Made by a program: the position numbers and the translations under genes
In this document: in pieces, positions 1 to 64,000 of the stretch
Position numbering within the stretch: position 1 is the stretch's first letter
How the letters are laid out: the number at the start of each line of letters is the position of its first letter
Notes under the pieces: model-generated
The model's input: the letters and a program-made list of their open reading frames with translations, nothing else
What the model was told of the DNA's origin: nothing
The model's database searches: none
Source of the DNA: Fragilaria crotonensis
Lineage: Eukaryota > Bacillariophyta > Fragilariophyceae > Fragilariales > Fragilariaceae
Direction of reading: 5' to 3'
Assembly (NCBI GenBank): GCA_022925895.1
Contig: JAKSYS010000049.1
Location: forward strand, 97,537-161,536
Length of the DNA: 64,000 nucleotides

Positions 1-1137
1 ATTGCGTTGGTTTTGCGACGGCAAAGTTAGGCCGCGGGATTCGTCAATATTCAAAAGATGGCTTTCAAGTTCGGAGAAAGCGGGCAATTCTTCATCGTTA
101 AGTTCGGCTCTGCGGAGGTCGGCATCAAAACGTTGGTAAGAGGCAGCATAAAAATGGTGATTGCTTCCACCGCGAATGGCTCTTTTAATAAGATCTGCGT
201 CAGTATTGGGAATGCCGGCGTGGTAGCAGTCGCGCGTCAAAACTCGGATGCGATTCAAATAGGAGGTTGCAACTTCATTGTGGCCTTGTTTGATTGAATA
301 AAAGGCTTCTCTTGTGCGTTCAACATGATCTGGAGTAAGCGGGGCACAATGTCGACGGAGAGTAAAGATTGCAGTTCTGGCATCTGGTGGACCATCAATG
401 ATGTGTTTTTGGCAGGGATCACAAACATGTGTAAAGATTAGGTTGTAAATTGCAGTGCCAATGAAGGGATGGGAGTAGGAAATCTGTTTGGGCCAAAGAT
501 CAAAGACTTGGCGTGTCCAGGGAGAGATGTTACAAACGATGCGGAGGTTATCCATGAAGGCATTGAATTGTCGGCGTCGGGCGACAAGATCGGTTGGATA
601 AGAAAGTTTGCGGAGATTGGCATTTTTGGCATATTTCAAAAGGGTTTTAGTTAAATCTTCAATGGGTGGATAAGTGAAGTCAGTTCTGGTTGAAGAAGTT
701 AGTGCATCTGGGGATTGCAAAGGGATCTGAGGAGGGTCATCCTGTTGGTCTTCATTGTCTTCATCATCAGTAAAGAATGTTTCATGAATTGGAGGATAGG
801 CAAAGTTGGATGTTTTGCAGGTTTGTCCTTTGCTGCAGGTTTGGAAGGATTGTCTGTCTTTGGTGAAGAGGATGTTTCAATTTGGGTGTCTGGTTGCACA
901 GATTTTGGAGACAGAATTTGTGTTACAGTTCGTGGCGTTTCAAAGGGTTTTCGGCAGGTGTGTCAATTTCTTGAGCTTGGACGTCAGAAGATGGCTGATT
1001 TGCATCAATATTTGGCGTTTCGTGTCGGGAAATGTCAGTTTCGGAAGAATTGTCAGAAGTATCTGGATCTGCAGTTTCTGGTTCAATTTCAGGGGATTTT
1101 CTTCTTGAAGAGACGATCTACGGGTGCGGACAACCAT
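1..1137 (-). CDS. Gag-like polyprotein, partial, with frame breaks
   Basis: The frame opens at an ATG at 1137 (MVVRTRRSS) and continues beyond base 1. The N-terminal 130 residues or so are Ser/Glu/Asp/Pro-rich and disordered. From about 680 leftwards one clean frame reads like a retroelement capsid domain: a helical segment with the text REAFYSIKQGHNEVATSY, then LTRDCYHAGIPNTDADLIKR, then HHFYAASYQRFDADLRR. The 'lysine-glutamine, aromatic, NxI/NRI, then AGI' rhythm is that of Ty1/Ty3-type Gag. Frame changes near 1110, 935 and 805 can each be closed by one extra base in a short run of T or A. The start overlaps the end of the upstream frame by 48 bases. A zinc knuckle, if present, would lie outside the window. 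Class within retroelements is uncertain. Confidence 0.5.
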
Positions 1138-4100
1138 AAGGGCTGTGTGTTCACAAAAGATGATTCTTGTTTGTCCAATTGAAATCTTACTACATTACAA
1201 TTACTGCTGTCCATTCTTGTAGCATTTACACCAATGTGTCTGTACAGGCAAGAAGGATCAGGTAAGTTGCAAGTAGTAACCTGGTTGTTAAAGAGACTAG
1301 TGTTCACACCAGACTCACCAGGGGTTGCTCAAGATATTGGGTTCAGAGTCTTTGATGAAAGGATATTCAGGATGATTGTGTTGTTGCCAATAATATGAAA
1401 ATGGATTGTGAGTGATCTGAGACAATGGGTTGCTGAGGGCATTCTCAAGGTGTGGGAGGCCCAGGATCCATAAACATCGGTGGATCCACGTTTTGTAGTA
1501 ATCACTTGGATGAGGCGAGTTGCAAGAGACAAGGGAATGGTTTTGGGATCATCAATGACATGATAAACAGGGTTTGGTTGGCGCCAAAGTTGGCTAGGAT
1601 TGTTGGGGCAAGTCCAGGGATTGGCAGCATAACAGGTGTTCATTGGAATGCAGGCTTGGTCATTGAAAAGCTGTTGGACTGTTGTTGTTGTGTAAGGTTT
1701 GATGGTCCCATTGTGTTGGTGAAAGATGATTGGTTTGTTCTCCTTGTTGTAGATAATAGGGAAAGTGAGCACTTGGCAATGGAATAGGAAGCTCAGTTGG
1801 GGATCCTGGAGTGTAAGAAGGAGTTGACTGATGCTCTTGGGTGTTGCCTTGGTAGATAAGGACTTTGGTTGGCAAGGGTGTTTGAGGTAGGACACATTGA
1901 GGGTCAGTGACATTGATGTTTGAGACAACTCTGAACATGGTGTATTCATGATCTGGCAGGAAATCAATGGAATGGTTGATGGTATCTGTCTTGATGGGGT
2001 CAAAGTTGGACTTAAGGGTTGCATAATCACAGTTTCCAATTGGGATGGTGAAGTTCTGAAGATCATTGGAAGTGAGCGGACGGCAGATGACAAAATTGAC
2101 GGCAATAGCAGTGGCTTTTGAATCCATGATTGATAACTGTTCAGGTGTGGGTAATGTGGCCATTGGGAAGGCTGAGCAATTGTGATTCATGAGTAGGTCA
2201 ACAGGAGGAAGGGAACCAATGCAGATGTTTGAGGGTTGCAAATGTAAGTCATCTCCAGTTGTGAGTTTGGCAGTCAAAGTTGCATGTTGGCGGAGTGTTG
2301 CTGAGATTAAGACACGGGCAACATGGGAAGCAGATGGAGATATTCCAGTTGTAGGTTCTCCAAAACCGTTGACAAGCGGTGAATGAGTGAATGCAATGAG
2401 GATGCAGAGTCCAAATGTGTAGGAGTTTGAATATGGCGAGTCCTGGTGCTGTCCAAAGTGATATCATAGGGACTGGGAGACAGTTGCTGATCTTGGAAGA
2501 ATTTGATAACGAATCGCGGGACATCTCTGAAGTTACTTCGGTTCGGGAAAAGTCGTAGAGCGGTCGCAAACGTTGGGATATTGCGAATGATATCAGCAAG
2601 TTCAGGAGGTTGGTGAGGGCATGAAGATGTTTGTCCCTGAATATAAATATGGATGAGGTACATCATTTTGAAGGCATAAAGGATGGATAGGGAGCATTCA
2701 TGTCCAAAGGATCCAGGTTCATAGTCACTCAAAAGGGATACAAATAATGATGGGGTGCCATTGGTGAGTTGAGATCTGTGCTCAGAAGAAAGATTGTCCA
2801 TGACCAAATTGGTTGTTCTGTTGAAAGTGTGTTGGATGCATTGAATGAATTCCTCTTGATTGGGGTCTTTGTCAGATCCAGCAATGAGAATGGGATAAAG
2901 GTTGCACATCAGGTGGCGAAGATGTTCGGTCGTCAAGTCGCGAATGCATTGTTTGGTGACTGGATTTGACTGAATATAACGTAGGCAGAAGCTTGCAGCT
3001 GTGATACTTGAATCAACACATGTTGGAAGGTTGCACATGGTGATTGGCCCATTGATGTCATCTTGAAGAGTTGCATCAGCATAGAAAAGAAGTGAGGCAT
3101 GTGGATTGGTTCTGGAATCCAAATCAGAATGGTGTTGCAAAAAGGGGACATGATGGATTGGGTCCAAGACATTGTCTTCAGGGCAAGGGATGTGCAGTTT
3201 GTCAAGGCGATATGGAAGCTCCAAAGTTTCATCATCATCAGATAGTTCAAGAAATGCTGTGATTCCAGTTGATGTGGAAAGGCAATCAAAGGTACTGTCA
3301 TTGCTGCTGCTCAAATTGGAAAACAAGGGACTGAAAAGTTCTGAATTGAGACTGATTGCTGGAGAAGGTGGTGCATCAAGATTCCTGGGTCCAGGGGTGT
3401 TGAAAGTTTTCAAATAATTGTCCTCACATGGTTGAGTTCTGTTTCTGCTTGAGGGGGTTGAAGGGGTCTCAGTTTCATCATCATCAATTGAAATGGTGAA
3501 TGGGATTGCAGCATTGATAGGTGGCTTGACATAAAAAGGGTTGGCAACATTGATGGGAGTTGCAAATTGCTTGGACTTGGTTGGGGGTAGAGGCCTTGCT
3601 GGTCTTGGAATATTTTTCGTCATTTTTATATTTTTGGTAGCTTTTCTGGTTGTCATCCTGTCCATGAGAGTTAGGGAATCCAAAGTTTTAACTGTGAAGG
3701 AATCTGGGATAAATGAGCTGGTGTCTGTGCTGTCATCATTGTCTGAGGAATCTGGGACTGAGTAGGGAGAGTTTTGAATCATTGGGAGTGCATCAAGTTG
3801 TTTTGGAGATTCCTTTTTGTCGCCGTTGCTTTGTTCTTCAACTTCAACGTCAGCGGGAACTTTTTGTGCTTTGGTGGGCAACGTCTGATCGCGAACGGAA
3901 AGGCATAATTGTTTGGGACACGGGCAGTAGATGGAGAAGACACTTGAAGCATTAACTACGTCACTATCGTCGTCGTCATCGTCATCCATATCGTCATCGC
4001 GATAAATGTTGGTCGTGGAGCGCGCTGGAATGTCGTCAGACGCGTCAGTCATTTCGTCATCGTCCACGGGATCGCCGTTGTAATTAGGAACACGAGCATG

Positions 4101-4902
4101 GCCGTTAGGTTGGTCACGAATTGGACGTTGGTAATTAGGAGAGGGGACGTCAGAAGGCGGGGTTGGCGCGCGCGGACGGATAGGCGTGGGTAGGATTTCA
4201 AAACCGGTCGGACGCAAGATGACGTTTGCGTTATGGGGAAAAATATGGACGGACGGGCTGCCAAATGTCGCAGCTGCAGTACTGAAAGAGATCTGTACGA
4301 TCGTCGTAGAAATGTCATTGGCAGTTCGGCGCGGGGTCCAATGTGTCCCAAGTCCAGGACTCTTGGGAGCTGATGGTGCGAATCACCACGATCATGGTCG
4401 TGGTCGGAAATTGGGAAATGGGGTTCGCCATGGGGTCGTTTTGAGCGGCGATATCTCCGGATTGGTCGCTCCGATTTTCGTAAGTGGGAGCTCTTTTGCA
4501 GGTCTTGGAGCGCCGGAGGAGTTTCTGACTTTACTTTTGTCGTGTGAAGGTCCGAACGCCCAACGAAATTGATTTGTTGACTTCCACATTCACGAACATA
4601 TTGGCGGGTTTTATAACGAATCTCTGGTTGTTTTTGCGTCTGAAAACGCATCCTTTTCGCAGGGGAAGCATCAGGGGAAGAGGCAGGGACGTCTGAGTCA
4701 TCGAATTGTCGCTTCCTGGTGGATTTTGGGCGGGTGGGGCTGGAATCTTGCGGTCGTCGTCACTGCGAACGCTGTAGTCGTCATCTTGGTCGTCGTCGTC
4801 GACGTCGCTTTCGTCGAATAAGTCTGTCTGGGGTTGGTAACTGCGAATAGGGAAGGATGGTGAGTGCCCTGGATGTGGAATGTGTACCCTCTTGATTCTC
4901 AT
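1089..4902 (-). CDS. Long acidic low-complexity ORF of the left-edge element (frame breaks)
   Basis: Starts at ATG 4902, five bases after the stop of the preceding frame, and ends at 1089. The largest uninterrupted piece is 2307-4217 (636 codons). That piece has acidic stretches (a run of Asp near residues 75-85), Pro/Ser/Thr-rich spacers and a more ordered C-terminal half with regular hydrophobic spacing. Pieces at 1660-2277, 1329-2105 and 1089-1307 continue it in other frames. The switch near 4330 sits in a run of four C. I recognise no enzyme domain. The position between a PIP-box protein and Gag suggests an accessory protein of the element. It could instead be two or three separate proteins. 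Confidence 0.4.
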
Positions 4903-4906
4903 GACT

Positions 4907-6163
4907 TTATGAGTGTTGAGCGCTCTGCAGTCGCGCTGTCGATGGCCTCGGCGTTGCTAGCCGCTTCATCGTTGTCGTCGTCGTCGGTTTCGGTGGCCCT
5001 GAATTGTTGCGCCCAATAGGAGTTGTAAGGATGCCCTGGATGTATGGATGAGTCTTTTGGTTGTAGTTGGTGGCGCGGGAAGACTTGTTGTTGCGCTCGG
5101 AGTTGGCGTGTTCGATGGCCTCGGCGATGACGGCCGCTTCATCGGTGTCGGATTCGTAGGTAGTGTTTGCAGCAGGTTTAGGAAGCTTCTTCTTTTTCAT
5201 TGTAGTTTGTTGATTGCCCAGTTTGGCTCTCTTAGAGCGAGTTAGATAGAGGGTGGGATGGGTGGGCGTAGCGGCAGGAATGTTGACATCTGCGCTCATG
5301 ACGACTGGAGGCTCCGTTTCGGAGGCAAGAAAGGGGGACGAGTCCTTCTTCTTCGACTTCTTGTCGGCTTTCGTAAGGTTGAAGCGAATGGTGGGCATGG
5401 TGGTTGGGGCTGAAATGCTGCTGAAAGGGCTGGGGCTGCTGTTAACTAAGTTCTTAAATATTTGTGTGCACTTTGAATCTGGGGGAGCTCTGTTGAAAAA
5501 TTCTGTTATTTTCAGTTGCTTCAGATCTGACAGTTTAGATGGAAGCATAACTGAATTCCTGAGCCTAACTAACCTGAAGGTATCAGAGTTAAAAAGGGCA
5601 GAGGACGCCTGCCTAAGTCGGTTGATTCTAGGCGAGTGAACCATGATAGATTCTGCGTGCGAGCGCGGAGTGGAGGCCAGACCATGGTTAAATCGGGCGC
5701 ACGCCAGACCGGGGTCGCAGGCAGGTGGTGACGTCACGGTGACGGTATCGGTCGCTACAGTACGAACGTTGGCCGGTGCTACGGTTTCAGGACTACTGGA
5801 TGCTACGCTAGCGGCAGAGGAAGCGGGAGTGCTAGTAGCAAACGCGACGGTATACGCGTGGGAGTCTACTGGACGGGTATACTGAGCTACGGTATGACTA
5901 GGCGTAACTACAGTACATGTAGACGTAGACACAGTGCTAGTAGGCGAAGCAACTGTGCTAGTATCTGTAGGTACGATGCAAGTAGATGGTGCTACGTTGC
6001 GCGTAGGTGACACTACAGTATGTGGACGTGGGTGGAGTCCTACGGTGACGTCGGTAGCCAAGTGGGTACTAGTACACTGGCTATCGCTACAGGGGGTCTG
6101 ATCCGTGACGACGGCGGGTAAAATGTCGTCATGGTCGGTTACGCTGCTACGAAAATTGTACAT
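4907..6163 (-). CDS. ORF1 protein with PCNA-interacting (PIP-box) motif
   Basis: An uninterrupted 418-codon frame from ATG 6163 to 4907. The first 150 residues are almost entirely Thr/Val/Ser/Ala/Pro. Near residue 215 is QLKITEFF, which fits the PIP box (Q-x-x-I/L/M-x-x-F-F) exactly and is followed by basic residues. A Lys-rich cluster (KADKKSKKKD) and further basic patches follow and could act in nuclear import. PIP boxes are known in some retrotransposon proteins that exploit the replication clamp; a function here is inference. The N-terminus (F..DHDxxLPxVV) recurs in the frame at 60212-60745, so this is the first ORF of a repeated element. No catalytic domain is visible. Confidence 0.55.
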   Translation of the reverse strand: MYNFRSSVTDHDDILPAVVTDQTPCSDSQCTSTHLATDVTVGLHPRPHTVVSPTRNVAPSTCIVPTDTSTVASPTSTVSTSTCTVVTPSHTVAQYTRPVDSHAYTVAFATSTPASSAASVASSSPETVAPANVRTVATDTVTVTSPPACDPGLACARFNHGLASTPRSHAESIMVHSPRINRLRQASSALFNSDTFRLVRLRNSVMLPSKLSDLKQLKITEFFNRAPPDSKCTQIFKNLVNSSPSPFSSISAPTTMPTIRFNLTKADKKSKKKDSSPFLASETEPPVVMSADVNIPAATPTHPTLYLTRSKRAKLGNQQTTMKKKKLPKPAANTTYESDTDEAAVIAEAIEHANSERNNKSSRATNYNQKTHPYIQGILTTPIGRNNSGPPKPTTTTTMKRLATPRPSTARLQSAQHS

Positions 6164-6208
6164 TGTGAAAATTGGGGGCCGGCTAAATATATTTACAGTG
6201 GTAGACAA

Positions 6209-6560
6209 ATTTGTGAGAAATTGTTGATCATCAAATGATGATCAACTTCTTTTGATGAGTGTTCTTCAGGAACACTCAGGATCACAAAAGAAACGGTGCA
6301 CGTCTGAAGAGTGCACGTCTGAAAAGGTGTACGTCTGAAGAGGTCGTACGAGGCCGAGCGTTGGGCGAGAAAATGGTCGTTTATGCAACGAACGACATGA
6401 AAACGATCGTTACAATTTCTGAGTGGGATATGATTCCCGTACGACAGTAACGATACGACGTATACTGTTTACTAGCCTAATGTGAAGTGTCGTACTGAAT
6501 AATGTAGATAGTAAAAATACGTAGGAGCGGTACTAAAAGTTTGTCAGTACATCTTGCCGC
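6209..6560 (-). promoter_or_regulatory. 5' leader/promoter region of the left-edge element
   Basis: Non-coding stretch upstream of ORF1. It contains a short perfect hairpin (GAGTGTTC TTCAG GAACACTC, about 6257-6277) and three direct copies of a word like GTGCACGTCTGAAGA at 6296-6345. Its outer end (about 6505-6550) shares spaced words with 61110-61150, including GTAAAAATA followed by TACTxxAAGTxTGTCAGTA, in the same position relative to the ORF. A matching hairpin around GAGTGTTCC occurs at 60856. Conservation of layout between two copies suggests a promoter or leader. Confidence 0.4.
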
Positions 6561-8755
6561 ACAGTACCAGTATCACAGCTACTGCAATTGTTCTGTTGAT
6601 GATGAATTGCACCAGCAAGCAAATGATGTTGGTTGGGCTGCAGTTCCAACCAAGCATAAAAGACATTGAAGAATGAAGCCAACAATGAATAAGCAGGTCA
6701 AAGATTCTTTTCTTGAAGGTGTTGAAACAGTGGGATTGAATGGTTGTTCGTGGAATTGGTGGGTTTAACCATGTGGTGGATGGGATTGAAGTAACACCAG
6801 ACCTACAAGGATTGCATGATTGAAGGCTACAAATGAGAACTTGATGTTTATGGAGCAACAAATCAGTAAGCTCCCAATTATAATAAGGGGAAATCCCAAT
6901 AACATCAATCATCTTTCAAGTTTACAATAAAGTCAATATGACTTACTAGTACCTATGCAAACCATATTTACTATATAATCAAAAACTGTTAAGGTATCTA
7001 GTAAAGTCATGACAACATGCAAATTTGCAAAAGCATCATCTTAGAATGCTTCACTTTTTCAATAACATCAATAACAAAATTTTGCTTGTGGTCTTATCAT
7101 GTTTCTACATAATCATCGTATCCCATTATTGTCCTTCTCGTAAAATGGCCATGTTTCTCCATTTTTGGCGGCATCACTACTGATGATATGCAAAGTCATT
7201 TGATTTACACCTCACTCCATAAATGCTGCAATTGAAAGAATATTTCATGTTGTACAGCGGTCATCATTTCTGCTTTGTACACATTCATTGTGTTATTCTT
7301 GTGCCATGATCCTGGTAGGCGATACATTCTTGCTTTGCTATGGTGTAGTGGCTGGTGCTGCTGAAGGCTCTTGGAGATGGCAGGAAATCCATGACAATAT
7401 ATGGTTCCACCCTACCCTGTCGTAGCACTTTATGAGTACGTTAATCTGTGCATAAACTGTGTATAGGGATTAAAGTATTGCAAGATCCATGATTTCCAAT
7501 ACTGGAATGTACGCATTTTATACTCTACTACTACGTGTACTCTAGTACAAAATGAAGTGATGCAAATCTTGTGCTGCACCCATTGACACCATTGTCACAC
7601 AACTTGTCGAATGCTTCTCCATTTATTTTGTGTTCATCCCTCCCAGAATAGCAGGTCAAGCGACTGTCATTGTGTCAACTTATAACAAGACATCCTCTTG
7701 AGTCCACACCTAGTACAAAACTTATAGGAGACGGTCTAGGTGTCAACGACACAACGTGGTGTTGACAACCCGGTAACCACGGGAGCTATGAGGCCCTCAT
7801 ATCCTGGTGACCCTTACTTTGGGACCAGGATGGAACCATCGCCGGAGGATCTATCAGCCCTCGGGAGCAGCAAGCGCATGCTACAAGCAAGATTCCTTGA
7901 CGTATCATTGCAACAATCCCCGTATTCAGGCACCTGCTGTCGCTGGCATATCTGGAAAGATTGACTTTCGTGGACTGCTCATTGCAACGGAGCATAGCTA
8001 ACATGGAGACCTCCATTCAACATTTGGAGGATAGGGTGGCTGTCTCCTGGGGCTAGAGTTTCAGCAAAGCAGCAGTGAACACAAGGATTGACAGGACGCT
8101 TTCAAATCGAAGCAAGGTCTTTGATCTCAGTGGAAAAGCATGCATATCATTCACAAACCTCAAGCCAGGTGATCCTCCGTGACAGCTTCAAGAGGCTGGT
8201 GGGTACTTCCATTCTTGGCATTAATGGTGTGGAAGATGCAACAACACCTCCGGCCGAGCAACGGTTGCAAGGCAATCCTTCCCCAACCATCTTTGCCAGA
8301 TAATGATACGGTTGAGGTTGTCAGCCCACCAGAGGACAAGGTGATTGATGCCCTAGGGCTTGCGGCTTTGGAAATTGATGGGGATGTGGTAGCAACGTCA
8401 TCTGTGGCCCTCAGCCAGTTCAGCTGGTGGTGTCTCCACTTTGTCGGGATCCATCATTGCTTTGGGTGATACAGAGCCCTCTCTTGTGTACACAATGCTC
8501 ACAAGTCTTCTCAAAGACATGGCTGGTGGTTGGCTTTTCCCGTGTCTTGAGGACATTGATCCAGTCATTGATGCATACTACAAGGTATGAGGCAAAACTG
8601 GTGACAGCTTTCAACAAAAACACTTGGGCCTGCTCATATCTTGCCAATCAGCCAAAAACATGTTCACAGCAAATCCCTCTAAGACAAGACTCAGAACTGT
8701 TTCGCCAACTTCACCTTGATCTCATTAGAAACCCCTTTCAATTTGGACACTGATT
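6561..8755. other. Spacer without a supported gene
   Basis: No convincing coding frame on either strand. Base composition is AT-rich to about 7700. From 7740 to 8750 on the plus strand the text becomes less AT-rich and holds several short overlapping frames with many stops, as expected for an old, decayed retroelement fragment, but no domain is recognisable. Confidence 0.4.
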
Positions 8756-8911
8756 CCATTAGAATGTAGGGAAATGATGTCAATCATGACGTCACTGTAC
8801 TGAGGCCTTCACTTTCCCCCTACGCTCATACAGTCCAGTAAGACAGTAGTGAACAGAGAGCATGCTGATTGGTACTGTACAGCTTGTCGTCATTTCACTG
8901 CATTCTAATCG
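8756..8911. mobile_element. MITE copy A (CRE-containing terminal inverted repeats)
   Basis: About 155 bp bounded by imperfect inverted repeats: CATTAGAATGTAGGGAAATG on the left, and CATTTCACTGCATTCTAATCG on the right read in reverse. The copy at 49438-49591 has the same ends and the same internal words (AGTCCAGTAAGACAGTA here; ACTCCAGTAAGACAGTAA there). No coding capacity. Confidence 0.75.
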
Positions 8912-9195
8912 GATCCGCAACATGCTATTGCACACCCCATCCGCCATCCCTACAGACTTGATTAGCAGTACTTCATTGCGTACTTTAATGCTGTACCAGA
9001 CCCTACGGTACCGGGCATGGACGGTGATAACCCTATAATTAGTTTTTATACAAACTTCATGTACTTCCTACATGTACCACCTACTATACATAAATGGTAC
9101 CGTTAGTTTCTCTCTCGTTGCATCCTCCCATCCACCCATTGGAATCGACCCTGAAGCCCAGATTTTTACGATAGCCTGTCTACGACTGTTGGAAC

Positions 9196-12100
9196 ATGGC
9201 GATGGCAAACAAATTCATGAAGAGGAAGAGGAATGATCAGGTCGCACCATCAAGAGTCCGCCGGAACCCATTCCTTGATACCGATGGCCATTCCCTTGGA
9301 CTCGCAGTCGATGAAGCATTGCAGAGTGTTGTTTCCTTTCTACACCAAACGAAGCACTCAATACTTCAATGTTATGTCGATGGGGAGCTTGTGCCAGCCA
9401 GTCTCGCTTCAGTAGTCGATGGAATAGTGTCAGGTTATGACACTCATCTTTCTGATTCATCTTCACTTTCGAAACAAGACATTTCGAGCTTGATTATCCC
9501 TTGGGCCGCGAAGTGTCTACTGTTTCTCTCGATGGGGGAAAATGCGCGCAAGAGCGATCTTAAAATCTTGTGGAAATCACTGGCACTCTCAATAGATGTT
9601 TTCCTTAGTGTTGAAGAATCAACATTCTGTGATCTTCATCAAGCTCTATCGATCCAGTTGGTGAACAAGTTGATACCATTTGCTGTTGAATCAGCATTCT
9701 CGACCAACGATACCGCCATCAGCATCCACGCAGCAAGGGCTTTTGCCTTGTTAACAGAAAGCTTCTTCCGTCCCACCTTCGAAATTTGTTGTAGCGTTCT
9801 TCTTGTTGACCTGGCATCCCATGTTGGGGCCGCCGCAACGATGAATCACGATCATTTGGTGCTTCCTAATCAAGATCTGAATTCCATTGTCTTGTCGTCA
9901 CTCAGACTCCTACGAACGTTGCAAAAGCTGGGAGTATCCAGTCCTAAGAAGATGTTCCAGACTCTCACCAAAGAGCCTGTCCTGTTAGCAGTGTCAAAGC
10001 TTGCCTTGATTAGAGCGGATGACCAGTATGCCAATGCTCACCAATTGGTCACTGAAGTTTTATGGGAAGCCTTTTTTACTTCTGCGCATCACATGGAAGG
10101 ATATAGAGGGCTAAAAATCGACCTGGGGGATGCCAGGTGGGAATCGGCAGAGAAGGGAAGCCAGCATGTGTTTCGATGCTATCAAGGTGATCTTCTGGAC
10201 ACTGTCTCGTCATTACTGCGAGCTTCTGTAGATGAAGTAGAGACGCTGGCCTTGAGCCAGTTAGTTGCCTCCTTGGTAGAAGGGTTTTTCGCCCAGGTTT
10301 TTGTTTGGCAACGAGATTTCCAAAGTCAAACCACATCAAAAGATATCGGCTCGATTACTACAATGACTTTTCGTGTGTGGGGAGTCTTGGCCGGTACATT
10401 GCTGCTGAAACTAGAAAGTCAACGTGGTGAAGAAAACGGGAAGCTGATGAATTCACTCACATCCTGTCTCAATGCTCTCCTTGAGCACAACGCTTATCAT
10501 TCCACTTTTGAGGATAAGGATCAGCATCATTTCATCTTCTTGAAGTCGATGTCAACCAGACTGGTATCACTGCTGACACCTCAGACGTCAAATTCGAGTC
10601 TAGAAGGCTTGGTTTGCATGGTGCGATTGAATCACTTGCTTGTACATGACGATTTACCTAAAGTCATTGCTCTGGCAGCCAGCAGTTCTCTATCAGGTGG
10701 TACTGATAGCTTTAAACTCTTCATTTGCACCCTTTTCAAGACCTATCAGGATCTGAGGCAGCTCGACTATCTTGTCGAGGCCATTGTCACGAGCACTGCA
10801 TGGCTAACGACTTCTGCTGCTTACGCTGCACTTCAAGCAGCACTCGACGATTTCAACGTGGCTAGAACGATCGCTTTTGCTGTTTCCGCTGCTCCACATG
10901 GACAAAGTCAAGCCTTGTTTGATATTTTCAATTCCAGGATTGTAAAGGAAGCGTCCCCGAACCAAGCACACGATTTGTATTGCATTGAAACAGTTTCGAT
11001 GGTTTCTGCATTGTTCATCCTGCTTTTGCGAAATCTTCGGGTTGACGAACATACTTCAAATCGAATCCTGTCGCTTTGCGAAGAGTCGTTGGCAGGTTCG
11101 GGGTCATCGTTGCTGGCACGATCAAAAACGTGCTCCCCAATGGCCAAACACGGAGTTCGTCTGTGTGGATGGATTTTGGATTTGCGAAATCGGTGTTCTT
11201 TTTGGTGCCCAACTGATAACGTGCTCACTTCGTTTGCTCTACCTGAAGCCCTTGTTGCCTTGCTCGAAAATCTGCGTGAAGAATCAACCGAATCGGATCT
11301 TGTGGTTGATGCTACTTACGAACTTCAATTTCTGGCATGCTATCGTATCCAGCAGCTTCATTCGCTTATTCATCAGGAAACGCTGAATGACTTCTCTCGC
11401 GATTCTAGTGCACCTTCTCACACTGAGGGGCTCCTCGGCGAAGTTAGACGCCTGGTGGCGTACGTGTTTTCAAACACGAGCGTTACCGACAATGCGCTAC
11501 TACCCGGGTTGTGGAGCGAAGACGCAGGTACGACGAATGACCCCTGGATTCTCCTTGCACAATTTCTACCTGTTTGGGCGCCATATTGTGACGATGTCAA
11601 TATTCGAATGTTTCTCCGCTGGGTTTTCTGGGCCATTTCAGGGCTTGATGCAGGTGTTGCTCACCTGAACTCCCCGAAGACGAATGTTCGAACGTTCCCT
11701 CCGAAGGCAGAAGCGAAGCAAACAGTTAAGGCAATGCTCCGTGATTTTTCCTTCCTCGAGAATCGTCGCATTGCTTCTCGCTTTGTAATGGCTGGGCTTC
11801 TCCATGTTGAAGCTTTGATTGCAGCTGATTCCATTGAGGACACCTTGCTTTCGTCCCACGTACACAAATGCAATAGCCGCGGGGTTCCAGACGCGATTCG
11901 ATCCGCTTTCGTTCGTGGTAACACCTCCTGTGCCCCTAATGTCGACCGTTCCAATGCACTGCCAACCTTACAGGCTGCCCTGAAAGTTCTCGACGTTCTT
12001 AATGTTACACCTTCCGGGTGGCGAATGTGCGGACCTGTTGGCAAGACTCTAGGGCACTTGCTAGCTGTGGATGTTTCCGTTCGATCCCTAGTCACCAGCT

Positions 12101-13644
12101 GTACAATCAACGAGGGCTTCGTTTCAGCGGGATTGGAGGTCCTGGCTGGAAGTCGAAGCCTATTCAGCAAGACAATCTTAGAAGGTGATCCTTTGCTGGC
12201 AAGGCGTTTCCTGTGCACCGGTGACTGGCCCTCCAGTCTGATTAACGCGGTTTTCGTATCTACTATTGAAATATCCCGCTGCTGCTGTTCAACACGTTTA
12301 ACTCCTGAATTTAGGAAACTCCTTGTATCGTCAGGTGAACTGGTGGAAAGTGTGTTGTTGACTTGTTTAGACGACGAGACAGTCGAAGCCTTGTCCAGTG
12401 TATCGAGTCGCTCCGCATTTCCTTCGACGGTTAATCGGGATGAAATCTACCGTTACCTCATCCTGCGATGCGCGAAGGGTGTCATAGGAGCGGCGATGGA
12501 GGACTCAAGCGTCCCTACCGGTCCCACTTTTGCTCGCTCCATCCTCAAAGATGCGATGATGGTATGCTTGGATACTACTCACGGAAGCGCCGAAGAGAAG
12601 TCGTTATTCGTCCATTTCCTTGGAGGTTTGGTCTCAATTTCAGCAACAGACAGCCACTCGGATTGCAGGGATATAATCTGGAAACAAGTTGAGTCGATCG
12701 ATGTCTCGAGAAACGCAAAGGAATTCAATTTCCTTGCCGGTGTTCTTCTCAATCAGAATCGAGCGGATAACATTGCTGAGGGGCTGTACCGACGGCTCGC
12801 ATCAAGGAAGAGTTTCGAATTCTTGAATGACACTGTACTCTGTAGCCTCCTCGCACAAGTTCCGATGTCTGATTTCTCTGATTTCTTGGATTACTGTTTG
12901 AGACACCAGGCCTCGGGCAAAATTGAGCAAGGGTTACGGATTCTGCGTCTATTGCTCGCAAAGACAGACCAACGAGAGCGTCGTGAAGCGATCGCAAACT
13001 TCGGAGCCAGGATCCTAGCCCAAGCGATTGATGGCTTGAGAAGAGACCAAAACAATCAACCCAGAGCTGCAGCAGACTTGTTGATCGAATTGACAGCGCA
13101 CAAAGACTTTGTTTGCTTTAAGGAACGGGACATCGCTCGAATTCTCTCACAGGTTTGTTGCTCACTGCGGTCTGCCAATTCGACAGACATTCTGGATTCG
13201 GACGAAGACTTATTCTACATGTGCTGCAGATTGGTGGCGTCGTTGGTGCAAAGATTTCCGAAGCAGTTGTATACATGTGTTGCGTCACTCACTCAAGTCC
13301 TTCAGAATCTGTTTCACGTTGTTTTTGATGGTAAGCAAAACGGGAGCCAGGTGTTGGGTCAGAGTCGAGAGATTTCCAGGCTATGCGAAATGCTCGGATC
13401 ACATAAGGAAATTCTCAAGAAACATGTCCTAGGTCTAATCTTGGACTTCGTTGAAGCGCTCAAGAATGACAAGATGCCGACTTGCAAGAAGGCTTTGACT
13501 CCTGCAGTATACTGTATTCTCGATATGTTGTCAGAATACGAAGTGAGCCAGCTCAATGCTCTGCTAGACGCTTCAAGCAAGGCATTATTCCGCTCATTTT
13601 TTGACGGCTTTCAGAAGTGGCACGTCTACAGAGGGCGATTCTAG
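9196..13644 (+). CDS. URB2: URB2/Npa2-like nucleolar pre-ribosome biogenesis protein
   Basis: A single 1,482-codon exon from ATG 9196 (MAMANKFMKRKRND, a basic nuclear-localisation-like start). Most of the protein is a long run of alpha-helical repeat-like sequence without motifs, as in the Urb2/Npa2 family. The diagnostic part is the last 230 residues. It ends in ALTPAVYCILDMLSEYEV followed by QLNALLDASSKALFRSFF and then W-HVYRGRF, matching the conserved C-terminal end of Urb2 proteins (a Tyr/Leu-rich helix, then 'LNA.LD...R..F...', then a K/R-G end). Length agrees with human URB2 (about 1,520). Family knowledge: Urb2 acts in the nucleolus in early 60S assembly. The family call rests mainly on the C-terminal domain. 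Confidence 0.75.
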   Translation: MAMANKFMKRKRNDQVAPSRVRRNPFLDTDGHSLGLAVDEALQSVVSFLHQTKHSILQCYVDGELVPASLASVVDGIVSGYDTHLSDSSSLSKQDISSLIIPWAAKCLLFLSMGENARKSDLKILWKSLALSIDVFLSVEESTFCDLHQALSIQLVNKLIPFAVESAFSTNDTAISIHAARAFALLTESFFRPTFEICCSVLLVDLASHVGAAATMNHDHLVLPNQDLNSIVLSSLRLLRTLQKLGVSSPKKMFQTLTKEPVLLAVSKLALIRADDQYANAHQLVTEVLWEAFFTSAHHMEGYRGLKIDLGDARWESAEKGSQHVFRCYQGDLLDTVSSLLRASVDEVETLALSQLVASLVEGFFAQVFVWQRDFQSQTTSKDIGSITTMTFRVWGVLAGTLLLKLESQRGEENGKLMNSLTSCLNALLEHNAYHSTFEDKDQHHFIFLKSMSTRLVSLLTPQTSNSSLEGLVCMVRLNHLLVHDDLPKVIALAASSSLSGGTDSFKLFICTLFKTYQDLRQLDYLVEAIVTSTAWLTTSAAYAALQAALDDFNVARTIAFAVSAAPHGQSQALFDIFNSRIVKEASPNQAHDLYCIETVSMVSALFILLLRNLRVDEHTSNRILSLCEESLAGSGSSLLARSKTCSPMAKHGVRLCGWILDLRNRCSFWCPTDNVLTSFALPEALVALLENLREESTESDLVVDATYELQFLACYRIQQLHSLIHQETLNDFSRDSSAPSHTEGLLGEVRRLVAYVFSNTSVTDNALLPGLWSEDAGTTNDPWILLAQFLPVWAPYCDDVNIRMFLRWVFWAISGLDAGVAHLNSPKTNVRTFPPKAEAKQTVKAMLRDFSFLENRRIASRFVMAGLLHVEALIAADSIEDTLLSSHVHKCNSRGVPDAIRSAFVRGNTSCAPNVDRSNALPTLQAALKVLDVLNVTPSGWRMCGPVGKTLGHLLAVDVSVRSLVTSCTINEGFVSAGLEVLAGSRSLFSKTILEGDPLLARRFLCTGDWPSSLINAVFVSTIEISRCCCSTRLTPEFRKLLVSSGELVESVLLTCLDDETVEALSSVSSRSAFPSTVNRDEIYRYLILRCAKGVIGAAMEDSSVPTGPTFARSILKDAMMVCLDTTHGSAEEKSLFVHFLGGLVSISATDSHSDCRDIIWKQVESIDVSRNAKEFNFLAGVLLNQNRADNIAEGLYRRLASRKSFEFLNDTVLCSLLAQVPMSDFSDFLDYCLRHQASGKIEQGLRILRLLLAKTDQRERREAIANFGARILAQAIDGLRRDQNNQPRAAADLLIELTAHKDFVCFKERDIARILSQVCCSLRSANSTDILDSDEDLFYMCCRLVASLVQRFPKQLYTCVASLTQVLQNLFHVVFDGKQNGSQVLGQSREISRLCEMLGSHKEILKKHVLGLILDFVEALKNDKMPTCKKALTPAVYCILDMLSEYEVSQLNALLDASSKALFRSFFDGFQKWHVYRGRF

Positions 13645-15207
13645 AGAGTGGAGAAATGGAGTTCGCGGGCACTGAGTATTGCTTCAATCTTAAAACAACG
13701 ATCGTTTCCATAGAGTCTACAGGAATCTGTTGAGTAAGAAATCAGATATCTATTTTTCAAGGCTTAATATATCTGTTGAATCCCTGGTTTGATGCACTTC
13801 GTAGCTGAAGTCCCGTTTGAGCAAACATCAGGATTCAAGGGTTGAACACAAGCACATTATCAGTCCATTGACGAGCTGACATCTGTTTGATACAGGTTGT
13901 CGCTCCTGGTATGGCAGGAACCACATCTCTGCGAGGAATGCAAGTTTGCGAGCTTTGCCAGGAATTGCTCATGTTTTTGAGGTCCTTCAGAAGGAACTCT
14001 ACGTTCGCCTCCGGCAGTACCCACCTGATCACATCGCCCCAATCCTTTTTTTCGGTAACTATAAGTCTACGACAACTTCAAACTCAAGTATCTCTTTGTG
14101 TTGTCTAGCACTTCCTTGCGCGTCGACTCACTTTTCCCCCCGCTGCCTTCACCCTTGCTTTATCGATCTGCTGCTGCTGTTGCTGCCCTCGCCGCGACCC
14201 CCTACTGCAATTCCAATTGGAGAAGCGGAGACGGCCTTTCCACTTCTGAGCAGTTGTGCCACCTCCGCTGCCTCAGTGTCCGCTCTGTCAACAAGAACTG
14301 CCATTGGAATCGATGATCCCTGGGTTGAGTCAGTCATCCTCAATAGAGGCAGCACGAATACCATAGGGAAAGTGTAAGTTCTCAAGTCCTGCAAATCTTA
14401 TACGTAGGCCAAGCTCTTTCCAACTCTCTTACTGCTCAACCAGCTTCTTGTAAAAGGGCGTGAAGCTAATCATGCTCCATGACCATAGAATTTTCTCCTT
14501 CGTGAAATGTGTATCGAATTGCCTGTAAGCATTGATGTCATCAGCATTGCAGTGGTTGGCAAGTCAGCAAAATCAAGGTTGAGCAGAGCCTTTGGAAGTC
14601 ATTTGCCGCTTCTCCTTGCAAGACCTCGCTGCACAAGCTTTTTTATCTTGGACATCCTTCTCACCACAAGCGTACGCGGTTGTCATAATGGCCCCCTAAA
14701 GGGCATCCACTTGTTGAAACCCATCACAATGATCATTCTACACTCAAAGAGAGCTGCTCCTTGCTCCAAAATCACCTCCGACAAATTAATTCTTCCAGGC
14801 CATCCTGTCCCTCATCCACCGTTGAGTATGACTGGTCCTTCATTTAGCTTTCCTGCTGTTGTTCCATCGAACACAGCTGTCTTGTGAACACTTCTCCTGC
14901 CACATTCCTTCCTGATTTTTCCTCTTGTTCCTCCTGTTTGATTCACTGGATTGTGACACGGTGCAAGAACCACCCTTCTTGTTGCCTTAAACACAAGGTC
15001 ATGGTGAGTCTCATCCATTTTAATGAGCGAATCATCTCTCTATGTCCTTTTAAACCAGCAACCCTTAGATGACACCAATGCTTGTTCACAGCATCAAAAC
15101 ATTCTTCCACAACAAGGAGATCTATTGCAAATATGTCCTTCTTGATATATCAATAAACCGCACCAAATTGACGTCGAGTCTGGTTTGGAAAACGTTTTTG
15201 TTTTCTG
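13645..15207. other. Spacer downstream of the URB2-like gene
   Basis: Only short, overlapping, non-conserved frames. The first 200 bases are probably the URB2 3' end. A Ser/Leu-rich plus-strand stretch at 13887-14380 looks random. Nothing supportable. Confidence 0.4.
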
Positions 15208-15343
15208 TAAGGGCCACCGTTACGTAACTGCATTTCATGAAAACAAAAATGTTTTCGTTTTCGAGGGTCCATTTTACCACCGTTAACGAAAACAGGTCCC
15301 CAAAAACTTTCTGGAAATCACTCAGATGTGCCTCATATCTCAT

Positions 15344-17714
15344 ACATTTATTGCTTTTTGCCACCGAAGTGGTATTTTCCATTCTGGTCAGTATGTGTGT
15401 ACAGGATAGGTCTGTAGTCTGTAGACACTTGTAGATACGGTCCCTCTGGTTACAGTATCGTTCAAAATTTTCCCAGTTATTTTTGCCACCCTGGTGGCAC
15501 GTAGGGTGGCAAATTTTTTACGTGAACAGTGCGTTGTTTTGCCACTCGATCCGTGTTTTTGCCACTCGAATTAGTCGATCGCGAATACGGGACTCCGACG
15601 CAAAAAAAAATTGGGTGTGCAGTACGCAATGCATTGTGCAGTCCCAAAAGATATTGCTGGTCATGCCCCCTACATTACACAGTATATTCGTTTTGCCACC
15701 CACCGGAGTGCGGCTGCGACTCTCCAGTATTGTTGTTTTGCCACCGAGTCATTGCACTCGATTTTGTCCTCTACTGATAGTAGAGTACAGTATTACAAGT
15801 AGTACGGAATATTTACTGGCTACAGTACTGGAGTCGTCAGCGTAGAAGTCCTACAGATGATGACAGTAACATACTCCAGTACTTTCGCCAGTACTAACAA
15901 ACTCTACATGTTGAGTGTTATGTTGAAAGATAAGAGTTCCAGTAAATTGATTTTTACAAATATCTGTAACATCTTACATGCAACCTCCACTCTGTCTTTG
16001 CACTAAGAAAAGATCTACTGCCAGTATCTTGTTTGCTTCATGACCTCAAGAAGGACAACGTAGAAAATGTCAAGGATTCTGACATTGTTGACTTTGCAAA
16101 ACAAAGCAACTTATGAATCACTCCATGATGACTTGATGCAATCATGGATGTGTGTGACAGCATATGGAGTGCCCATTCCAGGTCCTGAAGATAAAGCACA
16201 AGTTGCCATCAATATTTATGACATATGTTGTGCTTCTATTGGGCTTACTACTGTTCTTAAAACAATGTGGCATGATGGCAGGCATCCCAATCTTTGTGAC
16301 TACTAAGTCTTTAACAAGCAACAGTGATAGATACCATCATGCATGTTGACTAATGTGGTTGTTCTGTCCAAGAATGCATGCTCATGTCCAAGCAATGCTG
16401 TCCCAGCATGCAATGCATGCACATACCAAAGATTTCAAGCATAAAACCACATCATCAGCTAGCAACTAGAGCATGTTCTTTCTTTAGCAGAGCATGCCCA
16501 CGAATCCAATGATAAAGGTGCTGGATGATGGATATGCATGGGTATCAGGCAGCATGACTTGTTATGTGACATAAACAAGAAGTAATAATTGAAAGGTCAT
16601 TTTAGTAAATCCAATTAAGAAGAGAATGAGAAGTAAAATAGACTAAGCTGAGGATGCCTTGAAAGTTTTCTAGACCATTGAGTGAGCAACATAGTTGCTG
16701 GCCCCATTGCCTGCTGTTGGTTTTGTTTGCTGTCTCCATATTGGAGCTGCCAAAGCATAACTGCACAGACTTCAGTAGAGGAAAGGAAAGGAAGGTTCTT
16801 TTAAAGGCCTCATACCTTAGCATGACATAGGCATGTGATTACAAGATCAGCATGTCAACAGTCAACTGGATCAATCAGCCACTTTGATCACTTGATGTTG
16901 ATTTTTGTTGTTTGCCTTGTCACATGTCCAGGTGGGACTCCAACTCTGATACAACAACTTCCATTTCCTTGTCGGATATGCTTATTGCTGTTTCTTCTTT
17001 CATAGCAGCAGAGCATGAGGGGTTGTTGAAAAGCCTTCCACATGATGTCACGAAACCCATACCACTGACAAGAATTCCTGTGGGTTCCAGTTTACTACAA
17101 ATAGTGCACAAAATGTGTGAGTGCTGACACTCAGAAAATATTTGCACCTAGAGTATAAAGCACAAGCCTATCCTGTAGTACTAAGGATGATAAGTGGTAC
17201 ATGGGCCAATACTTCTGAGGAGTGGCATTCAGAAATGCAAGATTTCAAGTACTACAGAAGCTTAAAGCTATCATAACTTTCATTCACATGCATGATGTTG
17301 AGGAGTTATACAGCACTGAGAACTGGAGTAGTTGTCATGAAGTTGAAATTGATTTTTCAAAGAAATCAACAAAATTGGACTTAGTGTGGAATGTACTCCA
17401 ATACCTGGTACCAGTGCTGTGTCCGAGTACTTAGTAGCCCAGTCAACTGGTACACAAGTAGTCCGAGTACTGGTACCAGGTACTAACCGTAGTAGCGTCA
17501 TATCTACAATTCTTGTACCTACTCTACTAGCTAGTACTGTAGAGCATTCATATTTGCTGTCGCTCCGTTGTTCATTCGCACCCCAAAATTAAAAATTACT
17601 GTCAGACGAGGAAGTGACTAGTAACGTACACTTCGTACTTAATTCTGCGACATGTACATTTAATACTATGCCTACTCGGTGGCAAAAATATGAGCACGAA
17701 ATCAAGATACCGGC
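15344..17714. repeat. Tandem duplication unit 1
   Basis: This 2,371-bp block is followed directly by a near-identical copy (17715-20095). The junction reads ..CGGCACATTTATTGC. Unit 1 contains repeated TTTTGCCACC/TTTTGCCACTCGA words in its first 500 bp. Compared with unit 2 it has a 7-base extra repeat near 15418 and several one-base-shorter homopolymers at 15885-16015. Confidence 0.85.
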
Positions 17715-20095
17715 ACATTTATTGCTTTTTGCCACCGAAGTGGTATTTTCCATTCTGGTCAGTATGTGTGTACAGGATAGGTCTGTAGACACTTGTAGAT
17801 ACGGTCCCTCTGGTTACAGTATCGTTCAAAATTTTCCCAGTTATTTTTGCCACCCTGGTGGCACGTAGGGTGGCAAATTTTTTACGTGAACAGTGCGTTG
17901 TTTTGCCACTCGATCCGTGTTTTTGCCACTCGAATTAGTCGATCGCGAATACGGGACTCCGACGCAAAAAAAAATGGGGTGTGCAGTACGCAATGCATTG
18001 TGCAGTCCCAAAAGATATTGCTGGTCATGCCCCCTACATTACACAGTATATTCGTTTTGCCACCCACCGGAGTGCGGCTGCGACTCTCCAGTATTGTTGT
18101 TTTGCCACCGAGTCATTGCACTCGATTTTGTCCTCTACTGATAGTAGAGTACAGTATTACAAGTAGTACGGAATATTTACTGGCTACAGTACTGGAGTCG
18201 TCAGCGTAGAAGTCCTACAGATGATGACAGTAACATACTCCCAGTACTTTCGCCAGTACTAACAAAACTCTACATGTTGAGTGTTATGTTGAAAAGATAA
18301 GAGTTCCAGTAAATTGGATTTTTACAAATATCTGTAACATCTTACATGCAACCTCCACTCTGTCTTTGCACTAAGAAAAAGATCTACTGCCAGCATCTTG
18401 TTTGCTTCATGCCCTCAAGAAGGACAACGTAGAAAATGTCAAGGATTCTGACATTGTTGACTTTGCAAAACAAAGCAACTTCTATGAATCACTCCATGAT
18501 GACTTGATGCAATCATGGATGTGTGTGACAGCATATGGAGTGCCCATTCCAGGTCCTGAAGATAAAGCACAAGTTGCCATCAATATTTATGACATATGTT
18601 GTGCTTCTATTGGGCTTACTACTGTTCTTAAAACAATGTGGCATGATGGCAGGCATCCCAATCTTTGTGACTACTAAGTCTTTAACAAGCAACAGTGATA
18701 GATACCATCATGCATGTTGACTAATGTGGTTGTTCTGTCCAAGAATGCATGCTCATGTCCAAGCAATGCTGTCCCAGCATGCAATGCATGCACATACCAA
18801 AGATTTCAAGCATAAAACCACATCATCAGCTAGCAACTAGAGCATGTTCTTTCTTTAGCAGAGCATGCCCGCGAATCCAATGATATTGGTGCTGGATGAT
18901 GGATATGCATGGGTACTATCAGGCAGCAGCATGACTTGTTATGTGACATAAGCAAGAAGTAATAATTGAAAGGTCATTTTAGTAAATCCAATTAAGAAGA
19001 GAATGAGAAGTAAAATAGACTAAGCTGAGGATGCCTTGAAAGTTTTCTAGACCATTGAGTGAGCAACATAGTTGCTGGCCCCATTGCCTGCTGTTGGTTT
19101 TGTTTGCTGTCTCCATATTGGAGCTGCCAAAGCATAACAGCACAGACTTCAGTAGAGGAAAGGAAAGGAAGGTTCTTTTAAAGGCCTCATACCTTAGCAT
19201 GACATAGGCATGTGATTACAAGATCAGCATGTCCACAGTCAACTGGATCAATCAGCCACTTTGATCACTTGATGTTGATTTTTGTTGTTTGCCTTGTCAC
19301 ATGTCCAGGTGGGACTCCAACTCTGATACAACAACTTCCATTTCCTTGTCGGATATGCTTATTGCTGTTTCTTCTTTCATAGCAGCAGAGCATGAGGGGT
19401 TGCTTGTTGAAAAGCCTTCCACATGATGTCACGAAACCCATACCACTGACAAGAATTCCTGTGGGTTCCAGTTCACTACAAATAGTGCACAAAATGTGTG
19501 AGTGCTGACACTCAGAAAATATTTGCACCTAGAGTATAAAGCACAAGCCTATCCTGTAGTACTAAGGATGATAAGTGGTACATGGGCCAATACTTCTGAG
19601 GAGTGGCATTCAGAAATGCAAGATTTCAAGTACTACAGAAGCTTAAAGCTATCATAACTTTCATTCACATGCATGATGTTGAGGAGTTATACAGCACTGA
19701 GAACTGGAGTAGTTGTCATGAAGTTGAAATTGATTTTTCAAAGAAATCAACAAAATTGGACTTAGTGTGGAATGTACTCCAATACCTGGTACCAGTGCTG
19801 TGTCCGAGTACTTAGTAGCCCAGTCAACTGGTACACAAGTAGTCCGAGTACTGGTACCAGGTACTAACCGTAGTAGCGTCATATCTACAATTCTTGTACC
19901 TACTCTACTAGCTAGTACTGTAGAGCATTCATATTTGCTGTCGCTCCGTTGTTCATTCGCACCCCAAAATTAAAAATTACTGTCAGACGAGGAAGTGACT
20001 AGTAACGTACACTTCGTACTTAATTCTGCGACATGTACATTTAATACTATGCCTACTCGGTGGCAAAAATATGAGCACGAAATCAAGATACCGGC
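17715..20095. repeat. Tandem duplication unit 2
   Basis: Direct repeat of 15344-17714 with very few substitutions. A short frame shared by both copies (16100-16306 and about 18470-18677; includes ESLHDDLMQSWMCVTAYGV) stays open and differs by one codon. It may be a fragment of a coding exon but matches nothing I recognise. The near identity implies a recent duplication or ongoing homogenisation. Confidence 0.85.
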
Positions 20096-20833
20096 ACAGT
20101 ATCTCATATCTCATATCCCATCGTCAACGAAAATCTGCCAAGGTTTTCGTTGATCCGCAAAAATCACAGCCCTTCCTCGAAATATTTCAAGATTCTGGAT
20201 TCCTTCTGGAAGTAGGTCTACTATGTGTGCGTTTAATTTGCTCTGCTTGACAGATGCTACTACTGTCTACTGTCACTGCTGGAACAAAACATGAATGTGG
20301 TTTTCTTGCCAGATAATCATCAGATGAACAAGACGTCGTTTCTACCGTTGCATGCGCCGTAGAAACGACGATCGATGCTAGTGCGGTGTTGTATGGTGGT
20401 TCCACACGAGGAACATTGTCAAAATGGTCGTCATTGTCGCATTCCGATGAGTGACGATCTAATAATTTTTGGTTCCGATTTACTTTACCGTATCTGTAGA
20501 CGTACCCAGTACACAGTATGACCAGGATGGAATGATTGGAAATTGGAACACATCTGTGTTTGACATCAAGATTCCTGTTTTGACTCAGTCAACTTGATGT
20601 TTTTGTATTTGTGGTCTGCTTTTTACGTAATGCTGGGGACAAGAATTTTACATGAACAAGAAGTCAAAATTTCTCGTTTTGGTGAATTGTTTTTACGTAA
20701 CGGTGGCCCTAAGCATCTGCCTTAACCAACCCTGACAACATGTCACAACGGACGAAGTATTGCTAGCGAAGCTGGCGTTATCTAACAGGCCAGGCCTGCG
20801 CGTGGAGAAAGCAGGGAAAAAATGAGAAACTAA

Positions 20834-20864
20834 GGGGCGTTCTTAACTCAGCAATTTTTGGGTA
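20834..20864 (+). repeat. Left terminal inverted repeat of the 12.2 kb element
   Basis: Pairs with 32973-33002 in inverse orientation; preceded by TAA. Confidence 0.85.
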
Positions 20865-21387
20865 GGAAGCTGGTAGGATGGTACAGTAGGAGGCAACGGT
20901 GTTGATAACACCATTATAATGCTCAAATTTGTATCCTACTTCTCCCTTCTCAACTCACATCTAAGGGGGCAAATCTGAGGTTTAACCTTATATCCGAGTT
21001 TTTGCCTTCGGGATATAAGAAGATAAAAATAGATACATCCGTTAAAAAACAAACCGAAATATTGTTCGATGAACGAGGTCGGAGTTCGAATTCTGTCATT
21101 TTACTTCCGATTTCGGAAGTTCGACATTCTGAATTCTGATTGAAATTTCTATGGGATCCGTTTAAAACAACATCTGATGGTGACATGTAACATGTCATCC
21201 TATATGGCACTAGGACACGGAAATCCGCTGTGATCTATCTCTTTTTTCCGAAGAATTCTACTTCATAAAGTTGAAATGTCATCACAAGGTATCTGCATTC
21301 TTTTGTAACGATATACGTAAGCTGTCAATCTCTTATTTGTTTAATTCAAATAATATAACATTTATATTCCAATCACAATGAATGATA

Positions 21388-22832
21388 TTAAAGCTGCATA
21401 CTTGGGTGAAACTCACGCAACACATTTGTAACAATCACGTTTCCGAACGACGTATCGTAGAGTCCCATGTCATCTTTGGGAACAATTCTGCACTTTTTAG
21501 CGTCTGGTTCACACGCTAGCTTGGCGCTCTTTCGAGAACGTCGGCGTTCCACAAACACATTTAACAACTCATTGTTAAATACGGCTCCGCGTGAAACACG
21601 GTCTTCAACCACCAAATCATACAATTCATTATACTTTGCCAAACCTGTCTCCGACCATCCAATACCGGTTTGTTCGGCAACCGTTTTGTGTGTTACACCG
21701 CAACGTTTTGTTTTTCTTGAAAACGTGTACTTCGGCGCCTACGACAAATGAAAATCAGTTGTTAGTGGCAATTTATAAACAACGCATTGGTGATTTCCAC
21801 ACTGAAAGTAAAAACGTACCACAAGCGCACGTGGATTGTCTGTCTCCAAACTGTGGCCCTGTTGGATGGTGTAAATCTTTTTTACAAGACGCCTGTCGTG
21901 AGCAATTGCGTGCTATGAATACCATGGCACACATAATATCAAAACCAAACGTACCTTGCGATGTTCTTCTTCAATTTCCGCCATCCACGTAGCACTGTAA
22001 TTGATTAAAACAAGCAATAAAAACGTTTCGTCGCTAATTGACAAAATGTATTCGTGGAAATTAGGGGCATTGTCACCACAGTACTGTGCCATGATAGCGT
22101 CGCGATTCCAAATGCTTGATTTGACAACACATGGCGCGTAGATGTCAATTAGATGAACATAATTGACAATATTAGAGCGCATTGCCAATAATGTCTGAAT
22201 ATCGTCATCGCTGCCACTATTGCGTTTAAAGTTTGGGATGCGGCCATTAACTCCATCTGCCATTAACTGTGTAAGGCATTTAAAACGACACGTGAATATT
22301 TATTGTCACCAACACGTACCTCAAAAACGCAACCGCATTGTTTTAATGACGTTATTGCGATGATCCGTATGTGTTGCGATGACAACCTTACGCATTGTAG
22401 CCCACCATTCTAATGTTGCGTCTTTGACAGGAAGGTTGCAACTCTTTATCACAAGGCCACAAACAGAAGTAGCGCGTTGATCGTACATTCCATGTAAATC
22501 TTTTTGAAAAACTTAAGACGCCGGAACAATACGTTCTTAACGCAGTTACGTACCAAAATGCGCCTGCCTTCTGGCGTCATTTTACCGGTCATGTCAGTGG
22601 TTTCATGGTGAAGTTCCATGTTTGAAATACATGCACTTGGCAGCACCAAATGCATCGTATCCGGTTCGACCAAAGCTTGTATTTGATCATTAGCGGGCAA
22701 TGCATGATACGGTTTTGAATGAGCACGCATGTTAGTTGTCGCGGTTTTATGGTCACCTTTATCAATGCGATTTAAGTCGTCGTCAATGTCAAGACCAAGC
22801 CCTTGAAAGTTAAGTTTCTTATTTTTGCTCAT
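21388..22832 (-). CDS. Spliced accessory gene of the 12.2 kb element, function unknown
   Basis: Minus-strand coding pieces are separated by short introns whose donors are all GTACGT. Proposed exons: 22832-22554 (ATG, MSKNKKLNFQGLGLDIDDDL), an exon around 22499-22320 whose borders I cannot fix, 22266-21955, 21839-21820 and 21739-21388. Acceptors are TTACACAG, GAGACAG and GTCGTAG; the last three exons join in frame. The C-terminal part includes GIGWSETGLAKYNELYDLVV followed by a basic segment (ERRRSRKSAK). A middle exon contains WWATMRKVV in one frame. No enzyme motif; a helical, possibly DNA-binding accessory protein is the best guess. The frame around exon 2 does not close, perhaps because of a one-base omission. 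Confidence 0.45.
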
Positions 22833-24102
22833 TGTTGCAACAACTAAACGGATTATGACATGATGGCAAGGAAATGACATGCATTCGAATGAAATATTTG
22901 TTGCATTAATATGCGCGAAAGTTGTTTTGAAAATAATAGTTAATTCAAATGAATTATACTTAATAAAGTTTGGGTAGAGATTGTATCATTGAGGATTTAA
23001 GTAGTGCACATTATCAATTCTCCGAGCGTGTACGGGACACACATTATTATTACATAGACTACTACTAAAGCTCCTTTTCAAAAGGTGTGTTTACGCTGCG
23101 ATGCAACACTTAGTATTACTAAGATTGTATGCATAGTCAGGGCATACAGTAGCTACCTGCAGTGCTATGCATTGGAGTACTTGATACAGTGCACGAATTT
23201 TCGGTAGCCGTACTACCGTACGCGTAGGGACATTGGCGACCCGTATTCTGAATAGCCGTTATTCCAACGTTAAGTTTCCCCGACTTTTTCCAACTCGTGA
23301 GATTTGCACAAAGTGAACTGTTGTTGTCCCCATTCACTCTCATCACTTCCTTCATCATTCTTTTCTCAAACTTTGCTTCTTTTCAAAAAACGATCACCCA
23401 TTGTAAGTAATGCCATCAGACAGATGACATGTGGCGATTTTGTTCGAATCAGAGGTCAAACCATTGTGTTTTTGCAAAAGAAGTGACATGTGTTGAATGA
23501 AGATCGTTTGCTGTCAGCACTGCACCGTATTGCTGTACACTACTGTACAGTACTGTACGCCAATACTGCCATATCATTCCTACGTGACTAGTGCAGTGGT
23601 GCGGCATAATTTTGTACTGTCACACGGTGCGACAGTACTGTTACATACCTCATACGGTTAGACAGTACTGTTACATACACATTACGTAGCCCATATACGG
23701 CAAAGCAGTAACGAAACAACTCCCCACCTCTAACAACTGCTATGTGCTCGTCTCACCTGATTGCCTTCTTTGCTCTCTCCCACAGCAAGTTCAACAAACC
23801 ATTTATTTGATTTGTTCTCATTTCTTTGTTGCTGGCGGCTGTGACAATTCAACCAACCAGTATTTTTGAGGCAAGGATTCATACACCAATTGCACATTAG
23901 CTGTGGGGGCTAGTCACCTGCAAGAATCTTGCTCTTGATTGAGTATTGCTGACTCCACGTCGTGATTCACTAGCAAAGCAGCGTGTGCTTGTGGTTACGT
24001 GCATTCCTTGACGAAAAACAGTCACCAACATTCATTCGAGGTTTCTGTTTTCATCGAAAATCATTGGCTGGAGATAATCACAGCATCGTCATCAACCGAG
24101 TC
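22833..24102. other. Spacer between divergent element genes
   Basis: About 1.27 kb between two head-to-head genes of the 12.2 kb element. It contains GTAC-rich words (TACTGTACAGTACTGTACG near 23560) and a duplicated sentence (CGACAGTACTGTTACATAC / AGACAGTACTGTTACATAC, about 23630-23680). Probably a bidirectional promoter; no gene seen. Confidence 0.4.
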
Positions 24103-27100
24103 ATGGAAGCCGGTCGTGAACCCGCCAAAGAAGGCAGCAACAGCATCACCGAGGAAAATGAAGGTCCCACGGACAAATTAATTCAGACCATTGATGCCGT
24201 AGATTTAACGCACGACATGAACAAGGGCAAAAGTGCAGAGACCAAAATCCCAAAAAAACAAGTAGGGATGGCGAAAATGGAAAGCATGTTTCTTGCAATT
24301 GAAAAACTTGATCCTGGTTCAAACTTGACAGATGCGACGCATCCCTCTGGGATTGAAAACCAACCCACGATCCATGACGTCGATGCTACTGATTCCAAAT
24401 CGACGAAATCAACTATGACATCTATGAAGCCGACAACGCTGAACGATCCCATTGATGTTGATGCTACCATTCTTGTTCCTGCCGATATTGATGTCCTTGC
24501 CTATCGTGACGACGAGGTTGCTTTCATTGTTCCCCATCAACTCAAATCCGTTTATGGATTCTCTGGCGTAGATGAATTCTTGATGAAAGATAACGACGCC
24601 CGCAATGCGAGACATGCGGTGCGATCCGCATTTGATTTGCAACCCAGAACTGCCGGATATGGAGAGATTGATCTTTACCGCTGCCAGCATTGGTACAAAG
24701 ATCTCCGATTTGCGTCGCTTATTGACAAACCCGGCGATGGTGATCACACTTGGTATTTTCGCCTTGTTGTCATAAACCCATCTGCTCCCGATTGTAACCT
24801 GGTGAAGAACAAACATTTGCAACCTCGCATTGCCAAGTTTAAGGAGTTGGCACTTAAGTTTTATGTCAGTGGTTTTGCTCCAAAGTCAACAACAACATCG
24901 TCCATTCGGTTAGCATTGGAAAATGAGATTACTATCATGATTGTAACGAAGAAGAAAGCAGGACCCATCCATACGTGGAAACCGATGTGGGAAGAAAAAA
25001 ATCAAGGAATGAAGGTTGTTGCAGCGGTCACCTTTAGTCGCACGTTTCCTTCGCGAAAGGAAAGGCACGATGTTGCCGCGTTCATTTCCTGGCTTCTTGT
25101 TGCCAAGCATGATACATTGCACCCAACGCAAATTAATGGCTGGCGAAGGCAAGGGTTTGGATTATTTTTGATTATTGCAATGATCAAATATTGTTTTGCA
25201 AACGACAATGCTACCAAGACATTGGAGATCTTTTTGCAATCCTACGAACCGTCTGCTTTTCATTTCTACACCATGCTTGGGTTTAAGCAAATAAACGATC
25301 ATTTCGATGATGGATTTTCAATGCTTCCGAGACATGTGAGGCATCATTTGTCAGCATTCAAATCTGCGGAATTCAAAATTTCAATCTTCCATGCATATGA
25401 AAAGGATGACCCCAACTCCGTTGTTTATCAACTCATGCATTTGCGTTCTGGATGCCTGCGTCATTTCCAACTTGCCCCTGCTGATGAAGCACAAGCTGTT
25501 TCACAGGACGCATCTGACTCAAACAATGCTTGGAAACTTTGGTGTGAATTTCCACCACCCATAGTTCGCGGAATACGTCTGCACTATTCTGACTCTACTA
25601 TGCGACAATTGTTTGTTGGCCTTCCTTTTGTGAAAGCATTGCTTCCACCTCCGTATGCAAGTGTTCCTCCTTTGACGACCATGTTTGTTAAAGGAGAAGT
25701 GCGTATTGAGCGTCGGCTGTTGCATACAGAAGCACATGGAGTGAAATGGATGCAAAGTGGAGAGCTTGACTTGATGATGGCGATTCTTTTGTGCGATGGA
25801 CGGTATCAAGATTTATGTTTTGTCATGCCATGCTGTTACTGTGATTCGATCGCAATTGCTTTTGCTAAGTTCGTCGAATATCAGCGTGCCTTAAAGATGG
25901 TCAAACTCGGCAAGGAACAAGATCTTGATCCTGTTAAGCTTGCGCAAGCCATCCTGGACCGATTCAAAGCTCCTGTGACTCAACTTGCAAGCGATTATTG
26001 CAAGTTGAGAAACCACCTGGTGCAGCATGTGATTCACCCAAACCCCGGGATCTTAGATCGTCGGATGATTGTCTTTCCATGCAACGAAAATGAAAGCCAT
26101 TGGAGTGCCACTTTTGTCTTTAACGCTGCGTACAACACGTCTGAAGTCGAAAAAAGGAATAAAGATGGATTGCGTGCGTGTTTTTTTCGATACTGCAGTA
26201 TGGACACAAATGGCCGACGCAATGTTCCAATTTCCCAAGGCATCTTGTGGTTCTTGAATTTATGTTCGAGTTACGATGCGCACGAAAAAAAACATTCGGA
26301 CCCATCAGAAGGCAAGTTGGAGTGGCTGTCACCTTTTGGTGAAGCATTGGATGGAAATATGCTTGGCACACCTACTTTTCCCGCACTTCATTTGCCTTTG
26401 AATTCCGACATTCTTCCGAAGCAATCCAACGATGACACTTACAATTGTGCCTTTGGTGTCATAGCAACTTTAGCAATGGTCCTGCGTGATCTGATTGTTG
26501 ATGATGCTACATTCGATGACCAATTCTCGGCGACAGCATTGGAGTTGAAAAAGTGTGCATTGAAGAACGAAATGTATTGCGACATGCCTTATAAGGATTT
26601 GCAACCACCTTGGGTATCGCTGCCCAAAATCAAGAGGGAATCTTTTCTTCCCGAGTTGCGAGAGCAGTGGTTTGTCTTATTCGACCGTTTGGCAAAGCTT
26701 CAATTCGATGTTGAGCCCAAGAAAGTTTTTGCTGATTATCTTGTCCCTGATGTTTACACAAACAACTTGCCTCTAATCTCGCAATGGCCAGTTGGAAACC
26801 AAGACATTTTGTTGGAAGCAAAGGCAGCACCTTCGCCATCGCCGAAAAAGGTCCGTGCTCAGACACAACGAAAGCTTTTGCCAAAGGCACGGCTCAAGAC
26901 GGGAACAACAATCCAATCTGATTCGACTGCATTATCTGCAATTCATGAGCAGACCGAAGCATCAAAGCCAACAAACGACGAAGCGGCAAGAGTGAACATT
27001 AATCACTCCGACGAAGCCAATGTTTTGACGCAATCTGACCATGTGGCAACAAACGACAACAATCGTATTGAAGGAGCCAATGTTTTGTTGCTAACGCCAG

Positions 27101-29021
27101 AAAAAGGAAGTGCGAATATGGATGTTCCCGAAAGCGCAGCTGGTGCATCAATGGAAAGGGCTGTATTAAATGCTGACGTGCAGACAGAGGCAAGCGCAAA
27201 CATCACACAAAGTCAAACCTTGGCATCTGATACGAAAACATTCGAACCAAAACCGCTCGTTGTTCCTTTGAAGCGCAAAACGGATGCAGTTGAAGATATG
27301 GCGGAGGCGTTTCTTAAGAAGATTCGAATCAAAGATCCCCTCGATGCAAAGAAACTGGAAAAGGCTATTATTCCTTTCCCAGATCCAACACCAAAGTTCT
27401 GTACGCAATCAAAGGCACTGTGTGAGAAGCTTGCTACAGAATACGGAGTTACTGGACTACCTACACCGACCATTATGAAACGATCGGACTATGAAGCGGA
27501 AATTGAAGAGTACATCGAGCAAAGCTTCAAGGCTTGGAAATGGCATACAAAGGCTCAGCATCAAGCTGAGCTTGATCGCTGGGCAAGGAAGAAAAATATT
27601 AATGGTATTTCCAAGGAGACCATTCGTGACATTGACATGATGATCAAAGCCTTGCAAGACGAGCGAGCAAAATTCCGAAAATTCTTTGCCAACGAATTTA
27701 AGTGCACTCAGAAAACATTGGTACAGAGTGTGAGGTTTGATAAAGCAACGAATTCATTCCGAGCGAAATTGGTTTGGACAGAGGAGGTTCCGGTCTTTCC
27801 ACCTCAAACCAACAACCAAAAGCAAAAGACTCCACAGAAAGCATCGCATTATGATTACATTCGGCAAGAAGAAGAAATCGATGTGGAGGAAGAATGGGTC
27901 AAATCTGAATTCCAACCCATGTTTGATCAAATCATAAATATGCGCCAGGAGGAATCCAACTGGACTCAGGTTCCGCGAGATGTGGAAGTCTTTATTGGTA
28001 AGAAAAGATCATCCGAATTCGATATTGCCCAGAAAGAAAAAGCAGAATTGTCGACACTGCTGAATTGGATAAAAGAATTGAGAAGGAAATTGAAGAAATT
28101 GAAATGGAACGACGCAAATCCTCTCAGAAAAAACGCAAGGGAAGATCAGAGAAAGGCATTACTGATAAACCCGCGAAAGCGGTTATATCAGAACAGAGGC
28201 TCTTGCGTTCTTCTCTGAATAAGGATGTTCTCAAAGGTTTGGATGCCACAGATGAGGATGATGACTGGTGGGATTCTCAGTTGAAGAATTTGAAGGCTTT
28301 GAAAGACCCTCCTCCACGAAAGACAATTACAGTTGAAGGCAAATGGCTTGGAAAGACATCGGATGGTAAAACGCCAACACTGGAAGAAGATTACGTCCGC
28401 AAAACCTTTGGCGATTGCTTCACTGATGAATTGAAACAATCTAAACGAGGCTGGGTTGACATCCCCGTTGGTGATTTTAAGCAATCTCGCTTGAACCAGC
28501 ATCCTGAGTTAAAGGTGATTGGCGCACCTGCAATTCAATTCGTCCAATCTGAAGGAAAGGATTTGTGTGTGAGTAAGTCTCTTGCATCGGCCTTCTTTGC
28601 ATTGGGATGGCACGATGATGCATCAAAGATTGACGCATTCGGCGAGGAAATCTTGAAAGGCGCAGTTGTTGATGCATTGCGGAGGGTGGTTAAGCATGCA
28701 AGAACTTTACTTCCAACTTGGATTGTGATTAAAAAACTTCCAAGTTCATTCGATTGGAAAGTTGATTTAAAAGAGGATGAGGTTGTGCTTGGCGTCTTGC
28801 AAGCCTCTGACGACAGTTGTTCTCATGCAGTTACCATCCATGGGGATTTTATCTATGATGCAAATGAGACAATTGCTCTACGTCTGTGCGATGAGGCATT
28901 GGATTATTGCACTTCCTCCGAAACGGTGCAAAGTAAATTTGTTGCTTTCAAACTTGGCTTCCGGTTCTTTTATGAAGGTAAGAGACCATTGAGACGTTCC
29001 AAAATGAGGCTGCCTGCATAA
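24103..29021 (+). CDS. Giant GNAT acetyltransferase + Ulp1-like (C48) protease + papain-like domain protein
   Basis: ATG 24103 (MEAGREPAKEGSN) opens a 1,372-codon frame to 28218. A second frame (28065-29021) continues it. The change lies in a short A run near 28065; one added base fuses both into about 1,640 residues. Domains seen: GNAT fold around residues 200-430, with RRQGFGLFLI (acetyl-CoA loop, near 347) and SAFHFYTMLGF. A Ulp1/SENP-like protease with the full order His (ESHW, near 664), Asp (SMDTNG, near 699), Gln (PKQSND, near 773) and Cys (YNCAFG, near 781). A charged, disordered linker (870-1090) and a coiled coil (about 1270-1370). A C-terminal cysteine-peptidase-like domain with Cys in DLCVSKSLASAFFALG (near 1490), then His and Asp/Asn in SHAVTIHGDFIYDANET. 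C48 proteases are known cargo of several plant and algal transposons; the fusion with GNAT is unusual. Substrates are unknown. Confidence 0.7.
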
Positions 29022-29159
29022 AAATATGCATCATGCCCTTGATTTCATTGAATAACGCAGCAAGCGTTACAAAACCCATCAGTTGAAGGAAACAATGGGG
29101 AAAGTATGCATGACGATATCCTTATCAGAATGTAAGGATAAATTTATATAAATAATTAT

Positions 29160-32078
29160 TCAGTAATCGCCATCTTCTTCCTCCTCCTCCTCTTCTTCAA
29201 CATTGTCATCGAAGTCAATTGATTTCTCTTCGTCCGAACTATCCGTATGCATTTCCTCGTCATCGTCGTCGTCAGAAGAGGATGAATATTCATCAACCGG
29301 TTTCGTGAACTCGGAAGCCCAACTGTCCAATGGCAAGGCTTCTAGAACTTTTGACATGTCGGGCTTAATCGAAATAACAAAACATGGGCCCACAATATTG
29401 GATGGTAGAATGACAAGGTATTCAGAGGACCAACACCATTCCGTCAATAGCACTGATTGAACACCGGTCCGTTCGGTAGTGCTTTGGACTACCAAATGAT
29501 ATGGTTCTGCATTGAGAGCATCCACGGCACAGATCACAACAGCAGCCAGACGGCAGGGAAACGCCGTTTTGATGTACGTGTTGGTTTTGGTATCCATCAC
29601 CTCGAACAAGACATTCATCCAATCGTTAATCGGATTGTCGGATTGATACGCAGGATGGCAACGAAACGTATATTGGTCACGCACATATTCGGTACAGAAA
29701 CGGACGTGTGGGCCAAATGTGGTCCACATAAATTCCATCAATGGTGTTGGCAAATGCATCAACCGCACATCGGTCTTGGTTGCCCACTGAACGTTTAACA
29801 TCATATTGGTATTCCGAAACAAAACTCCAAATGTTGCATTGCCAGTTGATTCAAAAATAGATGCTGCGTCCACAGACGGGACACTTACCGCCGTGTTGGC
29901 GTCCCCCCAGATTCGTGAATGAACCTCAGCAATCATCAACGAATACGATAAACGTTGAGCTGCCTGCAATTCGTACAAAGCACCTGTATGTCGTTTTTGA
30001 GCTCTGCGACCTGGTTGTTTTGCCACAGGAATCAACAATGACTCCGGGCGTTGTGCGCAATAATTTATAGGGGCACCGAAACGTTCCATGTCGTTAAGAA
30101 TGTGCTTCAATTCATGAAATTTTGGGAATTTCCATGTCTTTTTTTTAAACAAGGGAATATCCTTCTTGCACATCTCCATCAGTTTTGTAATCGCATCTGA
30201 GACTTGTAAAACGGATTCGTCATGATGTTCAGCTGTCCAATAGGTAGGTTGATTGAGCCACTGGTCAAAGCACAACAGTGCTTCAAACACATTGATAACC
30301 TTTCGTAAATTGGTGCGATTTTTTTGTTGCAGCGCTTTGGATAAAATGATCCACCCTTCATCATATTGGGCAAGTATGACGAACAAGAATACCAATCCCA
30401 CACGCTCGGCAGCAGATATCTTTGTTAGGTTGGTAATGCCGTTGCTGAAATCGGTTGCAGGATACACTTTGCGATATGTTTGGCGGTGCGATCTGTGAAA
30501 ATGAACGGCCAACGCGTCCAAGGCAGCACGTCGGCGAGTTGGTACATTTTTAAGAACCAGAAATGTGACCTTTTCAATTAAACCTTTTCGAAACGCATGG
30601 AGAGTTTCCACCGGAGTAGCGCCAAAAATGCCGCGCACTGGATCAGCCATGGGCACGTAATCAAACGCATTATTAAGATAATGTTGCGACCACGGCGTAC
30701 GCACTTTTTGATCGGGGTTGCTGGAGATGCGTGCCATGTCTGCAGCAACCAAAAGGAACACGTAGCATGTGGATTATCCAATTCCGCTGCTGTGACGTTG
30801 CACGCACGACAATGGCGTTGTATCCCGGTTGTGTGTGAGCCAAAACGACCACAGAGTGCATCGCCTTCTTGCATGTCTTGTATCACAAAGAGTATGCAAC
30901 AAATGACGTCAACGCAGATTGCACCTCTGGGACCAAGAGGAAGTATAACATTGCGAAGGCGGGGTTCCGAAGTAGTGAAGGAGTGCAATACAGCATAAAG
31001 TTCCGCATGGTAATTGCGAATATTGTTTCCTTGAATTTGGGTTTGGTTTTGAGCCGACGATGTCTTTTGTTTTGGCAAAATCCATGATAACCCCAGGCCT
31101 GAATTTTGCGACGAAAGGGTTCTTTAAAATTGCTGGCGTAAACATGTATGGCTTCAAGGAAAAGCGATCATTGCCGGTGACAGATGTGCGGTCAATCCAT
31201 TGGATAATTGGCACAAAGAATTGACGTTCAGGATTGGTGATCATACGTTCATATGCATCACGATACACTTGACCAGAGATGGCATCACCAAGTTCACCTT
31301 GTGGTGATGCGTATGGCAGCAAGGGATTAACGGGGTCAATTAACAAGTTGTCAGCTGTCATCAGTTTTGGGTTCTGCAACAACCGCAAGAGTTGAGGCAC
31401 AAAGTCAAACACAATAACATCACGAGGAGGACCATGAGGAGTGGTAACGTTTACAACCGATGGCAAGAATTGCGTTGCATTTTTCATACCCGAAAACAAC
31501 AGATCAATGCTTCGCGAACGCGATAAACCACCATCAGGATAAAATGAATACCTTGCGGCATTGGCACCTCTGGCCCATCTAAGCACAGAAGCAAATGCGT
31601 AGTCTGGAGCATTCATATCGTCCAATAATTTTAACAACGCAACCGTCCACTTTTGATCATCAGTGTACAGCCATGGCTCTTCTTCATTGGAATCAACAAC
31701 AAGGGGCAGGGTTGCATTTACTTCCCATGCGTAGCCTTCATCATTCGCGGCAAAGTCATCATCAGAAGGCGCGTCAGTTGTGTTTGTCGCCTCATCGTCG
31801 AGCATCGATGCCGACCACGTTTGTGTATTATGCATGTTGGCATTGTTAGGGTTTATCACGTCACGTCTCATCAGAGATGAAGGTATGGTGGAGACAAACA
31901 CCACGTCATCTGCAATTGGTTGGTGTCTTGTGTCACCACCAGAAGAGGATTGATCAATGAACGACAGACAGGATGGGGAAAGTGCAAAATGCATCGTGTA
32001 TCCTTTTTCATTGGAAAAGGATTGGCGTCGACTTCCACAGTCAGGATTGTGACACACATATCTTGAAGCCGACATCAC
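29160..32078 (-). CDS. Plavaka-like (CACTA superfamily) transposase with three frame breaks
   Basis: Starts at ATG 32078. Order of parts: an N-terminal zinc finger (CHNPDC..H..C, residues 8-38); a conserved pre-core block (DFVPQLLRLLQNP, then GQVYRDAYERMI); a core block with FVPIIQWIDRTSVTGNDRFS and LKPYMFTPAI; a block FVIQDMQEGDALCGRFGS with the CRAC zinc-binding pair; and a C-terminal block FPKFHELKHILNDMERFGAP and RPESLL..AKQPGRRAQKR. This order is that of Plavaka-type transposases. Frame changes at about 31125, 31078 and 30752 each sit in a run of four T (sense strand), and a fifth T restores the conserved text. The C-terminus is a strongly acidic tail (D/E/S-rich, 29160-29300). It may be intact in the real genome. 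Confidence 0.75.
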
Positions 32079-32972
32079 GATAATAGGATATGCTTGTTGT
32101 TTGTGATTAGATTGGCTGCTTGGTGAGTTGTGAGTAATAAGGCGCAGACAAAAAACTTTGATTCTTTTACCAAAATAAAAAACGGATGGACGTCAAATTG
32201 TGGAGGAAGAAAGGGCACAGTCAAACGAGCATAACAACGTCTTTTTCCCTTGTGCAAAGAAACAATTCCGTGTTAAAGAATGCAGGCTATCAGAAAAAGA
32301 GATACAGAAATACGACCTAGCATAAATCGATGAAGTGGCATTTTTGTATGAAGGTTTGCTACATATATCCGTGAACCAAAACTGAGTTTTCAGAAGTCGG
32401 GTTACGTTTACATAGTTATCCGGATAGAACATCTGTCAATCACAAAACTCCGAAAACCCATGAGAACAATGAAAACGTTAAAACTTCCAGTATTTAGTAC
32501 TAAGGCATAAATAAATAGCAATAATTTTGCCAGTATATGTGAAAATGTTATCAGAACTATTATTAAACCTCAGATGTGCCCCCTTAGATGCAGTTTTCCA
32601 TCCTCTCATCCAACTTCATTTACTTAGGAAAATGACCTCGTTTCCACATAATTAAAAATCTATCATGTGTGACGAAGAATTCTCTAGGTCACCTATGTAA
32701 AATCCGAATACGATTCTGAGCATTGGTGCTTCCACATGTAACATGTACATCTACAGATTTGATTTCTTTAAATAAAAAATGCAGGGCAATGTGACGACGT
32801 CACGTTGTATGTGGTAGGATGAAGGAAGCCTCCACGCCTGTTTCATCCTACCGTAGGATGCAAAATTGCCTCCTACCATCTTTTCCGGGTTTTAACGGTC
32901 GAATAACGTTTAAAAACGAATATAACCGAAAAATCATCCTACCCTCCTATGTCATACATACCATCCTACTTG
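32079..32972. other. Right subterminal region of the 12.2 kb element
   Basis: Non-coding. Holds the inner inverted repeat (32563-32590) and at least five copies of TAGGATG/CATCCTA between 32811 and 32970, including a back-to-back pair CATCCTACCGTAGGATG near 32845. Probable transposase-binding region and promoter for the transposase gene. Confidence 0.55.
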
Positions 32973-33002
32973 TACCCGAAAATTGCTGAGTAAGAACGCC
33001 CC
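32973..33002 (-). repeat. Right terminal inverted repeat of the 12.2 kb element
   Basis: Reverse complement starts GGGGCGTTCTTACTCAGCA; followed by TAA. Confidence 0.85.
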
Positions 33003-33087
33003 TAAGATTCCGTGCTTTTGGAGGCCTACACGTGTCCTACTAGTAGTTGCTCTATGCATACGTACAATCAAGGTCCAAAGCAGCTTT

Positions 33088-33138
33088 ATTACAGTGACGT
33101 AAATGTTGACGTCATTTCCTTGAATTCCAATCGGATCC
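33088..33138. mobile_element. Truncated MITE fragment (copy C)
   Basis: GTTGACGTCATTTCCTTG, then AATTCCAATCGGATCC, matches the right end of the MITE at 49562-49597. No left end is found. It lies 85 bp from the end of the 12.2 kb element. Confidence 0.6.
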
Positions 33139-33416
33139 TCAGATATGACATACTCGGAGTAGAATACGAGTATGTATCGCCTATGTCCTATATCTATCAT
33201 ACTGTATGCGTATGACACATATGCATATGCCCATATGCACATATGCACATATGCATGTATCATACAGTACATGGATGGGGTCTGTCGGAAGTCGGAACAT
33301 CGAGAAACGTCGAACAACGTCAATACGGCGTATGTAGACCAAGTACACAAGTTCACAAGTACTCCGAGCACATCATTGTTGCAAATCACAACACTCCTGA
33401 CGTGACAAACAATTGA
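33139..33416. promoter_or_regulatory. Upstream region of the CNNM gene with CATATG cluster
   Basis: Bases 33216-33262 contain five closely spaced CATATG/ATATGCA words forming overlapping palindromes, within 200 bp of the CNNM start. Possible regulatory cluster or simple repeat. Confidence 0.3.
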
Positions 33417-35528
33417 ATGGAGAATACTTCGCGGACTATCCGATTCAATAATGTGCAATGGCTGAAGTGTAGACCTTTTGCGCTTTGCATAAGCGTTATG
33501 CTGGCTATTACGGTGGTCGGTTCTGGGAAATTGAATCATGATTTGAGCGAAGCACCGCCTGATACACGATTCCTGCGAGTCACTTCCCATCTGGAACGAA
33601 GTATCCAGGAGGTTCAAGACTCCGTCTGCGCCGTCGAGTGTTGTCAGCAGTTTGAATCCGAGATTTGCGCTCCAAGTGGAGATGATTGGACCAACGCAAT
33701 TCCGTTCGCTCTGCAAATCCTCCTGATCGCTGTCCTGCTGGCCATTACTGCTCTATTCTCTGGGTTGACCCTCGGACTTCTCAGTCTTGACAAGACTGGA
33801 CTCGAGATCATCATGGAAGGTGATGATCCTCTGCGCGCTGAGCAAGCAAGGCAAGTGTTCACGGTGCGAGAGAATGGAAATCTGTTGCTGAGTACTCTGA
33901 TCTTAGGAAATGTGGCAGCCAATTCCTTCTTGTCGATCCTAATGGGACAATACCTTGGTGGTGTCATCGGCTTAATCTCGTCGACAGTCTTGATTGTCAT
34001 CTTTGGTGAGATACTACCACAAGCGCTGTGCGCGCGGTATGCCCTTGAGATAGGGAGCAGGACCGTTCCATTGGTGAAAGTTATTATCTGCTTGTTCTAT
34101 CCGTGTGCGTTTCCTCTCGCATGTTGTCTCAACAAACTCCTGGGCAATGAACTGCCAACGACGTACTCCAACGCGGAAATGCACAAGCTGCTCCAGATCC
34201 ATGTGTTAGAAGGGCGTTTTGACGCTGAAACTGCGGACGCTATGACTGGAGCTCTCAGATACAAGGAGATCCCCGCCAAGGACGTTATGACATCAATCGA
34301 AAACACGTTCATGCTCAATGTTGACGAGAAGCTCAGCTTCCAAACAATTGCCACGATATTCAAGACCGGTTACTCTCGAATCCCTGTGTATGAAGTGTCT
34401 CGGAACAACATCATTGGTCTCCTCTTCGTGAAAGACCTAATCTTTGTTGATCCGGAGGATGACACTCCTGTACGAAACTTCGTCCAGATCTTTGGTCGAG
34501 GCGTCCACGTAGTATGGCCAGACGATAAGCTAGGTGACATTCTTCGAGAGCTGAAGAAGGGAAAGTCGCATATGGCGCTCGTTCGCGACGTCAACAACGA
34601 GGACGAGACGCGGGATCCTTTCTACGAGATAAAGGGTATCATTACACTAGAGGATATCGTCGAGGAAATCCTTGGTGACGAAATTGTGGATGAGACAGAC
34701 GCATTTGTAGATGGAACGCATAGCGCCAAGGTAGATCGCATGGAAACATTCGACTGGGGCAGGCTCTCGCTTCTCGACTCCAAGATTTTGGAGCAACGAC
34801 TCTCGGGCGAGGAAGTGAAGGCTGTCACAGCTCATTTGCGAACGAACTATGCAAATTCCTTTGTTCTTTTGACTGATCATCAGCTCCAACATTTGATTGC
34901 AGAAACTGCTGTTGAAGAATTGCCTGCAGCCCTCTACGAGATCGGCCAACAAGTCCCAGAAGACCTGATATATAGTAGAGGTGCTCAGACTGACTTTTGC
35001 ACTGTCATCCTGAGCGGCAAGGTCACCGTCATCGCGGGAGCTGACCAATTCCGATCCGACGTGTCGTCGTGGTCTGTACTAGGAGCCTCTGTCTTTCAGC
35101 AGGCCTCCTACAAACCTGATTTTACAGCTTTCGTTAACGGCGGTCCTTGTCGTTGTTTGCGCATAACAAAAGCAAGGTTCAACGAGGCTGTGGATGCATC
35201 TGCAGTTGAACGGACTTCCAACCCTCCACTTCTGAGCGCTGTTCCAGCTGCACAAGAAACTCAAATCTCCACCGATCCCCGGGAACCAGGCAACCCGTCC
35301 GCATCGAAGCGGGAATCCCGAAGGACCCAGCTTCTTGCCGCATTTCAAACCAGATCTGTGCCTGAAGTCGCGAGCATTGAGGTCGAAAACGTCGGAGATA
35401 TTACCACCCCGGGATCTGTTGTTGACTCTGAGACAGGTTCAATACGACCTCATACTCTTGGACTGTCAGCTCAGGCTTCGACAGTCCTGCCAAAGACGAG
35501 TGGAATTCAATACATCGGGCCTGACTAG
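33417..35528 (+). CDS. CNNM/Mam3-type metal transporter (DUF21 + CBS pair + cNMP-like domain)
   Basis: One uninterrupted exon of 703 codons from ATG 33417. A hydrophobic N-terminal segment (residues 22-36) fits a signal peptide, followed by a short luminal part. The CNNM transmembrane domain (about 95-270) contains LFSGLTLGLLSLDKTGLEII, LSTLILGNVAANSFLSIL and IFGEILPQALCARYAL, all typical. A Bateman module (about 285-440) has PAKDVMT, GYSRIPVYE and IKGIITLEDIVEEILGDEI. A cyclic-nucleotide-binding-like C-terminal domain (about 490-590) has ILSGKVTVIAG. The family exports Mg2+ or other divalent metals, or regulates their transport, at plasma or vacuolar membranes; which one here is unknown. The gene ends 117 bp before the RecQ-like gene ends (tail to tail). 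The C-terminal 100 residues are disordered. Confidence 0.9.
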   Translation: MENTSRTIRFNNVQWLKCRPFALCISVMLAITVVGSGKLNHDLSEAPPDTRFLRVTSHLERSIQEVQDSVCAVECCQQFESEICAPSGDDWTNAIPFALQILLIAVLLAITALFSGLTLGLLSLDKTGLEIIMEGDDPLRAEQARQVFTVRENGNLLLSTLILGNVAANSFLSILMGQYLGGVIGLISSTVLIVIFGEILPQALCARYALEIGSRTVPLVKVIICLFYPCAFPLACCLNKLLGNELPTTYSNAEMHKLLQIHVLEGRFDAETADAMTGALRYKEIPAKDVMTSIENTFMLNVDEKLSFQTIATIFKTGYSRIPVYEVSRNNIIGLLFVKDLIFVDPEDDTPVRNFVQIFGRGVHVVWPDDKLGDILRELKKGKSHMALVRDVNNEDETRDPFYEIKGIITLEDIVEEILGDEIVDETDAFVDGTHSAKVDRMETFDWGRLSLLDSKILEQRLSGEEVKAVTAHLRTNYANSFVLLTDHQLQHLIAETAVEELPAALYEIGQQVPEDLIYSRGAQTDFCTVILSGKVTVIAGADQFRSDVSSWSVLGASVFQQASYKPDFTAFVNGGPCRCLRITKARFNEAVDASAVERTSNPPLLSAVPAAQETQISTDPREPGNPSASKRESRRTQLLAAFQTRSVPEVASIEVENVGDITTPGSVVDSETGSIRPHTLGLSAQASTVLPKTSGIQYIGPD

Positions 35529-35645
35529 TCACTCTGTACTAGACGAAGTGAGGAATAGATGACGGTCTTATGGACAGACACTAATTTGCGTAGGCGGAAC
35601 CACTAATTCGTTCCTTAATCACTATTAGGCATACATGTGGTGGTA

Positions 35646-38600
35646 CTAAAACTCCACCTTACCGCCAAAACTTTGGTGTACCTGGGCCCTGGTAATTGCA
35701 AAGTCCAATTGTCTCCACTTCCCAAATAGAGTGCTGTGTTGTGCAAACAGCGCGGTCCTAATGGTGGCAATTCCGTGCAGGAATTTCGCCACTGTAAGGG
35801 AGGTGTAGTCCTCAAAACCATGCTCGTCGAAGCGCACATAGTGTTCCACTTCGTCGCGTGCATCTGGTTGTTTGGTCGAGCATCTAAGGTACTGCAAGAC
35901 GGATTGAGCGTCATACATCAACTCCTTGAAACATGTATTTCCCGTTGCTGGATTCAACCTTGCGCATTCAGAATTGTTCTCGCATCGCCGGAGCTCTTTC
36001 GATGCAAGGTGTTGAAACTTAGCCAACCTCGCGGACTTACCGCAATCTCTTGTTTCGCAATCTTCCACCAATGCAACTTCACGAAGGATAGCTTCAATTG
36101 TTTTCACTTTTCCAGCAGTATGCAAAATTTGGTTCGAGAATTGATTCCATAAAGTCAATGACAATGAGCGGATGCATGGGTTCTCCGAATGGACGAGACC
36201 CGTCGCGCTGATTTGAAGCTGAAAAGCATGCCCCTCTGCATCGAAAACAATCTCTAGTTCGCCCTGCGACTGAAGGCGCCGAAGAGCTGCGTAGACATGG
36301 CGCGGCTCGGCCGTAGGCCCCATCAAGTTTGTGCATCGCGATACTGAGAACTGATAAGTTGCAAGACCGCAGTGGAGTGTTGATGCATTTCTGGCGGGAC
36401 GTGAAAGGTTCTCTCCATCCCTTTCTATGTTCTCCACTACACGACCGCATTTGGAGATGCACCTCACAACTTGCTCTCTACCCTCAAGCTGCTGAAGCGG
36501 AGTTCGTTTCAGGACGACGGCAAGCCTATCATTTACTCGGCCTTCGAAACTTAAGAGCCGCTGAAGACCTTCGTCGCTTTCCATCAGCGAGAGCAATGTC
36601 TCGATCGTCTCAATCTTGCAGTCGAGTGCAGATACGGCGCTTTCAACTGGAATACCGACAAATACGCGAAGGCTCTCTGATGTCAAGTCATTACAGGAAA
36701 TGTCACCTCGTGCCACTTGGATGTGAGCATCGATCATGCGAAGTAGCGCAGTAACTTGCGAGTGGGAAATCAAGTTTGAATGAGCCAGCGAATGCCGTAA
36801 CACATGCTCGTCTTTGGTAGGGAGCGCGATTGCTTTGGCTGGTCTTCCATCACGCCCAGCTCGTCCGATTTCTTGAAGATAGTGCTCAAGCGAAGATGGA
36901 AGGTTCATATGGACAACGGCGTCGATATCGACTTTATTAATACCCATTCCGAAGGCAACAGTTGCCACACAAACTCGCGCCTTACCCCGAAGAAATCTAC
37001 TCTGAGCTATACCTCTTGCCTTGGAGTCCATGCCTGCGTGATAGACAACAATGCCTCCTTCGACTCCAGATGCGTTAAGAGCCTCTGCCAATACATCAGC
37101 ATCGCGCTGACGCCAAACGTACACGATCACATTATCGTTGACCAAACATCCATCGTAAATGGGTTGTTCTGAATCACCCTTGCTGACCTTGTTGGAAGGC
37201 TTCAAGAGAAGTCGCTGCGTCAAGAGGAGACGGGATTCCTCATCCTCCATGAATCGGCAGAAAACATCAATATTATCGCGCTCGGTGTTGAGAATCTTTA
37301 CACCAGTAGCGTCGTCACACAATGTTTCCTGAGTCGCCTGAATTTGTAGGTAGCGGCAGACATCACGAACAATCGGCGGCCCAGCGGTTGCCGTAATCGC
37401 TAGGACACTTCTTGGCTTGATGCACCCTAGAAGCGTTCGTAATCGAAGGTACGAAGGTCTGAAGTTGTGAGCCCACTCACTCATGCAATGCGCCTCGTCG
37501 ATACATAGAAGCGAAACAGGAGGGAAAGGTCTCTCCCTGGTTTGAGTCTCGTTGCTCCACTTAGGTTTAAAAAGCCTCCTGAATGAAGCAGACGTCAGGC
37601 GCTCGGGAGAAACGAACAAAATCTTCACTCTTCCCTTCAAGACGTCGTCTATCGTGCTCGCCATTTTTGACGTGGACATTCCTCCTGAAAGGCTGGCAGC
37701 TGGGATTTTGGGCGGTAGCTGTCGCAGTTGATCGTCAATGAGTGAAATTAATGGGCTGATGACGATACACGTGCCCTCTAGAATAGCGGCGGGAAGCGCA
37801 TAGCACAGGGATTTTCCAAATCCTGTTGGTGCAACCAAGAGCGAACGCTTCTGAGACATGCATCGCTGGATCGCCCATTCCTGACCTTCACGAAAACTAG
37901 AATACCCGAATAGTTCCAGGAGATGACCTCGAATTTGCGGCCCTCGCTCGAACCCTTCCTTGACGTCAGCCGATACGACATTCTGAGCTCGAGAATCTCC
38001 TTTGTCAGAAGCGTTAGATTCTGGAGAATGCTCGTCGCCATCTTCGACACCACGTCCTTCATCGCAGATTTCTAGCTCAATCGACGATGTCGACGCATCG
38101 TCGTCGACGGGAGCCGCATCCGTGCAATCAACCGCGTTACCCGTGGCCTTTCCGATTCCTGCTAGTTCATCTCTCACATAAAGGGAAAGTCTCATCAGAA
38201 GTTCTTGTTTCTTTCCTTGATTGTTTAAACCTCGACTCGTAGCCTCCTGCCGTAGCTCCGGGACCGTGAGCATGCGGAATCTGTCAACATAGTTGAATAC
38301 CTGTCTCGCAATAAAGCCGGAAAAGGAAGATTTCTTCAGCAAAGCTTCTTTCGCAGCAGCTGCAGAATCATCAACCCACTCAAAAAAGTCACATTGTTCA
38401 CCTCTTGGCATTGAGCAAGCAAAGAATTTTCTTCCCTTGTTGGACCCATTCTTCTTCACTTCTAGGACTTTGCAGGGCCTCTGATGTCCGCCACACGAAG
38501 GAGTGCTGCCACCAGTGCTCATCTCTGTTTTCTTCTCTGTTTCGTCTCTAGACCCATTGTGGAACACACCGTCAAGGAAGTCATCCACTGGATCAAATGT

Positions 38601-39687
38601 GACGGGTCGAGGGTTGCGGGGCTTCAGTGTCTTGCGTTGCACCTCATCCTCACGTTTCCGACCCCACTTCGACTTCCTCTTCGCTCCCCTGCATGACCCG
38701 GCGTTGTTCTTCATGTTTAGACGTACAAAATTCCCGCTGCCTTTAAGAGGTTGTTTCTTGTGCGGCTGTGAAAAAGTCTCTGAGATTCCTCCATTTAAGG
38801 TGTCAAGGGTCACGCCCCGAACTTGTGTTGTCAGTTCAGGATTGTTCGTTAATGTATCCCTCACGGCTTCCAATTTCTCTTTGGGAATGAGGAAGCATTC
38901 TTCACTGATTCTCTTGCTCGTCCTTTGGGTTGAGAGAATCCTTGCATCGATATCGTCAGGCTTAGAAGATTCTTGATCGCCAGTCTCATCTACGCCCTGT
39001 ATGTGCTGGTCTATGCGCTCGCACGTCGACGGTGCTGTGACATGGACAACCTCGAGTAGGCAGTCGGAAGGTTCAAATGCTCGTGAGGTGATGGCAGCCA
39101 GGTGTCTTTTGAACGGCTTGCCAGAATACTCCGCATTGACTGATCGCTTCAGCGAACCCCGGTGGATGGTCAGCGACAATTTCTTCGACACTAACGGCAG
39201 TTGCTCTAACATCGATTGAGGCTGCAATGGCGCCGCTTCGGCGAGGAGGCAGTGCCTTGTTTCACTCACGCCTGCTTTCTTTTCTACCAGCTGCGAGCAT
39301 CTCTGGCCACAGCTTGGATTTGCTTGCTTCGTGGAGGGCGTTTTCGGTTGTACGATTCTGCGCCCGGTGATCACGGGCGGCATCAGCTGGGACATGGGCT
39401 TAGAGAGGAGGCTTTGATTTGTCAAAGGTTCTTGCGTCGGATAGAGATCCCATTGCCAGACCACGTTCTGTATTGTGGTGCTTCGGTCCTGGGTTGCTGG
39501 ATGGTCTGGCAACATGAACAATCGGCTTGGTCAAGGTCGTCGCTGTCGTCTTCGGTTTCTTCCCATCCAGTATTGACTCCAACATCAACGTCGTTTCAGT
39601 GGGAGGTGGGACAACATTTTGCCTCTTTGAAAGTATTATAGGTTTCGATACCTGCTTGCCAACAACCGAGGAACGGCGTTTCGTCAT
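35646..39687 (-). CDS. RecQ4-like DNA helicase with GRF zinc finger and SAP domain
   Basis: The main frame is 39521-35646. The likely start is ATG 39687 (MTKRRSSVV) in the neighbouring frame, joined by a short GT..AG intron (39513-39468, 46 nt, in frame; a 25-nt version is also in frame) or by a consensus error. Numbering from the main frame: GRF-type zinc finger near 340-390 (GHQRPCKVLEVKKNGSNKGR, FACSMPRGEQCDFFEWVDD). SAP domain at 419-450 (LTVPELRQEATSRGL). Helicase core from 540: FREGQEWAIQ, Walker A APTGFGKSLCYALPA, DEAH box CIDEAHCMSEWAHNFRP, ITATA, then QEIGRAGRDG near 885. The AHNFRPSYLRL text after the DEAH box is characteristic of RECQL4. A 3'-5' helicase in replication initiation and repair is expected. 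The GRF+SAP N-terminus differs from human RECQL4. Confidence 0.88.
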
Positions 39688-39747
39688 CGTGATGCTGTGT
39701 CCATCAGCAGGCGATCCACTTTTTTTGGCGCATCTTTTTGAATTCAA

Positions 39748-40141
39748 GTGTGTCGGTGTTTACGGCCGGACGAGTCCGAGTGCGAGTAGCGAGTACAGGT
39801 ACCTGGTACTGCAATTATTCGTGTCATCAATCCTCGAGTTTTGCATTGAAAAATATATATAAATGAATAGCCCCAGTATCGTAAACATACAAACATACAG
39901 TACCGGCACCAGAGCGACTCTGAAATTTAATACCTAAAATTTATCTACTCTCTACCGGTACAAGTAGTCTAGTACGGTATCTACTCTAGGGTAGTAGAGA
40001 GCTGGAAGGTCCGGCCAAAGCACGTTCTAGCCGTTAAGTTCCGGTAACGAAGTCATTTCCGCGCACGCCGACTTCAAAATACATGTGCTGCGATATTTGT
40101 AGCTTTTGCAGTCAATGCAAACGAGCCGGCAAGGTTTTCTG
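39748..40141. other. Spacer upstream of the RecQ4-like gene
   Basis: Probable promoter region; GTAC/TACCGGTAC-rich short palindromes near 39795-39980. No gene seen. Confidence 0.35.
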
Positions 40142-40495
40142 ATGCGAAGTGGAAATCCACTTCAGTGAAGTGGAATTCCACTTCGGATAAGTGGAATTTC
40201 ACTTCGGGGAAGTGGAATTCTACTTAGGGGGAGTGGAATTCCACTTAGGGGAAGTGGAATTCCACTTACCCGAAGTGAAATGCAATGTTCCCAAAATGAA
40301 TTCATACTGAATTGTGTAGGCGTCACGTGTGTCCATCGCATTGTGAGGAAGTGGAATTCCACTTCGGGTAAGTGAAAATCCACTTCGGTGAAGTGGAATT
40401 CCACTTCGGGTAAGTGGAATTTCACTTTGGAGAAGTGGAATTTCACTTAGGGGAAGTGGAATTTCACTTAGGTGAAGTGGAATTTCACTGACTAG
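40142..40495. repeat. 21-bp minisatellite with palindromic core
   Basis: Two blocks (40148-40285 and 40346-40490) of a 21-bp unit, consensus AAGTGGAATTCCACTTNGGGG, are separated by about 60 bp of unrelated sequence. About 14 units. The first 16 bases of each unit form a perfect or near-perfect palindrome (AAGTGGAATTCCACTT). Because 21 is a multiple of 3, both strands stay open over the array, but I regard these frames as by-products. Confidence 0.9.
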
Positions 40496-41190
40496 GATCC
40501 ACATGATAAACGCGCCGGCCTTGCTTTTTTTCAGTTGAAAATGACATAACGTGGAAGCGAGACTCTTACTATGAGGTGTCACGTGTTCTCGTTTTTTCCT
40601 CGATTCCGACGGTGCGGCCGGACCTTCCTGTAGTACATATATGCATAGAGAGTATGACATAGAGGATTTGAGATTTAATCCGGCGGGAGGCGCGGCGCGG
40701 GAGGCACCGTGAATCAATGTATGAAGTCAAGTTGTTGAAACCCGCTGACGTACCGACTCAGCACTCGGCACCGAGCATTTGAGCCCATAATTACTTCGTG
40801 CGACTAACAAGTACTCGGAGTACTGTAGTATTGGAATATCCTATTGCATGCCGTCACTGCTGATGCCTTGAGCGCCACCAACACGAATAATGGCGCTATT
40901 GGTGACAATAACCACCCTAACTTGAGTGTCAATACCGTCGGCATTGTATGCTAGTGCCTCCACAGTCCTAAGTCCCCTATACTCGGAGTGCTGTTAAGCA
41001 GCGGCTGACTTTGAGATACGTAGCACTTCATTTCCAGGTACAGTCCCTGGTAGCAGGGTTGGAGTAGCTGAGAATTCACGACCTGCATAAGTGTGGAGTA
41101 ACATCGATTCTCGTAACCGTATCCTAGAGGGACACAGATGGCGCTGATGGTCGTGTCGAACATCTGTCCAAGCTTGCGAAAGAATCCGAT
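40496..41190. other. Spacer between the minisatellite and the CABIN1-like gene
   Basis: No coding frame of note; probably includes the 3' end of the CABIN1-like transcript. Confidence 0.35.
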
Positions 41191-44100
41191 CTAGTTTTCC
41201 TTTAGGTGCTTGTTTGAAGGCTCGGCCTCGTCATCGCAAGGAACCTTGAGGGTAAATTTGAGCTTTGGAGGCAGGCCAACAGGAACTGTCAACCGCAATG
41301 TCTTCATCTGGCTGCCAATCCTCACCGTCGTCTGGAACTTGTCACCGACTTCAAGGCCCGGTGGGACAGCAACCACAAATTGCATGGTGTCATTCTCTGG
41401 AGCTGATCTTTTCTGAGATTTAGGTCCTTCGTCCTTCTTTTCGCCAGAAGCACTGCACGCTGATGTTTTCTTAGGCTTGATTTTGCGATACAGGGTGCTT
41501 GCAAGCGACGGATACAGCTCAGAGCACAATGCTAGGCACGCTTCAGGAGTTCCGCCTTTTCCATCCTCCTGCCCAGTCGGAGGATTGGATGCTGAAATCA
41601 TTGCTCTCGGGTCTTGCGAGGTATGCCAGACAGAGGGCCTCAACTTCAGGAAGTGATGCGCTGCTGTATTGCAAGGGCTTTAATTTCTCTAGGTCATCAA
41701 TGCTTGCGTTCAGCCGAAGAAAGCATGAGTAGCATTTCTTCATGTAATCATTCTTCGGGTCCGAGGTAGGGACCTCGCTGACCAGGATCGATGCCAATGC
41801 CCGGTTGGTGATCCTCTTCAAATCTCGAACCAATCCAACAGTGTGGGGTGATCGAGCGTCTCCTAGAAGATTATCCTTCGCATGGGAGGTCTCAGGAGGG
41901 GCGCCTCGAACCAGTGCGCTGGCTTGGTAGAAGGCAGGGAGGTCGCGTTTCGTGCTAATTAATTGCTGGAAAAGAGCCTCAAGAACGCTTGAGCGTTTGC
42001 AAAGCGTAAGAATCTCCACGTAAGCCGCAAAGTACTTTCCTCGAAGAGAATCAAATTTTCGAGTGGAGTTGTTTATAATCTCCAGTGGTGAAGGGGAGGA
42101 GCTCGTATTCGTCACCCACACGGATACGAGCTGAGGTCTCCTTTTCTCGAATAACGCACTCATGACAACCTCGGCACTATTGGCGCATGCCATCGAGCTG
42201 TTTAAACCTCGAAGAAGATGACTCCTGGTTGCCGGGACCACGCCGAGACTTCCATGGACAAGCCCATTGGCTGGATCGTGGATTGCAGGTGCCCACATCA
42301 GGGCCTGAGAGTGTCGATAAACAGATCGGTGAAAGAATTGATGCTCCAGACGGCACTGAGCCAATGCTGCGACAATATCTGCAAGAATCTTCCAAATCAT
42401 CATGTTGGTGCTAGACTCGCTATTGGCCGGGGTAGAATCGCAATCATACCAGTGACATCGGGTTAACCTGACGGCTTCCGCGATGGCCTTCTCCCGAACG
42501 CTATCAGGGTATCTATGAGCTGCGATTAAGCATTTCAGCCGGGAGGCGTGCAGTCTGTAAACGACTTCCGCCTTGCCGTGAGAACTACCACCGGCATGTA
42601 CGTCAGGCAGTGCCCTTCTTCGTCCAGTGCTGATGCTTCGTCCAGTGATTTCTGGTACGTGGCAAAGGCATCTGCCATCATGCGCTCGTACACCGAGGTG
42701 GAGCCTCACCCTGATCCTTGTCTTCGGCGAAGGACTCTGCCGCGTACGTCTTTGCCGTCTTTTCGAAGCATTTTCCAAGCATGAACAAGACATCAAACGT
42801 GAATTTATTGTCGTCCCCTTCGACCTTCGAGGCAGCGTGTTTGAAGCAAGTTCGTGCAGTCTCAGATATCTCGCGCTTCTTAAAGTCTGACAACGCGCGC
42901 ATCGGGTAACCAAAACCTTGGCTTCCCATCAATTCAGAATACTTAGCAATACCCATGGTTTCAAGAATCTCGCTCTGCAAGGACATCATTTCTTTGCCAC
43001 CGGAAGCGCCCATGCCCTCTCCAACGAGGAAGAACGCCATTGAAAGGCATCTCAAAGCTATCGTACGGAGCGCTTCAACAAACATCCCCCCCCAAGCTTG
43101 TTGCCATGAGATAAAATCTTTGTTCCGGTAGGATATTTCGATTTCGTTCCAAGCGTGCGTTTCGAAAAACTCCCATGACGCATTGCCAATTCGCTTGTCT
43201 CGAATCTGCAAATTGCATTCCTTGTATTTAGCGGATGAAAACAAGGCACACTGCTCGAGCGACGAAAACGAAGCCCACTGATAATCCACATAGATGGCAA
43301 GATCATCGCCAATGAAAGGAATCCAATGTGAGGAGTCCCAAGCGTATTGAAGTTCTTGGCTTTCCTCCAACGCAGCGAGTGACATCAATTTCTTTTGTCT
43401 GAGTCTGTTATCCGTTGGGATAGAAAAATCACTGACTCTCACTGAACCAAGGGACGATCCCAGTCGATCGGCAATTAACTCTGCTTTCAACGTCACGCAC
43501 TCAGCTGCCCTAAGCCATCCAACATAGTCCGATGGATCACCATACGACATATTGTCAAGAATGGCCCAAAACTTCTTTGATAGTTCTCGTTCTTGAAAAG
43601 CAGCTATTGCTCTCTCTTCGGACGTCTTCTGACTGTCGTCGGACCTGATGCCTTTTGTGCTATCGCCACACGCCTGAGAGATGTTTGGAAGGGGGGCCTG
43701 GGCAAGCTCCTTGGCAATCCCTTTCCGCACCATGCGAATCTCATCCTTAAAATCATCGCATGATTGCACCGCAAGTCGTTTTGCGACTTCATGGTACTCT
43801 ATGAACGGCTCACACCAGCTTGCGTCGTTCCCAGCAAGAAGTGAGATTGCGTTACACGACACATCTCTCGATTCTTTGTTGAATATGAAGCGCCGCATTG
43901 CATCTCGACTTGGTGATACCTCCTCCAAAGGCAGTGCCATCGCAACGCATTCGAGAGCAGCCTTCGGTACCGATTTTCGACTCAACGTATACGCTCTCTG
44001 AATGCACCGATACAGCTGAGCTGCCGCATTTGTTGTTTCGGGGCATCTGAGCGACTTGCACTTCTCATCAGACACTTTTTCCTTTTCTATCCAATGCCCG

Positions 44101-47100
44101 TGGATGGTGAAGCCATACAGTTGCTTGTAAAGTTTGTGCAATACAGAATCGAGCAACGTTCCGATCGCCCGCGTCCCGTATGGGAAAGACTCCTGCCAAA
44201 GACTTTCCTCGGCAGAGGACTTGGCGCCGAACTCCGTAAGCAAAACATCCGCCAGAAACGAAAGGACTCTCGTTGCTGTCAAAGGCAGCAAAGTGCCCTT
44301 GTCACGTTCACAAGCGGTTTTTGGGGTGAATTGCCAAGCATTTTTTTCGTCAACCGTGTCAACAACTAGGGCGATGCAATGGATCGCGTGGCAAAGATGC
44401 CGAAGCAATTTCATCGTGCGTTCCGAGCGCGTGTCAGTGTGCGAGTCGAGATGCTCGCTTTCATATTCGTTAGCGCTCCCGTCAGAATCGAGGAACTCGC
44501 GTAAGCTCAACTTATCCACAGTCGATAAGTCATCATTTGCGTAGCTTCCGCCAGAAAATGTACAAAGTACTGAGCCACATAATCCAATGATCGATGCTGC
44601 AACTGGGACTAGCAGAGCCTCCAAGCAGATTCTACCAAAAACGCTCGCCGAATTGGGAGCGTCATCATTGCCCACGACACTCCACAGATAGAGCAAGGCC
44701 TCGACGAGGCGTGCCAGGGAATGGGGGCCGGCCGAGGGTCCTAGCCCTTCTGCACCAAAAGCTCTTCTGAGCAGGGACTGTGTCCCTACATCGCGCCCGT
44801 ACGTCCACGACGTATGTCGGGAAAGCATAATCGCAACCTCGCTTAACACCGTACCAATCAGTTCAGCCCGTCCAAGAAATTCTTTCAGTTTGGCAGACCG
44901 TCCTGAACGATTGTCATTACCCGATCCAAGCACAACAGGCAAAATGTGTCGTTGGCACACCAGTACTTTATAGCAACCGAGAAAGAAGGCTACCTCGACG
45001 TCGAGCACAGAAGGATTCATGCTTGCGACTGCTCCTTGTAACGAGCAGATGCTAGAAAAGATGCGGAGGTCATGAGTTCCAGTGGTAGACGATGCTCCTC
45101 GAGAACCGCGAGGTTCATACCAATTGGATACGAATGTCATAGCCGAGCCGATCATCTCCAAACAGTAACAACTGCTCAAGTATTGTCGCCTCTCCACGTC
45201 ATTCAGGTGTTTTTCAAACATGTAGACGATTTTGTCAACGAAAAGCTCCGCGGCGATTGCCACGAGGCAGTCCTGCCCATGATCGCCACGTCCTTTTCCA
45301 GACAGACGGCTACATCGCTGGGCTCCGGATGTTTCACGGGCGTCCTCGTCATCAGAGATACTGCCGTCATCGCTCATGATGTCATCAAATTCCTCTGCAG
45401 AAAGATTCCTTCCCGCCCTACCGCATTTTCCGCGCTTGCTCAGTAGCTCAAAGGAACACACAGCCATGCGTGTTATAAGTTCCGCAACTGCGAGACCGCC
45501 GTCCTCGTTTGCACTTAAGCAACTCATGAGTATCGTGAGAATGCTGAGATTTGGGGAAAGGACAATGTGTTCGATATGGGGGGCACCTGAAGGCGCAAGG
45601 AACCACAACGCCCCCCAGCGCTCTTCTACGTTTCCTCCGCGAACGGCCGGAGCCATGTGAAGGGTTAAATCACCTTCGTAAGTAGCCACAAAATCTTTGA
45701 GGAGTTCCTCTTGTTTAGAACCAACTTCCTCAAACGTCCCATTATATCTCTTTGCAAGCGTCATCCCGACACTGAGAAGGTCTGCCACATCTTCGGTGCG
45801 GATTGCCTGGCCCGGAACATCTCGCCAATGCTTTTCTATCTCAATTAGCTTCTCCATGAATTGTTGCCGTGCTGCTGACACTACCGACGTCGCTTGGATC
45901 TCATCTCGAAATGAATGGAGCGTCGATAGTGAAAGGACTTTCCAGTGAGCACCAGACCTTCTGGGCGATGTCAAATGAGGAGTTTTCACCGACAACACTG
46001 GAGATCCAGCAGGGAGGGAAAGGCAATGTATTGTATGCTCAACTTGCTCGATCCCGAAATCCTCCGCCATTCTTGACTCTGCATTGTTTTGACAAAGTCG
46101 GCTTCTATCAAGGTAATATCCAGCTGCCAACCAATGCAATCGGGTTTTCAGGCATATCCAGGTTCTCGATTCGAGGTAACCCGCATGTCTCAACTCAACT
46201 TCTGCAACCTTTCAAGCAGTTCCGACACAGCAACCGCAACAAAGTTGATATCAGAATCGAAGTCACCTGAACCAGTCAGCTTCCCGTCTGAACGTTTCAG
46301 TCTCAGCTCCGCGTTGAGTAGGTTGACGGACAGGTAGTCAAGACACTCCATCTCGGCTTCTGACTTTAAGGGAATATGACCGTAGGAGCAAAGATTAAGC
46401 TTATGTAAAACACCGGCCTTTCGAGTCAACAGATCAACACAATCTACTATAACGCCAGAAAGAGCCAGGGAGTCCTGATCACTTTGGAAAACGTCGACCA
46501 CGTTCAGGGACACATGGGAAACATAGCGCTGTAGAATATCGAATGGGCCAGAATTCTTCGAGCTCCATTTGTCGACGAAGGCTTTCAGACTGAAATCACC
46601 GAGCCTGAAGTCCAGACTTACACCCTCCGGCTGGGCGAGCGGGCTTTCAAATTCTTTCTGGAGACCCTCTGTGGTACTGTCCTCTGATTTGATCAACAAG
46701 TCCCAATTGATATCGTTCAAAGAAAACTTTCGATACATCTCGTCTTCAGAGGTGCAACTCAAAATCGAAGCAAGGAAGCAGTACTTGACCGACCTACGCT
46801 TAGCATCCCTGTCAGCCCGTTTACCTGAAGTGATGAGCTGAGAGAGGACGCGTTTGGACGAGCGAGCTCGCGCTGGCTCGTCTCGCTGTCGACCTTCTGG
46901 AAATTGCTTGTTCCTGTGTTGGTCACCAGAGGAAGTGCTTGATGACGGCACTGTCGTCGACTGTTCTGCCGTATCAGACGGGCCCATTAGATTATCTAAA
47001 ACGGAATCCTGAGCTGCCTCCGTCCGCTCCATCATGGCTCTCGCTGACAAAATTGAAGCCGACAACCCGCGACAGGTAGCCTCAAATCTCCAAACATCCT

Positions 47101-48100
47101 CATTCTCTAGGTACTTGCAGACAAGTCCGAGAGACCGATGCGGGAGTAGGAGCATGGGAGAAAGGTGAAGCTCTACACAAGGGGATCCAAAAGCTTCTCG
47201 AGAATCGGGATTGGAACCTTCACGACAGGCGCGGATCAGCATTCTTCCCAAAATCGACCACGAATACCGTGGAATGTCAAGAATCAGCTTGATTTGCATC
47301 TTACAGTCCTCTTCACCTTCGCCAAGAAAGGCATCAGGTAGACTGTAATGCTCTTTCAAAGCAAGAACTATCGACCTGTTTGGAGGTAAAGTCGACGGCA
47401 GTGCCGTTTTCCCCATTTCCAAGGCATGTCGCTCCAACCTTCTATACCGCAACGACGTCCCCCCAGACAGGATGCTTAATCTTCGGGCAGCGCACGCCAG
47501 CTTAAGCCATAGGACGGGATCCGACCCATCGAGATCAGATGCGTCACAAAGAGACACAAGCGCTAGTTTTTGGTGGAAGCCCACATCCCAACCGACGAGA
47601 GGCAACGGCTTGACAACCCCAGTGTCAAGGATACCACATCCCGCGATTTCACGACATTGTTGTGAAGCGACCAACAAATCTGAGTAGTTCAACAACGAAA
47701 GATATGCAATCTCGCTAACGGTGGCCTTGTGAGAGGCCGATGTCAAGATGGCAGGCTCCGGGCGACGCTCTCGTACGAACGTCCCACTCTCATGGACAAC
47801 TCTTGTCCAAGTAGGACAGAATTTTCCAATTAAGGGATCCAGTAGAATGGCCTTCTCAAAAGTTGCTTGAGCAGCTGAGGCCAAACTTTGACTCTGGGCC
47901 TTGAATTCCTCCTTTGGTCCCTCCTTCTCGGCTGCAACTTGCAACTTGTGCATCGCTCCGACACATGACATAGCAGTAGAATATGCCTTAGTAAGGCGGG
48001 CCAGCGCAGCCTCCACAGTCTCACTGCTTTTCCTTATCGATTTCGCATCGTCAGTCCTATGTGAACTCGACGAAACAACGTTGGCGGCTTCCCATCTCAT
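41191..48100 (-). CDS. CABIN1/Hir3-like HIRA histone-chaperone subunit, in five coding pieces
   Basis: Starts at ATG 48100 (MRWEAANVV) and ends at 41191, about 2,290 codons; human CABIN1 has about 2,220. Pieces: 48100-46190, 46190-42700, a short middle piece to about 42615, then 42613-41592, and the C-terminal piece to 41191. TPR-like text near the N-terminus (DPVLWLKLACAARRL, RYRRLERHALEMG) and the conserved block EVVYRLHASRLKCLI near the C-terminal third (compare EVYFRLHASILKLL in CABIN1) support the family; so does RLHWLAAGYYLDRS. The breaks can be explained by introns of about 38-46 nt (GTGAGG..GGCAG 42709-42672; GTCTGG..TTTCAG 41631-41592; about 44 nt near 46195), or by single missing bases. 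The break at 42613 has only a 17-nt GT..AG alternative and is better explained by a missing G in a G run. Family role: deposits H3.3 with HIRA/UBN in the nucleus. Confidence 0.7.
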
Positions 48101-49437
48101 CTTGCTAGCAACTATTAGTGTTGCACATGAGCACCTATGGGTTAGCGTCAGAAGCGGAAGGCGGAGGGTGGAAGAGATGAACCAGTTCTTATGGCTTGAT
48201 GCTTGAGGGATGGTGGTCTTACCCTTGTGTCGCCGATAGTATAGTAGGCTACTGGATAAGTCCAGTACCGGCGAGACAGTAAATACCGTCGTTTGGCGAA
48301 ACCAAGGGAGATGAGATCAGACGGAATGTCAGATGCGAGTCAGACGCGAACTCGAAATTGACAGAACGACTGAACTGGGAAAAAGACTGGAAGTCCAAAG
48401 AGCCCAACAATCCAAGACTCCATCGGAGGCCGAAAACCATGGATAGTCCATGGAGAACATTAAACAATTAGGAGAATGGTAAGAAGTCCATTATTATAAA
48501 GGAACTGGGAAGAACATGACAGAGTCACAAGGAAGGAAGAAGGCTGAAGAAGGTTCTGGAAAGACAGGAAAGGGAACCTGGAGAGTAGTTTAGTTAGAAC
48601 CTAAACTCATTACTTTTACTTTGTTGCTGATTTGTCAAGGTCTGACAACCGAAGTTATCACCCCGTAACCAGAGTAAGTACTGGTGTGGTACCATGCTCA
48701 CAAATATCTGGGATTCTCAACACCCTTGTACCTCGAACCCCTTGACTTAAGATGCGGGATCCTCCCGCTTCCGACAGGTTCGACTCCGACAAAGCGACTG
48801 CCGTTGGAGTAGTTGGTGTGGTACTGGCTGTAGTATGACCCGAGACACATTTTGACATGTCCTTGGGTGTTTGAGATATCGAAATTCCTGAGTGAACATT
48901 CCAGAGCTGAATGTGAGAAAGAAATTCCGTACGGGAAATCAGAATTTGCGTAAAGCAGTAGAATGTGTGTCATGGTAAGTAGTAATAAGTAATCTTACGA
49001 TACTACAAAATAGAACTCTACTAGAGTAGGAGTAGGTGTTTAGAAATATTGAAAAGAAAAACCGCTCAAGGATAAAGGTACATTCTAGTATACTAGCTAG
49101 TAAGTCATTGCACATTTTTGTAAAGTGGCACAAAAACGGCGTCATTAGAATTTCCCATTTTTATATTTTTTGATTACCATACGCCTACTGTACATTGTTC
49201 GTACTACAGTACTGTAGTCTGTAGTTCCACACGCAGGCTGTACCAGAATGCCATATTCATACTCACCTGATGTCTTCCTCTTGTCTCACCATCATAGCAT
49301 GTCATACCTTACTTCTAAGCTGTGATCATACTTCAAGTAGCATGCTATCTCATCTATCATTTCTTGTATCTAGTAGTGTTGTTTCTGTAAATTGTTGCTC
49401 TGTGCAGTGGCAGAAGGCAGAACCGGCCACCTGGTTT
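48101..49437. other. Spacer upstream of the CABIN1-like gene
   Basis: No supported gene. Contains many GTAC-type short palindromes, and the 5' side of the CABIN1-like gene's promoter. Confidence 0.35.
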
Positions 49438-49591
49438 CGATTAGAATGCAAGGAAATGACGTCAAGCATGACGTCACAGTATTAACCCTTTCACGTGCTA
49501 CATATGGTGATACAGTACTCCAGTAAGACAGTAACATATGGAGAGCACGTTGATGGGTACGGCTTGACGTCATTTCCTTGCATTCTAATCG
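49438..49591. mobile_element. MITE copy B, 154 bp, 30-bp perfect TIRs with TGACGTCA sites
   Basis: The ends are a perfect 30-base inverted repeat starting CGATTAGAATGCAAGGAAAT (49438-49467 and 49562-49591). Each TIR includes TGACGTCA, and a second TGACGTCA follows 4 bases inside on the left. The copy at 8756 and fragment at 33088 belong to the same family. No target duplication is obvious. Confidence 0.9.
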
Positions 49592-49829
49592 GATCCGTGA
49601 TCTCATTATCATTATGGCGTGCACATGCAGAACCAGCCGCGCCAGGAATTTCCTCATTGAGATACCAGATGTACCGTAGACCTCTGCGACTGAGTATCGT
49701 CCGCTCATTTGTGAGTGCTTTCAATCGACCATACTACAATGACCTCGTTCGTTTGTGTTACTCAGCATTGCAGTACAAGTACTGTACAAAGTACGAAGGA
49801 AATGTACCATATAGACTGAAATTTACGAA

Positions 49830-50443
49830 TTAACCGTCAAAATCTTCTAGTTGAATTATATTCTGTACAAAGTACCAAGTATCATTACATGCCTTCATTT
49901 CAGTAAAGGCGGATCGAACTGCCTCCCCAATCGCAGAGTTCTTCTCCGCAACAAGTTCTTGTGCCAGCTCTTCGAGCTGTCTCATATCGAGATTGATTTC
50001 CGCGGGCGGAAATGGCAAACTGGGAGGCACAGTTTTGTGCGTGTATCCCGTCGCCGTCATGAGAATCGTGTCAACACATGCCTTGACAGCAGTCACCTTC
50101 TCTTCCTCGGTCGGTCCTGCTCCCAACCACTTGTGCACAAAGTGACCGTAGTGTGACACGAGATTCGATGTTCTGTCCGACAAGATGACCTGTCGAAGTG
50201 CGTGCTTGTGTCGTTCGCGCATTTCTTCCGGAGTGGGCGTCTCTGGCGTTGTTGGTTGAGTACGATCGTTGTTGCGATTGGCAGTGTTGGCATTGGCGTC
50301 GCCTATTGTGGATCCTGTATCCGATTTTCTACGTTTGGCCTGAGGTAGATTCTCGGCTGCACGTACATGCCCTTGTTCAAGGTCATGTGGACGAAACTTC
50401 GTTAGGTCGACAGGACCTGCCAATCATTCCAACCTGTCGCCAT
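49830..50443 (-). CDS. Unknown protein of about 204 residues
   Basis: Open frame 50423-49830. ATG 50443 (MATGWNDWQ) lies just upstream in the next frame and joins if one G is added to the GG at about 50420. A 17-nt GT..AG intron (about 50433-50417) would also join them but is implausibly short. The protein has a Ser/Thr/Asn/Pro-rich part with a basic patch (AKRRK, near 32) up to residue 70. A helical domain follows (RHKHALRQVILSDRTSNLV, EEEKVTAVKACVDTILM, LEELAQELVAEKNSAIGEA). No family recognised. The coherent helical composition and acidic end (QLEDFDG) argue for a real gene. Confidence 0.5.
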
Positions 50444-51229
50444 CGTCAAAGCTTGTTTGACATATACTCAGTGTAGTAGCAATACTCCAGTTCCACCGGT
50501 TTTTGATTCTACTGTAATAGTACTGTAAAATGACTGTAGTACTACTAGGTACTTTCACTTTTGCAACAGTAGCCTTTTTTGGTGCGCGCGCGACGAAACG
50601 TTTTTGCTTAACCTGCATTTTGCGAGCATCCTGACTTGTCGGAAGCAAACTCCCGAGTGCCGGAGCGCACAATGCGGTACTCGACGAATGCCAACGTTGT
50701 GCGCGCGCAGAACTTTTCCAAACTTTGCTTAAATCCCCTAATGGCTGCAGCTTTGGCATCTATCCCTGCTTATGTGAAATTGCTTTTCTCTATTGTACCA
50801 TATATAGGAGGTTGGGTCAAAAGAGATGGTGTGTAAATGAAACACAAGCAAGACAATGATACTTGGACGAGTTGAGTAAAAAAGACAAACCACTTTTAAA
50901 AACACAGGTTTTTTGCCTGCTTTGTGGGTGTTTAAAAAAACCACTTCTCCAAAAATCTGAAAATGCGTTTTTTTCCCAACCCTGTAGTGCGGTGTACGGT
51001 GTAACGGTGTACCACGGTGTAGATATGATACTGTTAACTCGGCACCGCAGCTAAGACACGCCGTACTACAGTACTACCGGTAGCTAATTTCCTCGTACTG
51101 CACCCCTCAGGCTTCTCGCACCACTTAAAATCGAAAGTGTGGAGCACCTTCGACTATCGGTATGATAGTCTATTCAAGGCTGATATACTCTCAATCGAAG
51201 TCCGTGAGGTTCTAAGAAGTTGGCGAACG
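50444..51229. other. Intergenic region between the unknown gene and SmD3
   Basis: Divergent promoters for the minus-strand gene and SmD3. A minus-strand open frame at 50424-50759 (includes RFVARAPKKATVAK) could be an unrecognised upstream exon, but I cannot support it. Confidence 0.3.
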
Positions 51230-52015
51230 ATGTCTGTCGTTGGAAATAATCGGGTAGGTATTCCCATTGTTCTCCTTCACGACGCCGAAGGCGCTGTCGT
51301 TACTGTAGAAACCAAAAAGGGAGAGCTCATCCGAGGGTTGTTGTTTGAAGCTGAAGATATGATGAACGTTTATTTACAAAATGCAGTCGTAACCGACGTC
51401 AATGGAGTGAAACGCAAGGTGAAGCAAGTCTATCTTAGAGGGCCTGAGATTGTTTTCATTGTCCTTCCTGACATGCTGCAACATGCTCCCATGTTCAACC
51501 GGTACGTATGCTCATCATGTAGAATCATAATTGTGCACATACACACATGCGCGCGGAAAAACTTGATCTCTCGTAACACCCCTGAGGTGAGTTCCCTTGA
51601 CATTTGATGGCTAACCCGATAGTTCTCCATTAACACGAACTAAACAAAACTCAGCATTAAACACTGGCGTAAGCATGGAGGTGCACCACCTGAAGGTGTT
51701 GGTGCTGCGGTTGGGCAAGCAGCTGCAATTCTCAGGAAGGCACAAGAAAGACGACAAGGTGGTTTCGGTGGCAGGGGAAGATTTGGTGGAAGAGGGGACT
51801 TCGGTAGAGGAGGGGGACGCGGTGATTTTGGGAGAGGTAGCTTCGGCGGCCGTGGTCCTGGCGGCCCACCACCCCAAGGGCACCGTTTGCACCTGGTCAA
51901 TACGGCCCGAGATGACCGAGCTATTGGATCGTCCCTCGTAACTTTAGGTAGACATGTGATTGCTAGAGCAAGCGAACGGGTGTGGCATCTAATGGAGTCA
52001 TCTGTTAAAGTTTAG
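51230..52015 (+). CDS. SNRPD3: Spliceosomal Sm protein D3
   Basis: Exon 1 is 51230-51501 (MSVVGNNRVGIPIVLLHDAE..), intron 51502-51654 (GTACGT..CTCAG, 153 nt), exon 2 from 51655. The Sm fold is complete: Sm1 with GAVVTVETKKGELIRGLLFE, Sm2 with VYLRGPEIVFIVLPDMLQHA, both as in SmD3. The tail has AAILRKAQ and a Gly-Arg-Gly/FGGRG-rich region, the usual target of arginine dimethylation and SMN binding. The literal frame runs to 52015, but its last 45 residues are unlike any Sm tail. Adding one G to the GGG at about 51880 gives a Pro/Gly-rich end and stop at 51915, which I believe is the true end. It acts in the Sm ring of U1, U2, U4 and U5 snRNPs. Confidence 0.92.
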
Positions 52016-52027
52016 AGTAACTTCGGC

Positions 52028-53160
52028 ACAACAATGACCTGCGGGACATGATATTGCTATCGGGACACTATTTGCGTTGTTATTGAGGATCTTGGTGATC
52101 TCGAAGCTTTTGCCAACTTCGCACTCTCAGAAGTGGCTCGCACTTCAACTGCCACAGTCGCAATTCCTGCCCCCCCCCCCCCTTCCAACCCCACTCCTGC
52201 TTCCGAGCTTGTCCAGAATCGGTGCGTCGCTGATGTTTCCGTACTCTTGCCATCCGCTCGGCACCTCAGTCAAAGCAAAGGAACCGACACGTCGGTCTTG
52301 AGTGGATCCGCAAAGGGCTGCAGAGTCACCAGAGGAGGGGTCCTTGCTGCCCTCGCAAATGGAACTTACATGCCTTTGCTCTCGACTGCGGCAGCATCGG
52401 AGGCTGCATCTGCGTATTGATCAACAATCCCTTTCCAACGATTGAATCTATGGTTCGTTTGTTGTTCTTGCAAACAACAACATTCGCAAAATCATAGCCG
52501 CCACTTGACAACATCGAAGTCTCAAGTCCCTCAATTTTCCACGGTCGATGGAAATTGAGCTTGAAAACAATATTTCCCTGCGAAAGAACCTTGCCAACAA
52601 TAATGTAATCAAGGCGTCCGTGAACGATCTTATCATTCGATTCTCCGCCCTTGCGTTGAGAGACGTCCCAGAAGTCAATGCAATATATGATCCCAAGAGA
52701 AATCAAGTTTCCATTCAATCGTCAATCGATATCTCTGTCGCTGTCGCAACTCCAGCAGGGCTCGTCACCCACATCGTCCCCTCCACTGAACGGCTTGGGT
52801 TGGCGGAAATTTCGTGCAAGGTGCGTGACTTGGCCGGCAGCGCCAGGGGTGGGATGTTGCAACCGCATGAATATCACGGTGGCACCTTTTCCATTTACAA
52901 TCTGGGAATGTTCGGAATTGATGAATTCAGCGCTGCTCCGCAGGTAGCCATATTCGCCGTTGGAGTAGGGACTGCTCGCGTCGTGCCAATTCCAAGTGTC
53001 GACGGGCCTGAGAAGCAGCAGAGTCCACGACTTAGAACCATCATGACGGCTCTCCTCAGCGCAGATCTCTGTGTTGTGGATGAAGCCACTGCTAGAATTG
53101 TTTCTGAGTGCTCTTCGGCACTATCTCTCCAAACCCAAGTCTTTGATGTTGTAAAGATAT
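52028..53160 (+). pseudogene. Decayed dihydrolipoamide acyltransferase (PDH E2/E3BP) gene fragment
   Basis: The order is right for a pyruvate dehydrogenase E2, but each joint is broken. First comes the end of a lipoyl domain (PAGHDIAIGT..VVIEDLGDLEAFANF) without the lipoyl-lysine part. Then a peripheral-subunit-binding domain (ARHLSQSKGTDTSVL, KGCRVTRGGVLAAL) and the catalytic domain from NNIRKIIAA. Frame changes occur near 52070, 52505 and 52550. From 52548 the catalytic domain is open (SIDISVAVATPAGLVTHIV; GTFSIYNLGMFGIDEFSA). The active-site motif DHRxxDG is replaced by ADLCVVDEA, so the catalytic His is missing, as in E3BP-like members. The N-terminus is absent; SmD3 ends directly before. 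Partly homopolymer errors, but truncation and multiple indels make a pseudogene most likely. Confidence 0.7.
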
Positions 53161-53399
53161 ATGTTTCAATACTTTTAATATTCGCATTACGCGTAGTTAA
53201 ATCGACCCTCCGATCGACCCTTGTGCAGAGGGTTCGCTTCCGTCGCGTAACATGGTGCAGAGCAGTCCATCCTCCGTCACGCTCCACAGCGCCTCGGCAA
53301 TGGAACGCTGGTCGCTACGCTTCACCGGCGTTTTGAGCTGGTCGGCAGCATGAGTCGTCGCGAGAAGGCACATACCACGCACTGTTTTTTGGTTTAATC

Positions 53400-54210
53400 A
53401 TGCCACCATTGCCGCGATGCCACAACTGATGAGGTTTGTCGCAGCTCTGCAAGTACACAGCCATTGACGTAGGATCGTGCGTGCGACACATCGTCGAAGC
53501 AATATGTTGCAATCTGCGATTATCCGATCGCCACAACTTGCAGGTTGTAAGAAACGATTTATAGTGAGGAATGACACTAGTGCTACCCTCGATACCGTCC
53601 ATCTCGAAGTCAGTATAAGAAGGCCCGCGTCCAATCGAAAAAGAGCAGTTAGCGACCTTCGCTCCCTCTTGTCGGTCGCAGATTGGAATCCATCCACGGG
53701 GTGACCCTCATTGGTTTTCCAGGCATATGGTGCTTGACAAAACGATCTCTTCAACTTTCCTGAATGGTTGACAACTCCGGTGATAGTGTTGTGCACCAGC
53801 TTGTCCGGGGAATCATGCTTTGCAAGATAGCGACATTGGCGCATTCCTTAAGCTCGCCACTACTGTAGGGACCACCGTTAATGATAACGACTGTGAAAGA
53901 TTTTCCAACTTTGTAGATAGCGCAAAAGAGATCCATCTGAAATCCTGGTAGACTCAAAAAGGCGCGATCCCCACCGTCCTCCTCATGGCAGGTGCCGCCT
54001 TGAACAAGGATGACAACGTCGGCATGCGTCGCGGCGTGGAAAGCTTCGGCAATGCCAGGTATGATAATTTCCAAGGCGCGTCGCAGTTGCCATGGGTCCC
54101 TTTAGCTCAATTCGTTGGCTCTTGTCGATTGGAAGGACGGTGTGATCCCATTGCCATTCTGGATTAGCACACCAGATTGGCTAACACCGTCCAAAGCAAG
54201 TTGTTCATGG
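53400..54210 (-). pseudogene. Relic of a glycoside hydrolase family 3 C-terminal domain
   Basis: The minus strand reads in several frames: GVLIQNGNGITPSFQS, then ADVVILVQGGTCHEEDGGDR with LSLPGFQMDLFCAI and SFTVVIINGGPYS. Then KLVHNTITGVVNHSGKLKRS and a SFSIGRG.SYTDFEMDGI end. This is the order of the GH3 C-terminal domain (nucleophile-domain partner, 'DR..L.LPG.Q', 'G.LP.SF', 'FGxGLSYTxFE'). The N-terminal TIM-barrel is missing and the frame changes near 53815 and 53650. Probably a truncated beta-glucosidase/xylosidase-like pseudogene. Confidence 0.55.
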
Positions 54211-54778
54211 GTATCAGTTCCGACATCTTCGCAGCGGACTATCCACTATATCCAGCCGTTTGACAAGATATGTATGCATATCTGGATGATGAATGTATCC
54301 CGCATGCTGGAGTAGTTGTACTGTACATGTTTATTACTGAGGTCTGTAACTACAGTATTACAGTACATGTAGGCAGCGGTACAAGTACCAGCACCTGGAT
54401 CTTCCAGTGCAACGCTCCGGTACCACAATACAGTCCTCGACTCGAGGTTCGAAGATTCGACCACTTATGATACATATATATATACATATATGAATAGCCT
54501 GTAGCCAATTGGCCATTGGTGTGGCAGTGGACAACCAATCAGATGTCAGGAGATCCACTTTTGGTTGAAGCAATACTGGCCACAAGCCAGAACCCAAAAC
54601 GCAGTCTTCACCAACCTACTACTAGAGAGTACTGATAACAAGTTTCAATACGGTATGATACCGTACTGAGACCTCTGAGAACGCCTCAAGAGCCGCAGGA
54701 AAAGATACGTGAGAGAAGAATGAGAATGCAAAAGACTCATTTCCATATCTTCTCGGTCGCGATTCAAATCAACAGACG
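54211..54778. other. Upstream region of the PGI gene
   Basis: No gene; a TATATATACATATATG run at 54474-54490 and GTAC-rich palindromes. Presumed promoter and 5' leader. Confidence 0.35.
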
Positions 54779-56510
<1,732 letters not shown>

Positions 56511-56609
56511 ACCCTCACTCTCTCCAAAGCAAACATAGTTGGGATCGTTCTAATGGAAGAGGTTTTTCTTAAATATGTTGAAGATTCAGTGGCACTCCAT
56601 GGTGTTATA

Positions 56610-59600
56610 TGGCTGGGTGCAAGAAAAAAGTGATTATGGTAGCCACCGTAGCTCCCGTATAAAATAAATTTAGTTTACAACAAATCAAAGGGTGTCATAC
56701 ATGAAATCTTGGAGATGCGTATCATAAAAATTCGATGCCATCATCACAATCATCATGTTGACATGACGACCTTGTAATCAAAGTCCAAAGCACAACGGTG
56801 AGTCTTGAATTCGTTGTTGATCAGCTTGTCCACTGCCACTGGACCATACATTGCGCAATCTCGAAGTGTCTGTTCATCCAGTTGCTTCGAATCATACACA
56901 TGATATGCTGTTAGATATTGTCGTGCTCGCCGACTGAATTTTCTAACTCTGTCCCTTGTTATCACCTCATCTGACAGACAATATTGAACACTTGCCTTGA
57001 AGGTATCTTTCCCTTTCTTTTGATTGAGCGAGAGGCTTCTGTAGGTACCCTTTGCACGACCCCAGAGATATTCAATACCCCGCCTGCAAGTTCCGCATGG
57101 CACTTTGGTGTCAACATGACTTTGACTCGAGTCGATTTGCAATATGTTGCAACATCCCCTCATTGAGAAAGTCACAACACATTCTCATGATGTGCTTCAA
57201 GCTGGTAGTACTGTCAAGCATTCCTAATTCATCTTTTTTCCCGGTTGTGCCATCGATCAATCCTCGCTCCCAAAGAACCTGTGCTAACCTTTTTGGCTTT
57301 CCCTCCCAGCCTTCTTTGATTCTCTCAACAACCTTGCTTGTTTCAATGTTTTGGTCCTTGCATAATCTGATGAGCTCCCTTTTGTTCCGGCCTCTGGTAT
57401 TAATACCCTTCCCCTTAGGTCAAGTTCCAACTCCGAACGATTCCGCTCGACTGTGTTTGCAACGGTTTTGAACTTTTGAATTCCACGCTGTCTACAGACT
57501 GTCTTTCCCTCTGTGTTTGAAATTCCATTATCAATGAGTGTAAGTATCAACTCTGGTGTCTTCAGGTTGATGTCGGTCGCAGTTCCACACCGTTTCTCAT
57601 GTCGTGTTTCTTCTTTCTCTAGATCTGTCATCCAAAACGGACCCGAATCCGATTCGGTGAATACGAGTGATTGAGTGTCACCAGGTTCCAGAATTTGAGG
57701 GAAGGCTCCAAGGTATCCCTTTTCATGCTCTATGATTGTATTTCACATTGATGCAGCGTTCTTCCCCCCAGCAAAGAGTCGGTTCATTCGGTGTTCATTC
57801 AATCCATCCGGTCGTTGTTTTGAATGTCCAGAACTGTGGTCGAACAAGAACACGAAGTCAGCAGCTGGATGCATCACCTTGAGGACGTCAACGGCATCCT
57901 CAAACTGGAGGACCATATTGTTGTATGCCCAGTAGCCCTCGCGATTCTCACCGTATTCAAAGAATACCAGGAACGGAGACTTATCACGTGAGGGGCTTTG
58001 TTTGCACTTCCGAGAATCTCAATGGCAGCTTCTCTGTCAGCGTACTCTTTGCCTTGGCGTTGAAATTGACTTCATCCAGCACCTGCTCACTAATTATTCT
58101 CATGAGGCCATGTTCACGGCAAATGAATGCTGATATCATGGTTCCAACTCCTTCATCCTTCGGGAGTAGTGGCTGTTCCCCATTTGGACCCACCCACATC
58201 TTCGAATGGAATAGAAACTGTTTAAAAATAGCCTCATCTTGTCCCACGAACATAACAACGTTAGTCCCAATAGGCTTTCTGACGCTCAGGTTGCCTCCGA
58301 ATGGTAGCTGACATAGGTGCTCTTCAAAGACAGCACAGATTGAAGTGTCAATGTGATACTCAACCATTGAAACACCGTCGTCTGTCACATAATTGTATCC
58401 ACAATTGATTGCTAGATTTTTTGACGCCTCTAATTCTTTCGACTTCTCCAAAGTTATTTGAAGCCATCGATGTGCTCGAATCTCAAGGTCAAGGTATCTT
58501 TTGTAAATACAGGGCGGTATGCCAATGTCTCTGGTCTTTGGTGACCATCGACAAAATAATGCTTTTCCCGTTTTTTGTATTTGAAGCCGCAAGCATGCAT
58601 CCATCTTCCTACGGTTGTCATACATAGCTTTGATAGACCATACGACTGTAAAAATGCATCCCTAGTTGTAGGAGCTATTGCCTCAACGCCCGTTATTGTT
58701 CCTTCTTCAACACCGTGATTGTTCATGCCGCCATCATCATCAAATAAAGAAGCATCCTTGTGACGACGCTTCACCATCAGCCTTGGAATGAGATCGTTGT
58801 GAACGTATTCATACATCAGTTCAACGCTGAGATCCTTGAGGTTGGCGACACCGTGCTTCTTGAATGCCTCCACAGCATCGGGATTGTCTTGGAAGAAGGG
58901 GGGATATGAAGTCTTTGGATCTGGGGCACAGTAGAAAAAACATCGGTTTTGAGCTAACTTCCTGTGCCAACGGGCAAGGGTTGCAAAATTGGAATAGATT
59001 TCAATTCCGACATCATTCATTGCCCTAATGGCATACATCAAGCACCGTTTCCAAGTCCATTGTGTTTGCATATCTCCAGTCACATTTGCCACAAATTGTT
59101 TCAGCGCAAGAGCCAAATACATACTCCGAAATCGCAACGAGAAAATATCGGCTTCGGAATAGCTTTCGAACCTTGAAGCACGACGATCATGACATCTGGT
59201 ATCAACAACAGTCTTCCAGTTTCGAGAGGCATGATTGACTGTTTCCAATAGCTCAATTCGTTTCATGACAACCTCTTTGACATCGCAATTTGCCTCATAC
59301 GACAGGTTGTCTCATGGCGCAAACAAGCGCCTTGCATCACCAGATTGCCACCAATCGACAGTTGCACCATTCCTGCTCTGCTGTTGCAGTGGAAATGTCT
59401 CCTCTGCTTCATCCTCAACATTTTTGGTAGTAGTAGCTTTGCCTTGTCCAATGACTTCCTCCGCTTCAGCTTGTTCCAACGATGCACTTTTCTGTCGCTT
59501 TGGATCTGGCTCCTCAAGCATCGGTCGAATCAAAGTAGTCGTGACACAACGTCGATCAGAAAGCAATCTAGTAAGAACACGGTCCTCCTCCCATGCTTTA

Positions 59601-60167
59601 GCATTGCCAACAGAAGGTGTAGATGGGACAACTCCAACAGTTGAAGTCACCCAAAAAAAATACCTCCGCTTCCGAGTTTGAAAGGAATGTCGGAAAACAT
59701 TGACATTGATTCAGTCCATCACGAGTTTCAAATGTGTTTGGCGCCAAGCTTGCAAGAGGCATGGCTTTGTTCACTGCTCTCATCATTGAGGCAAAGCTAA
59801 ACTTGATATCATCTCCAACATTGCACTTCATGTGCATATATGCATGGAGTTGTTCCGCAGGCAACCATCTTCCGTGGATAGCCTTGTCACTGAAAACTGT
59901 CCTCATACACATGACGATAAAATTTGAGGGATTCAGTTTGCCGCGTGACTCAGGAGTGCGATCGCTTATGGCGCTCATTGTTGTTGATTTGCGCTAATTA
60001 GACACGCGGGAGGTGCCGTTGATCACAAGATAATTGATGATGAAGGTCATCGCTGATGAAGCATGAGAGTCGACGGGATAGATGCATCGGCAGAGGGAGG
60101 AAACTAAATAAATATCATACCAGCTCTACTGAGGCTACCCTAATTTTCTTTTTTCTGCACCCAGCCA
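56610..60167 (-). mobile_element. DDE transposon with TA target duplication (IS630/Tc1/mariner-like), decayed
   Basis: Left end TGGCTGGGTGCAAGAAAAAAG (56610 on) and the reverse complement of the right end (60167 backwards, TGGCTGGGTGCAGAAAAAAG) match over more than 20 bases. Weaker pairing extends to about 50 (GGTAGCC). TA lies outside both ends (56608-56609; 60168-60169). Length 3,558 bp. The interior encodes one transposase on the minus strand. Confidence 0.8.
56753..59978 (-). pseudogene. Broken DDE transposase
   Basis: Reads from ATG 59978. Helix-turn-helix-like region, then TVGRWMHACGFKYKKREKHY with FVDGHQRPETLAYR. First acidic block NVVMFVGQDEAIF, then WVGPNGEQPLLPKDEGVGTM. A block FEYGENREGYWAYNNMVLQF, then FLFDHSSGHSKQRPDGLN with the catalytic Asp. 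Finally a C-terminal block with GIEYLWGRAKGTYRSL and RVRKFSRRARQYLTAYHV. The order is that of a DDE transposase family common in algae, oomycetes and marine animals. There is an in-frame TGA at about 59314 and frame changes near 59650, 58540, 58050 and 57975. The one at 58540 sits in AAAA and is closed by one A. With a stop codon as well, true decay is likely. Confidence 0.65.
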
Positions 60168-60211
60168 TACACAAAATTCTCTCATTTTTTACCTAAGCAC
60201 CTGGTAGACTA

Positions 60212-60745
60212 CTATGCAAAGCTAGTAGTACTGGTACCGGGACAGTAGTTGTAGCTGATAGGGTTCGGGTTAACGGAACCTGTCGACGCGCTTGTTGGCA
60301 TAAGGTTCGGGTTAAGAACCACGACGTGGCCGTTACGGGGCACGCCCCCAGTAGGTAAGTGTCTAGTACGACACTGACTACTGCTTAGTGTGTCTATAAA
60401 CGGTACAGCAATACAATGCTGTCTACCGCTACAGACAACGATACGGATACTATCTGTCGGTCTATTGCTACATAAATGTGCGAGGGACTGACTAGTAATA
60501 ATATTGTTTTGGTCATAGTGGGCACTGTCTAATAGTTTATCGTTATGTACGGTAACGATAGACTCAGACGTGCACGGACTATGGCCGGGCAGAGGAAGTG
60601 ATGTGCAAGAAGTACTGTTGTACTGCTTGCCGTGCTGTGTGCTGTCGTAATAGTGAGTACCGTTGTACTGACTACTGATATATGTACAGGTTGACAATTT
60701 GACGACCGGCGGTAAAAATTTGTCATGGTCAAATTCATTCATCAT
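60212..60745 (-). CDS. ORF1 of a second copy related to the left-edge element, shortened
   Basis: ATG 60745 opens a frame of about 178 codons (MMNEFDHDKFLPPVVK..). The start resembles the left-edge ORF1 (MYNF..DHDDILPAVV), and both are Ser/Thr/His/Cys-rich with tandem short motifs. The frame stops at 60212, only 45 bp from the DDE element end, so the rest of this copy is missing or was never here. No PIP box is seen. Confidence 0.4.
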   Translation of the reverse strand: MMNEFDHDKFLPPVVKLSTCTYISSQYNGTHYYDSTQHGKQYNSTSCTSLPLPGHSPCTSESIVTVHNDKLLDSAHYDQNNIITSQSLAHLCSNRPTDSIRIVVCSGRQHCIAVPFIDTLSSSQCRTRHLPTGGVPRNGHVVVLNPNLMPTSASTGSVNPNPISYNYCPGTSTTSFA

Positions 60746-61165
60746 GTGCAAATATGTGCAGTATTCACGAAAAGGTAAGTGGCACTAAAAATGAATTATT
60801 TCGACAATTGTGAGAAGAGTGAGGAGCGACACGAGGTGAGAGGTCTGATAGATGGGGAGTGTTCCTTTGGAACAATGAGGAACACTCCTCGTTTCTCGGA
60901 GACGTCGTTTCGTGCCGCGGTGTGGTCGTCGGTACACGAGGCGTTGAGTCTCGTTTGAAAATGATTGTTCAATCTCATGGGATGAGATGAACATGAAATT
61001 CAAATCGACAAGAGTTTTGATTCCAGTCGTGCAGTGTCGCACTGGTTACTGGAGCACGGATGTAACGTTTTACTGTGCACACGGGCGACAGTTAGGGATA
61101 GGGATACATGTAAAAATATATAGGGCGATACTGGAAGTCTGTCAGTAGCTTCACCTGGAACGTCC
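60746..61165 (-). promoter_or_regulatory. 5' leader/promoter of the second related element
   Basis: Non-coding. Contains a hairpin-forming stretch around GGGAGTGTTCCTTTGGAAC (about 60856) and a TATA-like CCTATATATTTTT on the minus strand at about 61112-61124. That precedes GACAGACTTCCAGTA read on the minus strand. Layout corresponds to 6209-6560. Confidence 0.4.
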
Positions 61166-61169
61166 GTAA

Positions 61170-64000
61170 AATAATGATTGAACACACATGCGAAGAAAGC
61201 TAAATTTCTCTTAGTGGGAACATTGTGCTCCAGTGTGCACTGTGCACTGTGCACCATGTGGGAATTGATTTACAATTTACGTCGTACCGGATGTCACTGT
61301 GTGGCGTGGCATGTCCGAAGATCGGGAAAGGACGGGCAGTCGCCATCAGACAGACGAACACGAGACACAGACAGACGAACACCACGACACAACACAACAC
61401 AAGATACGAATTGCTCACAATCCGAACGAACTCGAATCGACAAAGACACTACTCTAGTTAATCTGGCCTCTCCCCCGACCCGACTTGAACCACAGACGCA
61501 ATGGAGGGGTCAGACGACGCTCGCTCACCGATGACGATGACCTTGACGTGGTTGGACGTTTTCAGGAAGCTCGACCAGTGGGAGGTCGTCGAAAAGCTCA
61601 GCGCTTTGAATTCGAAGACGAACTCGGTCAGTACAAATTCTACAGGATTCGTACACTTGTGCTCTCCGGAAGTCGCCTTATGGTAAACACGCACGGAGTC
61701 ATCCGACTCTTTCACCACTTCCACCACGACGCTGACGATGGACTCAACGACGGGACGAACGCCCTTTGGGCACTGATGGGGGCTGGCGGCTTCGCCGCCG
61801 CCATGGCGGTCGACACGAAACAGGTCGTAGAGCGACACATCGGAACGCCTTTTGATTGGTCGAGGATGCTCTCGTGGAATTCTACGTCGGACGTACTGGC
61901 GGCGATCAATGAATCTCTGACGACACGTGCCCAGGTGTCAGGCGTCAGCACCGGAGCCACGCGCGAAGCCGAGCCAGCCGGCACCCTGCCGACTGCAACC
62001 AGAGGACGACCGAAGAAAGGAAGCGGAACGAAGCACCGGGCGAAGCCAAGCAAGCCAGTCGAAGCGAGCGAGGACGACACAGACGACGTCACGGTCGTCG
62101 GGTTCACGATGAAGCCCACCGTCCCGGTGCCGGCCTTCATCGCAGCCGCCATCATGGACACTTACGTCACCGCGCCAGAGGAGCTCGCCCTACTGATCGT
62201 CAACGCCATTAAACAGAGAGCGAGCGAGGACCCAGACCCGTCCAGAGCAACCATCCGCGCGGAGGCAGCCTCTTACATCCGCGGTGGGTCCTCAGCGTAG
62301 CGGTAAACTCGAGGAGGACCCCGACCGACAAAGCGAGGGGTGGCGGCATCAAACGCATACTCAAACGATCGGACGAATGGGCGAAATCGCTACACCTCAA
62401 GCATCTGGCGGTCAGAGCTAGGAGCCTCATTCGGACGGACGACCATGCCAGCACGCCAGGACGCACAGAGGACGCCATTCGAAACCTGTCAACGTTACTG
62501 GAGCGACAGGCAAACGCAGCGACCTCGTCCCCCAAACGTCGAAGACAGGCTTTGACTCTTTCCCGCCGTCGACGAAAGCGAATGGTCCTTTTGTGTCGAA
62601 AGGGACGACAGGATGATTCGCAGCCGCCCGGTCCAGTCTTTCTCGGACATCCTGACGCTTTAGCAACGTGGCCTACGTACAAAACCACATCCACCACTTC
62701 TTGAGGAACACCAAAGGTCGAGACGCGTTCATTCCCATGGGCTTCTGCGCCGCAATCCGCACCGCTTCTTTCACGGCCGACACACCTGACCGGCCAGGGG
62801 CCTTCAGCCTCTTCTGTTGCGGTCCCCAGACGTTCGCCCGAGCAGCAGCGATCGGGCGAGAAGCCTCTGATCACGCCAGCACCCTGTGCAAATGCAACTC
62901 AAGACGACCGACCACGGGCTTCTCGGAGAAGGACATCAAGAGCATGACGAACTCAACTTCACGGTGCCGAAAGATTTTCACGAACTCGCGCGGCTTATCG
63001 AGAACATGAGCGGAGTGCTGGAGCTCCTTTTCGGAGCCAATTCCCCGCTCACACACATGTTGGACGAGTGGAGCCGTTTCCTGACCAGGGCGGTCGGCTC
63101 CACACTGGCGACGCTCCGCCAGCTAGCGCACGCTGACCCTCAGCCGCGTGCAGGTTAGGTTGGTTCATCGAAAACGCATGCAACAATACCTAGTTCTCTG
63201 CGCTGGAGTCGAACACGAGGACGAGATCCCAGCACTCCTAGAATTCAGGTCCACCGGCAGCAGTTGGAGGACGCGCTTTGTCTTCCCGGCCTGCGCCTCA
63301 AGGAGCGGCTGGGGCGTGGAGTCGACCAAAGGGCGACTCGCAGCCTGAAGCCGCCGCTAGCTGAGCCGGACGTCGGGCAACCGCGGACGCAGTCACAAAC
63401 CCACAGCAGGACCTTTTTCCCGAGAGACGAACGACACTTGGCAGGTGTTTCGATCACGTCCGAAGTGGACCGATCCTCCGAACATGTGCGGCAAATGCAA
63501 ACGGGAAGTGCGTCAAGAGCTGTTTCTGAGCGCCTCGCGACGTCGCCCTCACGACCGAACAGACGACCGCCGTACGAGCGTGATAGCAGTGCCGGCGCAT
63601 GCGCCGCCCTCCGACGACGCCGCCCAGCAAACAAAATTAGGACCCTCTGCATCTGCTTACTTCAGCCCGCCTTTCGTCGACAGCCGTCGCAATGGGCGTT
63701 CGACCAGGAACGGTCGACGGCCGAGTTCCACAACAGACGCCACGTAGGACGCCCCGGACTTTATCGAATCTGCCGCCAGAGTCCCGCGGGAACCCACGCG
63801 CACGAACCTTCTCGCCCCGCCATGTCGCTGACGCCCATCTCTCGCCAGCCCGCGACGACCCGTCACGAAACGAAGTCAGGCCTGGAGCGCACGCCCGCCC
63901 TCGACTCGCCACCGACCGACCACTCCGTGGCGCGCGCATTGTCGCCCGGAGACGCCCAATACGACGCGCCGACATCAGCCCTCGCAGACACGCCACGCCC
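61170..64000 (+). mobile_element. GC-rich plus-strand element relic, cut by window edge
   Basis: From about 61300 the composition shifts to GC-rich with heavy Arg/Pro/Ser/Thr coding on the plus strand, unlike the rest of the window. Coding-like text continues through 61501-62300, 62305-62660, 62668-62940, 62930-63158 and 63200-63744, but the frame changes between pieces. A CxxC pair (MCGKCKREVRQELF, about 63484) appears near the end. Likely the Gag-like region of another retroelement; no pol motif is in the window. Confidence 0.4.
61485..62300 (+). CDS. Unknown element protein with AT-hook-like motif
   Basis: The frame to 62300 has no ATG at its head; ATG 61501 (MEGSDDARS) lies in another frame and would join with a one-base change near 61525. 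The first 110 residues form a mixed domain (RFEFEDELGQYKFYRIRTLV, LWALMGAGGFAAAMAVDTK). A basic stretch with RGRPKKGSGTKHR follows, with the GRP core of an AT-hook. Last comes an Ala-rich helical end. No known family. Confidence 0.35.
   Translation: MNHRRNGGVRRRSLTDDDDLDVVGRFQEARPVGGRRKAQRFEFEDELGQYKFYRIRTLVLSGSRLMVNTHGVIRLFHHFHHDADDGLNDGTNALWALMGAGGFAAAMAVDTKQVVERHIGTPFDWSRMLSWNSTSDVLAAINESLTTRAQVSGVSTGATREAEPAGTLPTATRGRPKKGSGTKHRAKPSKPVEASEDDTDDVTVVGFTMKPTVPVPAFIAAAIMDTYVTAPEELALLIVNAIKQRASEDPDPSRATIRAEAASYIRGGSSA

Follow-up and report, generated by a model that had tools for sequence, protein, structure and literature searches.

Two DNA transposons are probably nested at a 12.2-kb locus first read as a single element with cargo

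The locus at positions 20834-33002 of the window (the whole 64-kb stretch of DNA that was analysed) contains a transposase gene and two further genes between inverted repeats, and raises the question of which ends delimit the element that carries these genes. The first-pass annotation regarded the locus as one 12.2-kb transposon with terminal inverted repeats (TIRs) of about 30 bp and TAA on both sides. Both of these features are indeed present. The outer arms, 20834-20864 on the plus strand (GGGGCGTTCTTAACTCAGCAATTTTTGGGTA) and 32973-33002, can be aligned with a single gap and agree in 29 of 31 columns; TAA stands at 20831-20833, where it is preceded by C, and again at 33003-33005, where it is followed by G. 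In our opinion, the locus is nevertheless very probably composed of two nested DNA transposons, a Plavaka-like element lying within a small outer element.

Central to this reading is a second inverted repeat, the first among the 101 inverted pairs listed. Its arms, 20958-20985 (CATCTAAGGGGGCAAATCTGAGGTTTAA) and 32563-32590 (minus strand; TTAAACCTCAGATGTGCCCCCTTAGATG when read on the plus strand), are complementary at 27 of 28 positions, and a 21-bp core of the repeat, when up to three mismatches are allowed, is matched twice in the window, compared with a mean of 0.00 in 100 shuffles. The inner ends open with CATC and close with GATG (CATCTAAGGGGGC..GCCCCCTTAGATG, or, in a longer form, CATCTAAGGGGGCA..TGCCCCCTTAGATG). 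Each arm is flanked by CA (20956-20957 on the left, 32591-32592 on the right), a putative 2-bp target duplication, for which it should be noted that two bases agree by chance in 1 of 16 cases. Judging from these ends, the proposed Plavaka-like element would occupy 20958-32590 (11,633 bp), with all three genes inside. According to the available part of the source, the CMCT clade, which includes Plavaka, is characterized by ends that are mostly CA..TG and by duplications of 2-5 bp; PlavakaB elements end in CATCA..TGATG and PlavakaA elements in TGT..ACA, with duplications of 2-3 bp (PMC12730594). The inner termini, CATCT..AGATG, share four of the five terminal letters of PlavakaB, and the outer GGGG..CCCC termini do not correspond to Plavaka ends. 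Within the 64-kb window, no further copy and no empty site was found.

The gene closest to the right inner end, on the minus strand at 29160-32075, appears to encode a Plavaka-like transposase. It is present as three open pieces (32192-30909, 31123-30578 and 30773-29160, with ORFs of 427, 181 and 537 aa), and its frame breaks at two places, near 31030 and 30760. The motifs follow in the order WIDRT, FVIQD, HCRAC (C(2)C), FHELKH (H(3)H) and RPES; the last four stand in order across two open pieces, and the C(2)C and H(3-4)H pairs, which in Plavaka transposases are located between the second D and the E, were recognized by eye. As placed by eye and without a profile match, this order is that of CMCT/Plavaka transposases. 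By resemblance, WIDRT and RPES presumably hold the catalytic D and E. A Pfam scan of all transposase pieces gave no match, an NCBIfam scan of two of the three pieces gave one irrelevant weak match only, and a PDB sequence search with the C-terminal piece likewise returned one irrelevant weak match.

The cargo gene spans approximately 24103-29021 on the plus strand. Its main part is a long ORF of 1414 aa (open frame 23974-28218; the first Met was taken as 24103, giving 24103-28218). Past a frame break near 28045, the gene is probably continued by a 339-aa ORF in another frame (28002-29021, plus strand). The parts are arranged in the order GNAT-like stretch, C48-like series, frame break and papain-like series, the two series being recognized by motif. 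The first-pass annotation described this product as a GNAT-C48-papain-like fusion, of which the GNAT part retains a weak, sub-threshold Pfam match, whereas for the other two names the libraries searched offered no support. The trimmed GNAT-like stretch matches PF13673 with an E-value of 0.0064 and 16.9 bits, below the Pfam cut-off of 23.6. With the whole ORF, the PF13673 match has an E-value of 0.036, also below the cut-off, and Pox_A6 ranks higher (E 0.022) elsewhere in the protein. The NCBIfam rimI match (E 0.021) reaches 15 bits against a cut-off of 86.4. A GNAT-like motif, RRQGFG, is located at 25144; the GNAT assignment of this stretch is weakly supported.

The C48-like series consists, in order, of ESHW (26092), CSMD (26194) and PKQSNDDTYNC (26416), a candidate for the H-D-Q-C series of a peptidase C48 (Ulp1). 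The papain-like series consists of DLCVSKS (28560), SHAVTIHGDF (28821) and also DANE, a candidate for the C-H-N/D series of a papain-like peptidase. Pfam and NCBIfam profiles gave no match for either part, and a PDB sequence search with 24487-26745, the GNAT-C48 part, gave none. Single-sequence fold predictions were unusable both for the C48-like part (pLDDT 33.6) and for the papain-like part (pLDDT 38.3). The C48 and papain-like names are putative and reflect the order of motifs.

The third gene is spliced and is located on the minus strand at 21388-22832, with exons that we read as 22832-22320, 22266-21955, 21912-21820 and 21738-21388. The three introns (53, 42 and 81 nt) each have the form GTACGT..AG and are indicative of a eukaryote; exon 1 contains one or two frame breaks. 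Pfam gave no family match for the scanned parts of this gene, which did not include exon 3 (31 codons). In the region that separates this gene from the divergently oriented cargo gene, a 30-bp tandem pair and palindromes with ACAGTACTGT are located at 23527-23678; this could be a regulatory region.

The three genes that the first-pass annotation placed on both strands between the TIRs are thus present as coding stretches, and as assembled none of the three appears to lie in a single frame. Such disruption would be expected of an old, dead Plavaka-like insertion, in which the cargo ORFs would be pseudogenes or captured pieces of host genes that had at no time functioned together with it. This view, which is compatible with nesting, also accords with the lack of homologues in viral and prokaryotic collections, although these collections say little about eukaryotes. 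We consider it unlikely, given that the 1414-aa frame is open, that the ends are preserved at 27 of 28 positions, and that the three introns keep their GTACGT..AG form. By eye, the frame breaks seem to lie in or beside single-base runs. A series of ORFs outside the element (41543-48316, minus strand) is also apparently split, near 46200 and 42700, as judged without consulting homologues. Because this outside series also seems split, assembly indels are a fair explanation of the frame breaks, the alternatives being a dead copy or small unrecognised introns.

The outer element comprises a left part of 124 bp (20834-20957), with the TIR beginning GGGGCGTTCTTA and four CCTAC/GTAGG motifs, and a right part of 412 bp (32591-33002), with six such motifs and the TIR at 32973-33002. 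By arithmetic, its length would be about 534 bp (124 + 412 - 2, one CA being subtracted). In the ORF listing, no ORF of at least 100 aa lies wholly within either half; a 266-aa ORF (32952-33752, minus strand) enters the last 51 bp of the element from outside. A MITE is by definition short, TIR-bounded, non-coding and multicopy; no second copy was found in the 64-kb window. The termini are GGGGCGTTCTTA..TAAGAACGCCCC, of the GGGG..CCCC type, and the target site, combined from both sides, reads C|TAA|G. As defined in the available part of the source, target duplications of PIF/Harbinger elements are 3 bp long and read TWA, and the target of NuwaII is C|TNA|G; the site observed here agrees with both definitions and resembles in this respect NuwaII and the MITEs of the PIF/Harbinger (PHIS) superfamily (PMC4482050). 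The outer element differs from that superfamily in being without a transposase, and its class is deduced from its ends. On these ends, we tentatively file it as a Harbinger-type MITE.

Subterminal repeats occur in CACTA-like elements too, and the outer element might accordingly be a non-autonomous CACTA/Plavaka relative, in which case the nesting would be right and the outer class wrong. The range of duplications in the CMCT clade, 2-5 bp in the available text, would accommodate its TAA (PMC12730594). Such a relationship is nonetheless quite improbable, as the ends are GGGG..CCCC and not CA..TG, and the target C|TAA|G is as in PHIS elements (PMC4482050, available part).

Other repeats are present in the window. 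Immediately to the left of the outer element, the stretch 15210-20710 is delimited by a 45-nt inverted pair (AGGGCCACCGTTACGTAA.., 78% complementary); it is without a 200-aa ORF and includes a 2.4-kb tandem duplication (15344-17717 and 17715-20098, 98.6% identical). A sequence of about 160 bp that resembles a MITE and is palindromic in part is found at 49436-49597 and 8754-8917 (76% identical), and a partial match to it, at 33086-33138, starts 84 bp to the right of the outer element. At 40146-40489, the palindromic unit GAAGTGGAATTCCACTTCGGG, 21 bp long, is repeated in tandem. The region 56608-60169, in which a 69-nt inverted pair (75% complementary) surrounds two overlapping minus-strand ORFs (57984-59311), is probably another DNA transposon; one of these ORFs has a weak, sub-threshold winged-helix match (PF13592, E 0.0079). 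A glucose-6-phosphate isomerase gene is located at 54713-56510, as two ORFs with apparently one intron between them. The best solved structure for its first part is 3nbu, which we take to be from Escherichia coli, with 334 bits, compared with about 290 for the best of the structures that we take to be animal enzymes.

A further line of evidence concerns which end segments belong together. The ends were cut at the repeats already seen into segments A (20834-20957), B (20958-21400), C (32148-32590) and D (32591-33002), and the 8-mers shared in either orientation were counted, with the repeat arms kept in, and compared with those of 300 shuffles. Outer segments share words with outer segments and inner with inner: A and D have 33 8-mers in common (1.9 expected), and B and C have 39 (13.0 expected), with 0 of 300 shuffles as high in either case. 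A shares none with B (2.0 expected) and one with C (2.4 expected); for C and D, the 13 shared 8-mers (9.7 expected) were reached in 76 of 300 shuffles. The one exception is the B-D pair, with 25 shared 8-mers against 10.3 expected and 4 of 300 shuffles as high, which counts against nesting. This excess comes mostly from ACATGTAACATGT (21183 and 32734) and CGAAGAATTCT (21249 and 32673), two near-palindromes whose copies agree in direct orientation but are collinear only in inverted order, so that they fit either type of repeat poorly. We read the B-D words as chance; they would fit a single element, and another meaning is possible.

The CCTAC/GTAGG motifs are distributed in an analogous manner. 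The first-pass annotation's subterminal repeats stand in so far as four such motifs are found in A and six in D; they are, at the same time, confined to these outer segments, since B and C, the 443 bp at either end of the inner segment, have none. The whole inner 11,633 bp contains 8, and the rest of the window 73.

Symmetry was assessed by counting inverted words of at least 8 letters within 30 bp of symmetry, with 20834-20890 and the inner arm left out. Three words, two of them 11-mers, are symmetric about the inner centre (0.62 expected; 2 of 100 shuffles as high), and none is symmetric about the outer centre (0.54 expected), the first 57 bp being omitted from this count. Within the omitted 57 bp, GTAGGATGGTA and GGTAGGATG do have symmetric partners with respect to the outer centre; as both join A to D, they are compatible with both models. 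It should be noted that the 30-bp limit was set after both 11-mers were known and that one of them lies exactly at the limit; for this reason, the test is supporting and not independent. Exact inverted blocks of 14, 13, 13 and 12 were observed, each of them part of the outer or the inner repeat pair; when the end regions were shuffled 100 times, no exact inverted match exceeded 13, and the longest match per shuffle averaged 9.9.

That the locus is one 12.2-kb element, with the outer repeat as its TIR, the inner repeat as a subterminal inverted repeat and TAA as its duplication, is very unlikely: the outer TIR and TAA are genuine, 3 bp falls within the 2-5 bp given for the CMCT clade in the available part of the source (PMC12730594), and the B-D excess favours it, but the GGGG..CCCC ends are at odds with CA..TG, A shares words with neither B nor C above chance, the CCTAC repeats end at the inner repeat, and the inner repeat has its own CATC..GATG ends, its own flanking CA and an off-centre position, 124 bp inside the left outer end but 412 bp inside the right one, which is what an insertion would produce. 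The 12.2-kb unit of the first-pass annotation is therefore probably wrong, because the outer TIR and TAA carry the PIF/Harbinger-like signature of another type of transposon and the halves that they bound are gene-free. Its association of transposase and cargo within one TIR-bounded unit is supported by the inner repeat and not by the outer one.

Both inverted repeats, their flanks, the sorting of shared words into outer and inner pairs (B-D excepted) and the order of motifs are observed. For the nested arrangement, we infer the order of insertion, the superfamily names, the activity and the target of the cargo as follows. A gene-free element of about 534 bp, with GGGG..CCCC ends, CCTAC repeats and a C|TAA|G target, would have arrived first, its movement probably catalysed in trans by a transposase of PIF/Harbinger type. 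This resident MITE would later have been the site at which a Plavaka-like cut-and-paste element of 11.6 kb (20958-32590) inserted, duplicating CA. The Plavaka-like element would encode a DDE transposase, a long cargo protein (GNAT-like, then C48-like and papain-like) and a spliced accessory gene; the transposase would bind the CATCTAAGGGGGC ends, excise the element and, on reinsertion, generate a 2-bp duplication. By analogy with TET/JBP cargo, the cargo may act by modifying either proteins of the element itself or silencing factors of the host. Its anti-silencing role, as already proposed in the first-pass annotation, is speculation.

The known systems closest to the inner element are described here from the available parts of the respective sources. 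PlavakaB elements of agaricomycete fungi, which belong to the CMCT clade, resemble the inner element in their CATC..GATG ends and perhaps in their 2-bp duplication, and some of them carry a cargo gene; this cargo is a TET/JBP dioxygenase, which is DNA-demethylating and is thought to aid escape from methylation-based silencing (PMC12730594). The inner element differs in having CATCT instead of CATCA, a GNAT/protease-like instead of a TET/JBP cargo, and a transposase without a Pfam match. Outside fungi, Plavaka is found in the giant repeats of Amoebidium, which are likewise protist Plavaka-type transposons with large gene clusters, but these clusters extend up to 50 kb and many of their genes encode tyrosine recombinases (PMC11244446). 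The EnSpm-Plavaka elements of the green alga Auxenochlorella are comparable as algal Plavaka-type transposons, and the text available on them describes no cargo (PMC12636532). Ulp1/C48-like domains, which are recognized here by motifs, are found in the CACTA-ULP elements of grapevine and rice (PMC2528002) and on other cut-and-paste transposons, the Ulp1-bearing (KIU) MULEs (PMC13317346); thus, a C48 cargo alone would not be new. For both of these systems, the available portions of the sources mention no GNAT-like or papain-like part (PMC2528002, PMC13317346). In a literature search of partial coverage, judged by titles and the beginnings of abstracts, no report was found of a transposon uniting an acetyltransferase with an Ulp1/SUMO protease.

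Searches for relatives by protein pieces gave 6, 3, 6, 15 and 1 pattern-matching stretches in viral_contigs and 110 in genome_contigs, with 0 relatives in either, and the exact outer TIR pattern had 0 matches in genome_contigs; these collections represent viruses and prokaryotes, and such misses say little on a eukaryotic element. The 14-mer CATCTAAGGGGGCA matched 61 stretches of viral_contigs, a count for which no expectation was computed; with a 20-letter extension, 0 of 61 matched, and these candidates were taken as chance.

The cargo is, in our opinion, the notable part of the locus, interesting yet unproven. It is a doubtful proposition that an element of the Plavaka lineage, with CATCT..AGATG ends, has as its standard equipment a three-enzyme protein (acetyltransferase, SUMO-type protease and papain-like protease), a protein-modifying counterpart of the TET/JBP cargo that serves, perhaps, for escape from silencing. 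The shift in boundaries alters the search for copies, in which the gene-bearing element should be sought by its CATCTAAGGGGGC ends and not by the GGGGCGTTCTTA/TAA ends. If the cargo does not recur within the inner ends, the locus would be an ordinary nested insertion. If it does recur, protein-modifying enzymes would join TET/JBP as Plavaka cargo, and transposon counter-silencing via SUMO or acetylation would become testable.
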